Shown one piece after another: positions 1-60,168 of a stretch of 60,168 nt of DNA. The stretch's first letter is position 1. Each line of letters starts with the position of its first letter. The position numbers and the translations under genes are program-made. Where the stretch lies: positions 1-60,168 of the forward strand of contig JAFTVE010000031.1 of the NCBI GenBank assembly GCA_017465905.1. The letters run 5' to 3'. Source of the stretch: Bacteroidaceae bacterium. GTDB taxonomy: Bacteria; Bacteroidota; Bacteroidia; Bacteroidales; Bacteroidaceae. The notes under the pieces were generated by a model. That model was not told the DNA's origin. It saw only the letters and a program-made list of their open reading frames with translations, and ran no database searches.

Positions 1-165
1 AAGGCCCTGAAGATCTCCCTCTCGGCCGACTACACCTTCTCGCGCATGCTCACGCTGAACGCCTACTACGACCACCAGACCAACATCCCCGTCGTGTCCG
101 CCTCGTCATACCCCACCTCCACCCACGACTTCGGCGTGTCGCTCAAGTTCTCGCTGACGAGGTAA
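1..165 (+). CDS. sprA: C-terminal end of SprA/Sov-like T9SS translocon protein (partial)
   Basis: Only the last 54 codons are in the window, reading in frame from base 1 to a TAA at 163-165. The peptide alternates polar and hydrophobic residues like closing outer-membrane beta strands and ends in FGVSLKFSLTR. That ending resembles the C-terminus of the giant type IX secretion translocon protein SprA (Sov in Porphyromonas). The family forms the outer-membrane pore through which T9SS cargo leaves the cell. A PorE-like protein further along the window fits a T9SS-bearing organism. With so little sequence, another large outer-membrane barrel protein cannot be excluded. Confidence 0.55.
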   Translation, partial: KALKISLSADYTFSRMLTLNAYYDHQTNIPVVSASSYPTSTHDFGVSLKFSLTR

Positions 166-282
166 AGAAACGAACTTTTAGCTTAGTTTTTATTACGAGC
201 AAAAGAATGTGTAGTTGCATTAGAAACAAATATCTGAAGTTTCAACCCACAATGTGATTAACCTCAATTAAGGTGATGTTAA

Positions 283-321
283 GCCTACTTTTGTCGCGGA
301 AGAGGTTTGGTAGGCGTTTTT
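283..321 (+). terminator. Probable intrinsic terminator after the sprA-like gene
   Basis: GCCTAC at 283-288 pairs with GTAGGC at 310-315 and is followed by G and five T residues (317-321). The loop of about 21 nt can pair partly inside. It lies about 120 nt past the stop codon. The rest of the 166-456 spacer shows nothing else I can support. Confidence 0.45.
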
Positions 322-456
322 CTCTTATCATTTATAGCAAGTGCTGCGAGGTTTGGAACTTAGCAGATGTATTGAACGGATATGCCTTCTGTTATGCTAT
401 GATACTTGTTCTATTTCAAAGAATAGAAATTTGAGATGGAGACAATTCTTGTCTTC

Positions 457-1605
457 TTATAAAGGTAGCTCGATACGGAAGGTAGTGCCCTTGCCTAGTT
501 CGGAGTGCTTCACGTATATGCGCCCCTTGTGGTAGCTCTCGATGATGCGCTTGGCCAGTGAGAGGCCGAGACCCCAGCCTCGCTTCTTGGTGGTGAAACC
601 GGGTGAGAACACACTCTTGAAATGGCTCTTCTGGATACCCTTGCCGGTGTCGGTGATATCTACGTAGACAAGGTCGTGAGCTTGTGTCACGCTCAGCGTG
701 ATGCAGCCCTCGCCGTTCATGGCATCGATGGCATTTTTGCAGAGATTCTCGATGACCCACTCGAAGAGAGGGCTACACATGCTGACAATGATGGGGCGCT
801 CGGGGACGCGGCAGCTGATGCTGATGTGCTCAGACGAGCGGCGGTCGATATATTCGGCAACGCGCCGCACTGCGTCGATGAGGTTCTCGGGAGTAGTGTC
901 GGGCGCAGAGCCAATCTTCGAGAATCGCTCGGCGATGATTTCGAGGCGGTGCACATCCTTGCTCATCTCGGGGATGAGTTCATCGTCGGGGTAGGTGGAA
1001 TGCAGTATTTCTGTCCATGCCATGAGGGATGAGATGGGGGTGCCAAGCTGGTGGGCGGTCTCTTTGGACAGACCTACCCAGACGCGGTTCTGCTCAGAGC
1101 GCTTCATGCTGAGCAGGGCAAAGAGGGCCACCATGAGGATAATGATGAAGATACCGAACTGGATGTAGGGGTAGGCGGCCAGGCGCTTGAGCATGAGTGA
1201 GTCGTCGTAGCAGACGTCGTAGTAGCGCCCTGGTTCGTTCATGTCCATGCGGATGATGTGGTCGGCTTCACGCATGGTGGCGGCCTTGCGCATCAAGTAA
1301 CCGAGGGTGTCGGTGCCGTGGATACGTATGTTGCTGTAGCTGTCGATGCCTCCCTTGTCGTCGAGCACGATGATGGGGATGGTGCTGTTGCCCTTGATGA
1401 CGGTGAGCACCAGGTTGAGGTCGGTGTTCTCATCGGCATTGTTGAAGGTGCGCATGGCCTCGGTCCATATCTCCATGCGCGTGGTCTCCTCACGCTCAAG
1501 GTCGTTGACCAAATGGTTGGAGAATATGAGCGAAGCCACGCACAGCAGCACTGCAACTATGATGAGGCCTACCTTGACGGCTCTTGTACGGTTAATCCAT
1601 TCCAT
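457..1605 (-). CDS. Membrane sensor histidine kinase
   Basis: A 382-residue sensor kinase. Hydrophobic segments at about residues 12-30 and 149-166 flank a periplasmic region of about 118 residues, the likely sensor. The dimerisation/phosphoacceptor segment contains ETAHQLGTP with His185. The ATPase domain shows an N-box (ENLCKNAIDAM, about 286-296), a G1 box (DTGKG, about 319-323) and a G2 box (GWGLGL, about 343-348). No response regulator is adjacent, so it is an orphan here. It diverges from the GH109-like gene across a spacer carrying a 24-bp palindrome. Its signal and target are unknown. Confidence 0.9.
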   Translation of the reverse strand: MEWINRTRAVKVGLIIVAVLLCVASLIFSNHLVNDLEREETTRMEIWTEAMRTFNNADENTDLNLVLTVIKGNSTIPIIVLDDKGGIDSYSNIRIHGTDTLGYLMRKAATMREADHIIRMDMNEPGRYYDVCYDDSLMLKRLAAYPYIQFGIFIIILMVALFALLSMKRSEQNRVWVGLSKETAHQLGTPISSLMAWTEILHSTYPDDELIPEMSKDVHRLEIIAERFSKIGSAPDTTPENLIDAVRRVAEYIDRRSSEHISISCRVPERPIIVSMCSPLFEWVIENLCKNAIDAMNGEGCITLSVTQAHDLVYVDITDTGKGIQKSHFKSVFSPGFTTKKRGWGLGLSLAKRIIESYHKGRIYVKHSELGKGTTFRIELPL

Positions 1606-1705
1606 ATATATAGTTTCTAGGGTGTGTTTCTATTGTTAACGGACTTTTAGCTGAAATAGTATATTCAGCTAGCCCTGGTAAACAGAAATAGGGTTGCACC
1701 TCAGA

Positions 1706-1729
1706 AAAATGCAAGTTAACTTGCATTTT
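1706..1729. promoter_or_regulatory. 24-bp perfect palindrome, likely operator
   Basis: The half-site AAAATGCAAGTT is followed directly by its exact reverse complement. The palindrome sits between the divergent kinase and GH109-like genes and covers the -33 TTG (1721-1723) of the rightward promoter. This is the arrangement expected of a repressor site for a dimeric regulator. The regulator is not identified. Confidence 0.5.
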
Positions 1730-1751
1730 CGTTAGGTTTGCACTAATTTTG
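1721..1751 (+). promoter_or_regulatory. Bacteroidetes-type promoter for the GH109-like gene
   Basis: TTG at 1721-1723, a 20-nt spacer, then TAATTTTG at 1744-1751 match the TTG-N19..21-TAnnTTTG promoter of Bacteroidetes. The -33 element lies inside the palindrome 1706-1729. The start codon follows about 75 nt downstream. Confidence 0.6.
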
Positions 1752-1825
1752 TAGCGACTAATACTTGCAATATTGGAAACACATTGATTCACTAATTAAT
1801 TCATTTATTTTTAATACACATTTCT

Positions 1826-3478
1826 ATGAAAGTAAGACACATCCTTTCCGTAGCATTGGCTGCGCTGCTCATGGCTGGTGGCCTCAATGCACAATCGCTT
1901 TCACCTTCAACCAAGACTCATTGGGACAAGGGTACACTTGTAGTGGAAACTCCTGAGCGTCCAGCAGGACAGCAACATGCACTCGGACTCACCGCTCCGA
2001 AGCTGGAGACCGTACGCGTAGGCTTCGTAGGCCTCGGCATGCGTGGTCCTGGAGCTGTGACACGATTCTGCCATATCCCCGGCGTTGAGATTGTGGCTTT
2101 GTGTGACTATGAGGAGAACCGCGCTGAGGCTTGCCAGAAGTCGCTCCGCGAACAGGGCTTGAAACCCGCCGACATCTACTTTGGTGAGAAAGGTTATGAG
2201 GAACTATGCAAGCGTGACGATATTGACCTCGTGTACATCGCCACCGATTGGAACCACCACTTCCCCGTGGCTAAGTTTGCCATGCAGAACGGCAAGCATG
2301 CTGCTATCGAGGTGCCTTCGGCTATGAACCTCGAACAGTGCTGGGAGCTCATCGACCTCTCTGAGCAGACCCGCCTCCACTGCTTCATCCTCGAGAACTG
2401 TTGCTACGACTATTATGAGATGAACGCACTTGCTATGGCTCAGGACGGCGTATTCGGTGAAATTATCCGTGCCGAAGGTGCCTACATCCACGGACTCGAG
2501 TGGTTCTGGGACTACTACTGGAAAGACCCCAACGATAACGATAAGGACAACCTCCACTGGCGCATGAAGTACAACATGGAGAACCGTGGCGACGTATACG
2601 CTACTCACGGCCTCGGCCCCGTGGCTCAGTGCCTCGACATTCACCGTGGCGACCGCTTCACTACCCTCATCGCTATGGATACAGAGAGCTTCGTAGGCAA
2701 GGAATGGGTGGAGAACAAGACCGGCAAGGAGTGCAAGGAATTCCGCAACGGTGACCACACTACTACACTGATGCGTACAGCGAACGGTAAGGTAGTAGAG
2801 ATTCAGCACAACGTAATGACACCCCAGCCCTACAACCGTTTGTTCAAGCTCACTGGAACCAAGGGCTACGCCACCAAGTATCCTACTCCCGAGTATGCAC
2901 TCTCAGGAGAGGTGTTCAAGGGAACAGATGCACCCCAGGTAGACAATCTCAACGCTCACGGCTTCATCAACGCCGAGCAGAAGAAGGCGCTCGAGAAGAA
3001 GTACTATCACCCCATCCTTACCAAGTATGGTGAGAAGGGTCGCGACATGGGTCATGGCGGTATGGACTACATCATGGACGCACGCCTCGTATACTGCCTC
3101 CAGAATGGTCTGCCCCTCGACATGGACGTATACGACATGGCCGAGTGGTGCTCACTCGCCGAGCTGGGCACACTCTCTATGGACAACAACTGCGCTGCAG
3201 TGACCTTCCCCGACTTTACCCGTGGCCACTGGAACGACGTGAAGGGCTACAAGCATGCTTATGCTCCTGCTGAGGAGGAGGCTATCGCTGAGGCTAAGGC
3301 CGAGGCTTACACCGCTGCTCAGAAGGCTGCTACTGCAGCTTGCGACCTGTGGACTCTCTATGACAACGTGAAGAACGCTGCTGATGCCAATGCTAAGGCT
3401 AAGGCAAAGAAAGCTTATGACCGTGCTGTCGTGAAGGCCGAGAAGCAAATAGCAAAGGCTCTGAAAGCCAAGAAATAA
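1826..3478 (+). CDS. Gfo/Idh/MocA-type glycosidase, GH109-like
   Basis: A 550-residue exported protein with a signal peptide ending near ...GGLNAQ (about residue 23). The Rossmann dinucleotide loop is VGFVGLGMRGPG (about 65-76), and the spacing and following motifs (EVPSAM, HGLGP) are those of GH109. GH109 enzymes use bound NAD to cleave alpha-N-acetylgalactosamine by an oxidation-elimination mechanism. Mucin or glycolipid substrates are therefore likely, acting in the periplasm or at the surface. Unusual: after the catalytic domain there is a tail of about 74 residues (about 477-550), very rich in Ala, Lys and Glu, predicted helical, ending in KALKAKK. A strong terminator follows directly. 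Confidence 0.85.
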   Translation: MKVRHILSVALAALLMAGGLNAQSLSPSTKTHWDKGTLVVETPERPAGQQHALGLTAPKLETVRVGFVGLGMRGPGAVTRFCHIPGVEIVALCDYEENRAEACQKSLREQGLKPADIYFGEKGYEELCKRDDIDLVYIATDWNHHFPVAKFAMQNGKHAAIEVPSAMNLEQCWELIDLSEQTRLHCFILENCCYDYYEMNALAMAQDGVFGEIIRAEGAYIHGLEWFWDYYWKDPNDNDKDNLHWRMKYNMENRGDVYATHGLGPVAQCLDIHRGDRFTTLIAMDTESFVGKEWVENKTGKECKEFRNGDHTTTLMRTANGKVVEIQHNVMTPQPYNRLFKLTGTKGYATKYPTPEYALSGEVFKGTDAPQVDNLNAHGFINAEQKKALEKKYYHPILTKYGEKGRDMGHGGMDYIMDARLVYCLQNGLPLDMDVYDMAEWCSLAELGTLSMDNNCAAVTFPDFTRGHWNDVKGYKHAYAPAEEEAIAEAKAEAYTAAQKAATAACDLWTLYDNVKNAADANAKAKAKKAYDRAVVKAEKQIAKALKAKK

Positions 3479-3503
3479 GATGATGAAGAGTAACTAAGAT
3501 CAA

Positions 3504-3539
3504 CAATTAAGGCAGCCTTCGGCTGCCTTAATTGTTTTT
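3504..3539 (+). terminator. Intrinsic terminator after the GH109-like gene
   Basis: A perfect 14-bp stem (3504-3517 with 3521-3534, loop TTC) is followed by TTTTT at 3535-3539. The A-rich left flank could also end leftward transcription. Confidence 0.85.
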
Positions 3540-3646
3540 GTCCTGTCATTAGGTGTGGTTGCTATATACACCGTAGAATATGGAAACAGCGGACTCTGCA
3601 AGGCTGAATTCGCTGTGTGCTTATTATGTAAGATGTATGTCGGAGA

Positions 3647-4096
3647 TTACTCCTCCTTAAGCAGTTGCTCCAAGAAACTGTTAAGCTCTTCGTTGAGCCC
3701 CTTGAGGAGGCTATCGGTGACTACAAGGGTATCGTCATCTACGAGCAGGAGGTCGCATATCGTTTCGCGCTCGTCGTCGACAAGCACGAATGAGTAAGGC
3801 ATCCATACAGCCAGACGCTCAAGGCTACCGTCACCGTTGGCTTTCTCTATAGCCTCTTTCAAGCAGTCGCCTACTTCGTCATAGAAAGTGGTCTCCTCAG
3901 CTTCGGTCCATTCGGGGACGCTGGCTACAGCTATGGCCTGTTCCTCATCATTGAATATAGTGAGCGTACCCTCCTCTCGTTGAGGCTGGAAGTAAAAGTC
4001 TGTAGAGACTGACAGGTCTTCTTCACCGGCATAGAGGCTGATGACTGTCTGTAGCGCTTTGCCGATTTCGGCTTGAGATGCGGGAGTGAGCTTCAT
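3647..4096 (-). CDS. Small acidic protein of unknown function
   Basis: 149 residues, strongly acidic (many Glu/Asp throughout, ending in LLKEE), with no signal peptide, no membrane segment and no cysteine cluster, so probably cytosolic. I do not recognise a family or a catalytic motif. It runs in the same direction as the lipoprotein gene upstream (4176-5207) but has its own promoter-like box in the gap (CAAATGTA on the top strand at 4129-4136). It is probably monocistronic. Confidence 0.7.
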   Translation of the reverse strand: MKLTPASQAEIGKALQTVISLYAGEEDLSVSTDFYFQPQREEGTLTIFNDEEQAIAVASVPEWTEAEETTFYDEVGDCLKEAIEKANGDGSLERLAVWMPYSFVLVDDERETICDLLLVDDDTLVVTDSLLKGLNEELNSFLEQLLKEE

Positions 4097-4128
4097 AGAT
4101 ATACCTTCATTTAGTATTTATTCAGTTA

Positions 4129-4136
4129 CAAATGTA
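4129..4136 (-). promoter_or_regulatory. -7 box upstream of the small acidic protein gene
   Basis: On the bottom strand this reads TACATTTG, the Bacteroidetes -7 consensus, about 33 nt before the ATG at 4096. No clear -33 TTG was found at the expected distance. Confidence 0.4.
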
Positions 4137-4175
4137 GGCATATTTTTTTAATACCGAACTATCGGGCGGTCTTTT

Positions 4176-5207
4176 TTATTGCATTCGGTCTAAATATTGC
4201 TTTACAATAGCAATCTCTTTGCGGCGGCTGATGAGTGCCTTGCGGTATTCGTCGGCGAGTGAGGTGTCGATGAGTATCACGGCCTCTCCGTTCTTCTCGT
4301 TTCTTGTAGCCAGCTCTTTGGCAAAGTCGAGTTGGTCGATGGCCTTGTCGATGCTGTCGGTCATCTCATAATAGAGGGCCATGTTGTAGGCTGCCATGAA
4401 ACGATAGGTGCGGAATTTGCTTGTCGAGAGGGCTCTCCAGTGCTCCGCTGCAGCTTCCCAGTTGCCTTCGCCGACGTAGACCTTGGCTTCGCGCAGCTCA
4501 TAGCACAGACGGTCGTGGTAGAACACTCGCTCGCGCTCCTTCCAAGTGGGGAAGTAGGGCTCTATGGCCTCCTCGACCATTATATAGGGCATTTCAGGCA
4601 TCAGACGGCGAACGTCTGCTGTGTCGGCCGACCATCGCTCGATAATCTTCTTGTCCATTGTAGCTGTGCCCGATAAACTGTCGGTGTCGGGAGTGTAGAT
4701 GCGCGAGCACAGATAGGCATTGATGGGGCGCCCTATGGTAGGTGCTGCCGGATTGGTGGTCATGCAAGCATACTCCACGCAGTATAGCATGTCCACGTCA
4801 AGCTCACGGCAAAGGTCGTTGACCTCATTTTGCGCTAGAAAATGAGGTGCTGTGCCGTCGATGGGGTAGAGGAGTGAGTCAAGTATGACCACTCGCTCCA
4901 TGATGTCCGTCTCGGCAAAGCTGAGGGCTATCTGCTCCTTTATGGAATCGGGGTTGCAGGGATATACAAGTGCATCCTCATTGACAATGATGACATTGTT
5001 CTCGCTGAAGTTGCTTACTACACCCACACTTGATGCCCCATGCTTGGGCATCATCTCGGGTGGTATCATCTGCTCCACGGAGACGTATAATATTTCGGAA
5101 CAGGAGGTGAGAAGGAGGCAGGTTGAAAGATGAAAGATGAAAGATGAAAGTTTAGAAGCAACTCTCATCTTCTTATTCCTATCTTGTAGGCGACTTTCAA
5201 CTTTCAT
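4176..5207 (-). CDS. TPR-like lipoprotein, DUF6340-like
   Basis: 343 residues with a lipobox (LLLTSC, Cys about 36), so a lipoprotein. The middle (NVIIVNEDALVYPC...) and the helical C-terminus with alternating Ala/Tyr/Leu (about 230-330) look like the DUF6340 family, which carries TPR-like repeats. Function unknown. The start is uncertain: ATG at 5168 (MRVASKL) would give a normal signal of about 23 residues, while the longer start adds 13 residues. The signal peptide itself is encoded partly by a TTTCATC-type repeat (5120-5222) that recurs elsewhere in the window. The gene lies just downstream of secA in the same direction, with 20 nt between. Confidence 0.75.
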   Translation of the reverse strand: MKVESRLQDRNKKMRVASKLSSFIFHLSTCLLLTSCSEILYVSVEQMIPPEMMPKHGASSVGVVSNFSENNVIIVNEDALVYPCNPDSIKEQIALSFAETDIMERVVILDSLLYPIDGTAPHFLAQNEVNDLCRELDVDMLYCVEYACMTTNPAAPTIGRPINAYLCSRIYTPDTDSLSGTATMDKKIIERWSADTADVRRLMPEMPYIMVEEAIEPYFPTWKERERVFYHDRLCYELREAKVYVGEGNWEAAAEHWRALSTSKFRTYRFMAAYNMALYYEMTDSIDKAIDQLDFAKELATRNEKNGEAVILIDTSLADEYRKALISRRKEIAIVKQYLDRMQ

Positions 5208-5222
5208 CTTCTATCTTTCAAT
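5120..5222. repeat. GAAAGAT/ATCTTTC short repeat cluster
   Basis: Three tandem GAAAGAT units (about 5124-5150) face an inverted cluster TTTCAACTTTCATCTTCTATC (about 5202-5222). The cluster overlaps the signal-peptide codons of the DUF6340-like gene and reaches the secA stop. A related sequence occurs in the VapE-like gene (39961-39994). Confidence 0.6.
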
Positions 5223-5227
5223 TCGTC

Positions 5228-8200
5228 TTACAGGTCTCTGCCGTGGCAGTTCTTGAACTTCTTGCCGCTTCCGCAGGGGCAGGGGGCATTGCGGCCTACG
5301 GTATGCTCGGCGCGTACAGGCTCGCGACGCTGTGCACGGGTATCGTGTTGGGCTGCAGCCTGCTGGTTGCGGTCGCCAAGCTCGGTACGGTTCTCCTGAT
5401 ACTGCTGCTGACGGCGCTGTGCGCGAGTCTCGATAGGAGCCTCTCGCACCTGCTCGGGTTCGCGTACAGGTATTTGGCCACGCATAAGGATGGAGAGTGT
5501 CTTGTCGTTAATCTTGTTGACCATTGAGTCAAAGAGGTTCACAGACTCGAGCTTGAAAATCAAGAGCGGGTCTTTCTGCTCATAGCTGGCATTCTGTACA
5601 GAGTGCTTCAGCTCGTCGAGCTCGCGGAGGTTTTCCTTCCATGCTTCATCGATAACGTGCAGCATGATAGCCTTTTCGAAGCTCTTTACCACCTCCTTGC
5701 ACTCGCTCTCATAAGCAGCCTTGAGGTTGACGGGTATCTGGTACATACGTTTACCATCGGTGATGGGTACGAGGATATTCTCGTAGCGCATGCCTTCGCT
5801 CTCGTATACTTGCTTGATGACGGGGTTGGCAATCTGGGCTAGGCGGTCCATCTTTCCCTTGAAGTTGGCCATAGCAGCATTGAAAGCCATTTCTGCCAGT
5901 TCGGGTGTTTTCTTGTCGGCGTAGTCCTTCTCTGTGAATGGACATTCGAGTGCCAATACGCGGAACAGCTCCATGCGTATGCCTTCGTAGTCGTTATTCT
6001 CGATGATGGTTTCACAGCGGTCCCAAATCATGTTGGCAAGGTCCATACCGATGCGTTCGCCCATCAGGGCGTGGCGACGCTTGGTGTATACTACCGTACG
6101 TTGCTTGTTCATCACGTCGTCATACTCGAGCAGACGCTTACGCACGCCGAAGTGGTTCTCTTCTACCTTCTTCTGTGCATTCTCAATACTTTTGGATATC
6201 ATCTTGTGTTCCAGCATCTCACCCTCCTCGAACCCGAGCTTGTCCATCACGCTGGAGATGCGGTCGGCAGCAAAGAGACGCATGAGGTTGTCTTCAAGTG
6301 AAACGAAGAATACAGATGAACCAGGGTCGCCCTGACGTCCTGAGCGTCCGCGCAGCTGGCGGTCGACACGGCGGCTCTCGTGGCGCTCGGTACCGATGAT
6401 GGCTAGACCACCGGCTGCCTTCACATCGGGCGAAAGCTTGATGTCGGTACCACGACCAGCCATGTTGGTGGCGATGGTAACGGTACCCTTCAGACCTGCC
6501 TTGGCAACGATGTCGGCCTCCTTTTGGTGCAACTTGGCATTGAGCACGTTGTGCTCTATCTTGCGCATGGTGAGCATACGGCTCAGCAGCTCACTGATTT
6601 CAACCGATGTGGTACCCACAAGTACGGGGCGTCCCTCGGCCACCATCTTCTCTACTTCGGCGATGACAGCATTGTATTTCTCGCGCTGTGTCTTGTAGAT
6701 GCGGTCGTTCATGTCGTTACGTGCGATGGGGCGGTTGGTGGGGATTACCACCACGTCGAGCTTGTAGATATCCCACAACTCGCCAGCCTCGGTTTCGGCC
6801 GTACCAGTCATACCCGACAGCTTGTGATACATACGGAAGTAGTTCTGCAGAGTGATGGTAGCGAAGGTCTGTGTCGCAGCCTCCACCTTCACACGCTCCT
6901 TGGCCTCGATGGCTTGGTGCAAGCCGTCGCTATAGCGACGCCCCTCCATGATACGTCCTGTCTGCTCATCCACGATTTTCACCTCGCCCTGTTCGGTCAC
7001 GATATACTCGGTATTCTTCTCAAACATGGTATAGGCCTTGAGCAGCTGGTTGATGGTATGTACGCGCTCGCTCTTTACGGCGTAGTTGGTGAAGAGTTCG
7101 TCCTTCTTTGCCAATAATTCGTCGCCCATCAGTCCGCAGTTCTCAATAGCCGCCAGTTCAGAGGCGATATCAGGAAGCACGAAGAGTGTGGGGTCCGAAG
7201 CATTACCAGTAATAAGCTCGATACCCTTATCGGTGAGATCTACGCTATTCATCTTCTCGTCGATGACGAAGTAGAGCGGCTCTACGGCTTCGGGCATGCG
7301 GCGGTTGTTCTGCTCCATATAGATAGCTTCAGTCTTGAGCATACCAGTCTTGATGCCCGGTTCGCTGAGGAACTTGATGAGAGGCTTGTTCTTGGGCAAT
7401 GCCTTATGGCTACGGAAGAGAGCGAGGAAGCCGGCTTCCACATCAGCTTGGTTCTCAGAGGAGATCAAGCGCTTGGCCTCGGCAAGGAGCTGTGTGGCAA
7501 GGCGCTTCTGTGCCTCCACGAGACGTTCCACAAGGGGGCGAAGCTCCTCGAACAACTGATCATCCTTCTTGGGCACAGGACCTGCGATGATAAGCGGTGT
7601 ACGGGCATCGTCGATCAATACCGAGTCTACCTCGTCGACAATGGCATAGTTGTGACGGCGTTGCACGAGGTCGGCAGGCGAAGAGGCCATGTTGTCGCGC
7701 AGGTAGTCGAAGCCAAACTCATTGTTCGTACCGAAGGTGATATCGGCGAGGTAGGCTTGACGGCGAGCCTCGGAGTTGGGCTGATGTTTGTCGATACAGT
7801 CTACCGAGAGACCGTGGAACATGTAGAGCGGACCCATCCACTCGGAGTCACGTTTGGCCAGATAGTCGTTCACGGTAACAACGTGTACACCATTGCCGGT
7901 GAGGGCATTAAGGAATACGGGCAACGTAGCCACGAGGGTCTTGCCTTCACCCGTTGCCATCTCGGCAATCTTACCCTTATGGAGTACCACACCACCGAAG
8001 AGCTGCACGTCGTAGTGTATCATGTTCCACACCGTATCGTTGCCACCGGCTTCCCAATGGTTGGTGTAGATAGCTTTGTCGCCCTCGATGCGCACGAAAT
8101 CCTTCGTGGCAGCCAGTGTGCGGTCCATATCGGTAGCCGTCACCACTACCTCTTCGTTCTGGGTGAAGCGGCGTGCGGTCTCCTTCACGATGGCGAAGGC

Positions 8201-8527
8201 CTCGGGCAACACTTCATCGAGTGCCACCTCATACTTGTCGAGCACAGCAGTCTCCAGTTTGTCTATCTCGTTGAAGAGCTGTTCGCGCTCCTCGATTTCG
8301 GTTTCTTCTACCTTTGCTTTCAGCTCGGCAATTCTGGCATTCTCTTCTGTTGCCGATTGCTTGATGCGCTCCTTCAGCTCCTGTGTCTTGGCTCGGAGCT
8401 CATCGTTGTCCAGCTTCTCTATTGCGGGGTAGGCTTTCTTGATTTTCTCCACCCACGGCTGTATTTCACGCATGTCGCGTGTGTTCTTGTTGCCGAACAA
8501 CTTTCCTATAAATTCATTAAATCCCAT
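5228..8527 (-). CDS. secA: Preprotein translocase ATPase SecA
   Basis: 1099 residues, the long Bacteroidetes form. It is the ATP-driven motor that pushes unfolded preproteins through SecYEG. Visible are the Walker A segment MATGEGKT (about 190-197), [15 protein letters not shown], the GRxTDIKL-type helicase motif ([10 protein letters not shown]) and [13 protein letters not shown]. There is an inserted charged region of about 45 residues near the N-terminus (about 50-95) and a longer insertion after the first nucleotide-binding fold. The C-terminus carries the zinc-binding [13 protein letters not shown] motif (Cys1083, Cys1085, Cys1094, His1095) that contacts SecB or ribosomes. A -7 box lies about 115 nt upstream. 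Confidence 0.97.
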
Positions 8528-8642
8528 ATTTTTGTTTTATATTTTTATTCTGTTAAATCTTTTCACAATAATAGTGCCAACAAGCAATCTACCAGATAAA
8601 GCTGCATTTTTGTCATAAAAGTCTGACATGGCAAATAAAATA

Positions 8643-8650
8643 CAAAGGTA
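8643..8650 (-). promoter_or_regulatory. -7 box of the secA promoter
   Basis: The bottom strand reads TACCTTTG, matching TAnnTTTG. It would give a leader of about 110 nt before the secA ATG. Confidence 0.45.
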
Positions 8651-8743
8651 CAATATATTTTTGGATAAACCGACACCTGAGTTTCATTGTTTCTTCTCCA
8701 AACGTATACTTTAATGAATTTTGGGTGATTTTTTGATGTTTTG

Positions 8744-8775
8744 TTGTATGTTTTGCCGAAATATCTCTATATTTG
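8744..8775 (+). promoter_or_regulatory. Promoter of the PepSY-like gene
   Basis: TTG (8744-8746), a 21-nt spacer and TATATTTG (8768-8775) match the Bacteroidetes promoter. The transcript would start near 8782, which rules out the upstream in-frame ATG at 8741 and favours 8801. Confidence 0.55.
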
Positions 8776-8800
8776 TCACAAAATACTAAACACCACTGCC

Positions 8801-9232
8801 ATGAAAAGACTTGTCTCCATTCTCATTGTCCTGTTTGCCGTGGTCGCCCTTCATGCTGAGGAGCAACCCATCACGTTTGGCGAACTTCCCAAGAATGCAA
8901 AAATTTTCGTTTTCACCTATTTCAAGGATATTCCCTTTACTGAGGTGTATATAGAGCGTCGTGCCAGCCTGACTCAGTATGAGGTGAGGCTTCAAGATGG
9001 TGTTGAACTCCAGTTTGATCGTACGGGGCTATGCACTGAGATTTCCAGCAAGAATGGTGAGGTTCCTGATATTGTTATCCCCAAGCGAATGCTTTCCGTA
9101 ATCCGCAAACATTACCCCGACAATTATATCCGCAAGTATGAGAACAACGGGCGTATGTACGAGATTGAGCTTGATAACGGTGTTGTTCTTACTTTCAGTA
9201 TGACCATGCGTCTGATAGACGTTGATGAGTGA
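8801..9232 (+). CDS. Exported PepSY-like domain protein
   Basis: 143 residues from ATG 8801. That start gives a clean signal peptide (MKRLVSILIVLFAVVALHA, cleavage before EEQP). The mature part has two short similar halves (YEVRLQDGVELQFDRTGLCTEI and YEIELDNGVVLTFSMTMRLIDV), the alternating beta pattern of the PepSY-like/BLIP-like fold common in Bacteroidetes periplasmic proteins. The biochemical role of these proteins is not established; inhibitory or scaffolding roles have been suggested for the fold. It is monocistronic and divergent from secA. The 233-nt spacer that follows shows nothing I can support. Confidence 0.75.
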   Translation: MKRLVSILIVLFAVVALHAEEQPITFGELPKNAKIFVFTYFKDIPFTEVYIERRASLTQYEVRLQDGVELQFDRTGLCTEISSKNGEVPDIVIPKRMLSVIRKHYPDNYIRKYENNGRMYEIELDNGVVLTFSMTMRLIDVDE

Positions 9233-9465
9233 TGCTTAACGAACCTCGGGTAGTCTCATTAGAAAAGGCTGTGGTAATTATCAATATAATGATTATGTTG
9301 AATCAGTTGAATGATGGAGGGTTAACAGGTGGTAAGTATAATTATTTATGGGTGTAGTGATTCATGCTTGTCTGATGCTATGTGAGAGTATATATCGCAG
9401 GCTAATTTCGTTGTGTCGACATTAAAACTTGCTAAACTGATTATGATGAAAACTAATAATGTGTT

Positions 9466-12429
9466 ATGGAAAAGCATCTGGCACAGTTCAATCCCTTCTT
9501 GAAGGACACCTCGTTTGTAAACCTGATGGCGCGTCGCGTGTTCAACGTGCTCCTGGTAGCCAACCCCTACGATGCCTTCATGCTCGAGGACGACGGCCGC
9601 ATCGACGAGAAACTCTTCGAGGAGTACACCCGCCTGGGCCTGCGCTACCCGCCACGCTTCACACAGGTGAGTACGCAGGAGGAGGCCACGCAGGTGCTGC
9701 AGCAGATGCGCTTCGAGCTGGTAATCTGCATGCCCGGTACCGACAATTCCGACGCGTTCGACATCGGGCGAGGCATCAAGGAGCAGTTCCCCGACACGCC
9801 GTTGGTGGTGCTCACCCCCTTCTCACACGGCATCACACGCTACATGGAGCGGCAAGACCTCAGCCTCTTCGAGTACGTCTTCTGCTGGCTGGGCAACACC
9901 GAGCTGCTGCTCTCCATCATCAAGCTCATGGAGGACAAGATGAACCTCGACCACGACATCCGCGAGGGTGGCGTGCAGATGATACTCCTTGTGGAAGACT
10001 CCATCCGCTTTTACTCCTCGGTGCTCCCCAACCTATATAAATATGTGCTCGAGCAGAGCCGTGCCTTCGCCACCGAGGCACTCAATGCCCACCAGGCCAC
10101 GCTGCGCATGCGAGGCCGCCCCAAGATTGTGCTTGCCCGCACCTACGAAGAGGCATGGCTACTCTACGACCGCTACCCTGGCAACACGCTGGGCGTCATC
10201 TCCGACGTGCGCTTCCCCCTATACGAGGGAGGCCCCAAAGATGCCGAGGCCGGTGTGAGGCTGATGCGCAAGATACGCGCCTGCGACGAGTTCCTGCCCC
10301 TCATCATGCAATCGAGCGAGAGCGACAACCGTAGGTGGGCCGCCGAGGTGGGCGCAGGCTTCGTGGACAAGAATTCCAAGAAGATGAACATCGACCTGCG
10401 CGACCGCATAGAACAGCACTTCGGTTTCGGCGACCTCGTGTTCCGCGACCCCGGCACCGGTGCCGAGGTAGTGCGCGTACACAACCTCAAGGAGCTGCAG
10501 GACAACATCTTCACCATCCCCGAAGACTCCTTCGTGTACCACACCGCCCGCAACCACATCTCGCGCTGGCTCTGCTCGCGTGCCATGTTCCCCTTGTCGG
10601 AATTTCTCAAGCGCATCACGCAAGATGAGTATGAAGACGTGCTGGAGCATCGCCAACTCATCTTCGACGCCATCGTGCGCTACCGTAAAATGAAAAACCG
10701 CGGCGTGGTGGCCGAGTACCTGCGCGGCCGTTTCGACCGCTTCTCCCATTTTGCCCGCATCGGTGAGGGCTCGCTCGGCGGCAAGGGCCGCGGCATCGCC
10801 TTCATCGACCATATACTGAAGAAGCACGCCGTTTTCGAGTCACTGCCCGACGTGGAGATACGCATCCCCAAGACCCTGGTGCTGTGTACCGACATCTTCG
10901 ACCGCTTCATGGAGAAGGGCGGCCTCTATCAGGTGGCGCTCTCCGATGCTCCTGACGAGGCCATCCTGCAGGCCTTCCTTTCCACGCCACTCCCCGAGGA
11001 ACTGCTCGACGACATACAGACCTTCTGCGAGGTGGTGGGCGGCCCCGTGGCCGTGCGCTCATCATCGCTGCTCGAAGACTCACACTACCAGCCCTATGCC
11101 GGTGTGTATGCCACCTACATGATCCCCGACCGCGCCGATAGCCATGCCATGGCACAGCACATCGCCCAAGCCATCAAGGGCGTGTATGCCTCGGTATACT
11201 ACAGCGGCTCCAAGGCCTACATGAGCGCCACATCCAACGTCATCGACCAGGAGAAGATGGCCATCATCCTACAAGAGGTGGTGGGCGACAGGCACGGCAC
11301 CCGCTTCTATCCCCACTGCTCGGGCGTGGCCCGCTCCATCAACTTCTACCCCGTAGGTGAGGAGACCGCCGACGAGGGTGTCGTCAACCTCGCCCTCGGC
11401 CTGGGCAAGCACATCGTCGATGGCGGCAAGTCGCTACGCATATCGCCTGCCTACCCCGACAACGCCCTGCAGACGAGCGACACGCAGCTGGCACTCAAGG
11501 AGACGCAGACCACCTTCCTCGCCCTCGACCTCGAGGCGGCCGACCGCCCCGTATCGTCCGACGAGTCCTTCGACCTCGTGCGGCTCCCCGTGCGCCAGGC
11601 CGATGCCGACGGCACGCTCGACTGGATAGGCTCCACCTATGTGCGCAACGACGACATGATATACGACACGCCCCACATGCGCGGGCGCAAGCTCATCACC
11701 TTTGCCGGTGTATTGCGCTACGAGGCCTTCCCCCTGGCCAAGATCGTGCAGCTGGTGCTCCAATACGGAGCCAACGAGATGCGCCGCCCCGTAGAGGTGG
11801 AGTTTGCGGTACGCTTCCAGCCAACGGACTCTCCATTAAAAGGCATCTTCTACCCCCTCCAGATACGCCCCATTGTGAGTGCCCGCGAGTGTATCGACGA
11901 GGACCTCACCGCCACGCCCCAGGAGAGCCTACTCCTCTACTCATCGCGCTCGCTGGGCAACGGCATCATCACCGATGTGCACGACATCGTCTACCTCAAG
12001 GAGGGCGCCTTCGGCATGGCCTCAAACCGCGCCATCGCGGCCGAGATACGCCAACTCAACCAGGCGTTTGCCGCCGAGGGCCGTGGCTATATCCTCATTG
12101 GCGAGGGGCGCTGGGGCAGCTCCGACATCGCCTTAGGCGTACCCGTGGAGTGGGCCGACATCTCGGTCGTGCGCCTCATCGCCGAGGTCAGCGCCGACGG
12201 GCGCCACATAGAGCCATCGCAGGGCACACACTTCTTCCAGAACCTCACCTCGTTTGGTGTGGGCTACCTCACCATCGACGGGGACCACTCGCGCGAACAT
12301 TTCGACCGCGCCGCGCTCGATGCCCTGCCTGCCGCATGGGAGAGCCCCCTCGTGCGTCATGTGCACAGCTCCACCCCCTTCGTCATCAAGATGGACGGTC
12401 TCCACGGCATAGGTGTTGTGGAGAGGTAA
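9466..12429 (+). CDS. Tandem receiver-like / PEP-synthase ATP-grasp protein
   Basis: 987 residues, cytosolic, GC-rich. Residues about 25-160 look like a degenerate receiver fold. About 172-320 are a second receiver with VEDS (177-178), a phospho-acceptor-like Asp in ISDVRF (Asp247) and Lys302 (DKNSKK). After a helical linker, about 425-745 match the pyruvate/PEP-binding ATP-grasp domain of PEP synthase (GEGSLGGKGRGIAF; VAVRSSSLLEDSHYQPYAGVYATY). The swivelling phosphohistidine domain and the PEP-binding TIM barrel are absent, so it cannot be a full PEP synthase or PPDK despite the usual label. The remaining C-terminus (about 745-987) is unassigned. A signalling phosphotransferase or kinase is an inference. 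Confidence 0.8.
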   Translation: MEKHLAQFNPFLKDTSFVNLMARRVFNVLLVANPYDAFMLEDDGRIDEKLFEEYTRLGLRYPPRFTQVSTQEEATQVLQQMRFELVICMPGTDNSDAFDIGRGIKEQFPDTPLVVLTPFSHGITRYMERQDLSLFEYVFCWLGNTELLLSIIKLMEDKMNLDHDIREGGVQMILLVEDSIRFYSSVLPNLYKYVLEQSRAFATEALNAHQATLRMRGRPKIVLARTYEEAWLLYDRYPGNTLGVISDVRFPLYEGGPKDAEAGVRLMRKIRACDEFLPLIMQSSESDNRRWAAEVGAGFVDKNSKKMNIDLRDRIEQHFGFGDLVFRDPGTGAEVVRVHNLKELQDNIFTIPEDSFVYHTARNHISRWLCSRAMFPLSEFLKRITQDEYEDVLEHRQLIFDAIVRYRKMKNRGVVAEYLRGRFDRFSHFARIGEGSLGGKGRGIAFIDHILKKHAVFESLPDVEIRIPKTLVLCTDIFDRFMEKGGLYQVALSDAPDEAILQAFLSTPLPEELLDDIQTFCEVVGGPVAVRSSSLLEDSHYQPYAGVYATYMIPDRADSHAMAQHIAQAIKGVYASVYYSGSKAYMSATSNVIDQEKMAIILQEVVGDRHGTRFYPHCSGVARSINFYPVGEETADEGVVNLALGLGKHIVDGGKSLRISPAYPDNALQTSDTQLALKETQTTFLALDLEAADRPVSSDESFDLVRLPVRQADADGTLDWIGSTYVRNDDMIYDTPHMRGRKLITFAGVLRYEAFPLAKIVQLVLQYGANEMRRPVEVEFAVRFQPTDSPLKGIFYPLQIRPIVSARECIDEDLTATPQESLLLYSSRSLGNGIITDVHDIVYLKEGAFGMASNRAIAAEIRQLNQAFAAEGRGYILIGEGRWGSSDIALGVPVEWADISVVRLIAEVSADGRHIEPSQGTHFFQNLTSFGVGYLTIDGDHSREHFDRAALDALPAAWESPLVRHVHSSTPFVIKMDGLHGIGVVER

Positions 12430-12441
12430 ATCTCAAAAGTG

Positions 12442-13575
12442 TTAATTGAAACTCTTGCGGCGACTGATGATAACGTGGATGATGATGGGCGCACCAATGA
12501 TGGGGGTGATGGCATTGAGCGGAAGTAGGCCATTGTCGCCGGGCAGTGTACTGATGAGGTTGCACAACAGGGCGATGGCGGCACCGCAGAGCATGGTGGT
12601 GGGGAGTAGTGTACGATGATTCCCTGTACTCAAGAGTAGTCGTGCCATGTGTGGTACAGCCAGTCCGATGAAATTGATGGGTCCGCAGTAGGCGGTGGTG
12701 ACAGCCACGAGCAGGCCCGTAGAGAGGAGTAGAAACGAACGGGTACGCCGGATGTTGATGCCTAAATTCTCGGCATAGCGCTCGCCCAGGAGCAAGGCAT
12801 TGAGCGGCTTGATGAGTGCGATAGAAATAGTAAGCCCGATAAGGATGAAAGTCGTGAAGAGGGGGAGGCTGTGGCGCGACACGCCGCCAAAGTTGCCCAT
12901 GCCCCACATCATATAGGATTGCACGCCCTCGGCGGTAGAGAAGAAGTTGAGTAACGATACGGCTGACGACACGATGTAGCTTATCATCATTCCCACGATG
13001 AGCAGCATGGTGTGGCTGCGCAGGCGCGAGGCGAAGAACAGTATGAGCAGTGTCACGAGCAGTGCGCCCACGAAGGCAGCCCCCACAAGAGCAATCGATC
13101 CGCCGAAGAAGAGGTTTCCGGCAGGTATGAGTCCGCCAAAGAGAAGAAGCACGATGGCTGCACCGAGTCCGGCACCGGAGTTGATACCGAGGATGTCGGG
13201 GCCAGCCAGCGGATTGTTGAAGGCTGTCTGCAGCATCAGACCCGATACGGAGAGGGCGGCTCCTGAGAGTAGGGCGGTGAGTGCCTGAGGCAGGCGCGAC
13301 TCCAGGATGATGTATTCCCAGGCGGCCTTGGAGGCTTCGCCACCGAAGAGGATATGGATGACCTCGCCCATCGGAATGCGTACGGAACCATACAGCAAGT
13401 TGGCGAGAAAAAGAGCCACGATGCAGAGACTTAGTGTAAATTGACAATTGACAATTGCTTTTCCCTTCGGCCAGCGAACTTTGTTTGACAATTGACAATA
13501 ACAAATTGCTTTCCCCTTCGGCTTGCGAACTTCGTTTGGTGCTTGACAGTTATGTGTTTTGTATATTTTCTTCAT
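12442..13575 (-). CDS. btuC: Cobalamin ABC transporter permease, BtuC-like (FecCD family)
   Basis: 377 residues with about nine hydrophobic segments. FecCD-family hallmarks include SRLPQALTALLSGAALSVSGLMLQTAFNNPLAGPDILGINSGAG. It would form the inner-membrane channel for cobalamin. The assignment to B12 rather than heme or siderophore rests on the riboswitch heading the operon. Its ATG shares one base with the stop of the binding-protein gene (TAATG, 13575), so translation is probably coupled. The first about 45 residues are an unusual hydrophilic stretch encoded by two copies of a repeat (13441-13550). No ATPase gene (btuD) follows; the next gene is convergent. Confidence 0.85.
   Translation of the reverse strand: MKKIYKTHNCQAPNEVRKPKGKAICYCQLSNKVRWPKGKAIVNCQFTLSLCIVALFLANLLYGSVRIPMGEVIHILFGGEASKAAWEYIILESRLPQALTALLSGAALSVSGLMLQTAFNNPLAGPDILGINSGAGLGAAIVLLLFGGLIPAGNLFFGGSIALVGAAFVGALLVTLLILFFASRLRSHTMLLIVGMMISYIVSSAVSLLNFFSTAEGVQSYMMWGMGNFGGVSRHSLPLFTTFILIGLTISIALIKPLNALLLGERYAENLGINIRRTRSFLLLSTGLLVAVTTAYCGPINFIGLAVPHMARLLLSTGNHRTLLPTTMLCGAAIALLCNLISTLPGDNGLLPLNAITPIIGAPIIIHVIISRRKSFN
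13441..13550. repeat. Duplicated repeat encoding the btuC N-terminus
   Basis: Two near-copies of about 55 nt, each combining AATTGACAATTGC(T)-type sequence with CCCTTCGGC..GCGAACTT(T/C)GTTTG (about 13440-13488 and 13489-13543). In the bottom-strand frame they encode two versions of K.RWPKGKAIVNCQ. The gene may really start after them. Confidence 0.6.
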
Positions 13576-14675
13576 TATAATTTATGGAAATAGCGTAGTG
13601 TGTCACTCGGTAGTAATGTGGGATGTAGTATCTTGATATAGTCGCTCAGGAGGCGTTCGGGGTGGAAGGGCGTCTCTTCGTAGAAGATGAGCTCGGCGGA
13701 GTTGCACCCATAGACATTTCCGTTTTGGTAAGCACTGAATAGGGTGTAGGGTTGGTAGGTTTGCCCGAGGTGAGGTAGGCACATACGTTGGCGACTGTTG
13801 TTGTAGCGGATAAGCCATATATCAGCTTGCTGGCCACGCTCAAGTACGGTCTCGAAGGAGAGGGGCACGGAGCCGCTCTTGGCGTTGTCGCTGAAGATAT
13901 ACCGTCCGCCAGCGTCGGCGATGAGCTGTGCCATGGTGCTACGTCCGCCCGGTACGTACCAGGCCGAACCGTTCTGCGTATCGAAGAGTACGGTGGGGCG
14001 CTGCCGTGAGGGAATGCTGTCGGTGAGTACTTTCAGGGAATGATATTGGGCTTCGATGGCGGTAAAGAGTGAGTCGGCCTCGTGTCCCTTGCCGAAGAGC
14101 CGGCCATAAAGACGTATCCACTCGGCACGCCCTAATGCGGAGGTCTCCATATAGTCGGCACACTGGACGATGGGGATGCCCAAGCTCTCGAGGTTGCCGT
14201 AGGTACTGGCATTCTCGTAGGGTGAGAGCAGGATGAGGTCGGCATCGAGGCCGATGATGCGTTCGCGGTCAGGGGTCATGGCACTGCCTATGTTGCTGAT
14301 GCGGCCAGCGGACAATGCTTCGCGGATTCGTGGATTGGCGATGTACTCTGCCTCGCAAACTCCTATGAGTGCATCGAGCATGCCCAGCTCCTCGATGAGG
14401 TTGCTATGGGTGGCAGTGAAGGAGATGGTACGGGGGAACTCGGAGTTGTCGTTATCGTTTATTGTAAACGTTTGCAGCAGTTTGTCCTTATCCCACGGAC
14501 TACGTATCTGCACTTCGGTGTAATCCTCGTATTCGATGAGGGTGAGGTACTCTGCATGGCGTAGCGCCAATGTGTCGCCTTGGACGTGTGTGTGAGGGCT
14601 TTTGCCACCTTGGCAAGAGGTGAGTGTGCACACCATGGCGGCAGTGATTATTATATAGTGGAGCATATGTTTCAT
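13575..14675 (-). CDS. btuF: Cobalamin-binding lipoprotein, BtuF-like
   Basis: 366 residues with a lipobox (VCTLTSC, Cys about 21). It has the class III periplasmic binding protein pattern: an N-terminal lobe (TISFTATHSNLIEELGMLDALIGVCEAEYI), a linking helix and a C-terminal lobe (RPTVLFDTQNGSAWYVPGGRSTMAQLIADAGG). This class binds vitamin B12, heme or ferric siderophores. Placement behind a cobalamin riboswitch and a BtuB-like receptor points to B12. It starts 6 nt after the receptor gene ends and overlaps the permease gene by 1 nt. Confidence 0.85.
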   Translation of the reverse strand: MKHMLHYIIITAAMVCTLTSCQGGKSPHTHVQGDTLALRHAEYLTLIEYEDYTEVQIRSPWDKDKLLQTFTINDNDNSEFPRTISFTATHSNLIEELGMLDALIGVCEAEYIANPRIREALSAGRISNIGSAMTPDRERIIGLDADLILLSPYENASTYGNLESLGIPIVQCADYMETSALGRAEWIRLYGRLFGKGHEADSLFTAIEAQYHSLKVLTDSIPSRQRPTVLFDTQNGSAWYVPGGRSTMAQLIADAGGRYIFSDNAKSGSVPLSFETVLERGQQADIWLIRYNNSRQRMCLPHLGQTYQPYTLFSAYQNGNVYGCNSAELIFYEETPFHPERLLSDYIKILHPTLLPSDTLRYFHKL

Positions 14676-14681
14676 CCTATA

Positions 14682-16685
14682 CTATATTTTTACGGTGAAT
14701 GATAGCCTGAACTGGCGACCAGGCATAGGGTAATACTGAATAACCTGATACTGTGCATTGGTAAGGTTGATGGCTTCGGCACGAGCGGTGAGCAGGGTGT
14801 GGCGTGTGGTGAAGGTATGGGAAAGTGTCAGCGTATGCTCCATATAGGGAGCCAGGCGGTAGCGTGGCGAGAGGTCTGACATGCTGTATCGTTGTCCCGA
14901 CCAAATTGTAGAATACCCAACATTGCCCCAAGGGGTTGAAAGCAATAGGCGAGTGCTTCCACTATGCAGAGGGGTGTAGGGAAGTTGTATGCCATAGCTC
15001 TGGTCGCCGGGGTTGGTGACGTCGATGGCGTGTTGCAGGGTGTAGCTTGCGCCGAGGTTGAGGCCTATGTGATGGCTCAGACGCATTTTGGCGTCGAGTG
15101 TGGCGTCGAGCCCTGTGATATGTACACGGCCGTAGTTAGCCATCTTCCATACATAGGTGGTGGGGAAGGCTACTATCTTGTCGGTGACGTTGTTGAAATA
15201 CCCGTCTGCGGTGAGGGTGAGCGATGTGAGTGCTCCCCAGTGAGGTGCCTGCCACGTGAGACCGAGATTGTATTCGCGGGCACGCTCGGGGCGGAGATCC
15301 TTATTGCCACTACGGAAGTAGTAGAGGTCGTTGAAGGTGGGCATGCGGAAGGTGTGCTTGTACATCAGCCGCAGGTAGAGAGGAATGTCGCTCAAGGGGC
15401 GGAGCGATGCGCTGAAGGTTGGGGTGAGCTCCTTTTGAATTCTGAGTTCTGAATTCTGAATCTTTGTTGATACCTCATTGATGAAAGTGCCGAGTAAGTT
15501 ACCGCGTAGATGGAGCCAATGGTTGCGATATTGTGTCTGCAGAGCGGTGAGTGAGGTGTAGCGAATCGGGAAGGGACACGAGGGCAGGTTGCTCTCCAGC
15601 GTGTTGATGAATCCGTCTTGTGCTAAGGAGAAGCTCCACGCCAGCGTGGGGCGGAAGAGTAGGGTAGCCTGTGCGTAGTATTCGCGCTGTAGGTTCTCGT
15701 CGACCTGCTTGCCTTCGGCATACTTGACATTGGTGTCGGTGTAGCGGTTCCAACCATAGGTGTATTTGGCTATGGTGCGCAGTTGCCAGTGGGGATTCCA
15801 CTGCTTGGAGTAGCGGGCTTGGAAGAAGAGGGTGCGGTCGGCCAGACGCTCGGTGCTGTTATTATTGTATAGGATGACGGCACCGGGAAGCCCTCGCTCG
15901 GAGGCGTAGCCATAGAGTTTGGTGTGGAGCTCGCTGTTGTCGGCAAATTGATGGTGAAGGTTCCATTCGCCCAGGAACTGGGTGATGTCGGTATTGGTGC
16001 GCTGCTCCGTGGTGACCTTTGTTCCATTGGTCAGGGTATAGGGGTATCGACCGTGGGCATTGGAGAAACTCCCGTTGAGGCTGCTCCAGGTGCGTTTGTC
16101 GAACCTGTGGGAATAATTTATCGCAGGTTCGATAAATCCGTAAGAGCCGTACTGTAAAGTGCTCTCGAAGGTGTAGCATTTGGTTCCCCAATTGGGCTGA
16201 TGGCTGCTTAGGCTCACAAGGCTGCCCGAGGCGAGAGCGCGTGCCGTAGACAGCATGTTGTCGCTTTGCCCTATATGAAGGGCGATGTTGTCCAAGCTGC
16301 TTGAGGCGAAACGTCCTAAGTCGATTTGTCCGGCCAGGCAGTTGCTCACAACTGCATCATCGTAGCTTACTGCCGTGTGTGTAGCTCCGAGCCCGCGTAC
16401 AGATACAGTTTTTAGTCCGCCAATACCCCCGTAGTCCTTGACGTTGGTGCCGGCAAAGTGGCGTACGGCATCGGCAGCGGTGTGGGCGGCGATGGCTTTG
16501 AGCTGTTCGGCTCCCATCTGTTGTGTGGGTGATGTGGACGAAACCTGCTTGCTCAGTAGACGGGCGGTTATTTCTACCTCATCAATGGTGCGCAATGAGT
16601 CTTGTACCACATCGGTAGTGGCGTAGGTCGTTGTCACAGATAAAGCCAATAAGCCCATAAGGACTTTCTGTAGGTTTTTATTCAC
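14682..16685 (-). CDS. btuB: TonB-dependent cobalamin receptor, BtuB-like
   Basis: I chose the GTG at 16685 (667 residues). It gives a standard signal peptide (MNKNLQKVLMGLLALSVTTTYA). Longer in-frame starts at 16754 and 16976 read through the riboswitch and have no signal. The plug domain has IDEVEITAR and VSVRGLGATHTAVSYDDAVV. The rest is a 22-strand-type barrel ending in FRLSFTVKI. It takes up cobalamin across the outer membrane using TonB energy. A GAATTCT-type repeat (15437-15462) adds an in-frame patch (IQNSELRIQKE) to an extracellular-side region. It is the first gene of btuB-btuF-btuC. Confidence 0.85.
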   Translation of the reverse strand: MNKNLQKVLMGLLALSVTTTYATTDVVQDSLRTIDEVEITARLLSKQVSSTSPTQQMGAEQLKAIAAHTAADAVRHFAGTNVKDYGGIGGLKTVSVRGLGATHTAVSYDDAVVSNCLAGQIDLGRFASSSLDNIALHIGQSDNMLSTARALASGSLVSLSSHQPNWGTKCYTFESTLQYGSYGFIEPAINYSHRFDKRTWSSLNGSFSNAHGRYPYTLTNGTKVTTEQRTNTDITQFLGEWNLHHQFADNSELHTKLYGYASERGLPGAVILYNNNSTERLADRTLFFQARYSKQWNPHWQLRTIAKYTYGWNRYTDTNVKYAEGKQVDENLQREYYAQATLLFRPTLAWSFSLAQDGFINTLESNLPSCPFPIRYTSLTALQTQYRNHWLHLRGNLLGTFINEVSTKIQNSELRIQKELTPTFSASLRPLSDIPLYLRLMYKHTFRMPTFNDLYYFRSGNKDLRPERAREYNLGLTWQAPHWGALTSLTLTADGYFNNVTDKIVAFPTTYVWKMANYGRVHITGLDATLDAKMRLSHHIGLNLGASYTLQHAIDVTNPGDQSYGIQLPYTPLHSGSTRLLLSTPWGNVGYSTIWSGQRYSMSDLSPRYRLAPYMEHTLTLSHTFTTRHTLLTARAEAINLTNAQYQVIQYYPMPGRQFRLSFTVKI
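15437..15462. repeat. GAATTCT/GAGTTCT tandem repeat inside btuB
   Basis: Three degenerate 8-nt units (GAATTCTG, AGTTCTGA, ATTCTGAA) keep the btuB frame and encode IQNSELRIQ. This looks like a repeat-derived, in-frame loop insertion. Confidence 0.55.
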
Positions 16686-16765
16686 GTTCGTAACGGTATG
16701 AATAACAACATTGCCAAGCTCTCTTTCCTCGAAAGAACAGGGCGGAAATCTCATCTCTCTCGTTT

Positions 16766-16936
16766 TGCAGGTCTTCTGACTTACTCCATCTGTCCGCCTT
16801 CCCACCTTCGTAGAGGCAGTGGCAAAGTGTGATTGGACAGCGTCTTTAGTGAGCTTACAGCAGCGGGACTGTTCGGGACTTTCACCCGATTCCCTTTTCA
16901 TCCTACACCCCGCATGAGGGCTTCGGAACAAAACGC
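16766..16936 (-). ncRNA. Cobalamin (AdoCbl-type) riboswitch
   Basis: On the bottom strand the element runs from about 16936 to 16766. The core GGGTGAAAGTCCCGAACAGT and CCGCTGCTGTAA match the conserved class I cobalamin aptamer, and it ends with the B12 box AAGTCAGAAGACCTGC (16767-16782). It lies 81 nt before the chosen btuB GTG and should repress the btuB-btuF-btuC operon when B12 is plentiful. I see no strong U-run terminator between the box and the start codon, so control is more likely at translation. Confidence 0.9.
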
Positions 16937-17054
16937 GCTGTAAAAGTAGTATAAAAAAATGAAATGGCGAATGCAATGTCCGATTATTTGCTTTTTATCA
17001 TGGATTTTTCTGATATTTATTGTCGGTAACCTGATTTTATTCCATCGATTGTCG

Positions 17055-17062
17055 TATCTTTG
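17055..17062 (+). promoter_or_regulatory. -7 box of the desulfidase-like gene
   Basis: TATCTTTG matches TAnnTTTG, 38 nt before the ATG at 17100. The -33 element is not convincing. Confidence 0.4.
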
Positions 17063-17099
17063 CATGAATAATAGAACTTATGCTAAATAAATAACAGCA

Positions 17100-18371
17100 A
17101 TGCTAACCATAGAAGAACGTCGACAAATAATCGATTTGTTGCACCATGAGGTGGTGCCTGCCATGGGATGTACCGAACCTGTAGCAGTTGCCCTCTGTGC
17201 TGCTCGTGCTGCTGAACTTTTGGGCATGTTGCCCGAACGGGTTGAGGTGGAATTGAGTATGAATGTATTGAAGAATGCCATGGGAGTGGGAATCCCCGGT
17301 ACGGGAATGATTGGTCTGCCCATTGCCATTGCTTTGGGAATGCTGGTGGGCAAAAGTAGCTATCAGCTTGAGGTCCTCAAGGATGTTACACCCGAGGCGG
17401 TGGAGCAAGGCAAGCTATATATTGATGAAGGGCGTATTGCAATACGTCTGAAGGAAGATGCCCCCGACGGATTATATATTAAGGTATGTGCATATGCCGG
17501 TGATTGCGCCAAAACTGCTGTTATCTGTGGCGAACATACCCGTTTTGTTGATGCAGACTCTCCTGAGTTGGGAAGTTCTACTGCTTCGGATGTTGTAGCT
17601 GAACCCTCAGTGAAACTTTCTTTACGCCGGATCTATGATTTTGTTGCAGAAGCTCCCATTGAAGAAATAGCTTTCATAGAGGAATCTGCTGAGATGAATA
17701 TGGCAGCAGCGGAGAAGTCTTTGGCAGCCAATTATGGTCATCGCTTGGGTGTTATGCTGACCGACAATGCAAATTGCACGATGGTTGGTAATGGTACTTT
17801 AGCGCACATTATGGCTTATACCTGTGCGGCTTGCGATGCCCGAATGTCGGGTGCTCCTATTCTCGTGATGTCCAATTCGGGCAGTGGTAATCAGGGTATT
17901 GCTGCTACAGTTCCTGTTGCTGTGTATGCTCGTGACCATAAGGTCGCGCATGATAGTTTCATTCGTGCCTTGGCATTGAGCAACCTTACTGCTATCTATA
18001 TCAAGCAGAGCTTGGGACGCCTTTCGGCTCTGTGTGGATGTATTGTTGCATCCACCGGTTCGTGTTGTGCGCTTACCTATATGATGGGGGGGACGTACGC
18101 ACAGATCGCTTCAGCTGTAAAGAATATGATAGCGAACCTGACTGGCATGATTTGTGACGGTGCAAAACCTGGTTGTTCGCTAAAGTTGTCGAGTGGCGTA
18201 GGTACGGCTATGTTGTCGGCCATGCTGGCCATGCAGAACTGCTCGGTTAGCAGCCTTGAAGGTATTATCGATGATGATGTGGATCGCAGTATACAGAACC
18301 TTACGAGCATTGGGCGCGAAGCTATGCAGGAGACCAATCGTATGGTTGTGGACATCATGACGCATAAATAG
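17100..18371 (+). CDS. L-cysteine desulfidase-like protein (UPF0597/YhaM family)
   Basis: 423 residues, full length for the family. The start MLTIEERRQIIDLLHHEVVPAMGCTEP carries the conserved Cys24. Further family motifs are SNSGSGNQG, CGCIVASTGSCC and MICDGAKPGCSLK, whose cysteines are expected to hold a [4Fe-4S] cluster as in serine dehydratase alpha-like enzymes. The likely reaction is cysteine to pyruvate, ammonia and sulfide in the cytosol. Cys versus Ser specificity cannot be read from sequence. It has its own promoter and is divergent from the btu operon. Confidence 0.85.
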   Translation: MLTIEERRQIIDLLHHEVVPAMGCTEPVAVALCAARAAELLGMLPERVEVELSMNVLKNAMGVGIPGTGMIGLPIAIALGMLVGKSSYQLEVLKDVTPEAVEQGKLYIDEGRIAIRLKEDAPDGLYIKVCAYAGDCAKTAVICGEHTRFVDADSPELGSSTASDVVAEPSVKLSLRRIYDFVAEAPIEEIAFIEESAEMNMAAAEKSLAANYGHRLGVMLTDNANCTMVGNGTLAHIMAYTCAACDARMSGAPILVMSNSGSGNQGIAATVPVAVYARDHKVAHDSFIRALALSNLTAIYIKQSLGRLSALCGCIVASTGSCCALTYMMGGTYAQIASAVKNMIANLTGMICDGAKPGCSLKLSSGVGTAMLSAMLAMQNCSVSSLEGIIDDDVDRSIQNLTSIGREAMQETNRMVVDIMTHK

Positions 18372-18436
18372 ATTCTTACTTAGTTAATAAAAATAAAATT
18401 CAGCGGTAAAGAACAACGGGAATGGATTCCTTGTTG

Positions 18437-18444
18437 TATCTTTG
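18437..18444 (+). promoter_or_regulatory. -7 box of the acyl carrier protein gene
   Basis: TATCTTTG matches the Bacteroidetes -7 box, 38 nt upstream of the ATG at 18483 and separated from the preceding gene. The same spacing is seen for the gene before it. Confidence 0.4.
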
Positions 18445-18482
18445 CAAAAGAAACTTAAAAAACAAAAAGACAGAGTATAATT

Positions 18483-18782
18483 ATGATGAGGGAAAAAACC
18501 ATAGAGAAGCTTGTTAAAGGATTTATCGCGAAGGAACTGACTATCAATCCCGATACACTGACACGCGAAACCAATTTGGTAAACGACCTTAATGCTGACT
18601 CCATGGATATCGTTAATGTGGTTACTGCCATTGAGGCCAAGTTCAAGATAACTTTCCCAGATGATTCGAAGATAAAGTACGACGGATACACCTTACAGTT
18701 CCTCATTGATGGTGTCACCAATGCGCTTAAGGAAAAGGCTCCGGCACGTACAAGAAAAGCAAAGTCAACAACGAATGAATGA
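18483..18782 (+). CDS. Acyl carrier protein-like
   Basis: 99 residues. A four-helix ACP pattern with the phosphopantetheine attachment serine in NADSMDIVN (about Ser39), preceded by the usual acidic helix (ETNLVNDLNADS). The motif is DSM rather than DSL, and the protein has a basic tail of about 18 residues (APARTRKAKSTTNE). The tail and the isolated position, with no fatty-acid genes nearby, suggest a specialised ACP rather than the housekeeping AcpP. ATG 18486 is an equally possible start. Confidence 0.8.
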   Translation: MMREKTIEKLVKGFIAKELTINPDTLTRETNLVNDLNADSMDIVNVVTAIEAKFKITFPDDSKIKYDGYTLQFLIDGVTNALKEKAPARTRKAKSTTNE

Positions 18783-18833
18783 TTCCGTATATGTTGCGGA
18801 AGTCTTCATATTATCAATAACACCTTTGGAAAG

Positions 18834-18858
18834 CCGGACTTGTGAAAGCCCGGTTTTT
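18834..18858 (+). terminator. Terminator after the acyl carrier protein gene
   Basis: CCGG (18834-18837) and CTT pair with AAG and CCGG (18850-18853), followed by TTTTT (18854-18858). The stem is short and has one mismatch. Confidence 0.45.
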
Positions 18859-18887
18859 GCTTGTAAAACACAAAATATAGTATATCT

Positions 18888-21800
18888 ATGAAAAGCAAAT
18901 CAATGAAATGCAGCTTCCTCTTTTGTCTTGCTATATTGGCATGCAATGTTACGGCTTGGGCTGATGTAAATTTAAGACTACACTACAGTTTGGAGAATGA
19001 TACCTTAGGTGCACCAGTTGTACAGGATGTCTCAGGTAATGGATACCATGGAGTGCTTACGGGATCTGCAACTATCGGTACTTACAAAAAAGAGAAAGTG
19101 TTAAAACTGAGTGTACTTAACAGTACAGTAGACTTGGGTGAGGATTTCGGACAGGAAGTGGCTGGTTTAAATGATTTTACAGTTGTAGCCACTGTGTATG
19201 TGTCGACGTCATCTACACTCGATAAGCCAGGAAACAATCTCTTGTGTTTTGCTCATTCGCCCAATGTGTCATTGTCCGATAAAGGCTTTGCTGCATTTAG
19301 GCTTAGTGATTGTGCTCTCCATTACTCACCTTCCACTCTTGCAGAGGAATTCACGATAGCCTCGTCGGAAGCGGTCGAGAAGAATACTTGGAAGACATTG
19401 GTGTGGACCCAATATGGGGACGTTGTGCGTTTCTATATCAATGGTGAACTCGTGTCGGGAGGTCGTTTGGAACATACACTCAGTGAGCTGGGAACTACTA
19501 CGTTCAACCATATAGGTGCTCCTCTCGATGAGGGAGAATCATATCTAAAAAGCACCTATGTCAAAGATTTCCGCATCTATAATGGTGCAATGAGTTCTAC
19601 AGAGGTGGCTACGTTATGTGGTCTCACCCCTGATACAACAGAGGCAGACTTGAAGGCACACTTCACCTTTGAAAATGTTAAAAGCGATGTTGGTGATTAT
19701 GAGGGAGAACTTAAAAATGGAGCTTTGTTAGCCACCGTAGCAGGCCTTCCTGTACTCTCATTAGGAGAAAATAATGGTTATTTTGATATGGGCGCTTCGG
19801 TAGGAACGATGCTTGCTTCCCTGAGTGACTATACTGTTTCGACTAATCTATACATCCCTGCATCAACAAGTTTGAGCTCAAATGGAAATTTTGTGTTCAC
19901 CTTTGCTAACTCCACAGATATGGGCAGGGATGCTAATGGTTGCATTTTCTTTGGTGCTAACCAATCGCGTTATGCTATTACCAAGAGTCACTATTCGGGA
20001 GAGCAGGCTGTAACTGTAGGTAAAGCTATTCATAAGGGAGAGTGGCATGCTTTTACCTATCGTCAGCGTAACCAAGTAGGACAATTGTTCGTTGATGGTG
20101 TGCTTGTTGCTACAGATGAGGTGACGCTTACTCCTGCCGATTTGGGTGCCACAGAGCATAATTTCCTTGGCCGTTCATGTTATCAGGGCGATGTGTATCT
20201 CAAAGGTGCCCAATACAACGACTTCCGTATCTATGGCGGTGCTATGTCTGATGAGGATATTATCCTTCATGCCTCTAACCTTGCTACCCTCAATAGTGAA
20301 CTCTTTACCCAACAGATAGCGGCTGTTATGGCTCAGACGGAGCTTCCTGCAACAACCCTGTATGGCGATATAGCGTTACCTACAGTAGGGGACAATGGCG
20401 TGAGCATTGTGTGGCAGTCATCAGATGAACATTTTGTCAGCTCCGCAGGAAAGGTGACCCGTCCTGTTGTAGATGCCGACTCGGCTCATGTGGTTCTTAC
20501 GGCTATCTTCACAAAACAGCAAATAGCACTTTCCCGTGAGTATCATGTTATCGTAGTGCCACGTCTGGACGACTATAATAGTGTACAGTCCGATATGCGT
20601 ATGCTTACCCTCGATGGTAATCTCGAGAATCTTAAGACTGACCTCTATTTGCCTTCACTTACTTCTGAGGGTTCCATTATCCATTGGCGTTCAAGTCGTC
20701 CCGACTATATGAACAATGCTGGACGTTTGTTACGCCTCTCTCCAGTAGGTGATCCACAGCATGTAGAACTTACGGCCATATTTACTAAGGGACAAGTAAC
20801 AGATTCCTGCACATTTGATATTCGTATCGCCGAAGAGGAACCCTACGTAGGATACCTCTTTGCCTACTTTAATGGTAATGCCCAATGGCAGGAACAGATT
20901 TGTTTTGCCCTTAGCACCGACGGTTATAATTATGTACCCCTCAATGATGGCAATCCCATCATTAGCTCCGATACTATATCTCGCAAGAAGGCAGTGCGTG
21001 ATCCTCATATCCTTCGTGGCGAAGATGGCTACTTTTATATGGTTATCACAGACATGCGCTCCTCGCAAGGTTGGTCCTCAAATGATGGCTTGGTGCTTAT
21101 GCGTTCCAAAGACTTGATAAATTGGACACATTCAGCCATCGATTTCCCCACGGCGTGGCCTCACAGATTCAACCGTGATGACCTGACACAAGTGTGGGCT
21201 CCGCAGACGATCTACGACCCTGAAGTAGGTAAGTATATGGTGTACTATGCCATCGGTGAGAAGGGATCACACTACATTACCTACTGCTCCTATGCTAATG
21301 AAGACTTTACGGAACTTTCAGAACCAGAGGTGCTGTATGATCATGGAGCCAATACGATTGATGCTGATATTGTATATCTTAACGGTCTGTATCACATGTT
21401 TTTCAAGACCGAGGGACAGGGCAATGGTATCATGAAAGCTACAGCCAAGACCCTGCGTGGAAAGTGGACGCCCGAATATCGCTATCTACAGCAGACTAAT
21501 GTTGCCGTTGAGGGGTCTGGAGTATTCAAACTCATCAATTCCGACGAGTGGATACTCATGTATGATTGCTATACCAGTGGACACTATCAGTATTGTAAGA
21601 GCACTGACCTCAGCAACTTTACATATGTTTGCAACTCTGCTAATACCGACATCTTTACCCCGCGTCACGGAACTACAATTCCCATTACTCAAGAGGAAGC
21701 GGAACGCCTTGTGCAGCGTTGGCCTAGTAGAGCCCTCAGTTGTGGTAAGATTACTTCCCTGAATGCTAATGTTCGCATGGATATGTACGATGTTGATGAT

Positions 21801-23111
21801 TCATCCTCTACTATTTACCTTCCTGTATATGGCGGAACTGACCTTGCAAACTTTGATCCACGTTTTCAAGCTTTTCCAGGGACAGGTGTCATTCCGACCG
21901 GCCCACAGGACTTTACACAAGGTCCCATAGCCTATACGTTCAATCTTAATGGCAATAGTAGAACCTATCAAGTAAGTGCTCGTGTATGTGTGAATCCTAT
22001 ATTGCCAGGCTATCATGCAGACCCTGAGATTCTCTACTCCAAGAAGACTGGACGCTTCTATGCTTACACCACCACCGATGGCTTGGCTGGTTGGGCAGGT
22101 ACATATTTCACAGCCTACTCGTCTGAGAATCTGATAGACTGGACATACGAAGCCAATGTAGTAGATTTGGCAACCGCTCAGGTGATATGGGCTAATGGTA
22201 ATGCTTGGGCTCCGGCTATTGAGGAACGTGAGGTTGATGGCAATTACAAATACTACTTCTACTTCAGTGGTAATGCTGGTAGTAGCAAGCAAATCGGTGT
22301 GGCTGTAGCCAATACGCCTGTTGGCCCCTTTGTTGATAAGGGCGAGTCTATCATCAAACGTTCACCTACAGGTAGCGGACAGCAGATTGATGTCGATGTC
22401 TTTGTTGATCCTGTCTGTGGAACTCCCTATATTTATTGGGGCAACGGCTACATGGCAGGCGCGCAGCTCGAAGATGATATGCTTACTGTCAAAGAGAATA
22501 CCATCAAGGTTCTTACTCCTTCGGGAGGTTCGCTTCAAGATTATGCCTATCGTGAGGCACCCTATGTCTTCTATCGCGAAGGTCTCTACTATTTCTTATG
22601 GAGTGTTGATGATACTGGTAGCAACAACTACCACGTAGCTTATGGTATGTCCACCTCTCCTCTTGGCCCCATTACTGTAGCCGAGAATCCTGTCATACTG
22701 ATACAGTCACCTCGCGATGAAATTTATGGAACAGCACACAATTCAATCCTTCAGATTCCAGGACGTGATGAGTGGTATATCGTGTATCATCGTATCAATA
22801 AGGATTGGCAGGGAAAGAATGGCTCTGGCTATCATCGCGAAACCTGCATTGATCGTCTTTATTTCAATCCCGATGGAACTATCCGTAAGGTTGTTCCCAC
22901 TCATGCAGGTCCTGCTCCCGTGAATACTTGGGATATTGTTACCAATATTCAAGAGCCACTAGTCGATTCAGCAGACATTATTGCTTCTGGTTATTATTCA
23001 TTACAAGGCGTATGTTTGGGTGATTTGCAACCCACTGCTACAGGCGTATACGTTCATCGTCAGATATTCTCCGATGGCACCACTCGCAGTCATCTGATTT
23101 TTGTCAGATAA
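18888..23111 (+). CDS. Multi-modular exported glycosidase with two GH43 domains
   Basis: 1407 residues with a signal peptide (about 1-26). Order: LamG/concanavalin-like domain (about 28-245), second LamG domain (about 255-465), two Ig-like domains (about 475-650, each with an IVWQSSDEHFVSSAGKVTRP-like pattern), a GH43-type five-blade propeller (AVRDPHILRGEDGYFYM, about 700), a linker, then a second GH43 domain (YHADPEILYSKKTGRFYAYTT, about 1045). Such enzymes release arabinose or related sugars from plant polysaccharides. The C-terminal about 40 residues (GYYSLQGVCLGDLQPTATGVYVHRQ...) resemble the short tail domain seen on exported Prevotella proteins, possibly a surface-sorting signal. No SusC/D pair is nearby. 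Confidence 0.85.
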   Translation: MKSKSMKCSFLFCLAILACNVTAWADVNLRLHYSLENDTLGAPVVQDVSGNGYHGVLTGSATIGTYKKEKVLKLSVLNSTVDLGEDFGQEVAGLNDFTVVATVYVSTSSTLDKPGNNLLCFAHSPNVSLSDKGFAAFRLSDCALHYSPSTLAEEFTIASSEAVEKNTWKTLVWTQYGDVVRFYINGELVSGGRLEHTLSELGTTTFNHIGAPLDEGESYLKSTYVKDFRIYNGAMSSTEVATLCGLTPDTTEADLKAHFTFENVKSDVGDYEGELKNGALLATVAGLPVLSLGENNGYFDMGASVGTMLASLSDYTVSTNLYIPASTSLSSNGNFVFTFANSTDMGRDANGCIFFGANQSRYAITKSHYSGEQAVTVGKAIHKGEWHAFTYRQRNQVGQLFVDGVLVATDEVTLTPADLGATEHNFLGRSCYQGDVYLKGAQYNDFRIYGGAMSDEDIILHASNLATLNSELFTQQIAAVMAQTELPATTLYGDIALPTVGDNGVSIVWQSSDEHFVSSAGKVTRPVVDADSAHVVLTAIFTKQQIALSREYHVIVVPRLDDYNSVQSDMRMLTLDGNLENLKTDLYLPSLTSEGSIIHWRSSRPDYMNNAGRLLRLSPVGDPQHVELTAIFTKGQVTDSCTFDIRIAEEEPYVGYLFAYFNGNAQWQEQICFALSTDGYNYVPLNDGNPIISSDTISRKKAVRDPHILRGEDGYFYMVITDMRSSQGWSSNDGLVLMRSKDLINWTHSAIDFPTAWPHRFNRDDLTQVWAPQTIYDPEVGKYMVYYAIGEKGSHYITYCSYANEDFTELSEPEVLYDHGANTIDADIVYLNGLYHMFFKTEGQGNGIMKATAKTLRGKWTPEYRYLQQTNVAVEGSGVFKLINSDEWILMYDCYTSGHYQYCKSTDLSNFTYVCNSANTDIFTPRHGTTIPITQEEAERLVQRWPSRALSCGKITSLNANVRMDMYDVDDSSSTIYLPVYGGTDLANFDPRFQAFPGTGVIPTGPQDFTQGPIAYTFNLNGNSRTYQVSARVCVNPILPGYHADPEILYSKKTGRFYAYTTTDGLAGWAGTYFTAYSSENLIDWTYEANVVDLATAQVIWANGNAWAPAIEEREVDGNYKYYFYFSGNAGSSKQIGVAVANTPVGPFVDKGESIIKRSPTGSGQQIDVDVFVDPVCGTPYIYWGNGYMAGAQLEDDMLTVKENTIKVLTPSGGSLQDYAYREAPYVFYREGLYYFLWSVDDTGSNNYHVAYGMSTSPLGPITVAENPVILIQSPRDEIYGTAHNSILQIPGRDEWYIVYHRINKDWQGKNGSGYHRETCIDRLYFNPDGTIRKVVPTHAGPAPVNTWDIVTNIQEPLVDSADIIASGYYSLQGVCLGDLQPTATGVYVHRQIFSDGTTRSHLIFVR

Positions 23112-23200
23112 ATGCATGCTTATGAAATTTGTGTTTAATACAGTCACAGATACCCTTATGTGTGTAGGGAACTACTATCTTTTAATCCTAGTGGATATTC

Positions 23201-25372
23201 TTACCGGTCGATTGTATCAGGGGAGGTAAAGTATTTTTTTAGGAGCTCGGCTGCTATAGTGCGAGTATCACCGGTTGGGGTGTTAGGGTAGCTGAGGGCT
23301 GCATTTGTTGCCCAGTCGTGTTCCATGGGATACCACCCAGTAGGTGGGGCTGTGAGGTTGTTGTCAAAGAAGTATTTCCAACGCGGATAGTAATAATCTT
23401 TTAGCATACCTGCCCATTGACGGTATGAGTAGTCGCGGAGGCCGCCGTTATTGGCCTGTTGCTCGGCTCCCCATGTGGTGATGAGGGTACGTGCATTGTT
23501 CAGTTCTAGCCACTCTTTGTCTTGCTCGCTGGTACCCTTGACTTCATCGGCAATGCCTCTGGCAAGCTGTGTCCATGTCCCTACCATAAAGTTGCTGTTG
23601 GTAGATAAGAGGCGGTCGAGGTCCAATATAAGTTCCAGAAACTTGTCGCGTCGTTGAGCAAATGATTCGCTATCGCCTGCTTCATGTGCTTTCTTGATTT
23701 CTTGTAGTAGCTGAGCGGCGTAATCAGTAAGTGCCTGACGGGTTATGTCGGTGAGGTCGTAGCTGTAGTTGTCGCCACGGAGATTCGCTTGGAGTAGTAG
23801 ATGGGCTGCGTCAACCACCTCTTGTGTGTCGTAGAAGATTTGGGTGCCTCCCCAGCTTGATACTCGGTCAACAGAAAGACTTGGACGGGCGCATACAACC
23901 GCTTCGTGTGGGCCTTGGAGTGTTGACGAACAGTTAAGTGCCGAGCGACGCAGCTTATCCCAAGCTTCTTGTGCAAGACGGCTTTCTTTGCCGTAGCGGC
24001 TGGTGGTGTAGGCTTTCATCCATGCCTTGCCGTCGGGCTGAGTTGTGTGCCAAGGAAGCTCGAAGAGAAGGTCGTAGACTACGGGAACCGATTCTATAGC
24101 CTCGGGAGTAGCCCCTATGCCTTTGATATTGGGATAAGCAGCCTTGTTGGCAAAGTATCCTTCAATATTCTTGTCGAAACGGCCCATGAAACCTGTGCGT
24201 CCGCCAAAGTTTGGCAACGTGCAGTAAACGGCATCGTGTCCCTTATAGGAATGAAAATGCGTATAAGCATCAGAAAAGAGGTCGAGGATAATAAGTTTGC
24301 CATGAGCTACCTGATCCAGTACATGATATTGGGGTGCAGTCCATTGCCAGAACTGTATCACCCATTTCTCGTCAATATCGTCATTGGCGGCATACATGGC
24401 ATTGGCAATGGCCGCATAGGCTGCAGGTACGTCGATACCGTTTGTGTTGGCTCCTTCGTGGAAGGGGTCCATGCTATAGTACTCAGAGGTACCCATCACC
24501 TGCTTCAGTACTTTATAGTAGTTGGCAGCCATGGTGGTGAAGGTCTCGCTGTTGGGGTCGAGGATATAGGGGCGCATGAAGTGGCACCATAATCCTTGTC
24601 CATTGGCAGCGTGGCCTGTCTTTGCAGTGAAATCGCTCGGTACCATGCCACTGAATCCAGGCAGTACGGGTTGCATGCCCAATTCGCGCATACGATTTCC
24701 AATACGCTTGGCCAGCATCTCTTGGCGGGTATACCACCATGTGGGATTGGGACCTCCCCAACCCTCAAGATTGTTCATGCCCCACCAAGCCTGGAAGCAG
24801 GGCCCTGCAATGAACTTGTTGGCTTCATCCGGGCTATATCCATAGTACTGTGTCAGCAGCTTCATCCAAACTACATCGAGCCCAACAATCTGCAATGGCA
24901 TGTTGATGCCGTGCAGGGCCATCCAGTCAATCTCTTGTTGCCACCGTTCCCAAGTCCATACCGACATGGAATATGAGAAGGTGCAGTAGTTCAGGTAGTA
25001 TCGGTAGTCTGCCGTGCAAGTACGTGTCTCTTCGGTGGTGGGGAGAGGCAGTTTGGCTGAGCCCAACTCGGCTTTTGGACGGTTCCATGCGAGGTTTATG
25101 TGTGCATAGTGGTTGAGATACCAATTGAGACCTGTGGTTACCGCCAATACGCTGTTGCCTTTGATGCAAGGGCGATGGCCTTGGGCGGTGATGATAAATA
25201 TATCCTTTCCATCCTTCGAGAGCGACTCGTCAACTATGGTGACAAATCTGTCTGCTGCTCCAGCGCCTCCTATACGGTGGAGAAGCTCCGTTACAGCTTG
25301 TGGGTTGATTTCGGCTGCAGATATTGAGATACAGCTGATAATGCTCAGTAGAGTAAGTAGGTGTTTTTTCAT
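23201..25372 (-). CDS. Alpha-N-acetylglucosaminidase, GH89 (NAGLU-like)
   Basis: 723 residues with a signal peptide (MKKHLLTLLSIISCISISA). The family signature is strong: WTWERWQQEIDWMALHGINMPL, then WGMNNLEGWGGPNP, MDPFHEGANT (acid residue region) and the all-helical C-terminal half. GH89 removes terminal alpha-N-acetylglucosamine, as in heparan sulfate or gastric mucin, in the periplasm or at the surface. It is the last of three closely spaced co-directional genes (topB, porE, GH89; gaps 28 and 35 nt). Confidence 0.93.
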   Translation of the reverse strand: MKKHLLTLLSIISCISISAAEINPQAVTELLHRIGGAGAADRFVTIVDESLSKDGKDIFIITAQGHRPCIKGNSVLAVTTGLNWYLNHYAHINLAWNRPKAELGSAKLPLPTTEETRTCTADYRYYLNYCTFSYSMSVWTWERWQQEIDWMALHGINMPLQIVGLDVVWMKLLTQYYGYSPDEANKFIAGPCFQAWWGMNNLEGWGGPNPTWWYTRQEMLAKRIGNRMRELGMQPVLPGFSGMVPSDFTAKTGHAANGQGLWCHFMRPYILDPNSETFTTMAANYYKVLKQVMGTSEYYSMDPFHEGANTNGIDVPAAYAAIANAMYAANDDIDEKWVIQFWQWTAPQYHVLDQVAHGKLIILDLFSDAYTHFHSYKGHDAVYCTLPNFGGRTGFMGRFDKNIEGYFANKAAYPNIKGIGATPEAIESVPVVYDLLFELPWHTTQPDGKAWMKAYTTSRYGKESRLAQEAWDKLRRSALNCSSTLQGPHEAVVCARPSLSVDRVSSWGGTQIFYDTQEVVDAAHLLLQANLRGDNYSYDLTDITRQALTDYAAQLLQEIKKAHEAGDSESFAQRRDKFLELILDLDRLLSTNSNFMVGTWTQLARGIADEVKGTSEQDKEWLELNNARTLITTWGAEQQANNGGLRDYSYRQWAGMLKDYYYPRWKYFFDNNLTAPPTGWYPMEHDWATNAALSYPNTPTGDTRTIAAELLKKYFTSPDTIDR

Positions 25373-25407
25373 GATAGTATGATGATTTGTTTCTTTTGCC
25401 AGTTAAG

Positions 25408-27393
25408 CTATTGGTATAGTTTGTAGGTGGTACGTAGCACGCGGAACTCTGTGCGGCGGTTCTGTGCGTTGCAGAGCTCCTGTTGCTCTTCAGGTAAGGT
25501 GAGGATATACTCCTCGGTAAGCGTGTTGCCCTCCTTCATGAATGGGTGCTTCTCGGCCATCTTGCGTGTGATGGTCTTTGGTGTGCTCTCACCATAGCCC
25601 TTAGGTACGAGACGGTCAGCTTCGATGCCTTGCGATATGAGGTAGTTGACCACCGACTCGGCACGGCGCTGTGAAAGTCGCTCGTTGTACTCGTCGCGTC
25701 CCTTGTAGTCGCAGTGGGCACCTAGCTCGATGACAGTGCCGGGATTGTCGGCCAAGAGGCGTACCAGCTCGTCCAAGGCGGCGGTGGAGGACTCGGTAAG
25801 TTCAGCCGAGTCGAACTTATAGAAGATATTGTCTATGAGCACCGGTTTGGTGATGGATGAGAGGGGAAACTGAAGCACGTATTCACGGTCCTCTACGGTG
25901 CTGTCGGTCACCAGCTCCTGTTTGTAGTTGAGGTAGCCGTTGCAGGTGCCCAGCATCACGTAGCTCACGCCGGGCGTGAGTCGCTTCTCGAACGAACCGT
26001 CTGTCTTCACGTTCAGCTTCTCGTTGGTGCCGTCGTTGCCGATGAGATATACGATACCTTCTGTCAGTTCGTAGCCATCCTTCTCGTATACCCAGCCTGT
26101 GAGGGAGTGTACGGTTTCGGGTAGGTAGAATGAGTAGATGTGGTCCCATCCGCGGGCATCGCCACGGTTGCTGCTGAAGTAGCCACGGGTGAGCTCGCCT
26201 TCGAAGGTCATGCCAAAGTCGTCGTTGGGTGAGTTTACGGGAGCTTGCAGATTGGTGATGCTCCATCTGTTCTCCTCATCCTGTGTGGCGCAGTAGATGT
26301 CGAGTCCGCCCATGCCGTGGTGACCATCAGAAGAGAAGTAGAGGTCGCCGTTAGGGCGGAAGGTGGGGAACATCTCATTGCCTTGGGTATTGATGGCCGC
26401 TCCCAGATTCTCCACACCGCCAAATCCGTCGCCGGTGATGGCAATGCGCCAGATGTCGAGTCCGCCCATGCCGCCACTCATGTCCGATACGAAGTATAGC
26501 CAGGCTCCATCGGGCGAAACCGCTGGATGGGCAAACGAGGAGAGCGTGTCCTTCACCAGTTCGCACAGTGTGGGGGCACTCCAGGATGCGTCTGAACGAG
26601 TTGATTTATAAATCTGTGCCGCGCGGGGCGACTCACCGTCGATGAGGCAGCGGGTGAAATACATTGTCTTGAAGTCGGGCGAGAAGGCACAGGCACCATC
26701 TTCGTATTCGCTGTTCACCTCGCCCTCGAGTGGTTCAGGCTTTTGCCAGTTGCCCTTCTCGTCCTTGGTGGAGAAGAAGAGGTCGGGGGCTTTCAGTCCT
26801 GTGATGAGGCTCTTGTCCTCGCCTAAGGCCTTGTCGCGGGTGGAGGTGAAGAAGAGTTGCGAGTGGTCCTCACTGCCATATACGGGTGAGTATTCGCTGC
26901 GTCGTGAGTTGAAGAAAGTCTCCTTCTTTACGGTGTATCGGGTGGGATTCTTTTTCCATACAGGAGCCGTTGCGCATGCCTTGCGCCCATTGATGGCCGT
27001 TGTGTCTGTGGGGTTCCAAGCCAGGTAGATGTCATAGTTGCCGATGGCAGCTTTGTATTCCCCCTTCTCCAATTGCAGGTCGGCCATGTGCTTATACATC
27101 ATGCTGTCGGGGTAGTTGTAACGTATGGCATTGCGATACGCAGCCATCGCCTTGGCATTCATGTTGATAAGGCGGTAGCACTCAGCCGTCTTGAAAGCCC
27201 GCTCGGCCCGCTTGTCCTTCTGCTTGGCCTCTGTCTTCGAGTATGCCTTCTTGTACAGCGCTGCTGCCTCGTGATACTCGCCCAATGCATAGCTCTGGTC
27301 GGCTTGGCGCAAGATACTCTCTACACCGCAACTACTGAGCAGCAGGCAGAGGAGCAGGTAATATATATAATGTATATAGTGGGCAAGTTTCAT
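25408..27393 (-). CDS. porE: PorE-like T9SS lipoprotein (TPR / PD40 / CRD / OmpA)
   Basis: 661 residues with a lipobox (LLLSSC, Cys about 22). The domain order matches PorE of the type IX secretion system: TPR repeats (about 25-140), a PD40/WD40-like propeller (about 165-440, repeats of GG(L/M)DI(W/Y)), a carboxypeptidase-regulatory-like Ig domain (about 445-515) and an OmpA peptidoglycan-binding domain (about 545-640, ELGAHCDYKGRDEYNERLSQRRAES). PorE is thought to anchor the PorKLMNP core to peptidoglycan. Other OmpA/PD40 proteins have the same architecture, so the name is probable rather than certain. Confidence 0.75.
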   Translation of the reverse strand: MKLAHYIHYIYYLLLCLLLSSCGVESILRQADQSYALGEYHEAAALYKKAYSKTEAKQKDKRAERAFKTAECYRLINMNAKAMAAYRNAIRYNYPDSMMYKHMADLQLEKGEYKAAIGNYDIYLAWNPTDTTAINGRKACATAPVWKKNPTRYTVKKETFFNSRRSEYSPVYGSEDHSQLFFTSTRDKALGEDKSLITGLKAPDLFFSTKDEKGNWQKPEPLEGEVNSEYEDGACAFSPDFKTMYFTRCLIDGESPRAAQIYKSTRSDASWSAPTLCELVKDTLSSFAHPAVSPDGAWLYFVSDMSGGMGGLDIWRIAITGDGFGGVENLGAAINTQGNEMFPTFRPNGDLYFSSDGHHGMGGLDIYCATQDEENRWSITNLQAPVNSPNDDFGMTFEGELTRGYFSSNRGDARGWDHIYSFYLPETVHSLTGWVYEKDGYELTEGIVYLIGNDGTNEKLNVKTDGSFEKRLTPGVSYVMLGTCNGYLNYKQELVTDSTVEDREYVLQFPLSSITKPVLIDNIFYKFDSAELTESSTAALDELVRLLADNPGTVIELGAHCDYKGRDEYNERLSQRRAESVVNYLISQGIEADRLVPKGYGESTPKTITRKMAEKHPFMKEGNTLTEEYILTLPEEQQELCNAQNRRTEFRVLRTTYKLYQ

Positions 27394-27421
27394 ACCTTAT
27401 TTAAACTGCCGATGGGGCAAT

Positions 27422-29368
27422 TTATTGTATGCGTCGTGGAGTATTATCCGAGAGAACCTGATGAACGATGTCGGCCACCATCTGTTTCAGCTCGGCAATA
27501 AACTGCTTGGCATCGTACTTGCGGGCTTCGATGTCGCGCAAGCGCTTCTCCCATATACCCGTCAGTTCGGCACTCTTGAGCAGCTCTTCGCGGATGAGGC
27601 TGATGAGCTCAATGCCTGTGGGGGTGGGCATGAGGTTCTTTCTGACCTTGGTGATGTAGTTGCGCTTGTAGAGTGTCTTGATGATTTCCGCACGTGTGGC
27701 AGGGCGTCCGATGCCGTTCTCCTTCATGGCATCGCGCAGCTCCTCATCGTCGACAAACTTACCGGCAGTTTCCATCGCTCTTACCAGTGTTCCTTCGGTA
27801 TAGGGTTTGGGAGGTTGGGTCCATCGCTCCACCAACTCGGGCTGGTGGGGACCGCTCTCACCCTTGGTGAATTGACAATTGACAATTGACAATTGACAAT
27901 TATCGGGGTTCTCTGAGGAATCGGAGTTCTCAGAGTTTTCCGAAGAATCTGAAACGGTATTTTTCTCAAACACCACCCTCCATCCCGGCTCCACTATCTC
28001 CTTGCCCGATGTGCGAAAGGGTATGCCGTCGCTCTCGCCCAGCACGGTCGTCGTGCGGGTCTTGCAGTCGGGGTGGAACACGGCAATGAAGCGGCGTACT
28101 ATCAGGTCGTATATCTTCTTCTCAATGTCGGTCAGTGCCTGCGGATATACTCCTGTGGGGATGATAGCATGGTGGTCGGTGACCTTCTTGTTGTCAAAGA
28201 CCTTCTTCGACTTTTGCAGTGGCCGTCCGTGCAGCGGAGTTATGAGGTGCTGATAATCGCGCAAGCCCATCAGTATCTGTGGGCATTTGGCATACACGTC
28301 GTCGCTCAAGTAGGTGGTGTCGACACGGGGATAGGTGGTCACCTTCTTTTCGTAGAGTGACTGCACCGTCTGAAGCGTTACGTCGACTGGTATGCTGAAT
28401 CGTTTGTCACATTCTGTCTGCAGAGAGCTGAGGTCGAATAGCGAGGGTGGCAGCTCCTTGCCATCCTTCTTGGTTACCGAGGTGATAGTGAACGGTGCCT
28501 CCTTGATGCGGCTGAGTATGGCCATTCCCTGCTCCTCGCTGGCGATGGGCTCCATCCCTATGTTCTCGGCATCGGCCTTTCGCCATGCCTCATCCATATC
28601 GAAGGGCACACCCTTCTTCTCGGCCTTCTCGCGCAGCTTCTCTATGTCGGCCATCAGGTCCTCATCACTGCGTTTCACGATAGCGTTAAACACGATGCCC
28701 CTGTATATTGTCTTCAGCACCCAGAACTGCTGTGGCACGAAGTTGTCAATCTCCTGCTGCCGCTTTACGATAAGAGCCAGCGTAGGTGTCTGCACGCGTC
28801 CTATCGAGAGTACCTGACGGTTCTGTCCATACTTCAGCGTGTAGAGTCGTGTGGCGTTCATGCCCAGCACCCAGTCGCCGATGGCGCGGCACAGGCCTGC
28901 CTCGTAGAGCGACTGCTTGTCCGAGGCATCCATCAGCTTGGCAAAGCCCTCGCGTATGGACTCATCGGTGAGCGACGACACCCACAGGCGCTTCACCGGG
29001 CATTTGGCTTCGGCCTTTTGCATCACCCAACGCTGTATGAGTTCACCCTCCTGGCCGGCATCACCGCAGTTGATGATCATGTCGGCCTGCTGCATGAGGC
29101 TTTTGATGATGCCGAACTGCTTCTCTATGCCTCTGTCGTCGATGAGCTTGATGCCGAATCGGGGCGGTATCATGGGCAGGCTGCTGAGCGACCAACTCTT
29201 CCACTGCGACGTATAGTCGTGCGGTTCCTTCAGAGTACACAGGTGTCCGAAGGTCCACGTCACTTGGTATCCGTTACCCTCCAAGTAGCCTTCGCGGCGC
29301 GTTCTGGCACCCAATACATCGGCTATCTCCTTCGCTACACTTGGTTTCTCAGCTATACAGACAATCAT
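27422..29368 (-). CDS. topB: DNA topoisomerase III (type IA)
   Basis: 648 residues. The TOPRIM domain shows EKPSVAK (about 7-13) and CGDAGQEGEL (about 101-110). The catalytic tyrosine is Tyr346 in VTTYPRVDT. There are no C-terminal zinc ribbons, as in TopB. It decatenates single-strand interlinks during replication and recombination. A hydrophilic insertion at about 472-502 (SSENSENSDSSEN.., then NCQLSIVNCQ) is encoded by a repeat and is probably a disordered loop. It is the first gene of the topB-porE-GH89 group. Confidence 0.93.
   Translation of the reverse strand: MIVCIAEKPSVAKEIADVLGARTRREGYLEGNGYQVTWTFGHLCTLKEPHDYTSQWKSWSLSSLPMIPPRFGIKLIDDRGIEKQFGIIKSLMQQADMIINCGDAGQEGELIQRWVMQKAEAKCPVKRLWVSSLTDESIREGFAKLMDASDKQSLYEAGLCRAIGDWVLGMNATRLYTLKYGQNRQVLSIGRVQTPTLALIVKRQQEIDNFVPQQFWVLKTIYRGIVFNAIVKRSDEDLMADIEKLREKAEKKGVPFDMDEAWRKADAENIGMEPIASEEQGMAILSRIKEAPFTITSVTKKDGKELPPSLFDLSSLQTECDKRFSIPVDVTLQTVQSLYEKKVTTYPRVDTTYLSDDVYAKCPQILMGLRDYQHLITPLHGRPLQKSKKVFDNKKVTDHHAIIPTGVYPQALTDIEKKIYDLIVRRFIAVFHPDCKTRTTTVLGESDGIPFRTSGKEIVEPGWRVVFEKNTVSDSSENSENSDSSENPDNCQLSIVNCQFTKGESGPHQPELVERWTQPPKPYTEGTLVRAMETAGKFVDDEELRDAMKENGIGRPATRAEIIKTLYKRNYITKVRKNLMPTPTGIELISLIREELLKSAELTGIWEKRLRDIEARKYDAKQFIAELKQMVADIVHQVLSDNTPRRIQ
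27870..27902. repeat. AATTGAC tandem repeat inside topB
   Basis: Four to five copies of the 7-nt-like unit AATTGAC keep the topB frame and encode NCQLSIVNCQ. The same unit occurs before btuC (13441 on) and next to the leader-RNA promoter (41384-41400). Confidence 0.7.
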
Positions 29369-29579
29369 TCAAATCTTTGTTCCTAAAAATTAAGTTGTTG
29401 AGTCGTTCTTCGGAAGTCAAACTTACTAACTCATAAACTTGCAAACTCAATGTGAGCGCGAAGTTACAGCTTTTAATTAAGAGAATAAAATTTAGGCATG
29501 AGAAATCTTTTTTCTTGATGGATGATAGATTTCTTGATTTTATGTCCTCTGTATGTTTGTAACGTAAAAATTGTAATGT

Positions 29580-30635
29580 ATGAAAAAGTATTTTAAAATT
29601 CTTTGGAGAAGCCTCCTTGGACTAGCGGCAGTAGTAATTGTGTTAGTGGGTATGGTGTTGCTTATAAAGTGGTGCAGAAATCAGAATAATTATTATACGG
29701 AGCGTGAATTGTCTGATAATGTGACGGTTCGTTGGTACTATCACAAAAGTGAATACAGACTTTATAATTCCCATGAGAAAAAAACTGTCTTGAAAGGTAT
29801 AGATAAGGTGGTAAAACCGGCTAGAGGTGATTCACTTACTGTCTTTTTCCAGGATGGACTTCGTGGCTATCTTAATGCCAATACGGGAAAAATCGTGATT
29901 CCTGCGCAATATAGTAGTGCCTGGCTCTTTTCTGAGGGGGTAGCTGCTGTTATGGACTCATCTGGTAAGATTGGATTTGTCGATAAGGACAATAAAGTAG
30001 TCTTGCCGTTTGTTTATAGTTCTTGCTATGGGAAGAATGTGGACTACCTGTTCCATAATGGATTGTGTGTGATGACTGACGTACAAGGAACTTGTGGCCT
30101 TATTGATGTCACGGGAAGTTGGGCGTTGGCTCCTAAGTATGATTATATATGGTCGCCTCGGTATGGAAAATACCGTATAGTCATTGAAGATGGTAAGTAT
30201 GGAGTACTTGACGAATCTCTCAGTCTACTGTTTCCCATAGAGTATGATTTTATAGAATTTGCTAATTCCGAGGCTGATGGTTTGTTGTTGATAAAGGATG
30301 GAGTGAAGCAACAAGTTGCATTTGATGGTACAGTTCTAGTTCCGTTTATGTTGGATGATGCCTCAGACTTATATTATACACAGCGTATAGAATCTATTGT
30401 CGTGCCTGATGGTGAAGGCTCTTCTACTCTATATAGCGAAGTAACCCTCTTGTCTGATTACCTGCAATATTGCGTCCACAATAGTTGGGGATTGATGCAC
30501 CGGGAGACTGGCAAGGTGATTCTTCCTGCACTGTACAATGACATTGAAATGTTGTCTTCAACGCTTGTCAAGGCAGAACTCGCAGAAGCATCTGGGTATA
30601 TCCTGTTTGATGTTAATGGACAGCGTATTGAATGA
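29580..30635 (+). CDS. Membrane-anchored WG-repeat protein
   Basis: 351 residues with one N-terminal membrane segment (about 10-30) and a large outer part containing at least four WG repeats (GYLNANTGKIVIPAQY, IGFVDKDNKVVLPFVY, YGVLDESLSLLFPIEYDFI, WGLMHRETGKVILPALYNDI). WG repeats form beta modules, usually with unknown binding partners, and are common in Bacteroidetes accessory regions. It opens the AT-rich island and lies 22 nt before the WG/VWA gene. Confidence 0.75.
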   Translation: MKKYFKILWRSLLGLAAVVIVLVGMVLLIKWCRNQNNYYTERELSDNVTVRWYYHKSEYRLYNSHEKKTVLKGIDKVVKPARGDSLTVFFQDGLRGYLNANTGKIVIPAQYSSAWLFSEGVAAVMDSSGKIGFVDKDNKVVLPFVYSSCYGKNVDYLFHNGLCVMTDVQGTCGLIDVTGSWALAPKYDYIWSPRYGKYRIVIEDGKYGVLDESLSLLFPIEYDFIEFANSEADGLLLIKDGVKQQVAFDGTVLVPFMLDDASDLYYTQRIESIVVPDGEGSSTLYSEVTLLSDYLQYCVHNSWGLMHRETGKVILPALYNDIEMLSSTLVKAELAEASGYILFDVNGQRIE

Positions 30636-30657
30636 TTGTTGGATAAAATGCAATATT

Positions 30658-31827
30658 ATGAAGGACAATTCTAAAAGATTTGAATTTGAGGACAATCATG
30701 TGATTTCGTATGGCTATTCCGAACTGGAAGGTCACAAAGGCTTCCTTATCGGGGAAAATGTAGCACTGTTTTATGAGGGTGAGTATGGACTATACATTGT
30801 CAATACGGTGACTGGTAGAATTCGTCAAATGTCTACAACAGCAGGAATATTATTGGTTGATGATAATGAAATTGACTATGAAGCAATCTGCAAGTGTTGC
30901 AAGCATGGGGCTCACAATGCAAAGTCTAAAGCGATACGCTATGCCGGGATGAGCAGGTGGGGGAACTTTAAGGATGGTCTCTGTGTCATTTCTTGGATGT
31001 TATATCCTGATGGTATGTATTTTGCAGATAGTGATGGCTTTGGTATGGTCGACAATGATGAAGAAATGGTTTATGCAATCATTGACACCAATCTTGACCT
31101 TGTTGAGCCTTTCCGTCCCGTCAAGGATGTTGATAAATATATAGAAGAAATCAGAAAAACGAATTGTGAAATTACGACTAAAAAGAATGGAACTATGAAA
31201 ACAAAAATTTTCAACCTCATCATCCTCGATGAGAGCGGATCTATGCAAAGCATTAAGAGTGCTGCTATCAACAGTGTGAACGAAACTATTAACACTATCC
31301 AATCGGCACAGGAGGAACATGTCGATCAGGAACATTTTGCAACATTGGTGACCTTCAACAGCAAGGTGAAGACCGTGTATGAATGTGTGCCCGCAGATGA
31401 AGTGGCAGAGCTTACATCTGAGGCCTACCGCCCTGAAAACCTTACAGCCTTGTACGATGCTATGGGGCTTTCATTGGGGGCACTTCGCCCGAAAGTTGCC
31501 GACGTGGATAAGGTCTTGGTCACAGTTGTTACCGATGGCTATGAAAATGCATCGAGAGAATATAGTAGTCAAACCATAAAATCACTTGTCAATGAACTTA
31601 AGGCCAAAGGCTGGGTATTCGCATACATCGGAGCCAATCAGGATGCGATGACCGTAGCGCAGACGATGTCCATAACCAATGCTCTGGACTTCGAGGCGAC
31701 ACATGAGGGTACTATATCGATGACTGAGCATAACATCCGCAGTCGCAGAGCACTCTATGCTCGTATGGCAAAGCCCGACTTCAATGCAGATGAGGCCAAC
31801 TTTAATTTCTTTAATGAGGAAAAATAA
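30658..31827 (+). CDS. WG-like domain fused to a von Willebrand A domain
   Basis: 389 residues from ATG 30658; the longer in-frame ATG at 30538 lies deep in the preceding gene. Residues about 1-175 resemble a short WG-repeat protein (FKDGLCVISWMLYPDGMYF, YAIIDTNLDLVEPFRPV). From about 180 (MKTKIFNLIILDESGSM) there is a complete VWA domain with a MIDAS motif DESGS, T in ENLTALYDAMG and D in VVTDGYENAS. The VWA part alone is a known stand-alone type of about 210 residues, and ATG 31195 could still serve as an internal start. So this may be a recent in-frame fusion. It is probably cytosolic and its partner is unknown. Confidence 0.75.
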   Translation: MKDNSKRFEFEDNHVISYGYSELEGHKGFLIGENVALFYEGEYGLYIVNTVTGRIRQMSTTAGILLVDDNEIDYEAICKCCKHGAHNAKSKAIRYAGMSRWGNFKDGLCVISWMLYPDGMYFADSDGFGMVDNDEEMVYAIIDTNLDLVEPFRPVKDVDKYIEEIRKTNCEITTKKNGTMKTKIFNLIILDESGSMQSIKSAAINSVNETINTIQSAQEEHVDQEHFATLVTFNSKVKTVYECVPADEVAELTSEAYRPENLTALYDAMGLSLGALRPKVADVDKVLVTVVTDGYENASREYSSQTIKSLVNELKAKGWVFAYIGANQDAMTVAQTMSITNALDFEATHEGTISMTEHNIRSRRALYARMAKPDFNADEANFNFFNEEK

Positions 31828-31849
31828 TCACAGACGGAGATAAAGAAAC

Positions 31850-31880
31850 TTGTTGATTTCAAAATCTATTAGTATATTTG
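31850..31880 (+). promoter_or_regulatory. Promoter of the His/Cys small protein gene
   Basis: TTG at 31850-31852, a 20-nt spacer and TATATTTG at 31873-31880 match the Bacteroidetes promoter, about 62 nt before ATG 31942. Confidence 0.55.
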
Positions 31881-31941
31881 TGATGAATCACTACATTGTT
31901 GAATGTAAAATGAATACAACGAAAATAAACTGAAGCGCGTT

Positions 31942-32490
31942 ATGCTGGTAATCCATCCGAAAGACAAGACGACTACCGTGCTTGCTGCCCTTTACGAAGG
32001 GGCGCAAGTGCGGTTACTTGACCAAACTTATAGTAAGTCCGAGATTAATCATCATCTGCATCATACTACCAAGAGTGAACGTATTATGATGCTGGGGCAT
32101 GGCTCGGATAAAGGGTTGTTTTCGCGTGATGATGACGAACAGGATTTGTTCGACCGCTTGCTGGTCTACCATCCTCATGCCTACTATCTCCGTAAGCATG
32201 GAGCCAATGTCGTGGCTCTTTGGTGCAATGCCGATTTGTTTGCTCGTAAGGAGGGGCTGCATGGACTGTTCACTGGGATGATTATTTCAGAGTTGAGTGA
32301 AGCGCTGGTCTATGAGGTGCCTACCACACAAAGCGAACTTGACGAAGAAAATGTCAAGTTGGTTCGTCGATTGCGTGCCCTGTTGGACGAGGACGTTCCG
32401 TTGAACGATATCCCCCAACGTATGTTTGCACTCAATGACACTCATACTCCACTCACCGATTTTAATTACTCGCATTTCTATTATCTTTAG
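31942..32490 (+). CDS. Small protein with a clan CD peptidase-like His/Cys pair
   Basis: 182 residues with no signal or membrane segment. Two features stand out: IMMLGHGSDKGLF (His53) after a hydrophobic strand, and NVVALWCNADLF (Cys95) after a second strand. Strand-HG and strand-xxC, about 40 residues apart, is the arrangement of caspase-like and CHAT peptidases (clan CD). The usual neighbours of that fold are not clear, so a catalytic role is only a suggestion. It lies between a VWA gene and a phosphatase-like gene. Confidence 0.6.
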   Translation: MLVIHPKDKTTTVLAALYEGAQVRLLDQTYSKSEINHHLHHTTKSERIMMLGHGSDKGLFSRDDDEQDLFDRLLVYHPHAYYLRKHGANVVALWCNADLFARKEGLHGLFTGMIISELSEALVYEVPTTQSELDEENVKLVRRLRALLDEDVPLNDIPQRMFALNDTHTPLTDFNYSHFYYL

Positions 32491-32521
32491 TAACGTATAG
32501 AAAATAAGCAGCTTAATTGCT

Positions 32522-33112
32522 ATGAATATGAAAAATACTCTTTACGAACGGCTACAGGCATTGCCTATCACGGATTTGGCTCCCGTGTTTGACCATGGTG
32601 TTAGAGGACGCACCATGTCTGCTTCATCGTGCAGTTGGCTGTTACCTAAGGTGCGGGAGGCTGGCGTGAAGACAATTATAGACTTGCGTACGGCCGACCA
32701 CACCGATAAGTTCTGCAAGAAAGTGCATGATGCAGGGCTCGCATATCGCCATATTGCTATCGACAGCGAAAATACGGATGTGCGTGAAATCCTCTCTTCG
32801 TTACCCGACTTTTTTGCTTGGATGGACGAGGGGGATTTTTATATTGCTTGTGCTATGGGGCTTCATCGCACAGATATTGCGATATCCATATATTATGTGT
32901 TTCATCCGTCGGTACCCTATGACCGTGTGCCCGAACTGCGTGGACACCGCAAGCATGGAATACTGCGATGCGACGATATTGCTCGTCGGCTCAATAGTAT
33001 AATGAGTGCTCTTACTCCCAATGACAATATTCGGATGGGACTCCCCGATGATTATCGGGATGAATTCAATAGACGCAAAAAACATCTTTTTGCGATCAAC
33101 TCTGTATTTTAA
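32522..33112 (+). CDS. Dual-specificity phosphatase-like protein
   Basis: 196 residues. The phosphate-binding loop is CAMGLHRT (Cys110, Arg116), i.e. C-x5-R-T. The preceding residue is Ala rather than the usual His. The upstream strand-loop VKTIIDLRTADHTDKF fits the region that carries the general acid in DSP-type enzymes. It may dephosphorylate protein, RNA or nucleotide-like substrates. The start ATGAATATG leaves a two-codon ambiguity. It lies 31 nt after the His/Cys gene and is probably co-transcribed with it. Confidence 0.7.
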   Translation: MNMKNTLYERLQALPITDLAPVFDHGVRGRTMSASSCSWLLPKVREAGVKTIIDLRTADHTDKFCKKVHDAGLAYRHIAIDSENTDVREILSSLPDFFAWMDEGDFYIACAMGLHRTDIAISIYYVFHPSVPYDRVPELRGHRKHGILRCDDIARRLNSIMSALTPNDNIRMGLPDDYRDEFNRRKKHLFAINSVF

Positions 33113-33131
33113 ACTCAAATGATGAAAGACT

Positions 33132-33743
33132 ATGAATAATAAGTTATCCAAAAGTGCAAAAAGGAATACATATATTTTCATTGTTATAGCTATAGCCTTT
33201 GTCATTAGCCTACCGCTTTCATACTATTCGTGTCCGGCTTACGATATTGTTCCCCATTTCTCTTTCTTGTTGCTTTTGTTGCATTGGTGCTTTTTCTCTG
33301 TTGCTTTTCTACTTTGTTCTCTGCTTGTGTTAGGTAGCATAAAGATATGCTGTAAATATCATCCACTCTTTTTCTGTAGGTGTCAGATAAAGGAGATTGC
33401 AACAATGCTGTATACAGATAAAGGTAAGCATCTATGCCTCCATCTTCTCTTGATAATAGGCAGTGTCACTATGCAGTTGGTGATTAATAGAGCAAGCCGA
33501 TTCCTACATTCTACAACATGGCATTTTTCTCTTACCCCAGAGTTCAGGATGCTAGATACTATCGTTTGCTATCTTTTCATGTTGCTTCTTACTTATCTTT
33601 ATCTCAAAATCACCAGATGCAACACCAGGACTACCGTTTATTATGCAGTAGTAGGCATTTTCTCTTGTGTTATTACTGCATTAGGATTGGAGTGGGTTGA
33701 GTTGTGCGGATATGAAGCCGAGTTCTGTTCAGATATTCCTTAA
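33132..33743 (+). CDS. Polytopic membrane protein of unknown function
   Basis: 203 residues with about five hydrophobic segments (about 14-31, 41-65, 95-112, 134-155, 165-185) and few charged residues between them. No catalytic motif or family is recognised. It starts 19 nt after the phosphatase-like gene in the same direction, so it may be a membrane partner of that gene. Confidence 0.6.
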   Translation: MNNKLSKSAKRNTYIFIVIAIAFVISLPLSYYSCPAYDIVPHFSFLLLLLHWCFFSVAFLLCSLLVLGSIKICCKYHPLFFCRCQIKEIATMLYTDKGKHLCLHLLLIIGSVTMQLVINRASRFLHSTTWHFSLTPEFRMLDTIVCYLFMLLLTYLYLKITRCNTRTTVYYAVVGIFSCVITALGLEWVELCGYEAEFCSDIP

Positions 33744-33795
33744 TCTTGTAAACACGGAATCCTTATTTCTGTATCAAGAGATACTGATACTCATT

Positions 33796-33818
33796 GCCTG
33801 CGGATGACATCCGCAGGC
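33796..33818 (+). terminator. Hairpin after the membrane protein gene
   Basis: GCCTGCGGAT (33796-33805) pairs perfectly with ATCCGCAGGC (33809-33818) around a 3-nt loop. There is no U-run after it, so termination may be weak or factor-dependent. Confidence 0.4.
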
Positions 33819-33856
33819 TCATCCCTTTCCCGCATTTATCTGCCTAAGAGTATTAA

Positions 33857-34380
33857 CACGTGGTCGATGAACTATTAGGCTTTACAAAGGGGCAGGGAAA
33901 ACGCATTATAAAAACATCTTAATGGAAACGTCTAACTAACTGTCCCTCTATAAACAGAGGGGGAGTTTGGAAAGCGCAAATAATCAATGGTTAACTACTA
34001 AGAAGTCCGAAAATTTTATAATGCGTTTTCCCTACAAAGGGGGGCATATCAGTGGATATGAAGGACTATGCGTTGATTAAGGATATTCATTATCACTGAA
34101 GGTTATTAAAGTGGAAATCCCTGAAATGTCTGAAGAGTCAATAGGTGATCTGGACCAAGCATTGGCCGACACCTGTGGTGACAAGGAGTGCAACATCCTT
34201 CTTTACATCGCCACCCTTAAATCCACACAGAATCCCATCACAGTGGAGCAGATGCAGTTGTTCGGCAACTCCCTTGACAAATATGTTTCCGATAGTGCCC
34301 ACATCATTTGGGGATTGGGTGAGTATGAGAGCGGATACGATGGAGTCACTATTCTGATTGTTGTTGGCGATTCGAAATAA
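33857..34380 (+). pseudogene. FtsZ/tubulin-like remnant interrupted by a MITE
   Basis: Skipping the element at 33893-34033, the frame reads HVVDELLGFTKG, then GISVDMKDYALIKDIHYH and a stop (34097-34099). This resembles the FtsZ segment that ends in NVDFADVRTVM. In another frame, 34111-34380 encodes 89 residues (NILLYIATLKS..., then ITVEQMQLFGNSLDKYVSDSAHIIWGLG) resembling the FtsZ C-terminal domain, which ends strand ILIVVG. The N-terminal GTP-binding half and the piece joining the two fragments are missing. The 89-residue part could still be translated from GTG 34111. I am moderately sure of the family. Confidence 0.5.
33893..34033. mobile_element. MITE-like element with 20-bp perfect terminal inverted repeats
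   Basis: AGGGAAAACGCATTATAAAA at 33894-33913 is the exact reverse complement of 34014-34033. Outside lie direct repeats ACAAAGGGG at 33884-33892 and 34034-34042 (9 bp, or 10 bp with the preceding T), the expected target-site duplication. The interior of about 100 bp has no coding capacity. The parent transposase is not in the window. It is inserted into the FtsZ-like remnant. Confidence 0.75.
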
Positions 34381-34472
34381 TTGGCTGAGCTAAGCTAAAA
34401 ATCTCTTGTGATGATAGGTATGAGGGGTAAAATGACTCTATACTATAAAACAAACAATAAATTTTTAGTGCT

Positions 34473-34910
34473 ATGATACTTATTGGAACATCTATTTTGA
34501 TTCTTGCCTATATGATTATGGGCAAGGACATCAATCCGCTTTTGGAGCGTGTAAAGCACATTGATTGGCGTGCCAAGATCAATGCCTTGATGGATAAGTT
34601 GCGTCCTTGGGCATTGAAGGCCGGGCGAGTAGCCACCCGTCCCCTACTCCAGTTCTACTATGTGATGGATGATGACAGCACCTCCATGCTTGACCGAGTA
34701 TTGATTTACGGAGTTATCATCTATACCATTCTTCCCATCGATGTCATTCCTCGCGCCGTGTATAAGTTCCTTGGTGTGCTGGACGATGGTGTAGCTATCC
34801 TCTATGTCTATAAGAAGGTCAAGGATAAGATTACTCCCGAGATCAACATCAAGGTCGAGGAGACTCTGAATGCCTGGTTCGGTCCCGAGTATGCGTGGAT
34901 TGAGGGGTGA
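34473..34910 (+). CDS. DUF1232 (YkvA-like) membrane protein
   Basis: 145 residues. An N-terminal hydrophobic segment (about 1-16) and the DUF1232 core (SMLDRVLIYGVIIYTILPIDVIPRAVYKFLGVLDDGVAILYVYKKV, about 68-115), with the typical YxxxPxDxxPD-like pattern. Molecular function is not established for the family. It lies between the FtsZ-like remnant and a VWA gene, 47 nt before the latter, so it is probably part of the same functional group. Confidence 0.8.
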   Translation: MILIGTSILILAYMIMGKDINPLLERVKHIDWRAKINALMDKLRPWALKAGRVATRPLLQFYYVMDDDSTSMLDRVLIYGVIIYTILPIDVIPRAVYKFLGVLDDGVAILYVYKKVKDKITPEINIKVEETLNAWFGPEYAWIEG

Positions 34911-34957
34911 ATCCATAAAAGAGATGATACAAATGATTAACAATTAAAACTACTACT

Positions 34958-35800
34958 ATGAGCATTAAAGATTTGTTTAAAAAGAAAACCACGATCATCA
35001 CAGAGACTAAGACAACAACAATCTCAACAGAAGAGAGCGTCAGCACCGACAAGACGGAACAGAAGCCTTTCGAGAAGGTGGCTCCTGAGAAGATTGGCGT
35101 GCTGGATATGGTTATTGCCTTTGACACTACGGGATCAATGGCTGCTTATATTGACGCTGTGCGTCAAGAGGTGGCTGAACTGATACCACGACTTTTTAAG
35201 GACAACGAAGACTTGAGGCTTGGTATAGTGGCATTCGGTGACTACTGCGATATGAATAATGCGCAGGACTTTGGCGATGCCTACCAATGCCTGATGCCCA
35301 CCAATAACGAGAATGACATTATCAAGTTTGTACGCGAGACAAAGGATACCAGCGGTGGCGACGGTGATGAGTTTTACGAATTGGTCATCAAGAAGATTGT
35401 GGAGGAGACACCCTGGCGCGAAGACTCTACCCGTGCGATACTCTTAATCTCCGATGCTGAGCCCCATTCATTGGGTTATACCTATAAGGATTATGTTGTA
35501 GGCAATCAGATAGATTGGCGCAAGGAGGCAAGCAAGGCAGCTGAGATGAAAATCAAGATCGACACCGTGACGATTACCGACAGTCCATGGTACAAGGAGC
35601 TTTCGAAAATGACAAATGGTATCAGCGTACCCTTCGCCAGTGGTCATAAGACTGCCCGACTTGTCGAAACTGCTACAATGGCTCGCGGTTCAATGAAGTC
35701 AAGAGAGAAGTTCGACATGCTCTATAGCGAATGCATGGATGATGAATGCCGCGACGTATTCTCGGCATACAAGGATGAAAGAGATAAGTGTGATGTGTAA
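34958..35800 (+). CDS. VWA-domain protein
   Basis: 280 residues. After a charged N-terminus of about 45 residues comes a VWA domain: MIDAS DTTGSM (about 54-59), then LRLGIVAFGDYCDM and a later Asp in ILLISDAEPHS. The insertions (GGDGDEFYELVIKKIVEETPW) match the VWA subtype linked to alpha-kinase or TerY-like systems. It probably binds a protein partner in a metal-dependent way. It is the second VWA protein in 4 kb, not closely similar to the first. Cytosolic. Confidence 0.8.
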   Translation: MSIKDLFKKKTTIITETKTTTISTEESVSTDKTEQKPFEKVAPEKIGVLDMVIAFDTTGSMAAYIDAVRQEVAELIPRLFKDNEDLRLGIVAFGDYCDMNNAQDFGDAYQCLMPTNNENDIIKFVRETKDTSGGDGDEFYELVIKKIVEETPWREDSTRAILLISDAEPHSLGYTYKDYVVGNQIDWRKEASKAAEMKIKIDTVTITDSPWYKELSKMTNGISVPFASGHKTARLVETATMARGSMKSREKFDMLYSECMDDECRDVFSAYKDERDKCDV

Positions 35801-35857
35801 ATTCACCAAAATTCATTTGAAATCAAGTAGCTATATATGAAGGATGGCCCTTTTTAA

Positions 35858-35887
35858 TTGTGCGTTAAGAAAAAATAGTTACATTTG
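35858..35887 (+). promoter_or_regulatory. Consensus promoter of the ADP-ribosylglycohydrolase gene
   Basis: TTG at 35858-35860, a 19-nt spacer and TACATTTG at 35880-35887. An in-frame alternative start at 35885 falls inside this box, so translation must begin at ATG 35903, with a short leader. The -7 box and the next three bases (TACATTTGCAG) are the same as in the leader-RNA promoter at 41411. Confidence 0.65.
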
Positions 35888-35902
35888 CAGAAAAAATATA
35901 CC

Positions 35903-37435
35903 ATGAATATAGCATATAGAAATAAAGTATTAGGTTCTATGGTTGGCGGTGCTGTAGGAGATGCACTTGGCTATCCCGTAGAGTTTATGAGTTATGACCA
36001 AATTCTTCACAAATATGGAAGTGGAGGGATTACTCGTTATGAACTGAATAAAGAGGGGGTGGCGGAGATTTCCGATGATACCCAAATGAGCCTGTTTACG
36101 GCTAATGGAGTTCTATTTTGTTTTACCAGATATGCTACTCGCGGAGTTTTAGGCGCAAGTCCAGCAGACTATATTCGTGATTCGTATATTGAATGGTTGC
36201 AAACTCAGACAGGATGTATTGACTATACCCAATGTCATTATAATTGGATTCGCGGCGTTAAAGAACTTCATGCTAATCGCGCTCCTGGAATGACTTGTAT
36301 GGCTGCATTGCAACAATTGGCAAAGCATGAGGCTGTTGTTAATAAAAGTAAGGGCTGTGGAGGTATCATGCGAGTGGCTCCATTGGCCTTATTTGCAGCC
36401 CATCCAGTACATGATGTCGATTTGCCATCTCATGTAGAGCTTTATGTGAAAGAATCGGGAAAAACAGCAGAATTAACACATAAGCATCCTCTTGGGTATA
36501 TACCTGCAGCTTTCTTATCAGCTTTGATACAGAAGCTTATGCCATATTCGTATCTGTCCAAGACTCAACTGAGGAAATGTGTTGTTGACAGCATGTCATT
36601 GATAGAAGAGATTTATCCAAATCAACGAACGTATACGGATTATCTGAAACAGTTGATAGACAAGGCTATAGAATTATCATATAGTAGCGAGAGTAATTAT
36701 GCTGCAATCTGTCAGTTGGGTGAAGGATGGGTGGCTGAAGAAACTTTGGCTATTGCCATGTATTGTTTGATGAAGTATCCTGACAACTTTGAAAAGGCAA
36801 TTATAGCATCAGTCAATCATTCTGGCGATAGCGACTCTACGGGTGCTGTCGTAGGAAATATTATGGGTGCATTGCTCGGATATGATGCTATCCCTGACTA
36901 TTATAAAGAGAAACTTGAACTAAGGTGGCTTATCGAGGAGTTGGCAACGGACATCGCAATGGGTATTCCTGTTGGGGAATATATGGATTGTTATGACACT
37001 CCAGAAAAGAGACTTTGGATGAAAAAATATGTTGACATCATGGCCTATGATTGTGCCCCTATAAAGAACTCCTATCTTGTTCATAGCGATTTGCATATCT
37101 ATGCAGGCGAATATCCAGGTGATAAGGATGAGCATAGATGCCGTATGAAAGTTCTGGATTGCTGTTGGTCAAAGTTTAAGCACTTCTATGATCTTACTTG
37201 TAATGGAGAGCTTACACCTTATGCAAACTATCTCCCTCCCCAAAAGTGTTATACAAGATTCCCTATTTCAGATTGTGGAGTACCGGACAACACTGCAATT
37301 GTGGCAAGATTGTTGCAAGAGATAATATACAAAGGAGAAAACGCCAATCTTCACGATGAATATATCTATATTCATTGTTGGGGCGGAGTGGGTAGAACTG
37401 GTAAATTGTCGCATGTCTCTATGCTTACTTACTGA
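35903..37435 (+). CDS. ADP-ribosylglycohydrolase fused to a tyrosine-phosphatase-like domain (frameshifted)
   Basis: 510 residues as it stands. About 1-350 is an ARH/DraG-type hydrolase: GAVGDALGYPVEF, SDDTQMSLF (metal ligands), GCGGIMRVAPLALF and SGDSDSTGAVVGN. It removes ADP-ribose from proteins or nucleic acids. About 390-510 is a DSP-like domain with HCWGGVGRTG (Cys492, Arg498). Just after this loop the frame fails: one missing A near 37403-37406 changes the expected GKIVACLYAYLLRGQG to KLSHVSMLTY-stop. The original frame continues to a TAA at 37594-37596. This is either a real inactivating deletion in the A/T tract or a sequencing error. Confidence 0.8.
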   Translation: MNIAYRNKVLGSMVGGAVGDALGYPVEFMSYDQILHKYGSGGITRYELNKEGVAEISDDTQMSLFTANGVLFCFTRYATRGVLGASPADYIRDSYIEWLQTQTGCIDYTQCHYNWIRGVKELHANRAPGMTCMAALQQLAKHEAVVNKSKGCGGIMRVAPLALFAAHPVHDVDLPSHVELYVKESGKTAELTHKHPLGYIPAAFLSALIQKLMPYSYLSKTQLRKCVVDSMSLIEEIYPNQRTYTDYLKQLIDKAIELSYSSESNYAAICQLGEGWVAEETLAIAMYCLMKYPDNFEKAIIASVNHSGDSDSTGAVVGNIMGALLGYDAIPDYYKEKLELRWLIEELATDIAMGIPVGEYMDCYDTPEKRLWMKKYVDIMAYDCAPIKNSYLVHSDLHIYAGEYPGDKDEHRCRMKVLDCCWSKFKHFYDLTCNGELTPYANYLPPQKCYTRFPISDCGVPDNTAIVARLLQEIIYKGENANLHDEYIYIHCWGGVGRTGKLSHVSMLTY

Positions 37436-37624
37436 GAGGACAAGGATTGAATGCCGATGAGATATATTCAAGAGCAATGCTTCAGCTCCAAGAGAGTTTC
37501 TCTCGCTGTCCTAAATCAAAAACACGAGTATCTCCAGAGAATCATCTGCAACGTTCATTCGTGCGGAAGTTTATTGAAAATGAATGTGTCAATTAAACTA
37601 TTGTATAGTATTAATTTCAATGTT

Positions 37625-37881
37625 ATGAAGAAGCGACTCTATTTTGATATGGACGGAGTTCTTGTTGATTTCGAATCGGGATTAGCACAACAGGACGAAC
37701 AAACCCTTAAGGAATATGAAGGATGTTATGATGAGATACCAGGATTGTTTGGGCAGATGTTGCCAATGGAAGGAGCTATAGATGCCGAAAAAACGGGACA
37801 AGTGAGTTTGAAGGCGAATGGATACAGTTTGGTTCGGGACAGTTTCCCGACTGGACAGCAGTAGTCGACTATCTGTTATAA
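37625..37881 (+). pseudogene. 5'(3')-deoxyribonucleotidase-like HAD gene with an internal deletion
   Basis: The start MKKRLYFDMDGVLVDFESGLA is the HAD nucleophile motif of the 5'(3')-deoxyribonucleotidase family. After MLPMEGAIDA the reading jumps to the family's C-terminal end, which is in another frame: KNGTSEFEGEWIQFGSGQF, then PDWTAVVDYLL and TAA at 37879-37881. The middle, roughly 90 residues with HAD motifs II to IV, is gone. The present frame stops at 37864. Not functional. Confidence 0.7.
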
Positions 37882-37883
37882 TT

Positions 37884-38379
37884 ATGGTGCTTAGAAATTT
37901 ATATGTAAGGTGGCAGGTGTGGCGAGGAAAAGCCATTGATATATGGAGTAAAAGTCCATATCCTGCAGATGTGTTGAGTAATCTCTACGCAAATGAGTTT
38001 TGTTTTGAAGGGGTACGGTGTGGCAGCATGGAGGGATTTCTGCAATCATTAAAAAAAACAAGATGTTAATGTTCTGCATGAGATATGTGCAATGTCTGGT
38101 AAGGAAGCCAAGAATAAAACAAATAACGTTTGGCAGCAGAACCAGATTGTATGGTGGAAGGGAAGATCCATTGACCGTCAAAGCCAAGATTTTGAAAACT
38201 TGATACGTAAGGCTTACATTGCATTATATCAGCAAAACGAAGTGTTCTCAAAAGCTTTATCCTCAACGAAAGGATTAAAACTGTATCATAGCCGTGGTGA
38301 GCAAAACTCATATAAAACGATTCTAACTGAAAAAGAGTTTTGCGGCATTCTTACCTATGTTAGGGACTCTATAAAATAG
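37884..38379 (+). pseudogene. NADAR-like gene split by a poly-A frameshift
   Basis: Two adjacent frames join into one protein of about 165 residues if one A is removed from the A8 run at 38051-38058. The first half has VLSNLYANEFCFEGVRCGSMEGFLQSLK, the second has KKQDVNVLHEICAMSGKEAKN, WQQNQIVWWKG and GEQNSYKTILTEKEFC. SNLYxxxFxFxGxxxxSMEGFLQ is like the NADAR fold, whose members act on ADP-ribose-linked substrates. The family call is tentative. As it stands, translation stops at 38069. Slippage on the A-run, a sequencing error or true decay are all possible. Confidence 0.5.
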
Positions 38380-38410
38380 AATGATATTTTCGCTCCTCTA
38401 CCGAATCCTT

Positions 38411-38473
38411 CTGCCGAAGTGTCGCCATCGCGAGATAATACAATGAGTATTAACACATTGATGGCGACACTTC
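38411..38473. repeat. Inverted repeat, left copy
   Basis: CTGCCGAAGTGTCGCCA at 38411-38427 recurs exactly at 41189-41205. Here GAAGTGTCGCCATC pairs with its complement at 38460-38473 (14 bp, loop about 31 nt). It lies at the end of the HU-like gene and could also be its terminator. Confidence 0.65.
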
Positions 38474-38505
38474 TATAATTGTTTTCGTTATCGTTATCGT
38501 CAACG

Positions 38506-39150
38506 TTACCAGCCAAATGCCCCTAGCATGGGTTGGTAAGCTCTCGTGTTCTGCCGCCCTATCACCTCCAGTTTGCCAGCCTTGACAAGTGCCTTCAGCT
38601 TGGCCAGTGCTGCGTAGCGGCTGCACTCGCACACGTGCTCAAACTCCGAGCGTTGTATGCTGCGATGCGTGGCGAAGAACTCCGTCAGGCGCTTCTCGAT
38701 GACGGCATCGGTGAGCTGTTTGTTTCCCGTGGGGCCTCCACTCACGATGACAGCTCCGCGTAGGGTACGTTGCAGCTCAGCACAGGGACTGAAGACGATG
38801 CGGCTCACCTCGATGTCCTTGCTTGTGATGTGGTCCTCCTTGCGCTTGTTCTTGCAGGTGAGGGCCAGACTGAAGGTGCCTATGTGGTCTATCTCCACGC
38901 GGTTGCCGTCGAGCAGGGCATCGCCGATGCGCTGGCCCACGGCTTGCAGCACGGCCAGCACGTCCGACTCGGTGGCGCTGCAGGCGTGGTTGATATCCTT
39001 GGCTATCTGGGCGGTGCTGATGACCTCGCTGCTCACGACGCTCACGGCCATCGTGGGGTTCTTCTTCGTGGCCTTGCCCTGCAGGTCGTTTCTCACATGT
39101 AACTGGTAGGCAATGGTGCCCGACTTCTTGGTTGCTGTTCCTCGTTTCAT
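38506..39150 (-). CDS. HU-family DNA-binding protein with a C-terminal winged-helix-like tail
   Basis: 214 residues. The first about 125 form the HU/IHF-like fold of the Bacteroidetes HU-related group (AYQLHVRNDLQGKATKKNPTMAVSVVSS; QIAKDINHACSATESDVLAVLQAVGQRIGDALLDGNRVEIDHIGTFSLAL). About 150-214 (LTDAVIEKRLTEFFATHRSIQRSEFEHVCECSRYAALAKLKALVKAGKLEVIG) look like a winged helix. It is a GC-rich gene inside an AT-rich region. It is divergent from the VapE-like gene; this pairing is common in Bacteroidales genomes. Confidence 0.85.
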   Translation of the reverse strand: MKRGTATKKSGTIAYQLHVRNDLQGKATKKNPTMAVSVVSSEVISTAQIAKDINHACSATESDVLAVLQAVGQRIGDALLDGNRVEIDHIGTFSLALTCKNKRKEDHITSKDIEVSRIVFSPCAELQRTLRGAVIVSGGPTGNKQLTDAVIEKRLTEFFATHRSIQRSEFEHVCECSRYAALAKLKALVKAGKLEVIGRQNTRAYQPMLGAFGW

Positions 39151-39740
39151 ACTATTCTGAGTTTTTAAGTTCTTTAGTTTTTGAGTTTGTTCTAACTCTC
39201 AATGTCTATTTTTCAAAGTTCGTGCCAACGAGCGGGAGCCAAATAGGTTTGAGCTATCACTGCGAGTGCTGCCGAACTAAAAACGAATGTTTAATTTATT
39301 TATCATATGATGGCCAGCAGACAACTGATTGATGGTCATCGGTCAGTTGATTGATGGTGGTCGGGCAACTGTACGTTGCCCATCGTACGATAACTTTTCT
39401 TTGTGCAAAATTACGAAACAATATGCACTCCTGCAAGCTTTTGCACAGTAAAATTATATTGTTGACTTCGCTTTCCCGACGTATTACTTTTGTGGCGTGA
39501 AAAGGAAACCAAGTTGCGTATCGTCAACGTGAGGGTCGAAAAATAAGTTTGCTTATTTTACCTCCCGTAGCATACCAAATTCAGAACAAACGCTGTTGGC
39601 GGCATCGTAACTTTGCGGGAGTTCTCTGAACAACGAAAACGTTGACGATAACAGTAACGAAGACGAAAACGATGACGAAGCGGAGGGGGCAGTTCCATAG
39701 AAGAACAAATATAATGTATAACTTAATATGCCTATTTATT
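39151..39740. other. Divergent intergenic region between the HU-like and VapE-like genes
   Basis: 590 nt without a convincing gene. It holds two 20-nt direct repeats (39323-39342 and 39345-39364, 16 of 20 identical), directly followed by a perfect 7-bp hairpin (GGGCAAC 39363-39369 with GTTGCCC 39375-39381). It also holds AACGTTGACGATAAC at 39638-39652, the exact inverse of 38493-38507. Iteron-like repeats plus a hairpin would suit an operator or replication-related site; this is inference. Confidence 0.45.
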
Positions 39741-41132
39741 ATGAATGTAAAAGATCTATTTCAAAAAGCAATCGAGTGGCTGCGAAGCAGAGTAACAGCG
39801 CTCAAGAGAGAAGAGGGAAGAGTGAAGAGGGAAAAGGTAGAGAACACGCGGGGTGTTAACGATAACGAAAACCCAGTAAAGGTTAGGGATAAGAGGTTAG
39901 CGGTCAGCGAAGTTCGAACTTCGAAGGTCGAAAGACGCCATCACAACGATGACGATAAATCTTTCAACTCTCATCTTTCAACTTTCAACTCAAAACTGAC
40001 CATTCCCGAAATCGAGGCCCTGCTCCGCGAGAAGTACGAGCTGCGCTACAATGTGCTCACCGAACAGTCCGAGTATCGCATGAAGGGCAGTGATGCCCCA
40101 TTCGCTGCCGTCACCCAGCGCGTCTACAAGACCTGGATGGCCGACCTCCAGGCCGACGGGCACAACGTGTGGTGGGCCGAGGGCGTGCGCATCGCTGCCG
40201 AGTCCATGCATATCGCACCCTACCACCCCGTGACGCACTACTTCGGTACGCTCCCCGAGTGGGACGGCACCGACCGCCTGCGTCCCTTGATGCAGCGCCT
40301 CACCACCGATGAGACGATGGTAGGCTACCTCTGCCGCTGGATGCTTGCTCTGGTGATGCAAGCGCAGGGCAGGGACGATGCCCTCTATGCCAACAGCGTG
40401 GCACCCATCCTCGTGAGCGAGCAGCAGGGTATGCACAAGAGCACCTTCTGTCGCCTGCTCCTGCCGCCCGAGCTGCGTATGTTCTACACCGACAACTTCG
40501 ACCTCTCGGCCGAGAGCCAGTGTGAGCGCAAGCTCGTCGACTGCCTCCTCATCAACCTCGACGAGTATGACCGCTACTCGGCCCGCAAGCAGAGCACGCT
40601 GAAGAACCTCATGCAGATGCCCACGCTCCGCATGCGCAAGGCATACGCCAAGCAGAGCACCACGCTGCCGCGCATAGCCTCGTTCATCGGCACCAGCAAC
40701 AGCCACGCCCTGCTTACCGACGAGAGCGGTAGCCGCCGCTTCCTCTGCCTCGACATCCGCGAGATGATCGATGTGGACACCCCTGTGGAGCACCCTCAGC
40801 TCTATGCCCAATGCATGCACCTGCTTGCCCAGGGCGAGCGACATTGGTTCACCGCCGATGAGGTGCGCGACATCGAGCGCCGCAACCGCCGTTACCGTCG
40901 CCACCAGCCCGTGGAGGAGCTCTTCTTCCGCCACTATCGCCTGCCCCGTGAGGGCGAGGTGGCACAGATGCTCAGCTCTGCCGACATCTACGAGCACCTG
41001 CACGGCATCAACGCCCGCTTGATGGACAAGGTCAGCGCCTACCGCTTCGGCAGCATCCTCCGCGCCATGGGCGTCACTCGTCACCAGCATCACGACCGCC
41101 GCGTGTATGCGGTGATTCCGTTGAAAGGGTGA
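39741..41132 (+). CDS. VapE/VirE-like P-loop protein (primase-associated helicase type)
   Basis: 463 residues from ATG 39741; earlier in-frame ATGs lie in repeat sequence. The core (about 95-460) is the virulence-associated E / D5-like ATPase: APILVSEQQGMHKSTFCRLLLP (P-loop variant), LINLDEYDRYSARKQSTLKNLM (Walker B plus), RIASFIGTSN and SGSRRFLCLDI. Such proteins act as replicative helicases of mobile elements. The N-terminal about 85 residues are charged and repeat-derived; SFNSHLSTFNSKL comes from the TTTCAAC repeat at 39961-39994. No primase domain, integrase or capsid gene is nearby. It may be a domesticated or satellite element. Confidence 0.8.
   Translation: MNVKDLFQKAIEWLRSRVTALKREEGRVKREKVENTRGVNDNENPVKVRDKRLAVSEVRTSKVERRHHNDDDKSFNSHLSTFNSKLTIPEIEALLREKYELRYNVLTEQSEYRMKGSDAPFAAVTQRVYKTWMADLQADGHNVWWAEGVRIAAESMHIAPYHPVTHYFGTLPEWDGTDRLRPLMQRLTTDETMVGYLCRWMLALVMQAQGRDDALYANSVAPILVSEQQGMHKSTFCRLLLPPELRMFYTDNFDLSAESQCERKLVDCLLINLDEYDRYSARKQSTLKNLMQMPTLRMRKAYAKQSTTLPRIASFIGTSNSHALLTDESGSRRFLCLDIREMIDVDTPVEHPQLYAQCMHLLAQGERHWFTADEVRDIERRNRRYRRHQPVEELFFRHYRLPREGEVAQMLSSADIYEHLHGINARLMDKVSAYRFGSILRAMGVTRHQHHDRRVYAVIPLKG
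39961..39994. repeat. CTTTCAAC/TCATC repeat inside the VapE-like gene
   Basis: Tandem CTTTCAACT, CTCATCTTTCAAC, TTTCAACTC units encode SFNSHLSTFNSK in frame. Related to the cluster at 5120-5222. Confidence 0.55.
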
Positions 41133-41188
41133 GGGGGGAGAGTTTAATGTTTAGGGGCAGAACAGTCAACGTTATCGTCATCGTTAAT

Positions 41189-41256
41189 CTGCCGAAGTGT
41201 CGCCATTAATCTTCTAATTCATATTGTGTTAGTATGTGGTGGCGACACTTCGGCAG
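41189..41256. repeat. Inverted repeat, right copy
   Basis: CTGCCGAAGTGTCGCCA (41189-41205) pairs perfectly over 17 bp with 41240-41256. The same 17-mer in the same orientation begins the repeat at 38411. The two copies bracket the HU/VapE-like pair (2.85 kb). Between this repeat and the next promoter there is one more small hairpin (ACACGC-AAA-GCGTGT, about 41326-41340) and no gene. Confidence 0.7.
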
Positions 41257-41388
41257 TTAGTATCGTGAATACAGCTTGTCAATGCCTATAGTGGTAATCC
41301 TAAGGGTTGTTGTCACACGTCATCGTACACGCAAAGCGTGTCTAAATATGTTTTACAACATTCTTTGAAAATATCTGTCATTTGTGAA

Positions 41389-41418
41389 TTGTCAATTGTG
41401 AATAATTGTTTACATTTG
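41389..41418 (+). promoter_or_regulatory. Consensus promoter of the leader RNA and sigma/dynamin operon
   Basis: TTG at 41389-41391, a 19-nt spacer and TACATTTG at 41411-41418, an exact Bacteroidetes promoter. The -33 part sits in an AATTGTCAATTGTGAA repeat. Transcription should start near 41424 and read through the structured leader toward 42024. Confidence 0.65.
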
Positions 41419-41423
41419 CAGTA

Positions 41424-41956
41424 AGAAGTTTTTTGGATATTATTTCGAGTTTAGCTGAGAGGGATTTTGGGATAGATTCATCATCTCGAGGCGAAGAGAA
41501 TAGTGGCCTATTCACGAGAATCGAGAGGGTAAATATGCCGAAAATAACCTCAGATAATCCGGAAAGTATTTCATGTACTTATTAACGGTAAAATCCAAAC
41601 AGCTTCTGGAAACCTGCGCTGAGCCTTTTCGTATGAAAAGGAGGTAGGGGTGGGTTATTCTTTGACATATAAGAAAAGGCGTTTACTTGACGCTTAGCTT
41701 TCTACGTTCCAAACTTCGCAAAATTTTGAAACCAAGTAAGAAAGCGAGGCAACGGTAGATGCCCGTGGGATATGTATATACAATATAGCATATCAACAAC
41801 GAGGATTTCTCGAAGGCCTTCAGTGTCTTCGTTTTTTCGTTGGCTATATTCTACATATCAGCGTGGGCTTCTGCGTTGCTTATCCTTACTTGGTAGGTAA
41901 TGCGAAGACCTGGAACCGTGGGATAAGCAACAGGTACAGATTCCCACGTTTTTTTC
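41424..41956 (+). ncRNA. Candidate structured leader RNA of about 530 nt
   Basis: No open frame fits, but pairing is extensive near the 3' end. Hairpin A: GATATGTA (41769-41776) with 41852-41859; AATATAGC (41782-41789) with 41843-41850; CAACGA (41797-41802) with 41837-41842; CGAAG (41811-41815) with CTTCG (41827-41831), followed by T6. Hairpin B: CGTGGG (41862-41867) with CCCACG (41943-41948), and GTTGCTTATCC (41875-41885) with 41921-41931, followed by T7 (41949-41955). CCAAGTAAG (41732-41740) could also pair with 41885-41893. The 5' end is placed only from the promoter. It may be a stand-alone RNA or an attenuating leader. It does not match RNase P, tmRNA or SRP RNA motifs that I know. Confidence 0.6.
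41862..41955 (+). terminator. Hairpin B with U-run (terminator/attenuator)
   Basis: A large two-tier stem (6 bp outer, 11 bp inner) ends directly in seven T residues. It lies 69 nt before the first codon of the operon, so it must end the leader RNA or control read-through. Confidence 0.65.
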
Positions 41957-42023
41957 TTTTTAAACACGCGATAGAACCACTCGGTTCGGGGAGTCTACGA
42001 GGAGAATAAGGCAAATTCTTATA

Positions 42024-42317
42024 ATGGACATATGTCTTAAATTTCGACTGCATATGAATGGTGAAGACTTATATCTAAAAGGTATGGAACAGATGCATTG
42101 TTTTTATGACACGGCACCTTATGGAGGAATGCATTCTGCCGACTATCAGAAAATGATAGTTGAAAAGTATTTTATCCCTGCTGCAAACACAGGTTGTGTG
42201 CAAGCAATGAAAGAATGTGGAGATTATTATTTGTCAATAGACAAGGCTAAGGCTGTCAAGTTTTATCGATTATATATGAAGAATTGTCCTAAGGATGAAT
42301 TCACTAGGCTTATGTAG
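42024..42317 (+). CDS. Small Sel1/TPR-like protein
   Basis: 97 residues. The C-terminal half (YFIPAANTGCVQAMKECGDYYLSIDKAKAVKFYRLYMK) matches a single Sel1-type helical repeat; the N-terminal half is not recognised. ATG 42054 is an alternative start that would drop ten residues. It is the first gene after the structured leader and lies 63 nt before the sigma factor gene, so it may be a small adaptor in that circuit. Confidence 0.55.
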   Translation: MDICLKFRLHMNGEDLYLKGMEQMHCFYDTAPYGGMHSADYQKMIVEKYFIPAANTGCVQAMKECGDYYLSIDKAKAVKFYRLYMKNCPKDEFTRLM

Positions 42318-42380
42318 TTGCCAAATTGGGACTGAATGCATTAATGTAAACAGCAAGTTTCTAATATTATTAGGTATTAC

Positions 42381-43055
42381 ATGAAAGTCTTGTTAAATTA
42401 TAAAACTCTCACAGATCGTGAATTAGTGACTCTGACCTTAGAAGAAGGTGATATTGAGGCTGTACGTTTTCTTATACATGTAAGATATGAGAAATTGCTT
42501 AATGCTTTGATTTATCGCTACTGTGGCGCATCGGCCTACAATGAGGACCTGTTGGTTGAGCTTATAGCACTCTTATTAGGCAAGGATGGTGACTGGGCAC
42601 CTTTGAGGAACTTTCAATGGCGTTCTTCATTTAAGACTTGGTTAACACGTGTTGCCTCTCATTTATTTAATAAGATGCGTGATAGATTGATAGGTGAAGA
42701 GGTTCTAGAATCCTCTATGCCGACAGATGCCAATGGTAAATTGTCAAGTATTAATAGGGAAGTTGAACAGCCTGAACAGCAAAATGAGCAAATGGTGATT
42801 TTGCTGGAAGCAATCAATCGTATGGAAAATGATGAATATCGTTTGATATTGGTGAAAATATTGGAGGGGTATAGTCCAAAAGAGATTGCTGCAATGCTTA
42901 ATCATAAACGAGAACGTGAGGGGTTGCAGCGCAAATATAAGGAAAAAGTTGTGGCGCTTAATGCTGAATATGTACATATGACTAAACCTAGGGCGATAGC
43001 CGCAGTAAAACCTATTGTTAAACAAGTACAAGAAGAATGGTATGGAAATAAATGA
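42381..43055 (+). CDS. ECF-like sigma-70 family factor
   Basis: 224 residues. Region 2-like segment: DIEAVRFLIHVRYEKLLNALIYRYCG..., then FQWRSSFKTWLTRVASHLFNKMRD, in the usual place for core binding and -10 recognition. Region 4-like segment: EAINRMENDEYRLILVKILEGYSPKEIAAMLNHKRER, with a helix-turn-helix. The C-terminus continues about 45 residues past the HTH, longer than common ECF factors. It probably redirects RNA polymerase to this operon. It overlaps the next gene by 14 nt. Confidence 0.8.
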   Translation: MKVLLNYKTLTDRELVTLTLEEGDIEAVRFLIHVRYEKLLNALIYRYCGASAYNEDLLVELIALLLGKDGDWAPLRNFQWRSSFKTWLTRVASHLFNKMRDRLIGEEVLESSMPTDANGKLSSINREVEQPEQQNEQMVILLEAINRMENDEYRLILVKILEGYSPKEIAAMLNHKREREGLQRKYKEKVVALNAEYVHMTKPRAIAAVKPIVKQVQEEWYGNK

Positions 43056-43437
43056 CGAACTGATGGCTTGTTATATTGACGGGACTGCAACTCCTGAAGA
43101 GTGCGTTATGGTACGTGAATACCTTTTGAAACATCCTGAGGAATATAAGGATATGCTATTTCTTATGGATGAGGATTGTGAACTGCATTGCTCAGAAGCA
43201 GAGCTTGATGTAATGTGCAAACCTGAGTACTTAAAAGATTTGCATCAATATGAAGTGCCTATGAACTGTTTCGGTACAAAAGCTATAAAGAAAAAAGCTT
43301 TTTGTAAATCGGTTTATGCCTATAATGGAGTAAAAGGTGTAAAAGCTGCGAAAAAACAATTAAGTGATAAGAAACAAGGAGATAATGGCTTTTTCTCCCG
43401 ATTAAGTCAAATGATAGATGACGTGAATAATTTGTAA
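43042..43437 (+). CDS. Putative anti-sigma factor
   Basis: 132 residues from ATG 43042, inside the end of the sigma gene (14-nt overlap), so translation is coupled. The N-terminus (ELMACYIDGTATPEECVMVREYLLKHPEEYKDML) is the helical pattern of Bacteroidetes anti-sigma domains. The usual HxxxCxxC zinc motif is not clear, and there is no membrane segment, so it would be a soluble anti-sigma factor. The rest is basic and unassigned. The role is inferred from position and the N-terminal pattern. Confidence 0.65.
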   Translation: MEINDELMACYIDGTATPEECVMVREYLLKHPEEYKDMLFLMDEDCELHCSEAELDVMCKPEYLKDLHQYEVPMNCFGTKAIKKKAFCKSVYAYNGVKGVKAAKKQLSDKKQGDNGFFSRLSQMIDDVNNL

Positions 43438-43466
43438 AATGATTAATAATCAAATTAGTTCCTATT

Positions 43467-43967
43467 ATGATAAATGAATTTAGAGAATATTGGTCAAAGA
43501 CAAAAGGCATGTTGGACTTCAAGGCTCAATCAATGTCTAGTGAAAATAAACGTGTCCCTATAAAGAACATTGTCGATTATTATAAAAAAGAAATAATAGA
43601 TAAACTCTGGTTTTCGGAACATTTTCCCAGTAAATATAATGATTGGGTTGAAATTAATCTGCCACCATCCAATCCAAAACGATTAAAGGTGAGAAATGCT
43701 ATGTTGGGGATGTCTGTTTCTCCACTTGCTAAGAAAAGAACCGTATTCGGTGCAATTATTGTTGCTGTTTTATTGTTGCTTTTATCAGTTGTACTGATAA
43801 AAATGAAAGTGGTATGGTATGTTTATACCCTTATCATAGCTCTTGCTCTATGCCTCGTTGTGTGGGGACTGTATGCGTATAAGTATTTGATAGGATACTG
43901 TAGTATAAAAAGTATAGAATCCGAGATGAACAGAATAGAGGATGAAGTGGTGCAACTATTAAATTGA
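43467..43967 (+). CDS. Two-helix membrane protein
   Basis: 166 residues. A soluble N-terminal part (about 1-88) precedes two adjacent hydrophobic segments (about 92-112 and 116-138), then a short helical tail. No family recognised. The hairpin-like pair of membrane helices is similar in layout to the membrane protein later in the operon (51597-52745). It ends 6 nt before the protease gene. Confidence 0.65.
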   Translation: MINEFREYWSKTKGMLDFKAQSMSSENKRVPIKNIVDYYKKEIIDKLWFSEHFPSKYNDWVEINLPPSNPKRLKVRNAMLGMSVSPLAKKRTVFGAIIVAVLLLLLSVVLIKMKVVWYVYTLIIALALCLVVWGLYAYKYLIGYCSIKSIESEMNRIEDEVVQLLN

Positions 43968-43973
43968 TTTATT

Positions 43974-44894
43974 ATGGAAATATTGAAAAAGAATTATTTA
44001 TCGCTCAGCGAATTTATTCAAAAAGAAATGAGGGATTTCCCCAATTTTATACAACCACCATTGTATGCGACGGATCAAGAGAAGCAGTTCTCTGATGTGT
44101 TGATAGAATTTAATAAGCAACAACCTGGTTATTTGAAATATATTGTTCATACCGAAAATATGCGAAGAATTGCTGCTTTGCGTAGGTTGTTAGGTAAAGA
44201 TCAAGTAAATGCTTCTAATAATCCGCAACTATTTAATGTGATAACAAAATTATGTAAGGGATTAGGAGTAAATATGCCTATAGTCTTTACATACGGGAAT
44301 CGGGATATTGCAGCTATTACTGATGTTATGAGTTCTGGAGGTGCCTGTGAATTGTTTGTAGAGAATAATGCATTCACTCTTGGAACCAAAGATTCATTAT
44401 ATATATTTGTAAGCGAAGAATTGATAAATTCGACACAATTAAATGAAAACGAATTGTTAGTTTTGATAGCTCATGAAGTCGGTCATGCTATGGCCAATCA
44501 TTCGTTACGTACTTTGACATATCAATCGAATTTTATCCAATATATAGTGGATATTGATGCGAAAAATAAGATAAAAAAAATGATGAGTGACAAATCATTT
44601 TCTCGTTTACAAGAGGTAACGGCTGATAGGGCAGCATTGATAGCATGTAGAAATGTTGATTATGTATGTTCGATGTTAGATAAGTTAGGAAAAGTCCATC
44701 CTGAACTTATGGATTATGATGACTCCGAATCTGATCATCCTAATAATAGGAAACGTATTGAAATGATTAGATTGTTTGCGAAATCTCAATTATATGCCGA
44801 ATGTATAGAACGAATAGATGGTTTCCCTGTAGATAAAAGTAGGTATATATATACTGAAAGTGATTTACAGGTACATATCATGAGAATAATTTAA
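43974..44894 (+). CDS. M48-type zinc metalloprotease
   Basis: 306 residues. HEVGH at 167-171 is the HExxH zinc site, and Glu214 in QEVTADRAAL is the likely third ligand, as in M48 (HtpX, Ste24, OMA1). The N-terminal about 90 residues are helical and unassigned; DNNAFTLGTKDSLYIFVSEEL is typical of the strands before the active site. Unlike HtpX there are no clear membrane segments, so it is probably soluble or recruited to membranes. It lies 6 nt after the two-helix membrane protein and upstream of the dynamin genes, suggesting that it processes one of them. Confidence 0.85.
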   Translation: MEILKKNYLSLSEFIQKEMRDFPNFIQPPLYATDQEKQFSDVLIEFNKQQPGYLKYIVHTENMRRIAALRRLLGKDQVNASNNPQLFNVITKLCKGLGVNMPIVFTYGNRDIAAITDVMSSGGACELFVENNAFTLGTKDSLYIFVSEELINSTQLNENELLVLIAHEVGHAMANHSLRTLTYQSNFIQYIVDIDAKNKIKKMMSDKSFSRLQEVTADRAALIACRNVDYVCSMLDKLGKVHPELMDYDDSESDHPNNRKRIEMIRLFAKSQLYAECIERIDGFPVDKSRYIYTESDLQVHIMRII

Positions 44895-44923
44895 TCTGTT
44901 CCCTAATCATAAAGAGTATACAA

Positions 44924-46378
44924 ATGAATACACAAGATATAAACCAAATGGCAGTTCGGCTATTGCCCGATGAAATAGAGGCTCAATTCAATATTGATGC
45001 GAAAGTCGTATCGCAATCTTCTGTTGCAATCTTGTTTAATGAACGAAACAAAGAATTGGTGTCATCTCTATTCTCTGACAGAATGGATTACGCTGGAATA
45101 CAGAATTATTTGTTCCAGTTTGTTACGATTAGCAATGATATATCCCTTGAAAAAGAAGACTCTTTTATAGGGTCTGCTTTCTGTGTGTTGGTTCTTGATG
45201 CCGACATGTTACTTAGAGAATGTGAACAAAAGGTAATACAATATATTGGAAGTCATGCAGCAAGAAAGAGTCAGTTGATAATTTTAATACTTAATACAAA
45301 TAAACAGCCTTCCAAAACAGCAATAGAATTGGTCGTTGAGCCTTCTTTGAAGCAACAAGGTTTATCATCTCCTATCATTATGACAGATGATTATAGCCAA
45401 GAGGAACTTTATGATAGGATTGTTTCGTATTTCAAGCAAAACAAACCCGATTTGGATGCAATAAATGCTGAAATCGTAAAAGATACAAATGCAGAAATAC
45501 GTAAATGTTTAGAAACTTTGCAGTCTGTGAAAGAAAAAGAATTAGATGTTATAAATAAGCAATGGGTAGATTTTCAGGAAAATAGAGAGTTATTTACAAC
45601 CTTTCTCAATCAATTGCCCTTGGATTTATGGCTGCAACTTAAACGCTATTATGATGAACATCTGGAAAAAGATATAAAAATCTTTGCTGAAGATGCCCGC
45701 AATGCAATAAGTGAAGAGTTGAAGACAATTGATATTAAAACAATCATGCCTTATTTTGGACTTTATCTGAACTATTTGTGGGGACAATTTCTGAATAATG
45801 AGATGGCTAGTGCGGCAGAAAATCTGACGGAAACGATTAATGTCAAATTGAACACCTTGTTAGAACAATATCGAAGTTTTTTTAATGAAGATGTTCGTAT
45901 TCTAGGGTTTAAGGTTGATGATATAGTACAAGCTGGAAATCTTCCAATCTCATTAGATAGTCCTGATGAATACAACCGGGTACTTCAGAAGGTCGTGGAG
46001 CGTATATTGAATGTGTTTAAGTGGTATTCCATCTTTTCTGGAGGATTAGGTGATTTGCTATATTCTTGGTTCTGTGATTTTGTATTTGGTAAATTTGGTA
46101 ATATGCTTCTTATTCGTAGAAGTGAGGATGAGCTGAGAAGAATCTACTCAGATGCAGTATATCACCAATTTCAAGATCAAGAAGGATTGGATGAAATCAA
46201 AAAACAGGTACAAGATGTATTTATTCCAGCCTTGGAGAAAGAATTTAAGTTTACAATTGATAATATAGCCAAGAAATTCAATGAGAATCTACAAAAAATA
46301 GAGGATGGCTATATCGCAAGAATTTCAGACCTAAAAACTGAGGTACAGACCATTAATGAACACATAAATAGTATATAA
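44924..46378 (+). CDS. Dynamin-like pseudo-GTPase
   Basis: 484 residues. The N-terminal about 165 have the strand order of a small GTPase-like fold (AFCVLVLDADMLL; SQLIILILNTNK, with a G4-like NTNK), but there is no P-loop and no DxxG. The rest is helical, with a long central coiled-coil-like stretch and an amphipathic or hydrophobic segment at about 365-398 (WYSIFSGGLGDLLYSWFCDFVFGKFGNMLL) that could insert in a membrane. It ends 1 nt before the first true dynamin gene. A non-hydrolysing partner for the GTPases is a reasonable inference. Confidence 0.55.
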   Translation: MNTQDINQMAVRLLPDEIEAQFNIDAKVVSQSSVAILFNERNKELVSSLFSDRMDYAGIQNYLFQFVTISNDISLEKEDSFIGSAFCVLVLDADMLLRECEQKVIQYIGSHAARKSQLIILILNTNKQPSKTAIELVVEPSLKQQGLSSPIIMTDDYSQEELYDRIVSYFKQNKPDLDAINAEIVKDTNAEIRKCLETLQSVKEKELDVINKQWVDFQENRELFTTFLNQLPLDLWLQLKRYYDEHLEKDIKIFAEDARNAISEELKTIDIKTIMPYFGLYLNYLWGQFLNNEMASAAENLTETINVKLNTLLEQYRSFFNEDVRILGFKVDDIVQAGNLPISLDSPDEYNRVLQKVVERILNVFKWYSIFSGGLGDLLYSWFCDFVFGKFGNMLLIRRSEDELRRIYSDAVYHQFQDQEGLDEIKKQVQDVFIPALEKEFKFTIDNIAKKFNENLQKIEDGYIARISDLKTEVQTINEHINSI

Positions 46379-46379
46379 T

Positions 46380-48650
46380 ATGAAAGTCAAGGAGTTTAAT
46401 CAAAAGGTAAATGAGTGTCATAAGGAATTAAGAGGATTGCTTAATCGTGTGCAAACAGATTATCCAGAGTTAATCAATTCTGTACTTAAAGATAGTATTG
46501 AAGAGGTAGATAAAGAAATTTCGCGTAATGAATTGGGATTGGTAAGGGTCTTGTTCTTAGGCGCTTCTAGCTCGGGAAAGAGTACCATGATTAATGGTAT
46601 TGCTAGAAAAATAGTAGTTCCGGAAGTGATGCATACCTCTACTCTTCTTCCGACCTGGATTGGTCTTTCGGAGGATGAAACGAAACATCGTGCGGAGGTT
46701 TTGTACCGTGAAACCAACGAGAAAGGTGTGGCTTTTGGTGAAATGAAACCCCTATTCGTGGATTATGATAGTTTCCGATGCAAATATTGTTACACACGTG
46801 AAGATGTGGCAGACCGTAATCGCCTTTTGTCATCTAAAAGATTTAAAGGTAAAGAACTTCATGAAGCCTATATGTGTGTGCCTGATGCAAATGGAATTAT
46901 GTCAAATTATGCTCTAACCTTGGTGGATACGTTGGGACATGGCGTTTCTCACGTAGATGATGAAAAAGCCAAACAAAACATGAAGAATTGTGATATGGCA
47001 ATAATCCTTCTTGATGATAGCGCAAAAATGACAACGGAAGATTTGGACTTTTTTGCATCAACACTATTTAATCCTCGTGAATCTCGAATTGACTCTAAGC
47101 ATATTCTTTTTGTTATTAATAAGATTGATAGATGTCAAAGTCAAGGACAAGCATTAGAAATTTGTAAAAACAATATAAAGAATATATTACAGAAGGCCTA
47201 TGGAGGTAAAGTGCCTGAGGGGTTATATGAAAAACTTTGCAGACAAATTATCCCTTATTCCGCATTGTATGTCAGGATGGCATTGAACGGATTTTATCCA
47301 TACAAAGCTGACGCATTAAGGATTAATGGTTGGATAGAAAACGAATATGAGAGAGCAGCTGAAGACTCTATGATTGGTAAGGAACGTAGAATTGTCAATG
47401 AATTAATAAAATCTGATAAAAAACTTTCATATATACCGAGAGAAGATTTGTTAGAGGAAGGATGCTATGAGATTATGGGTAAGAGTATTGGTGTGATGGT
47501 GAAAGAATTGATAGAAGATGGCACCATTCATAAGAACCATTTTGCTGATATTGAAAGGGTTTCCCAGAGTGTTGTTGATAATGTAAAGGAGGTGATAAAA
47601 TCTTTTGAGGCAAGTAAGGAAGCTATAGATCTTAAAATCAGTCGTTTTAAAGCATGTGAGAATGATATTAATAATTTAACTAAGAAATTGTCATGCGATG
47701 CCCAGTTATTGATTAAGTCATTCCCCAGTGAAGTTAATGGATATATCAAAACAAATGCAGAACAACTCTTCCAACAAGCAGTTGCTGATACAAATGAAAT
47801 GATTAATAATCTAAGTTTTAATGTAAATCCAGATGATTTTACAAGACGTGAACTTAGAAATATGACCCTGCAACAGATAGAGGAATTATTTATGCCTTCG
47901 TTTATGAAGCCATTGAATGATATTATAGCAAAAATGATTAAGGCATTCTGTGATGGTGTTTTAACGACCAGTATTGTTGATGGAAGTATTAAGAACTCTC
48001 CTTCCGATGAATTTAGAAATAAATACAGTCAGCTGCTATGTAATTATATTGACAATGTACAATTGGAGATTAAGAAACTGAATGAAGGCGATCTCTTTAA
48101 GGTGACTCCTATTGACAAGGCACATTTTACAAAGAAGATAGAGGCTTCTTTAAATCAATCCCAATTGACCTTGATTGTTGGTATCCAGAATTCAATTGGT
48201 GGTACTATAAATGCAGGTTTAGCGGAAGAGTTGCAAAAGCCATTAAAAGGTTTTTGGCAGAGCATAAAGAATATGTTCAAAAGTCCTGTGGCTATAATAA
48301 AAGATATGGAGGAGATAGGGCGAAATGCTATTCGTAGTCATATCAATTATACTGTTGCAGAGAAAGCTCTGAGTGGGAACTTTCTAACTAATGAGGCAAC
48401 GGCAGATATTGTTGGTCTATTGGATAAGGCTGAAAGTGATTGTGAAAAGATGGTTATTGGATATTTGGCTGTAATATCTAATGAATTAGAAACATTAAAG
48501 CGAGATTTGGCGCAACGACAAACTAAATTGGAGAAATATCGGATATATCAAAAAAGAATGAATGATGATTTAAAAGCTATAGTTAACAAATTGGAAACTA
48601 TAAAGAAAGATGTTGAAGATAATGGAATTGAAATCGGTTTGACAACTTAA
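46380..48650 (+). CDS. Dynamin-family GTPase 1
   Basis: 756 residues. GTPase motifs: G1 GASSSGKST (61-69), a Thr-rich switch I (MHTSTLLPTWIGL, about 84-96), G3 DTLGHG (183-188), G4 NKID (247-250). The remaining about 480 residues are predominantly helical with long coiled-coil-like segments at both ends (about 390-430 and 690-750) and a hydrophobic patch near 585-605, as expected for bacterial dynamin-like proteins that bind and reshape membranes. It is the largest protein of the operon and lies 4 nt before the next GTPase gene. Confidence 0.85.
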   Translation: MKVKEFNQKVNECHKELRGLLNRVQTDYPELINSVLKDSIEEVDKEISRNELGLVRVLFLGASSSGKSTMINGIARKIVVPEVMHTSTLLPTWIGLSEDETKHRAEVLYRETNEKGVAFGEMKPLFVDYDSFRCKYCYTREDVADRNRLLSSKRFKGKELHEAYMCVPDANGIMSNYALTLVDTLGHGVSHVDDEKAKQNMKNCDMAIILLDDSAKMTTEDLDFFASTLFNPRESRIDSKHILFVINKIDRCQSQGQALEICKNNIKNILQKAYGGKVPEGLYEKLCRQIIPYSALYVRMALNGFYPYKADALRINGWIENEYERAAEDSMIGKERRIVNELIKSDKKLSYIPREDLLEEGCYEIMGKSIGVMVKELIEDGTIHKNHFADIERVSQSVVDNVKEVIKSFEASKEAIDLKISRFKACENDINNLTKKLSCDAQLLIKSFPSEVNGYIKTNAEQLFQQAVADTNEMINNLSFNVNPDDFTRRELRNMTLQQIEELFMPSFMKPLNDIIAKMIKAFCDGVLTTSIVDGSIKNSPSDEFRNKYSQLLCNYIDNVQLEIKKLNEGDLFKVTPIDKAHFTKKIEASLNQSQLTLIVGIQNSIGGTINAGLAEELQKPLKGFWQSIKNMFKSPVAIIKDMEEIGRNAIRSHINYTVAEKALSGNFLTNEATADIVGLLDKAESDCEKMVIGYLAVISNELETLKRDLAQRQTKLEKYRIYQKRMNDDLKAIVNKLETIKKDVEDNGIEIGLTT

Positions 48651-48654
48651 TTGT

Positions 48655-49617
48655 ATGATTGAAGACTCACTGAAACTGAATAAGACAAGCGGAGACATAT
48701 CGGATTTAAAACGATATGTCACTGCTTGTGGTCATGTTAAAGTACTTTTTTTAGGTGCTTCAAACTCGGGGAAAACCACTTTGATTAATGGTCTTATGGG
48801 AAATGATTTACTTCCTGAGTGTATGCATACAAGTACAAAGATAACAACATATATTGGAGGAACTATAGATAATGAAGATTGCATATATTTGTTTGATTCT
48901 GGATCCAATATGAATCCTCGGATACTTAAATCAGAGGAATTTGTAAGATTCTCATCTTATAAATTAGAGGAGGTTTATTCTGCAAAAAAAAGTCGGGAGT
49001 CAACAATGACTGCCATAATTCCTTTTAAGCACGTGTTGTCCGATTCGGATATCTGCATAACAGATACTATTGGATTCGGCATTAATCATTTTGATAGTGA
49101 GGCTACGATAAAAGCAATAGATGAGGCTGACATTATTGTAATAGTATATGATGCAAGCCATACAGGGGGATTTACATTGGATGAATTGGAATTCTTGAAT
49201 AAGTATATATTTAAGAGAGAGGACAGTGTGTTTCCTATGGATAGAATTATTATTGTTCCTAATAAGATAGACAAAGTGCCCTCTGTATATGAAGTGGAAA
49301 AGATTATAAAAACAGATTTATGTAATCTAGTTAGGCGTAATACGCAGGAATTTAAGGTGCTATCTAATAGTATATGCCCTATATCTGCTTATTATTATCG
49401 TTTGGCAAGAGTCGGAATTTCGAATCATGTGATTGCTGGCGACCGTAAGGTAAGGAATGAGTTGATGAATTATGATGCAGAAATGCTGATAAGAGCAGGC
49501 TTGGCAACAGGTAATTATAAGCAACATCTATATGAAGAATCTCAAGTGGAAAAATTGATTGCTCTTTTGAGGAATAAAGCACGGATATATAAGGGGATGA
49601 ATCCCAACCAAGAATAA
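48655..49617 (+). CDS. Dynamin-like GTPase 2 (GTPase-domain only)
   Basis: 320 residues. G1 GASNSGKTT (34-42), switch I CMHTSTKITTYIGG, G3 DTIGFG (137-142), G4 NKID (203-206). The G1-switch I stretch is so like that of the preceding gene that the two probably arose by duplication. It lacks the helical stalk, being little more than the GTPase domain plus about 70 residues. Such short partners can form mixed assemblies with long dynamins; this is inference. Confidence 0.8.
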   Translation: MIEDSLKLNKTSGDISDLKRYVTACGHVKVLFLGASNSGKTTLINGLMGNDLLPECMHTSTKITTYIGGTIDNEDCIYLFDSGSNMNPRILKSEEFVRFSSYKLEEVYSAKKSRESTMTAIIPFKHVLSDSDICITDTIGFGINHFDSEATIKAIDEADIIVIVYDASHTGGFTLDELEFLNKYIFKREDSVFPMDRIIIVPNKIDKVPSVYEVEKIIKTDLCNLVRRNTQEFKVLSNSICPISAYYYRLARVGISNHVIAGDRKVRNELMNYDAEMLIRAGLATGNYKQHLYEESQVEKLIALLRNKARIYKGMNPNQE

Positions 49618-49687
49618 GTGCGCTATTTGTGTAAATGAGATTGACAAAACTAAATATAGATAAAAAGAGATTTTAAGGACAAACACA

Positions 49688-51607
49688 ATGCCAATACAAG
49701 TATTAACAAACAAATGCGACAATGTAAAGAATGCAGTTGTCGCAATTAATGATGAGTATGCAACGCAGTTAGAAACTCTACCTGATATAAAGAAGCAATT
49801 GAAGAAAGTACTTAATAGGGCTTCTGAATATGAGAATGGTTCCTTTATTGTTCTTGTTGTTGGCCCGGTGAAATCGGGTAAATCAACATTGGTTAATTTG
49901 ATAGCTGATGCTTACGTAAGTCCTACACACTTCTTGGAATGTACGGTGCGTCCTTCCATTATCTCGAAGCAAAAAGAGGGAGAAGAAAACTTGATTACTT
50001 CTTTCTCTTCAGGAGATACTATGAATAAGGTAGAACATATAGACTCTATCATCGATTGCATCCGTGGTCTGGAATCAGAAGCCTCTCTAACAGGAATGAA
50101 TATCAATATTGATAAAGTTCCACTTACAGAGGAAAATATTAAAGAGAAAGTGGAGCTCGGGTTGCAAGAGAGCTTGACTGCTGAGACACTTGTAACTTCA
50201 ATCACTACCCCTGGTGGGCAATTACTACAAGATAATGTGTTTGTAATGGATATGCCGGGATTTGATGGGAAATATGCAAACATTGATGACCCTGTGTATG
50301 AGACAATCGCTCAACGTGCCGACCTTATCATATTTGTACAAAGCTCAAACTCGGCTATATCAAAGGTCTCAAAAGATTTTCTGGACGTGTTGAAAGAAAA
50401 CAACAAGAATGTCCCGGTATGCTTGGTGCATAATTTCTTTGAAGCTGCACATTGGCATAGCGAAGAAGAAAAACAAAAAAACAATGCGGAGCAGAAACAA
50501 TTTGCCATCAATGAAATCAAGGCATTAGGGTTTAATATAGATGAAGAGCATTGTTTCTGCATTAATCTCGGAAAGGTAAAAGATGCAAGAGCACGTAATG
50601 AGCAAGGAGAGTATCTGTATGCTGATGTCAGAGAACAAATCTTGCAGCCTGAAGCAGACAAATATACAGAGATGGAAAAAGAACTATACAAACGTGTAGT
50701 AAGCCATCGTGATGAAATGCAATTGCAGAACTGTTTGAATAGGACAAAGCAGCAATTAGAGAAATTAGAGAAACGTTTGAAGGAAGAATTGGAAGAACGT
50801 CAGAAGAAGATAGATGAGTATAAGCGTGTTGAAGATGATTTTAAAAAAATGAGTATATCTGAGTCTTTCAAAGTGAAATTTGAATTACCTGAAAATATAC
50901 GCTCAATAGTTAGTGATACAATATGTAATGCTGTTGATACGAAGATTGAAGGCATCCATCAAGATAATCGATTCACAAGATCAGAAGCTATAACGAAAGT
51001 AAAAGAGCTAATTGTTTATTGTGGAGAAGAACTATATAAAATGTACGCTACTAAATTGGCTTTTGGTACAGTAGAAAATTCTTTGTATAACGCTTGTTTA
51101 GAACGAAAGAACAGCATACTGGAGTTGATAGCAGAATATAATCTTCCGTTTGTTTCATGTATGACAAAACTGAAATTGTCTGAATTACCCAAATTCTCGT
51201 TAGAAAACTGTGCGGATGTTACAGCGGTTGTCCCACCTATACCTATTGGTACGGATGATGATTGGCATCTTAGAAGACACAAAAAAGGACACATAAAGGT
51301 GTATTTTGACACAGTGAAAGACCGACTTATTGGAACGACAAGTCCAACAGTAGTTAATTCGTACATACAAGAAGAAATTGAACCTATTATATTGAAACAT
51401 TTAGAGGACAATATAGGCGAGATAGAAACTTCTTATCTAAGCCGTTTGCACGAGATTAATGATTATTATAGGACACAATTGCTTAAAGCACTTATTCCTG
51501 AAGGATTTGAAATATTTGTTCAAGTAACAGGCAAGTTGAATGTATTATTAGAAACTATGCAAAAGATTATAGGAACTATTAATTTTAATAGACGAGATGA
51601 AGCGTAA
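49688..51607 (+). CDS. Dynamin-family GTPase 3
   Basis: 639 residues. G1 GPVKSGKST (59-67), switch I Thr in FLECTVRPSI, G3 DMPGFDG (188-194). The G4 position reads LVHNFFEA, without the usual NKxD, so nucleotide specificity may differ. A strong coiled coil covers about 340-385 (LNRTKQQLEKLEKRLKEELEERQKKI), followed by a helical C-terminal half. It is less similar to the other two GTPases, so probably a different dynamin lineage. Its end overlaps the next gene by 11 nt. Confidence 0.85.
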   Translation: MPIQVLTNKCDNVKNAVVAINDEYATQLETLPDIKKQLKKVLNRASEYENGSFIVLVVGPVKSGKSTLVNLIADAYVSPTHFLECTVRPSIISKQKEGEENLITSFSSGDTMNKVEHIDSIIDCIRGLESEASLTGMNINIDKVPLTEENIKEKVELGLQESLTAETLVTSITTPGGQLLQDNVFVMDMPGFDGKYANIDDPVYETIAQRADLIIFVQSSNSAISKVSKDFLDVLKENNKNVPVCLVHNFFEAAHWHSEEEKQKNNAEQKQFAINEIKALGFNIDEEHCFCINLGKVKDARARNEQGEYLYADVREQILQPEADKYTEMEKELYKRVVSHRDEMQLQNCLNRTKQQLEKLEKRLKEELEERQKKIDEYKRVEDDFKKMSISESFKVKFELPENIRSIVSDTICNAVDTKIEGIHQDNRFTRSEAITKVKELIVYCGEELYKMYATKLAFGTVENSLYNACLERKNSILELIAEYNLPFVSCMTKLKLSELPKFSLENCADVTAVVPPIPIGTDDDWHLRRHKKGHIKVYFDTVKDRLIGTTSPTVVNSYIQEEIEPIILKHLEDNIGEIETSYLSRLHEINDYYRTQLLKALIPEGFEIFVQVTGKLNVLLETMQKIIGTINFNRRDEA

Positions 51608-52745
51608 TTTAATTATTGTCGTAAGCATATTTCTCATTATCATCGCTTTGATGATAACTGGAAATATTATTACAATTGGTGAGAAGTTGGCTCAACTCAC
51701 AAATTGTAAATATGTAGAGTATGCCTTTTATTTATTATTAGCTGCTTTGTTCTTAGGATTCGTTATAATGCCTATAGTAAGAGTACATAGGACACCTAAA
51801 ATTCCAGAACTGTCAATCGAAGAGGATAGTGATATGGAGTCCCTTATGAGATTTGCTGGGCAATTGTCAAAGAATATGACTTATATTCCCAATAAGGCTG
51901 ACAGAATTTCACATGCAATGAGTTTTAAGAGGCTGACTTCTGATTGTATGTGTAACTATAATGGAATGCGAACTGTTGTACAAAAAGAGCTCGACACTCG
52001 TTTTAATGGGGATGAAGAACTGGGCGTTGTTGGAGTCAATAAACGGATAAAGGAGTGGGCCAAAACGGTTTTTATGATTACAGCCATATCTCAGAATAGT
52101 AAGTTCGATACTCTGAGTGTGATGTATATGAACTACAAGATGATAGAAGATATTATTCTTGCATCGGGATTCCGTCCGGACAATCGTCAGATGTTTAAGA
52201 TGTATGTAAATATACTTTCTACAGCATTGATTACTTATTGTATGTCAGAAGCATTAAGCACGACAAGCAGTGTGACTCCGTTTGATTTCGGTGATTTCAA
52301 TGAAAATGCTGGTGCTGACGATATCGCTAGTTCGGTTGCAGAATCAGGACTAGATACTGGGGGAGCAATAGATACAGATATTGATTTTTCAGATGAGGTC
52401 GGGGATACAGAAGGTTTGTCAATCTATACTATACTTCGCCGTATTCGTATTCCAGGTGTAGTGGTTGGCTCTGTTATTGATGGTACGCTGAACGCACTGA
52501 TGACATTGCGTATAGGATATATCACGCGAACTTATCTACAGCAAGGTAGTGCTGCGTTCAATGGAATGAAAAACAAAAGGACAATCAAACGTCAAGCAAT
52601 GAAAGATGCGGTAATAGCAGTCCCTGCTGTGATACTATCAGGAAGTCATGTGATTGGAAAGAAAGCGACAGACTTTGTACTAAATCTAATACTGAGGAAA
52701 GATACTTCAAAAAAGGAAGAAGTACAATCTGAAAATATAGAATAA
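51597..52745 (+). CDS. Membrane protein, possibly DUF697-like
   Basis: 382 residues. Two membrane segments at about 4-22 and 41-60, then a mainly helical cytosolic part with a low-complexity acidic stretch (about 233-272, DFGDFNENAGADDIASS...) and a small-residue-rich region (GVVVGSVIDGTLNALMTLRIGYITRTYL, about 285-312). The last region resembles the DUF697/YcjF glycine-rich helices that accompany GTPases. It overlaps dynamin 3 by 11 nt, so a joint function at the inner membrane is likely. Confidence 0.65.
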   Translation: MKRNLIIVVSIFLIIIALMITGNIITIGEKLAQLTNCKYVEYAFYLLLAALFLGFVIMPIVRVHRTPKIPELSIEEDSDMESLMRFAGQLSKNMTYIPNKADRISHAMSFKRLTSDCMCNYNGMRTVVQKELDTRFNGDEELGVVGVNKRIKEWAKTVFMITAISQNSKFDTLSVMYMNYKMIEDIILASGFRPDNRQMFKMYVNILSTALITYCMSEALSTTSSVTPFDFGDFNENAGADDIASSVAESGLDTGGAIDTDIDFSDEVGDTEGLSIYTILRRIRIPGVVVGSVIDGTLNALMTLRIGYITRTYLQQGSAAFNGMKNKRTIKRQAMKDAVIAVPAVILSGSHVIGKKATDFVLNLILRKDTSKKEEVQSENIE

Positions 52746-52762
52746 CAAATCATATATATAAT

Positions 52763-53254
52763 ATGGAAGCGATAGATAAGAATAATCCCGTAGCGGTATT
52801 TGAACATCAGATACTAAGATATGAAACAACTGGTGACATACATAAAGCTTTTATGCATTGTTTGCGGAACTTGTCAGATAATGAACTCAAAGAGAATGCG
52901 ACTGGTAAGATTCGGGAAATAGTGAAAAAATATACCTATAAGATCTTTGAGCCGTATGATGATAAATATAGATTGCAAGTTGGCTTTCTTCTAGATTCCA
53001 ACTGGCTATTGGATATAGCCATCAGCTTAGGGTATAAAGAGGTGGAGCATACTAAGATCTCAACAGGCTTGTTCTCTTCAGTTCCAGGAATTGCTATAGG
53101 GTCATTGCTAAAAAAACACAGCTATGGATTATCCCGTAATATGAAGAATAACACAACAGTAATATACTATACAGCACGTTGTTTTTGTGATGATTACAAG
53201 ATGATAGCAGCTATTAGCGAAGAATTGATAAAACTATATTCTAACAGAGGTTGA
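52763..53254 (+). CDS. Small protein of unknown function in the dynamin operon
   Basis: 163 residues, no signal. One moderately hydrophobic stretch (about 100-118, LFSSVPGIAIGSLLKK) may be buried or membrane-associated. No family or catalytic motif recognised. It lies 17 nt after the membrane protein gene and has the same AT-rich composition, so it belongs to the operon. Confidence 0.6.
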   Translation: MEAIDKNNPVAVFEHQILRYETTGDIHKAFMHCLRNLSDNELKENATGKIREIVKKYTYKIFEPYDDKYRLQVGFLLDSNWLLDIAISLGYKEVEHTKISTGLFSSVPGIAIGSLLKKHSYGLSRNMKNNTTVIYYTARCFCDDYKMIAAISEELIKLYSNRG

Positions 53255-53295
53255 CAATGTGTGAACAAGATTATTAATAATAAAATCCAAAGACT

Positions 53296-53700
53296 ATGAA
53301 TGTACAGTTAAGTTACAATGAGATTTTAGGCTATGTGGAAGATAAATTCCATGTAAGACCAACCGTAGAAGTGGTAGATGACCAAACATTGAGTGTATCG
53401 TATAAGATAAGTAGATTTGTGCCTACTATAAATGTTGATGTACATATAGACTTGGTGTCAAAAGAATTAATCGCATTGAGTTATGATTGCTCGAGTATTG
53501 TCAATGGTTTGCTTGGTGGTGTCGTAGGCTTTATGCAAGAAAGAATCCCGCGAGAACAAATCGAGCTCTCCACCGACAATAAAAAGGTTCTGGTACATTT
53601 GGATAAGGTGGAGCAACTGAAAAAGGTGTTCGATGTGGTAGTTCCCACCGATATTACTTTCTACAGTGATTCCATAGTTCTTAATATGGACTTGGCGTAG
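53296..53700 (+). CDS. Small beta-rich protein of unknown function
   Basis: 134 residues. The pattern is beta-rich with a central glycine-containing helix (SIVNGLLGGVVGFMQERIP, about 73-91), recalling lipid- or membrane-binding folds; this is weak evidence. No family is recognised. It lies 41 nt after the previous gene and may be the last but one gene of the operon. Confidence 0.6.
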   Translation: MNVQLSYNEILGYVEDKFHVRPTVEVVDDQTLSVSYKISRFVPTINVDVHIDLVSKELIALSYDCSSIVNGLLGGVVGFMQERIPREQIELSTDNKKVLVHLDKVEQLKKVFDVVVPTDITFYSDSIVLNMDLA

Positions 53701-53715
53701 TACTTACTCTTGATT

Positions 53716-53943
53716 ATGGAACAGTGCAAGGAATGTCCAACTAAAGGAGTCGAGGAATTTTGTTCTCTATGTAAAGGGAACTTCCTTCATGCATTAAATA
53801 AATACTATTGCTCATCATGTATAGGTTCGTTGGAATCTGCATGTGGGGAAATAATGAAGGAGGGTGAGCATTGCTGGATAGATGCTGCTGTAATATGGAA
53901 ACCTGGGGAACCACCAAAGCGAAGACCTAAAGCAAATAAATAG
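53716..53943 (+). CDS. Small cysteine-rich zinc-ribbon-like protein
   Basis: 75 residues from ATG 53716. Cysteines are spaced CxxC (CKEC), CxxC (CSLC) and CxxC (CSSC) plus two more, enough for one or two zinc sites. The C-terminus is basic and proline-rich (KPGEPPKRRPKANK). It is the likely last gene of the operon. The 204-nt spacer behind it contains only a weak GTTAC-6nt-GTAAC hairpin near 54112. Confidence 0.55.
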   Translation: MEQCKECPTKGVEEFCSLCKGNFLHALNKYYCSSCIGSLESACGEIMKEGEHCWIDAAVIWKPGEPPKRRPKANK

Positions 53944-54147
53944 GGATAGTCATTTAATGCTCTCTTGCAATAGATTGGGATAAGTATAATGATAATGATG
54001 TCACAATGAGAGGTCTCCACTTCTGAGTGAAAACTTGCATCTCTAAGTTGGGCGCAGGTCATTTAAAAGTGTTTTAGGCCGCTTGTCCCCAAACAATCTC
54101 GTGTGAACAAATGTTACTTTCCTGTAACCTAAATCCTGATTAATGAT

Positions 54148-54531
54148 ATGAATGTAATCCATCTGACAGAGGAGGAGTTCCTCAATCGTGTGGCCGACTA
54201 TCGGTATCCGCAAGCGGAGTGGAGATACTTTGGCAACCGTCCGGCAATCGTAGATTTCTATGCGGGGTGGTGTGGGCCGTGTAGGGCGCTGGGCCCTGTC
54301 CTTGAAGAGATTGCCACGAAGTACGGGGGTGAGATATATGTGTACAAGGTCGATGTGGACCAGTGCGAGGCTGTGGCCGATGCCTACGACATCCGCTCCA
54401 TACCTACCACCTTCTTCATCCCCATGAAGGGGCGCCCGGTGAAGATGGTGGGTGCCATATCGAAGGGCGAGATAGAGAGACAAATAAATGATGTGTTACT
54501 GAAAAATGAGCTTCACCATGCAGAAGTATAA
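54148..54531 (+). CDS. Thioredoxin
   Basis: 127 residues. Active site WCGPC (Cys42, Cys45) and cis-Pro86 in SIPTTFF. The N-terminus is about 15 residues longer than classical TrxA ([19 protein letters not shown]). It reduces protein disulfides in the cytosol; no signal peptide. Its last codons overlap the rubredoxin gene, so the two are co-translated. Confidence 0.93.
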
Positions 54532-54682
54532 ATGCCTCGTCTGTGACTGGGTGTACGACCCCGCTGTGGGCGACCCCGAACATAATATCCCCGCAGGGAC
54601 TGCCTTTGAGGACCTTCCCGAAGAGTGGTCTTGCCCGATTTGCCTTGTCGGCAAGGAGGATTTCGAGCCGTATGATGAGTAG
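54518..54682 (+). CDS. Rubredoxin (short gene overlapping thioredoxin)
   Basis: 54 residues. [19 protein letters not shown] and [20 protein letters not shown] hold the two CxxC pairs (CLVC, CPIC) of rubredoxin, which binds one iron and carries single electrons. The start ATG at 54518 lies 14 nt before the thioredoxin stop; ATG 54506, four codons earlier, is also in frame. In anaerobes rubredoxin often feeds superoxide- or peroxide-reducing enzymes; none is adjacent here. Confidence 0.9.
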
Positions 54683-54690
54683 TTCCTGGC

Positions 54691-55887
54691 TTATACTATT
54701 CTGACCAGCTCGTCTACGATATCCTTGGCTACCTCGGCCTTTGACTTCAGGGGGTACTCCTTGATGTCGCTGTCGCTGATGATGGTGACCTTGTTGGTGT
54801 CGTGGCGGAAGCCGGCACCGGCATCGCGCAGGGAGTTGAGCACGATGAAGTCGAGGTTCTTGCGGCGCAGCTTGTCCTGTGCGTGGGCGGTCTCGTCATT
54901 GGTCTCGAGGGCAAAGCCTACGAGGTGCTGATGAGGCTGCTTCATGCGGCCCAGTGCGGCAGCGATGTCGTGCGTGGGCTTCAGACGCAATACCAGGTCG
55001 TCGCCCTCGCGCTTTATCTTGGTGTCGGCAGTGGTCTCGGGAGTGAAGTCGGCTACGGCAGCGCACAGTATGGCGGCGTTGGCCTCCGTGAAGGCTGCTG
55101 TGGTGGCCTCATACATCTCGGCACACGACTCCACATCGATGCGGTGTATGGCGGGGTGCGAGGTCTTCATCTGCACGGGTCCGGCAACGAGCGTCACCTC
55201 GGCACCGCGTGCTGCACACTCCTCGGCAAGGGCAAAGCCCATCTTGCCCGATGAGTAGTTGCCGATGAAGCGCACGGGGTCAATCTTCTCGTAGGTGGGA
55301 CCGGCGGTAATCACTATCTTCTTGCCTGCCAGCTCGTCGCGCTGGGTAAAGTAACGCTCCAAGTAGGCGACGATATTCTCGGGCTCCTCCATGCGTCCCT
55401 TGCCCACGAGATGGCTGGCCAGCTCGCCCTCGGCAGGCTCGATGATGTGGTTGCCATAGCTGCGCAGGGTGTTGAGATTGGCCGTGGTGGAGGGGTGGGC
55501 AAACATGTCGAGGTCCATTGCCGGAGCCACGAACACGGGAGCCTTCATGGAGAGGTAGGTGGTGATGAGCATGTTGTCGGCAATGCCGTGGGCCATCTTG
55601 CCTATCGACGAGGCAGTAGCAGGAGCCACGAGCATGGCATCGGCCCATTGTCCCAAGGCCACATGGCTGTGCCATGAGCCGTCGCGCTGGGCAAAGAACT
55701 CGCTGATGACGGGCTTGCTCGTGAGTGCCGATAGGGTGATGGGGGTGATAAACTCTTTGCCGGCAGGGGTGATGACTACCTGCACCTCGGCACCTTTTTT
55801 TATCAGCAGACGGATGAGCACTGCTGCCTTGTAGGCGGCAATGCTGCCGGTGATGCCTAATACGATTTTCTTGCCTTGTAAGCTCAT
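54691..55887 (-). CDS. coaBC: Phosphopantothenoylcysteine synthetase/decarboxylase CoaBC
   Basis: 398 residues. The N-terminal flavoprotein decarboxylase half (GITGSIAAYKAAVLIRLL; active-site His in GSWHSHVALGQWADA; LVAPATASSIGKMAHGIADNM) is joined to the synthetase half (ITAGPTYEKIDPVRFIGNYSSGKMG; TKIKREGDDL). It makes 4'-phosphopantetheine for coenzyme A. The motif usually written PASANTIGK reads PATASSIGK here, as in many Bacteroidetes. It is downstream of the exonuclease gene (54 nt) and convergent with rubredoxin. Confidence 0.95.
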   Translation of the reverse strand: MSLQGKKIVLGITGSIAAYKAAVLIRLLIKKGAEVQVVITPAGKEFITPITLSALTSKPVISEFFAQRDGSWHSHVALGQWADAMLVAPATASSIGKMAHGIADNMLITTYLSMKAPVFVAPAMDLDMFAHPSTTANLNTLRSYGNHIIEPAEGELASHLVGKGRMEEPENIVAYLERYFTQRDELAGKKIVITAGPTYEKIDPVRFIGNYSSGKMGFALAEECAARGAEVTLVAGPVQMKTSHPAIHRIDVESCAEMYEATTAAFTEANAAILCAAVADFTPETTADTKIKREGDDLVLRLKPTHDIAAALGRMKQPHQHLVGFALETNDETAHAQDKLRRKNLDFIVLNSLRDAGAGFRHDTNKVTIISDSDIKEYPLKSKAEVAKDIVDELVRIV

Positions 55888-55940
55888 AGGAGAAAGTTGC
55901 GATTTGTGAGTTCTCGGAGAACTCTGAAAAAAACAATTGC

Positions 55941-56702
55941 TTACTTCGTGCTTAATTTGATCCGTGTGAGCACCTGCTTGGTGTTGAGCGAGAAGTCGCC
56001 CTGCATCATCCAGCTATAGTAGCCGGGGTCGCGGCGCAGCACCTCTACTACGGGTATGCCTTTGTACTTGCCGAAGTTGAACACCTCTACGCCCTTGTCG
56101 TCGTATACGATGCGTCCGGCAAAGTCCACGTTGCGGGTGTGCGAAGAGAACTCCGACAGCCAGGCGATGTCGTTCTGCAGCTCATCGTAGCGGTCGAGCT
56201 GTGCCTGCAGCACCTCATAGGTGGCGCGGGTGTCGGCATCGGCGCTGTGGGCCCCTTCGAGCTCCTTGCCGCAGTAGAACTTCACGGCAGCCGAGAGGGT
56301 GCGCTGCTCCATCTTGTGGAAGATTACCTGCACGTCGATAAACTTACGGCGTGTCATGTCGAGGTCGACACCGGCACGGAGAAACTCCTCGGCCAGCAGG
56401 GGTACATCGAAGCGGTTTGAGTTGAAGCCCGCGATGTCGGCGCCTTCGAAGTCGTGTGCCACATCCTTGGCTACCTGCTTGAAGGTGGGGCAGTCCTTCA
56501 CGTCATCGTCATAGATGCCGTGCACCTCCGATGCCTGCTCGGGGATATGCATCTCGGGGTTGATGCGCATGGTGCGCGACACTTCATTGCCGTTGGGGAA
56601 CACCTTGAGGTACGAGATCTCTACGATGCGGTCGCTGGTGATATTGACTCCTGTGGTCTCGAGGTCGAAGAACACGATGGGGTTCTTGAGGTTCAGTTTC
56701 AT
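55941..56702 (-). CDS. DnaQ-like 3'-5' exonuclease
   Basis: 253 residues. Exo I: FFDLETTGV (Asp14, Glu16). Exo II: GFNSNRFDVPLL. Exo III: AHSADADTRATYEV. This is the DEDDh order of epsilon-type exonucleases. The C-terminus (VYDDKGVEVFNFGKYKGIPVVEVLRRDPGYYSWMM) is the small DUF3820-like domain that often follows it in Bacteroidetes. It may be the proofreading subunit or a repair nuclease. A promoter with -7 box CAAAGGTA (top strand, 56732-56739) and -33 CAA at 56759-56761 lies upstream. Confidence 0.9.
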   Translation of the reverse strand: MKLNLKNPIVFFDLETTGVNITSDRIVEISYLKVFPNGNEVSRTMRINPEMHIPEQASEVHGIYDDDVKDCPTFKQVAKDVAHDFEGADIAGFNSNRFDVPLLAEEFLRAGVDLDMTRRKFIDVQVIFHKMEQRTLSAAVKFYCGKELEGAHSADADTRATYEVLQAQLDRYDELQNDIAWLSEFSSHTRNVDFAGRIVYDDKGVEVFNFGKYKGIPVVEVLRRDPGYYSWMMQGDFSLNTKQVLTRIKLSTK

Positions 56703-56731
56703 TGCTTGATACTATTTTTATTTATTGGGAG

Positions 56732-56761
56732 CAAAGGTACTGCAAACCGAGAGGAGAACAA
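56732..56761 (-). promoter_or_regulatory. Promoter of the exonuclease-coaBC operon
   Basis: On the bottom strand TTG (56761-56759), a 19-nt spacer and TACCTTTG (56739-56732) match the Bacteroidetes promoter, 30 nt before the exonuclease ATG. Confidence 0.6.
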
Positions 56762-56864
56762 AATAAATTTATTTATTTTTTATCCCGAGGTGCAGCGTAC
56801 CTTCTGCGGCGAAGTCGCTAAAATTAGTGCAAGCCGAGCAAAAAACAAATTTTCACAGTTCCCA

Positions 56865-57605
56865 CTAATCCCCCTCTTCATCCCCAACAGGCATTATCTC
56901 GCGGAGCAAAGCATCACGCGTTCGTCCCGAATAGACGTCTACGTTGGCGCAGTGGGAGAGGTAGGGCCACATATATAGGGCAATGAACTGCTGTACTTCG
57001 GCATCTCCTTGGCGGAAGGCGGCAGGCACGTCGTACTCGTCCATCCATGGTTTCAGGTGGGTGTTGTCAGGGATATAGGGATAGTTTTTCCTACAATAAG
57101 GGTCGAGCAGCAGACGCATATTCTCCATGTAGGGAACCGCATGTGCAGTGTCGGCATATTGGTACAATTGCTGCAGGAAGGGGTGCTTGGCCTCGGACAG
57201 TTCGCATTGCAGATAGCTGTGCGCATCGGTGCGCAAGGGCAATGTGCGGAAGAGGGCAAACTGAGCAAAGATGGAGCGCATGTGGCGGTCCATGAGTTCC
57301 TCCTGCGGCTCCCAACGCTCGGCATCAATATAATAGTCAAACAAGATGCCGGCATACAACGACTGGTTGATGTCGAGCAATTCCCTCTGATCCACATGCA
57401 GTATATAGGCGGCGTAGTAGCGCTTGTAGTGATGCCAGAAGGTGTCGAGCGCCAATGAGTCGCCGTAATTGTCGTAGAGCGTGGACTTCACGAAGGTGAG
57501 CATGCGCTGCGTGTCGCCCGCTACTTGCTGCTTGTCTGGATGGGCACACGCTACAAGGAGCAGTGCCATAAGCAGGGGAAACATAGGTCTAATCAATGTC
57601 TTCAT
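56865..57605 (-). CDS. Exported lipoprotein, paralogue of the next gene
   Basis: 246 residues with a lipobox (LLLVAC, Cys about 20). It shares a layout with the gene at 57622-58308: TLYDNYGDSLA.., HVDQ or QVDR, YLHCxxxDVYxGR near the end. The conserved tail YLSHCANVDVYSGR suggests a shared binding site. Function unknown. A tandem duplicate of the neighbour, 16 nt away. Confidence 0.7.
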   Translation of the reverse strand: MKTLIRPMFPLLMALLLVACAHPDKQQVAGDTQRMLTFVKSTLYDNYGDSLALDTFWHHYKRYYAAYILHVDQRELLDINQSLYAGILFDYYIDAERWEPQEELMDRHMRSIFAQFALFRTLPLRTDAHSYLQCELSEAKHPFLQQLYQYADTAHAVPYMENMRLLLDPYCRKNYPYIPDNTHLKPWMDEYDVPAAFRQGDAEVQQFIALYMWPYLSHCANVDVYSGRTRDALLREIMPVGDEEGD

Positions 57606-57621
57606 GTCCTATATATATATA

Positions 57622-58308
57622 TTATAAAGGTGGTAGTTTGAATTCGCGCATAATGAACGTGTCGGGCACCTCCTCCTTGGGCCTGCCGCAATATACGTCT
57701 ATATTGCCGCAATGGCAGAGGTAGGGCCAGAACCTAAAAGTGAGCCACAACTGGACTTCCTCATCACCTGCGTGAAAAGCCTGAACAAGCCAATCGTGAT
57801 TTATCCAGAAGTCGTTGACATGATAGCTTGGGAAAGCCCAAGCCTTTAAGGCATGGTCATATACCATTTGGAAGTAGGGACGTTCGGACCTTGCTATCAC
57901 GCGGTGGAGATAACTGCCTTCCGTATGTGGATTGATGGATTGGGCACGTAGGCCCGGGGAATACTGCACCCAACGGACATCCCACTTGGGATTCTGCTGA
58001 TACCTTGATTGCCTTTCATCGTGCCCACCCAGCAGATAGTCGCGCCAGGTGCGCTCGTAGATTTCGGCAAACAGCACCTTCAGTTTGTCGCGGTCTACCT
58101 GTATGATGTAGTTGTCGTCGTAGGCGCGGTAAGCATTGATGAAGGTACCGAACGCCAGTGAGTCGCCGTAGTTCTCATAGAGGGTGGCCTTGAAGAACTG
58201 CACCATGCGTCGGCAATCATTGTCGATGGTAGCCGTGTCGGTCAGTTCGGCCCTGATGCCGAGAACGCTCAGTGCACATAGTGCGAAAAGAATCATGTAT
58301 CGTTTCAT
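57622..58308 (-). CDS. Exported protein, paralogue of the preceding lipoprotein
   Basis: 228 residues. Signal peptide MKRYMILFALCALSVLGIRA, cleaved rather than lipidated (no lipobox Cys). Shared motifs with its neighbour: TLYENYGDSLA (about 42-52), YLCHCGNIDVYCGR near the C-terminus. The different export signals suggest that one copy is anchored and the other is released into the periplasm. Function unknown. Confidence 0.7.
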   Translation of the reverse strand: MKRYMILFALCALSVLGIRAELTDTATIDNDCRRMVQFFKATLYENYGDSLAFGTFINAYRAYDDNYIIQVDRDKLKVLFAEIYERTWRDYLLGGHDERQSRYQQNPKWDVRWVQYSPGLRAQSINPHTEGSYLHRVIARSERPYFQMVYDHALKAWAFPSYHVNDFWINHDWLVQAFHAGDEEVQLWLTFRFWPYLCHCGNIDVYCGRPKEEVPDTFIMREFKLPPL

Positions 58309-58406
58309 ACGTGTGTGTTGGTTTTACGGTCGCAAAGTTCGCATAAACCATCGGAAACTTCAAAAAAACAGCGTCCCAAAAGCGTTGCAAATACCTAAAC
58401 AGATTC

Positions 58407-59186
58407 TTACTTGTCGCAAAAGAAGGTGTCATACATGTACTCTGGTAGCTTATCGCGTAGTCGTGCCTTGCGCGAACGTAGGGTCGAGAGTGTCGTGAGT
58501 AGGCAATCGGCCATGCGGCGAGGCGACATGCGCAGCCCCGAGCAGATACAGTAGAGCGTCTCTTCGCGGTTGGTGTGAGGTGCCTCTTGGCGAATGTGCT
58601 GGATGATGCCGATGAAGCACGCTTCGATATCTGTGAGCAGTCGCTTGCGCTCTTCGCCCGTGAACGCCTCATTGTCGTCAGCAGTCAGTATCAGCTGCCC
58701 CGATGCTGTTGCAGCGAATGCACGCTTCGCCTGCTCCCACTCCTCCTTGAAGGTGCTGGCGGTATCCCTCGCCGCATCGGCATTCTTGCGATGCCGTGTA
58801 TAATACCCCACCGAGCCGAAGGTCAGCAGCAAAGCCATGCTGCCTACAATCCACGGCGTAGTCATATGTTGTCGCTTCTCATTCGCCAGCTCCACGTGCA
58901 GCTTCATGTACTTCGTGGCGCGGTAGGGGTCTTCGTCGCGCAACTGATGCAACCTCGAACGTAGCAGATAGACCATGCTGCGCTGTTCCTTTGTGAGTGA
59001 GGGAGCACGGTGCATCGAGTCGATACGTGCCTCGGCCTTCTGGTATTCGCCCTTGAGGAGCAGTTCCTGCACGGAAGTGTACACCTCGGTTGTCGATGCC
59101 GTATCCGCCGCGCCACCCTCCTCCTTGCCACATGCAGCAAGAGCGAGAAGCATCCCCACGAGCATGATATATAGGATTTTTCTCAC
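58407..59186 (-). CDS. Lipobox-bearing, membrane-spanning HTH-like regulator
   Basis: 259 residues. A lipobox-like start (LALAACGK, Cys about 19), a helical region like one TPR pair (about 35-90), one membrane segment (about 113-128), then a cytosolic part with a C-terminal helix-turn-helix-like stretch (ETLYCICSGLRMSPRRMADCLLTTLSTLRSRKARLRDKLP), followed by YDTFF. This layout resembles Bacteroidetes TPR-TM-HTH regulators, which sense periplasmic signals. Its start overlaps the end of the preceding lipoprotein gene by 4 nt (ATGA). Confidence 0.65.
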   Translation of the reverse strand: MRKILYIMLVGMLLALAACGKEEGGAADTASTTEVYTSVQELLLKGEYQKAEARIDSMHRAPSLTKEQRSMVYLLRSRLHQLRDEDPYRATKYMKLHVELANEKRQHMTTPWIVGSMALLLTFGSVGYYTRHRKNADAARDTASTFKEEWEQAKRAFAATASGQLILTADDNEAFTGEERKRLLTDIEACFIGIIQHIRQEAPHTNREETLYCICSGLRMSPRRMADCLLTTLSTLRSRKARLRDKLPEYMYDTFFCDK

Positions 59187-59428
59187 CTGTCCTCTTCAAT
59201 AGCCTTATCAATGACTTTCATCAGGGAATCAACCCTGACGGCCAACACACTGTCAACTTCCGTGTTGCATTTCCTCAGACACTCTTTTGCGAAATATGGG
59301 TCCCCAGCTTCCAACGTGTCTTTAGCCAAATAATACCGGCTCCAAGCGATGGAACTGGGAGTGTCACATGAACTTAATGCAACACCCATAAAGGCTACAA
59401 GCCCCATACATGTTAAAAGTTTTCTCAT
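59183..59428 (-). CDS. Small lipoprotein
   Basis: 81 residues with a lipobox (GVALSSC, Cys20) and a short helical mature part (SRYYLAKDTLEAGDPYFAKECLRKCN) that reads like one TPR hairpin. It overlaps the HTH-like gene by 4 nt, so the two are probably translated together, and it may be its periplasmic input. Function unknown. Confidence 0.65.
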   Translation of the reverse strand: MRKLLTCMGLVAFMGVALSSCDTPSSIAWSRYYLAKDTLEAGDPYFAKECLRKCNTEVDSVLAVRVDSLMKVIDKAIEEDR

Positions 59429-59454
59429 TTCCCTTCAGTTTTTTTACAGATTCA

Positions 59455-59781
59455 TTATTTCATAAATCTCTTCTCGAATATGTTCACATAGAGCACCGCT
59501 ACAATCCCAAAAATCAGGAGAGGAGACACCAACATTGCCTCAAAGAGTTTCAGATTCGGCATAAACGGGGCGGCAAGCATAAATGGTATCGTAGCAAACA
59601 TCATGTTGGAAATGAAACGCCCTACACGAGGAAGGTCTATCTTGGCAAGCTTGTCGCGCGACATCGTATTGTAGCCAGACATCTTCTCGGGATGACGACG
59701 GACATAGAGGCCGCAAAAAACAATCACAGCAGACACAAGCAGTGCGACAATTAGATTGACGACAACAACAGTTGGTTCCAT
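59455..59781 (-). CDS. DUF3784-like small membrane protein
   Basis: 108 residues from ATG 59781; the ATG at 59799 falls inside the promoter. Three hydrophobic segments (about 5-24, 58-74, 80-98) with MSRDKLAKIDLPRVGRFISNMM between the first two, the pattern of DUF3784 proteins. Function unknown. It is the first gene of a leftward group of three (26-nt gap, then a 4-nt overlap). Confidence 0.7.
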   Translation of the reverse strand: MEPTVVVVNLIVALLVSAVIVFCGLYVRRHPEKMSGYNTMSRDKLAKIDLPRVGRFISNMMFATIPFMLAAPFMPNLKLFEAMLVSPLLIFGIVAVLYVNIFEKRFMK

Positions 59782-59796
59782 GAGCTTATTTTTTTG

Positions 59797-59804
59797 CAAA
59801 TATA
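59797..59804 (-). promoter_or_regulatory. -7 box of the DUF3784-like operon
   Basis: The bottom strand reads TATATTTG. Transcription would start about 10 nt before ATG 59781, which decides the start codon. Confidence 0.5.
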
Positions 59805-60168
59805 AACATCTTTCTTTTCATTCGCAAATCAATCATTCACAATCCAAAGCGATATTGCTGAAGAACATAGTTTCGTTTTTCTCCATCGAAGAAGCTAAAA
59901 GATTTATCCCCTTTGCGCAATTCTTCAAATATCCACGGATATTTACTTACACATCCACGGTTATTTCATCAAATATCCGTGGATATGCAAACTTTTGACT
60001 GGTTGGAACAGAATTTTTAGGCATAATGTGTCTTTTCCTGATTTCAGTAGACGTTTTTTTGCTTCATTAGCTGAAAAGATTTACACCTTTTCTCTAGCCC
60101 TACTGGCGAGGTTTACGCTTTCTCTGATTCCATACTGTTCCGCTTGACATCTCGGTTGATGGGACAGC
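59805..60168. other. Right-end intergenic region with ATATCC-type palindromes
   Basis: 364 nt without a convincing gene. TCAAATATCCACGGATAT (59925-59942) and TCAAATATCCGTGGATAT (59969-59986) are near-palindromes differing only in the two central bases, with a partial copy ACATCCACGG (59951-59960) between them. They look like operator sites. The last 100 nt show nothing I can name. Confidence 0.45.

Follow-up and report, generated by a model that had tools for sequence, protein, structure and literature searches.

A sigma-factor-headed run of dynamin-type GTPase genes with a pseudo-dynamin and an M48 protease in a Bacteroidaceae genome

Bacterial dynamins are mostly known singly or in pairs, and clues to the timing of their action are few. 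The Bacteroidaceae DNA analysed here (the window, a stretch of 60,168 nt) encodes several dynamin-type GTPases behind a sigma factor and a protease, which raises the question of whether these genes form one system and what such a system might do. An AT-rich run of closely spaced genes in a single direction had been proposed in the preliminary description for positions 42024-53943, and it is indeed present: 13 open reading frames (A to M) lie there on the forward strand, with gaps between -14 and 70 nt. From A to M, the intergenic gaps were 63, -14, 29, 6, 29, 1, 4, 70, -11, 17, 41, and 15 nt, the last computed with the ATG at 53716 as the start of M. The GC content of the region's 2-kb bins was 0.34-0.37, with 0.535 and 0.559 in the adjoining bins and 0.41-0.46 in the bins at 30-40 kb of the window. 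The features of the locus and its surroundings were as follows.

29580..30635, + strand: WG-repeat protein of the upstream island (Pfam WG_beta_rep)
41389..41418, + strand: possible Bacteroidetes-type promoter, TTG-N19-TACATTTG (pattern scan)
41639..42014, + strand: leader-like dispersed repeat of about 376 nt with hairpins (alignment, alifold)
42024..42317, + strand: A, 97-aa ORF with no credible family match
42381..43055, + strand: B, ECF-type sigma-70 family factor, 224 aa (TIGR02937)
43042..43437, + strand: C, acidic protein of 131 aa, candidate anti-sigma, overlapping B by 14 nt
43467..43967, + strand: D, 166 aa, probable two-transmembrane (2-TM) anchor, strongly hydrophobic at 87-142
43974..44894, + strand: E, M48 metallopeptidase, 306 aa (Peptidase_M48)
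44924..46378, + strand: F, pseudo-dynamin, 484 aa, with a helical stalk and a GTPase fold lacking the P-loop
46380..48650, + strand: G, dynamin-like GTPase, 756 aa (Dynamin_N)
48655..49617, + strand: H, dynamin-type G-domain protein, 320 aa, stalk-less by size (Dynamin_N)
49688..51607, + strand: I, dynamin, 639 aa (Dynamin_N)
51597..52745, + strand: J, DUF697 membrane protein, 382 aa, overlapping I by 11 nt
52763..53254, + strand: K, 163-aa protein with no match
53296..53700, + strand: L, 134-aa protein with homologues in loci L019 and L080
53710..53943, + strand: M, Cys-rich protein, 75-77 aa, with an identical copy in genome G190

The seven-gene core and its upstream region

Genes B, C, D, E, F, G, and H form a seven-gene core that was colinear with the window in Butyricimonas synergistica and in the rumen MAG RUG14590, the loci of these two other carriers being designated L019 and L020. 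The expected co-occurrence in other genomes was therefore found for B-H, in the same order in two others and in three genomes in total. Identity of D-H in L019 and L020 was 24-46%, and that of B and C was much weaker. Among 393 sampled genomes of the order, the core was found in the own genome and in none of the other 392, and among 201 genomes sampled from the family it was likewise found in the own genome only; these and the further genome samples were drawn evenly from a larger group, with 200 to 400 genomes asked for. Carriers were searched for with only two peptide patterns (41 stretches, two relatives), and more carriers may exist. Two further genes, one of the vWA and one of the DUF1232 type, were considered as fixed partners and rejected: each occurred in 8 of 58 genomes, the own genome among them, with the vWA gene adjoining I-J only in G798 and the DUF1232 gene lying close to the core only in G978. 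Given this distribution, they are companions at most.

The consensus applied to the candidate promoter at 41389..41418 is one that we take to be typical of Bacteroidetes, and the candidate sits just upstream of a MITE-like repeat. A general sigma-70 scan gave 58 matches versus 52.9 in shuffles, that is, no excess. Upstream of B, pattern scanning found two strict housekeeping-type promoter patterns in L019 and one looser pattern in the window, and no 8-mer or 9-mer was common to the 5' regions of B in the window, L019, and L020. The leader-like repeat also occurs beside other cassettes in the genus, at 80% identity in G176 and G190 and 74-75% in G134 and G1038. Its assignment to a known Rfam family was dropped, as the Rfam search (gathering threshold or E <= 1) returned nothing except weak microRNA models upstream of the leader. 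ORF A had been called Sel1-like, a label that was abandoned because the Pfam search gave no Sel1 match; BLAST of A against L019 and L020 gave no match either.

Sigma factor, protease, and GTPases of the run

The earlier calls of a sigma factor, an M48 protease, and a pseudo-GTPase hold, with B matching TIGR02937, E matching Peptidase_M48, and F lacking a P-loop. B scored 43.7 bits against the TIGR02937 cut-off of 42.9, and its homologues scored 48.4 bits in L020 (above the cut-off) and 36.0 bits in L019 (below it); the Pfam models for regions 2 and 4 gave 18.6 and 17.4 bits in the window, below cut-off. The overlap of the B- and C-type genes was kept at -14 nt in the window, -4 nt in L019, and -8 nt in L020, and by coordinates the sigma and partner genes of a cassette in G190 overlap by -4 nt, so that a short partner overlaps the sigma gene in 4 of 4 loci having a recognised sigma factor. 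This recurrent overlap makes it plausible that C acts as an anti-sigma factor for B. Alternatively, C could be a linker or substrate adaptor, with B controlled only via its own transcription, a reading that we consider doubtful and rather unlikely. It would fit the finding that the partner in the window, L019, L020, and G190 had no family match in Pfam or NCBIfam, anti-sigma families included, as well as the poor structure model of C (pLDDT 46.7), but the gene overlap in all four loci and the similar N-terminal pattern across the partners, a DGTA(S/T)PEE-like start that C has in common with its homologues, argue against it. Foldseek with this model of C returned 0 matches, and C had no credible PDB match; in the Pfam, NCBIfam, and PADLOC scans and in one of the two comparisons behind the shared start, C was queried without its first residue.

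The protease E scored 61.4 bits for Peptidase_M48 (cut-off 20.3) and was 46% identical to its counterpart in L020 and 39% to that in L019. Its motifs HEVGH at 167 and EVTADR at 214 were kept in E and in a second M48 protease (E') of both loci. HtpX/OMA1-type M48 peptidases carry their own transmembrane segments, whereas E and E' have no hydrophobic segment (Kyte-Doolittle, window 19, threshold 1.6). In L019 and L020, E' is preceded by a paralogue of D (D'), and because the D/E pair is repeated as D'/E' and neither protease has a transmembrane segment, the arrangement suggests one D-type partner per M48 protease. D' is hardly hydrophobic (maximum 1.51 and 1.61 in L019 and L020), which weakens the idea of D as an anchor. 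Weak matches to D in the order genomes G869 and G888 were dropped as partial, one having internal stops.

Three dynamins had been described for the run. G, H, and I all matched Dynamin_N (47, 37.8, and 69.9 bits, cut-off 27), but H, with 320 aa, has no room for a stalk, so that the run encodes two dynamins of apparent full length (G and I), one G-domain-only GTPase (H), and one pseudo-dynamin (F). In G, the G1 and NKID motifs were intact across three homologues, a C-x2-C at 134-137 was conserved, and residues 393-740 weakly matched the tail of the LeoBC model (1.1e-4). F gave no match in the Pfam search; its AlphaFold2 model placed a GTPase-fold head atop a long helical stalk, and the P-loop GxxxxGK[ST] was missing in 3 of 3 F homologues, hence the designation pseudo-dynamin. 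Foldseek with the F model returned 5oxf as the best match (E 3.6e-7) and LeoA as the second. BLAST and hhalign gave no significant link between F and G or I, and the kinship of F to G and I is one of modelled structure alone. Hydropathy analysis found no hydrophobic segment in F, G, H, or I, and any contact of these proteins with the membrane would therefore have to run via D, J, or amphipathic surfaces; such segments were present in the three GTPases of G176.

Apparent exchange of modules around I-J

J narrowly passed the DUF697 cut-off (28.0 versus 27.7 bits), and its place next to I recurs in six loci besides that of the window (L013-L016, L018, and L080). The I-J pair was found without the core in other genomes, and no I-J lay inside the stretches read of L019 and L020. 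In G176, which belongs to the same genus, the module stands behind a different front, made up of a protein with a C39 peptidase domain and of three further GTPases that are Leo-like. The run therefore comprises at least two modules: the core B-H, colinear in three genomes, and I-J, which is separable and joined to another front in the same genus. Rather than one operon of three dynamins, the locus is a core of seven genes to which an interchangeable back end, I-J-L, is attached. A homologue of L was located near the cassette end in L019 (23%, E 5e-9) and L080 (57%), homologues of the WG-repeat protein were located at the end of cassette L080 (52%) and downstream of the core in L020 (31%), and G176 has counterparts of I, J, L, and the WG protein side by side in one cassette. 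PADLOC-DB 2.0.0 matched 0 of 7 upstream-island proteins. A 302-aa ORF of L082 matched HtpG at 27 bits, a match that we did not believe.

The C39 protein of G176 scored 35.9 bits for Peptidase_C39_2 (cut-off 24) and overlaps the protein in the sigma position, which has 241 aa and no sigma match; it is like C only in position and in a weak N-terminal pattern, at 17% identity. In the PADLOC scan, the G176 GTPases matched Leo models (8.8e-20 and 1.5e-19), and one of them also matched PDC-M09A (3.4e-5) and HEC-01A (1.5e-4). Compared with its G176 copy, I is a sharp mosaic, with 96% nucleotide identity in the head (1-360) and about 50% in most of the tail or stalk; the head block at 49682-50770 was 95.7% identical, versus 80.9% for coaBC in the same genome pair. 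Nine relatives were read at coaBC, and the adjacent DNA differed among them, with two having a neighbour in common. In G190, another sigma-headed cassette, with a clear sigma factor (65.4 bits), is apparent between VapE/leader and M/trx, the flanking genes of the window locus, on two contigs that are not joined, and M, identical there at 77 of 77 residues, lies behind transposase-like ORFs. Carriage on mobile elements was rejected, since G had no relatives among plasmids, phages, and IMG/VR and I had none in IMG/VR; the plasmid search with J found no relative, and that with I found one distant relative, a dynamin and DUF697 pair of Treponema saccharophilum.

Possible functions and relation to known systems

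We tentatively propose that the locus may be a horizontally exchanged, self-regulated, sigma-gated membrane-remodelling system, probably for conflict. C would keep B inactive, and D would tether E to the cytoplasmic membrane on its inner side. A disturbance of the membrane or of the GTPase assembly would lead E to remove C, a C39-like cysteine peptidase serving instead in a related cassette, and B would then activate the operon. The products F, G, H, and I-J would assemble on the membrane into mixed GTPase complexes in which F is a scaffold that does not hydrolyse GTP, and these would tether, reseal, or sacrifice membrane where a phage or other envelope-damaging rival attacks. The conflict role is suggested by the patchy distribution, the swapped cassettes, and the head/tail mosaic of I, and the data are compatible with a membrane-damage or defence function. 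PADLOC-DB 2.0.0 identified no described defence system among 10 of the 13 window proteins (all except A, D, and M), with partial Leo matches; J matched PDC-S14 at 8.4e-4, and the remaining non-Leo matches were weaker. A bolder and unlikely version would make the locus a new class of immune or conflict system, in which a protease-gated sigma/anti-sigma switch senses what state a mixed assembly of dynamins and pseudo-dynamin on the membrane is in, with OMA1-OPA1-like logic, the front (protease plus GTPases) being cassette-exchanged and the shared dynamin keeping its conserved head while swapping stalks to suit each partner set.

A general envelope-stress regulon with no role in conflict is somewhat unlikely but deserves the first hearing. 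In this reading, the sigma factor would be triggered by chemical or osmotic damage to the membrane, and repair of the cytoplasmic membrane would fall to the dynamins, as has been proposed for Bacillus DynA and mycobacterial IniA. Sigma control, M48 proteases, and DUF697 proteins are known in stress responses, HtpX and YcjF being examples of the latter two, and mycobacterial IniA is described as induced by drug treatment. DynA of Bacillus has also been tied to membrane surveillance (PMC8844932). Housekeeping repair should nevertheless be widespread, whereas the core occurred only in the own genome in both the order and the family samples, and different fronts precede the same I-J module. A LeoABC-like set for membrane vesicle release or protein export is distinctly less likely. 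PADLOC Leo models matched parts of H (LeoA, 1.1e-9; 36 bits), I (3.1e-6; 24.6 bits), and G (1.1e-4; 19.5 bits), the G176 GTPases matched them better, and LeoA is the second-best fold for F; however, these matches are at the domain level, with partial coverage and no full-length LeoA or LeoBC match, no secreted cargo gene was recognised by eye in the core, and the available part of the LeoABC account (PMC4159319) mentions neither a sigma factor nor a protease. An accidental accumulation of accessory genes at an integration hot spot, for which the separability of I-J from the core and the variable coaBC-adjacent DNA could be cited, is very improbable given that three genomes of low identity keep the seven genes in one order and closely spaced, and given the reunion of I, J, L, and the WG protein in G176.

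The operon links dynamins, a pseudo-dynamin among them, with a protease and a dedicated sigma factor, which makes expression, partner choice, and trigger testable at one locus. The core is carried by a named isolate, Butyricimonas synergistica DSM 23225, and the swap of the I stalk beneath a near-identical head can serve as a natural experiment for asking what the stalks of bacterial dynamins recognise.

The literature search found no description of this sigma/protease/multi-dynamin combination. In E. coli YcjX-YcjF, a GTPase lies beside a DUF697 membrane protein, as in I-J, but YcjX is not a dynamin, the pair is Psp-regulated, and no core genes are known with it. OMA1 is an M48 membrane protein that cuts OPA1. 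In mitochondria, the two place a protease and a dynamin within one membrane-stress circuit (PMC10078952), and a protease is likewise paired with dynamins in the window operon. In contrast to the membrane-embedded OMA1, E has no transmembrane segment. The 5oxf/5owv pair, presumably Campylobacter dynamins, is of a type in which both partners are active GTPases. Paired bacterial dynamins are encoded and work in pairs (PMC6104087), a likeness to the window extended by 5oxf being the best match of F, while such pairs (5oxf/5owv, BDLP) are not known to include a protease or sigma factor. Bacillus DynA, a bacterial dynamin also tied to phage resistance (PMC8844932), consists of two fused dynamins in one protein (PMC4159319) and is a lone protein, in contrast to the accessory operon of the window. 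The LeoABC set of enterotoxigenic E. coli, for which a role in promoting secretion with vesicles has been proposed, resembles the window in its adjacent dynamin-like genes of unequal completeness (PMC4159319). It differs in that the window operon has at its head the genes for a sigma factor and its partner, followed by those for a 2-TM protein and an M48 protease, that the pseudo-dynamin F is entirely without a P-loop, and that I-J, with its DUF697 protein, is added.

Composition of the locus

Region 42024-53943 of the window carries thirteen ORFs (A-M) in one direction, with inter-ORF gaps of -14 to 70 nt; the co-directional run of the preliminary description stands. The genome to which it belongs measures 2.84 Mb and is 79.7% complete, with the window on contig C13. 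In 2-kb bins, the GC content of the locus is 0.34-0.37, against 0.535 and 0.559 in the flanking bins, and the island at 30-40 kb shows intermediate values (0.41-0.46).

Features of the locus
42024-53943, + strand: ORFs A-M, comprising the core B-C-D-E-F-G-H and the back module I-J
42381-43055, + strand: B, sigma factor
46380-48650, + strand: G, dynamin
49688-51607, + strand: I, dynamin

Family models place B among the ECF-type sigma factors (TIGR02937 at 43.7 bits, with a cut-off of 42.9) and E among the M48 peptidases. Dynamin_N scores above its cut-off in G, H, and I; J barely exceeds that of DUF697 (28.0 vs 27.7). Motifs are intact in E, G, and H, and the P-loop is lost in F. None of A, C, D, F, K, L, and M matched a family above the curated cut-offs; the labels previously given to A (Sel1) and C (anti-sigma) are not upheld, anti-sigma being a proposed role for C.

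The B-H core and the I-J module in other genomes

The core is rare. With its own genome set aside, G as a single protein (E <= 1e-10) had no match in 200 genomes of the family or in 394 of the phylum, and as a three-row profile (E <= 1e-8) it had none in 392 of the order; in the Butyricimonas family, a further 55 genomes likewise gave no match. D was likewise found in none of the 392 other order genomes, two weak partial matches not being counted. When two peptide patterns derived from the G/H alignment were searched in the contigs of one genome per species (84,980 species), two relatives were obtained, namely RUG14590, an uncultured Bacteroidales MAG (locus L019), and Butyricimonas synergistica DSM 23225 (Bacteroidales, Odoribacteraceae; locus L020). 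The order and direction of B-C-D-E-F-G-H are identical in both loci and in the window, and the co-occurrence that the preliminary description set as its test is thereby confirmed in three genomes.

Local identities to the window (L019/L020) are 24/30% for D, 39/46% for E, 26/33% for F, 33/40% for G, and 40/41% for H. For B the alignments span no more than 46 residues in L019 (E 0.007) and 61 in L020 (E 5e-4); its identification across the three loci relies on sigma models, which place B of the window and of L020 above the cut-off and that of L019 below it (36.0 bits). No homologue of C was found in either locus by BLAST at E 0.1; C was paired by position, a short N-terminal pattern, and its overlap with B (-14, -4, and -8 nt in the window, L019, and L020). 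Downstream of H, both relatives encode a second D-like protein (D') followed by a second M48 protease (E') ending in a zinc-ribbon-like stretch, where the window has I-J-K-L-M; a homologue of L is present in L019 (23%, E 5e-9).

Relatives of I (E <= 1e-6) occur in 5 of the 392 other order genomes. J adjoins I in four of these loci (L013-L016), although in L016 it is weakly similar (E 3e-4), and the fifth (L017) is cut at a contig end. The pair is also found on the Treponema saccharophilum plasmid pTS2 (L018, 9899-17234), with J annotated as DUF697. Apart from G, which cross-matches the L015 dynamin over a short P-loop segment, no core genes were found near I-J in these stretches. Judged from gene neighbourhoods, I-J is a module separate from the core. 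On pTS2 an HNH protein comes after the pair, and genes annotated as the immunity proteins Imm19, SUKH-4, and SMI1/KNR4 lie farther along.

Several local features were also recorded. By eye, the region 4 helix-turn-helix of B bears an apparent insertion of ~25 residues, whereas in its L019 and L020 counterparts regions 2 and 4 are separated by a long linker. An FRC-x-YC motif at residues 132-137 of G, inside the GTPase region, is invariant in all three G homologues and could serve in metal binding or redox sensing. Where the G4 motif of I would be expected (residues 246-253), the sequence reads LVHNFFEA, and five aligned relatives share L-[IV]-[HQ]-N; since NKxD is absent there, the nucleotide specificity of I may differ.

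Cassettes, leader and repeat

The DNA directly 5' of A (41639-42014), hereafter the leader, shares 80% identity with stretches in two congeneric species (G176 and G190), each followed by different genes.

Gene order after the leader in G176 (L080)
1: zinc-ribbon-like ORF (by eye)
2: 517-aa protein with several hydrophobic segments
3: 241-aa protein in the sigma position, no family assigned
4: 407-aa protein overlapping the former by 8 nt, Peptidase_C39_2 (35.9 bits, cut-off 24)
5-7: three GTPases of 633, 532, and 668 aa
8-9: I (71%), then J (74%)
10: protein whose start resembles a P-loop (by eye)
11-12: L (57%), then a WG-repeat protein (52% identical to that encoded at window 29580-30635)

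The 633-aa and 668-aa GTPases exceed the Dynamin_N cut-off; the 532-aa one does not (18.8 vs 27), yet has a P-loop. In G190, one contig (L082) holds a VapE-like gene (91.6% nt) and the leader, then a clear sigma factor (65.4 bits), a 76-aa C-like protein (4-nt overlap), and a 302-aa ORF running to the contig end; another (L041) holds IS66-like ORFs (by eye), M (77/77 identical), thioredoxin-region DNA, and coaBC. We interpret these two unjoined contigs as carrying a further cassette in the same flanking context. The final L082 ORF (13379-14284) terminates in LLYTSPSPRD, presumably translated sequencing-adapter contamination, and this end is probably an assembly artefact.

Dynamin I itself is mosaic. 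Between the window and G176, 49682-50770, starting 6 nt before its ATG, is 95.7% identical DNA, compared with 80.9% for coaBC. Amino-acid identity per 40-residue block is 0.95-1.00 to residue 360 and 0.24-0.43 thereafter, and third-position identity falls from 0.75-1.00 to 0.23-0.47; BLAST similarity returns at 51490 (last 118 nt of I) and continues through J at 72%. Because unequal rates alone hardly account for such a sharp third-position step, the head of I was probably exchanged or homogenised recently, with the stalk differing.

Leader copies of ~370 nt lie at window 41639-42014, L080 2610-2976, L082 11677-12028, L083 571-954, and L081 17578-17956. The leader is strongly conserved upstream of differing accessory cassettes, and portions also precede other, secreted-looking genes. 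An alifold of five sequences gave -95 kcal/mol, computed without a shuffled control. No match was found in Rfam, plasmids, or phages, and an exact 27-base piece is absent from IMG/VR. In G1038 the leader is followed by an AT-rich island (L081 2255-17593) whose products include kinase-, PP2C-, and FHA-like proteins and one that weakly resembles WG proteins (by eye, from N-termini); a family of signalling islands may thus share the leader as its mark. Beside the leader in the window, a ~186-bp repeat (41422-41607) recurs in at least 10 other places in the same genome (26 of 110 candidates scored) and many times in relatives. Other copies are bounded by near-perfect terminal inverted repeats (AGAAGCTGTTTGGATTTTA ... 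TAAAATCCAAACAGCTTCT), and the element resembles a MITE next to the putative operon promoter.

Further upstream, an island at 29580-37864 encodes WG-repeat, vWA (two genes), DSP-phosphatase, DUF1232, and ADP-ribosylglycohydrolase proteins. In Butyricimonas, relatives of the WG and DUF1232 genes are located downstream of the core, and in G798 one of vWA adjoins I-J. A cobalamin riboswitch (105 bits) is situated at 16749-16948, - strand.

Proposed role and comparison with described systems

We propose that C would act as the anti-sigma factor. D is a candidate membrane partner of protease E, given the D/E and D'/E' pairs and the lack of a TM segment in E and E', although D' is hardly hydrophobic, which counts against this. 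Proteolysis would be the switch, as a peptidase is present in the window core, L019, and L020, and one of another class in G176, and mixed GTPase assemblies would be the effectors. No hydrophobic segment was found in F, G, H, or I, so their membrane contact is putative; the three G176 GTPases (L080 6781-12308), unlike these, carry hydrophobic segments. Going by their sequences, the two fronts may differ in how they contact the membrane. In our judgement, the rarity, patchy distribution, and cassette exchange of the system make defence against phage or envelope attack its most likely role; it may instead serve in general stress repair or in vesicle release.

Among the open-access journal papers listed in the literature searches, none was seen to describe this gene set. 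The nearest described set is the E. coli dynamin-like LeoABC (PMC4159319), whose models cover no more than portions of the window proteins; the G176 GTPases match the PADLOC Leo models (best 8.8e-20). The locus belongs with the bacterial dynamin operons, a known kind, and its regulation and exchange are unusual.
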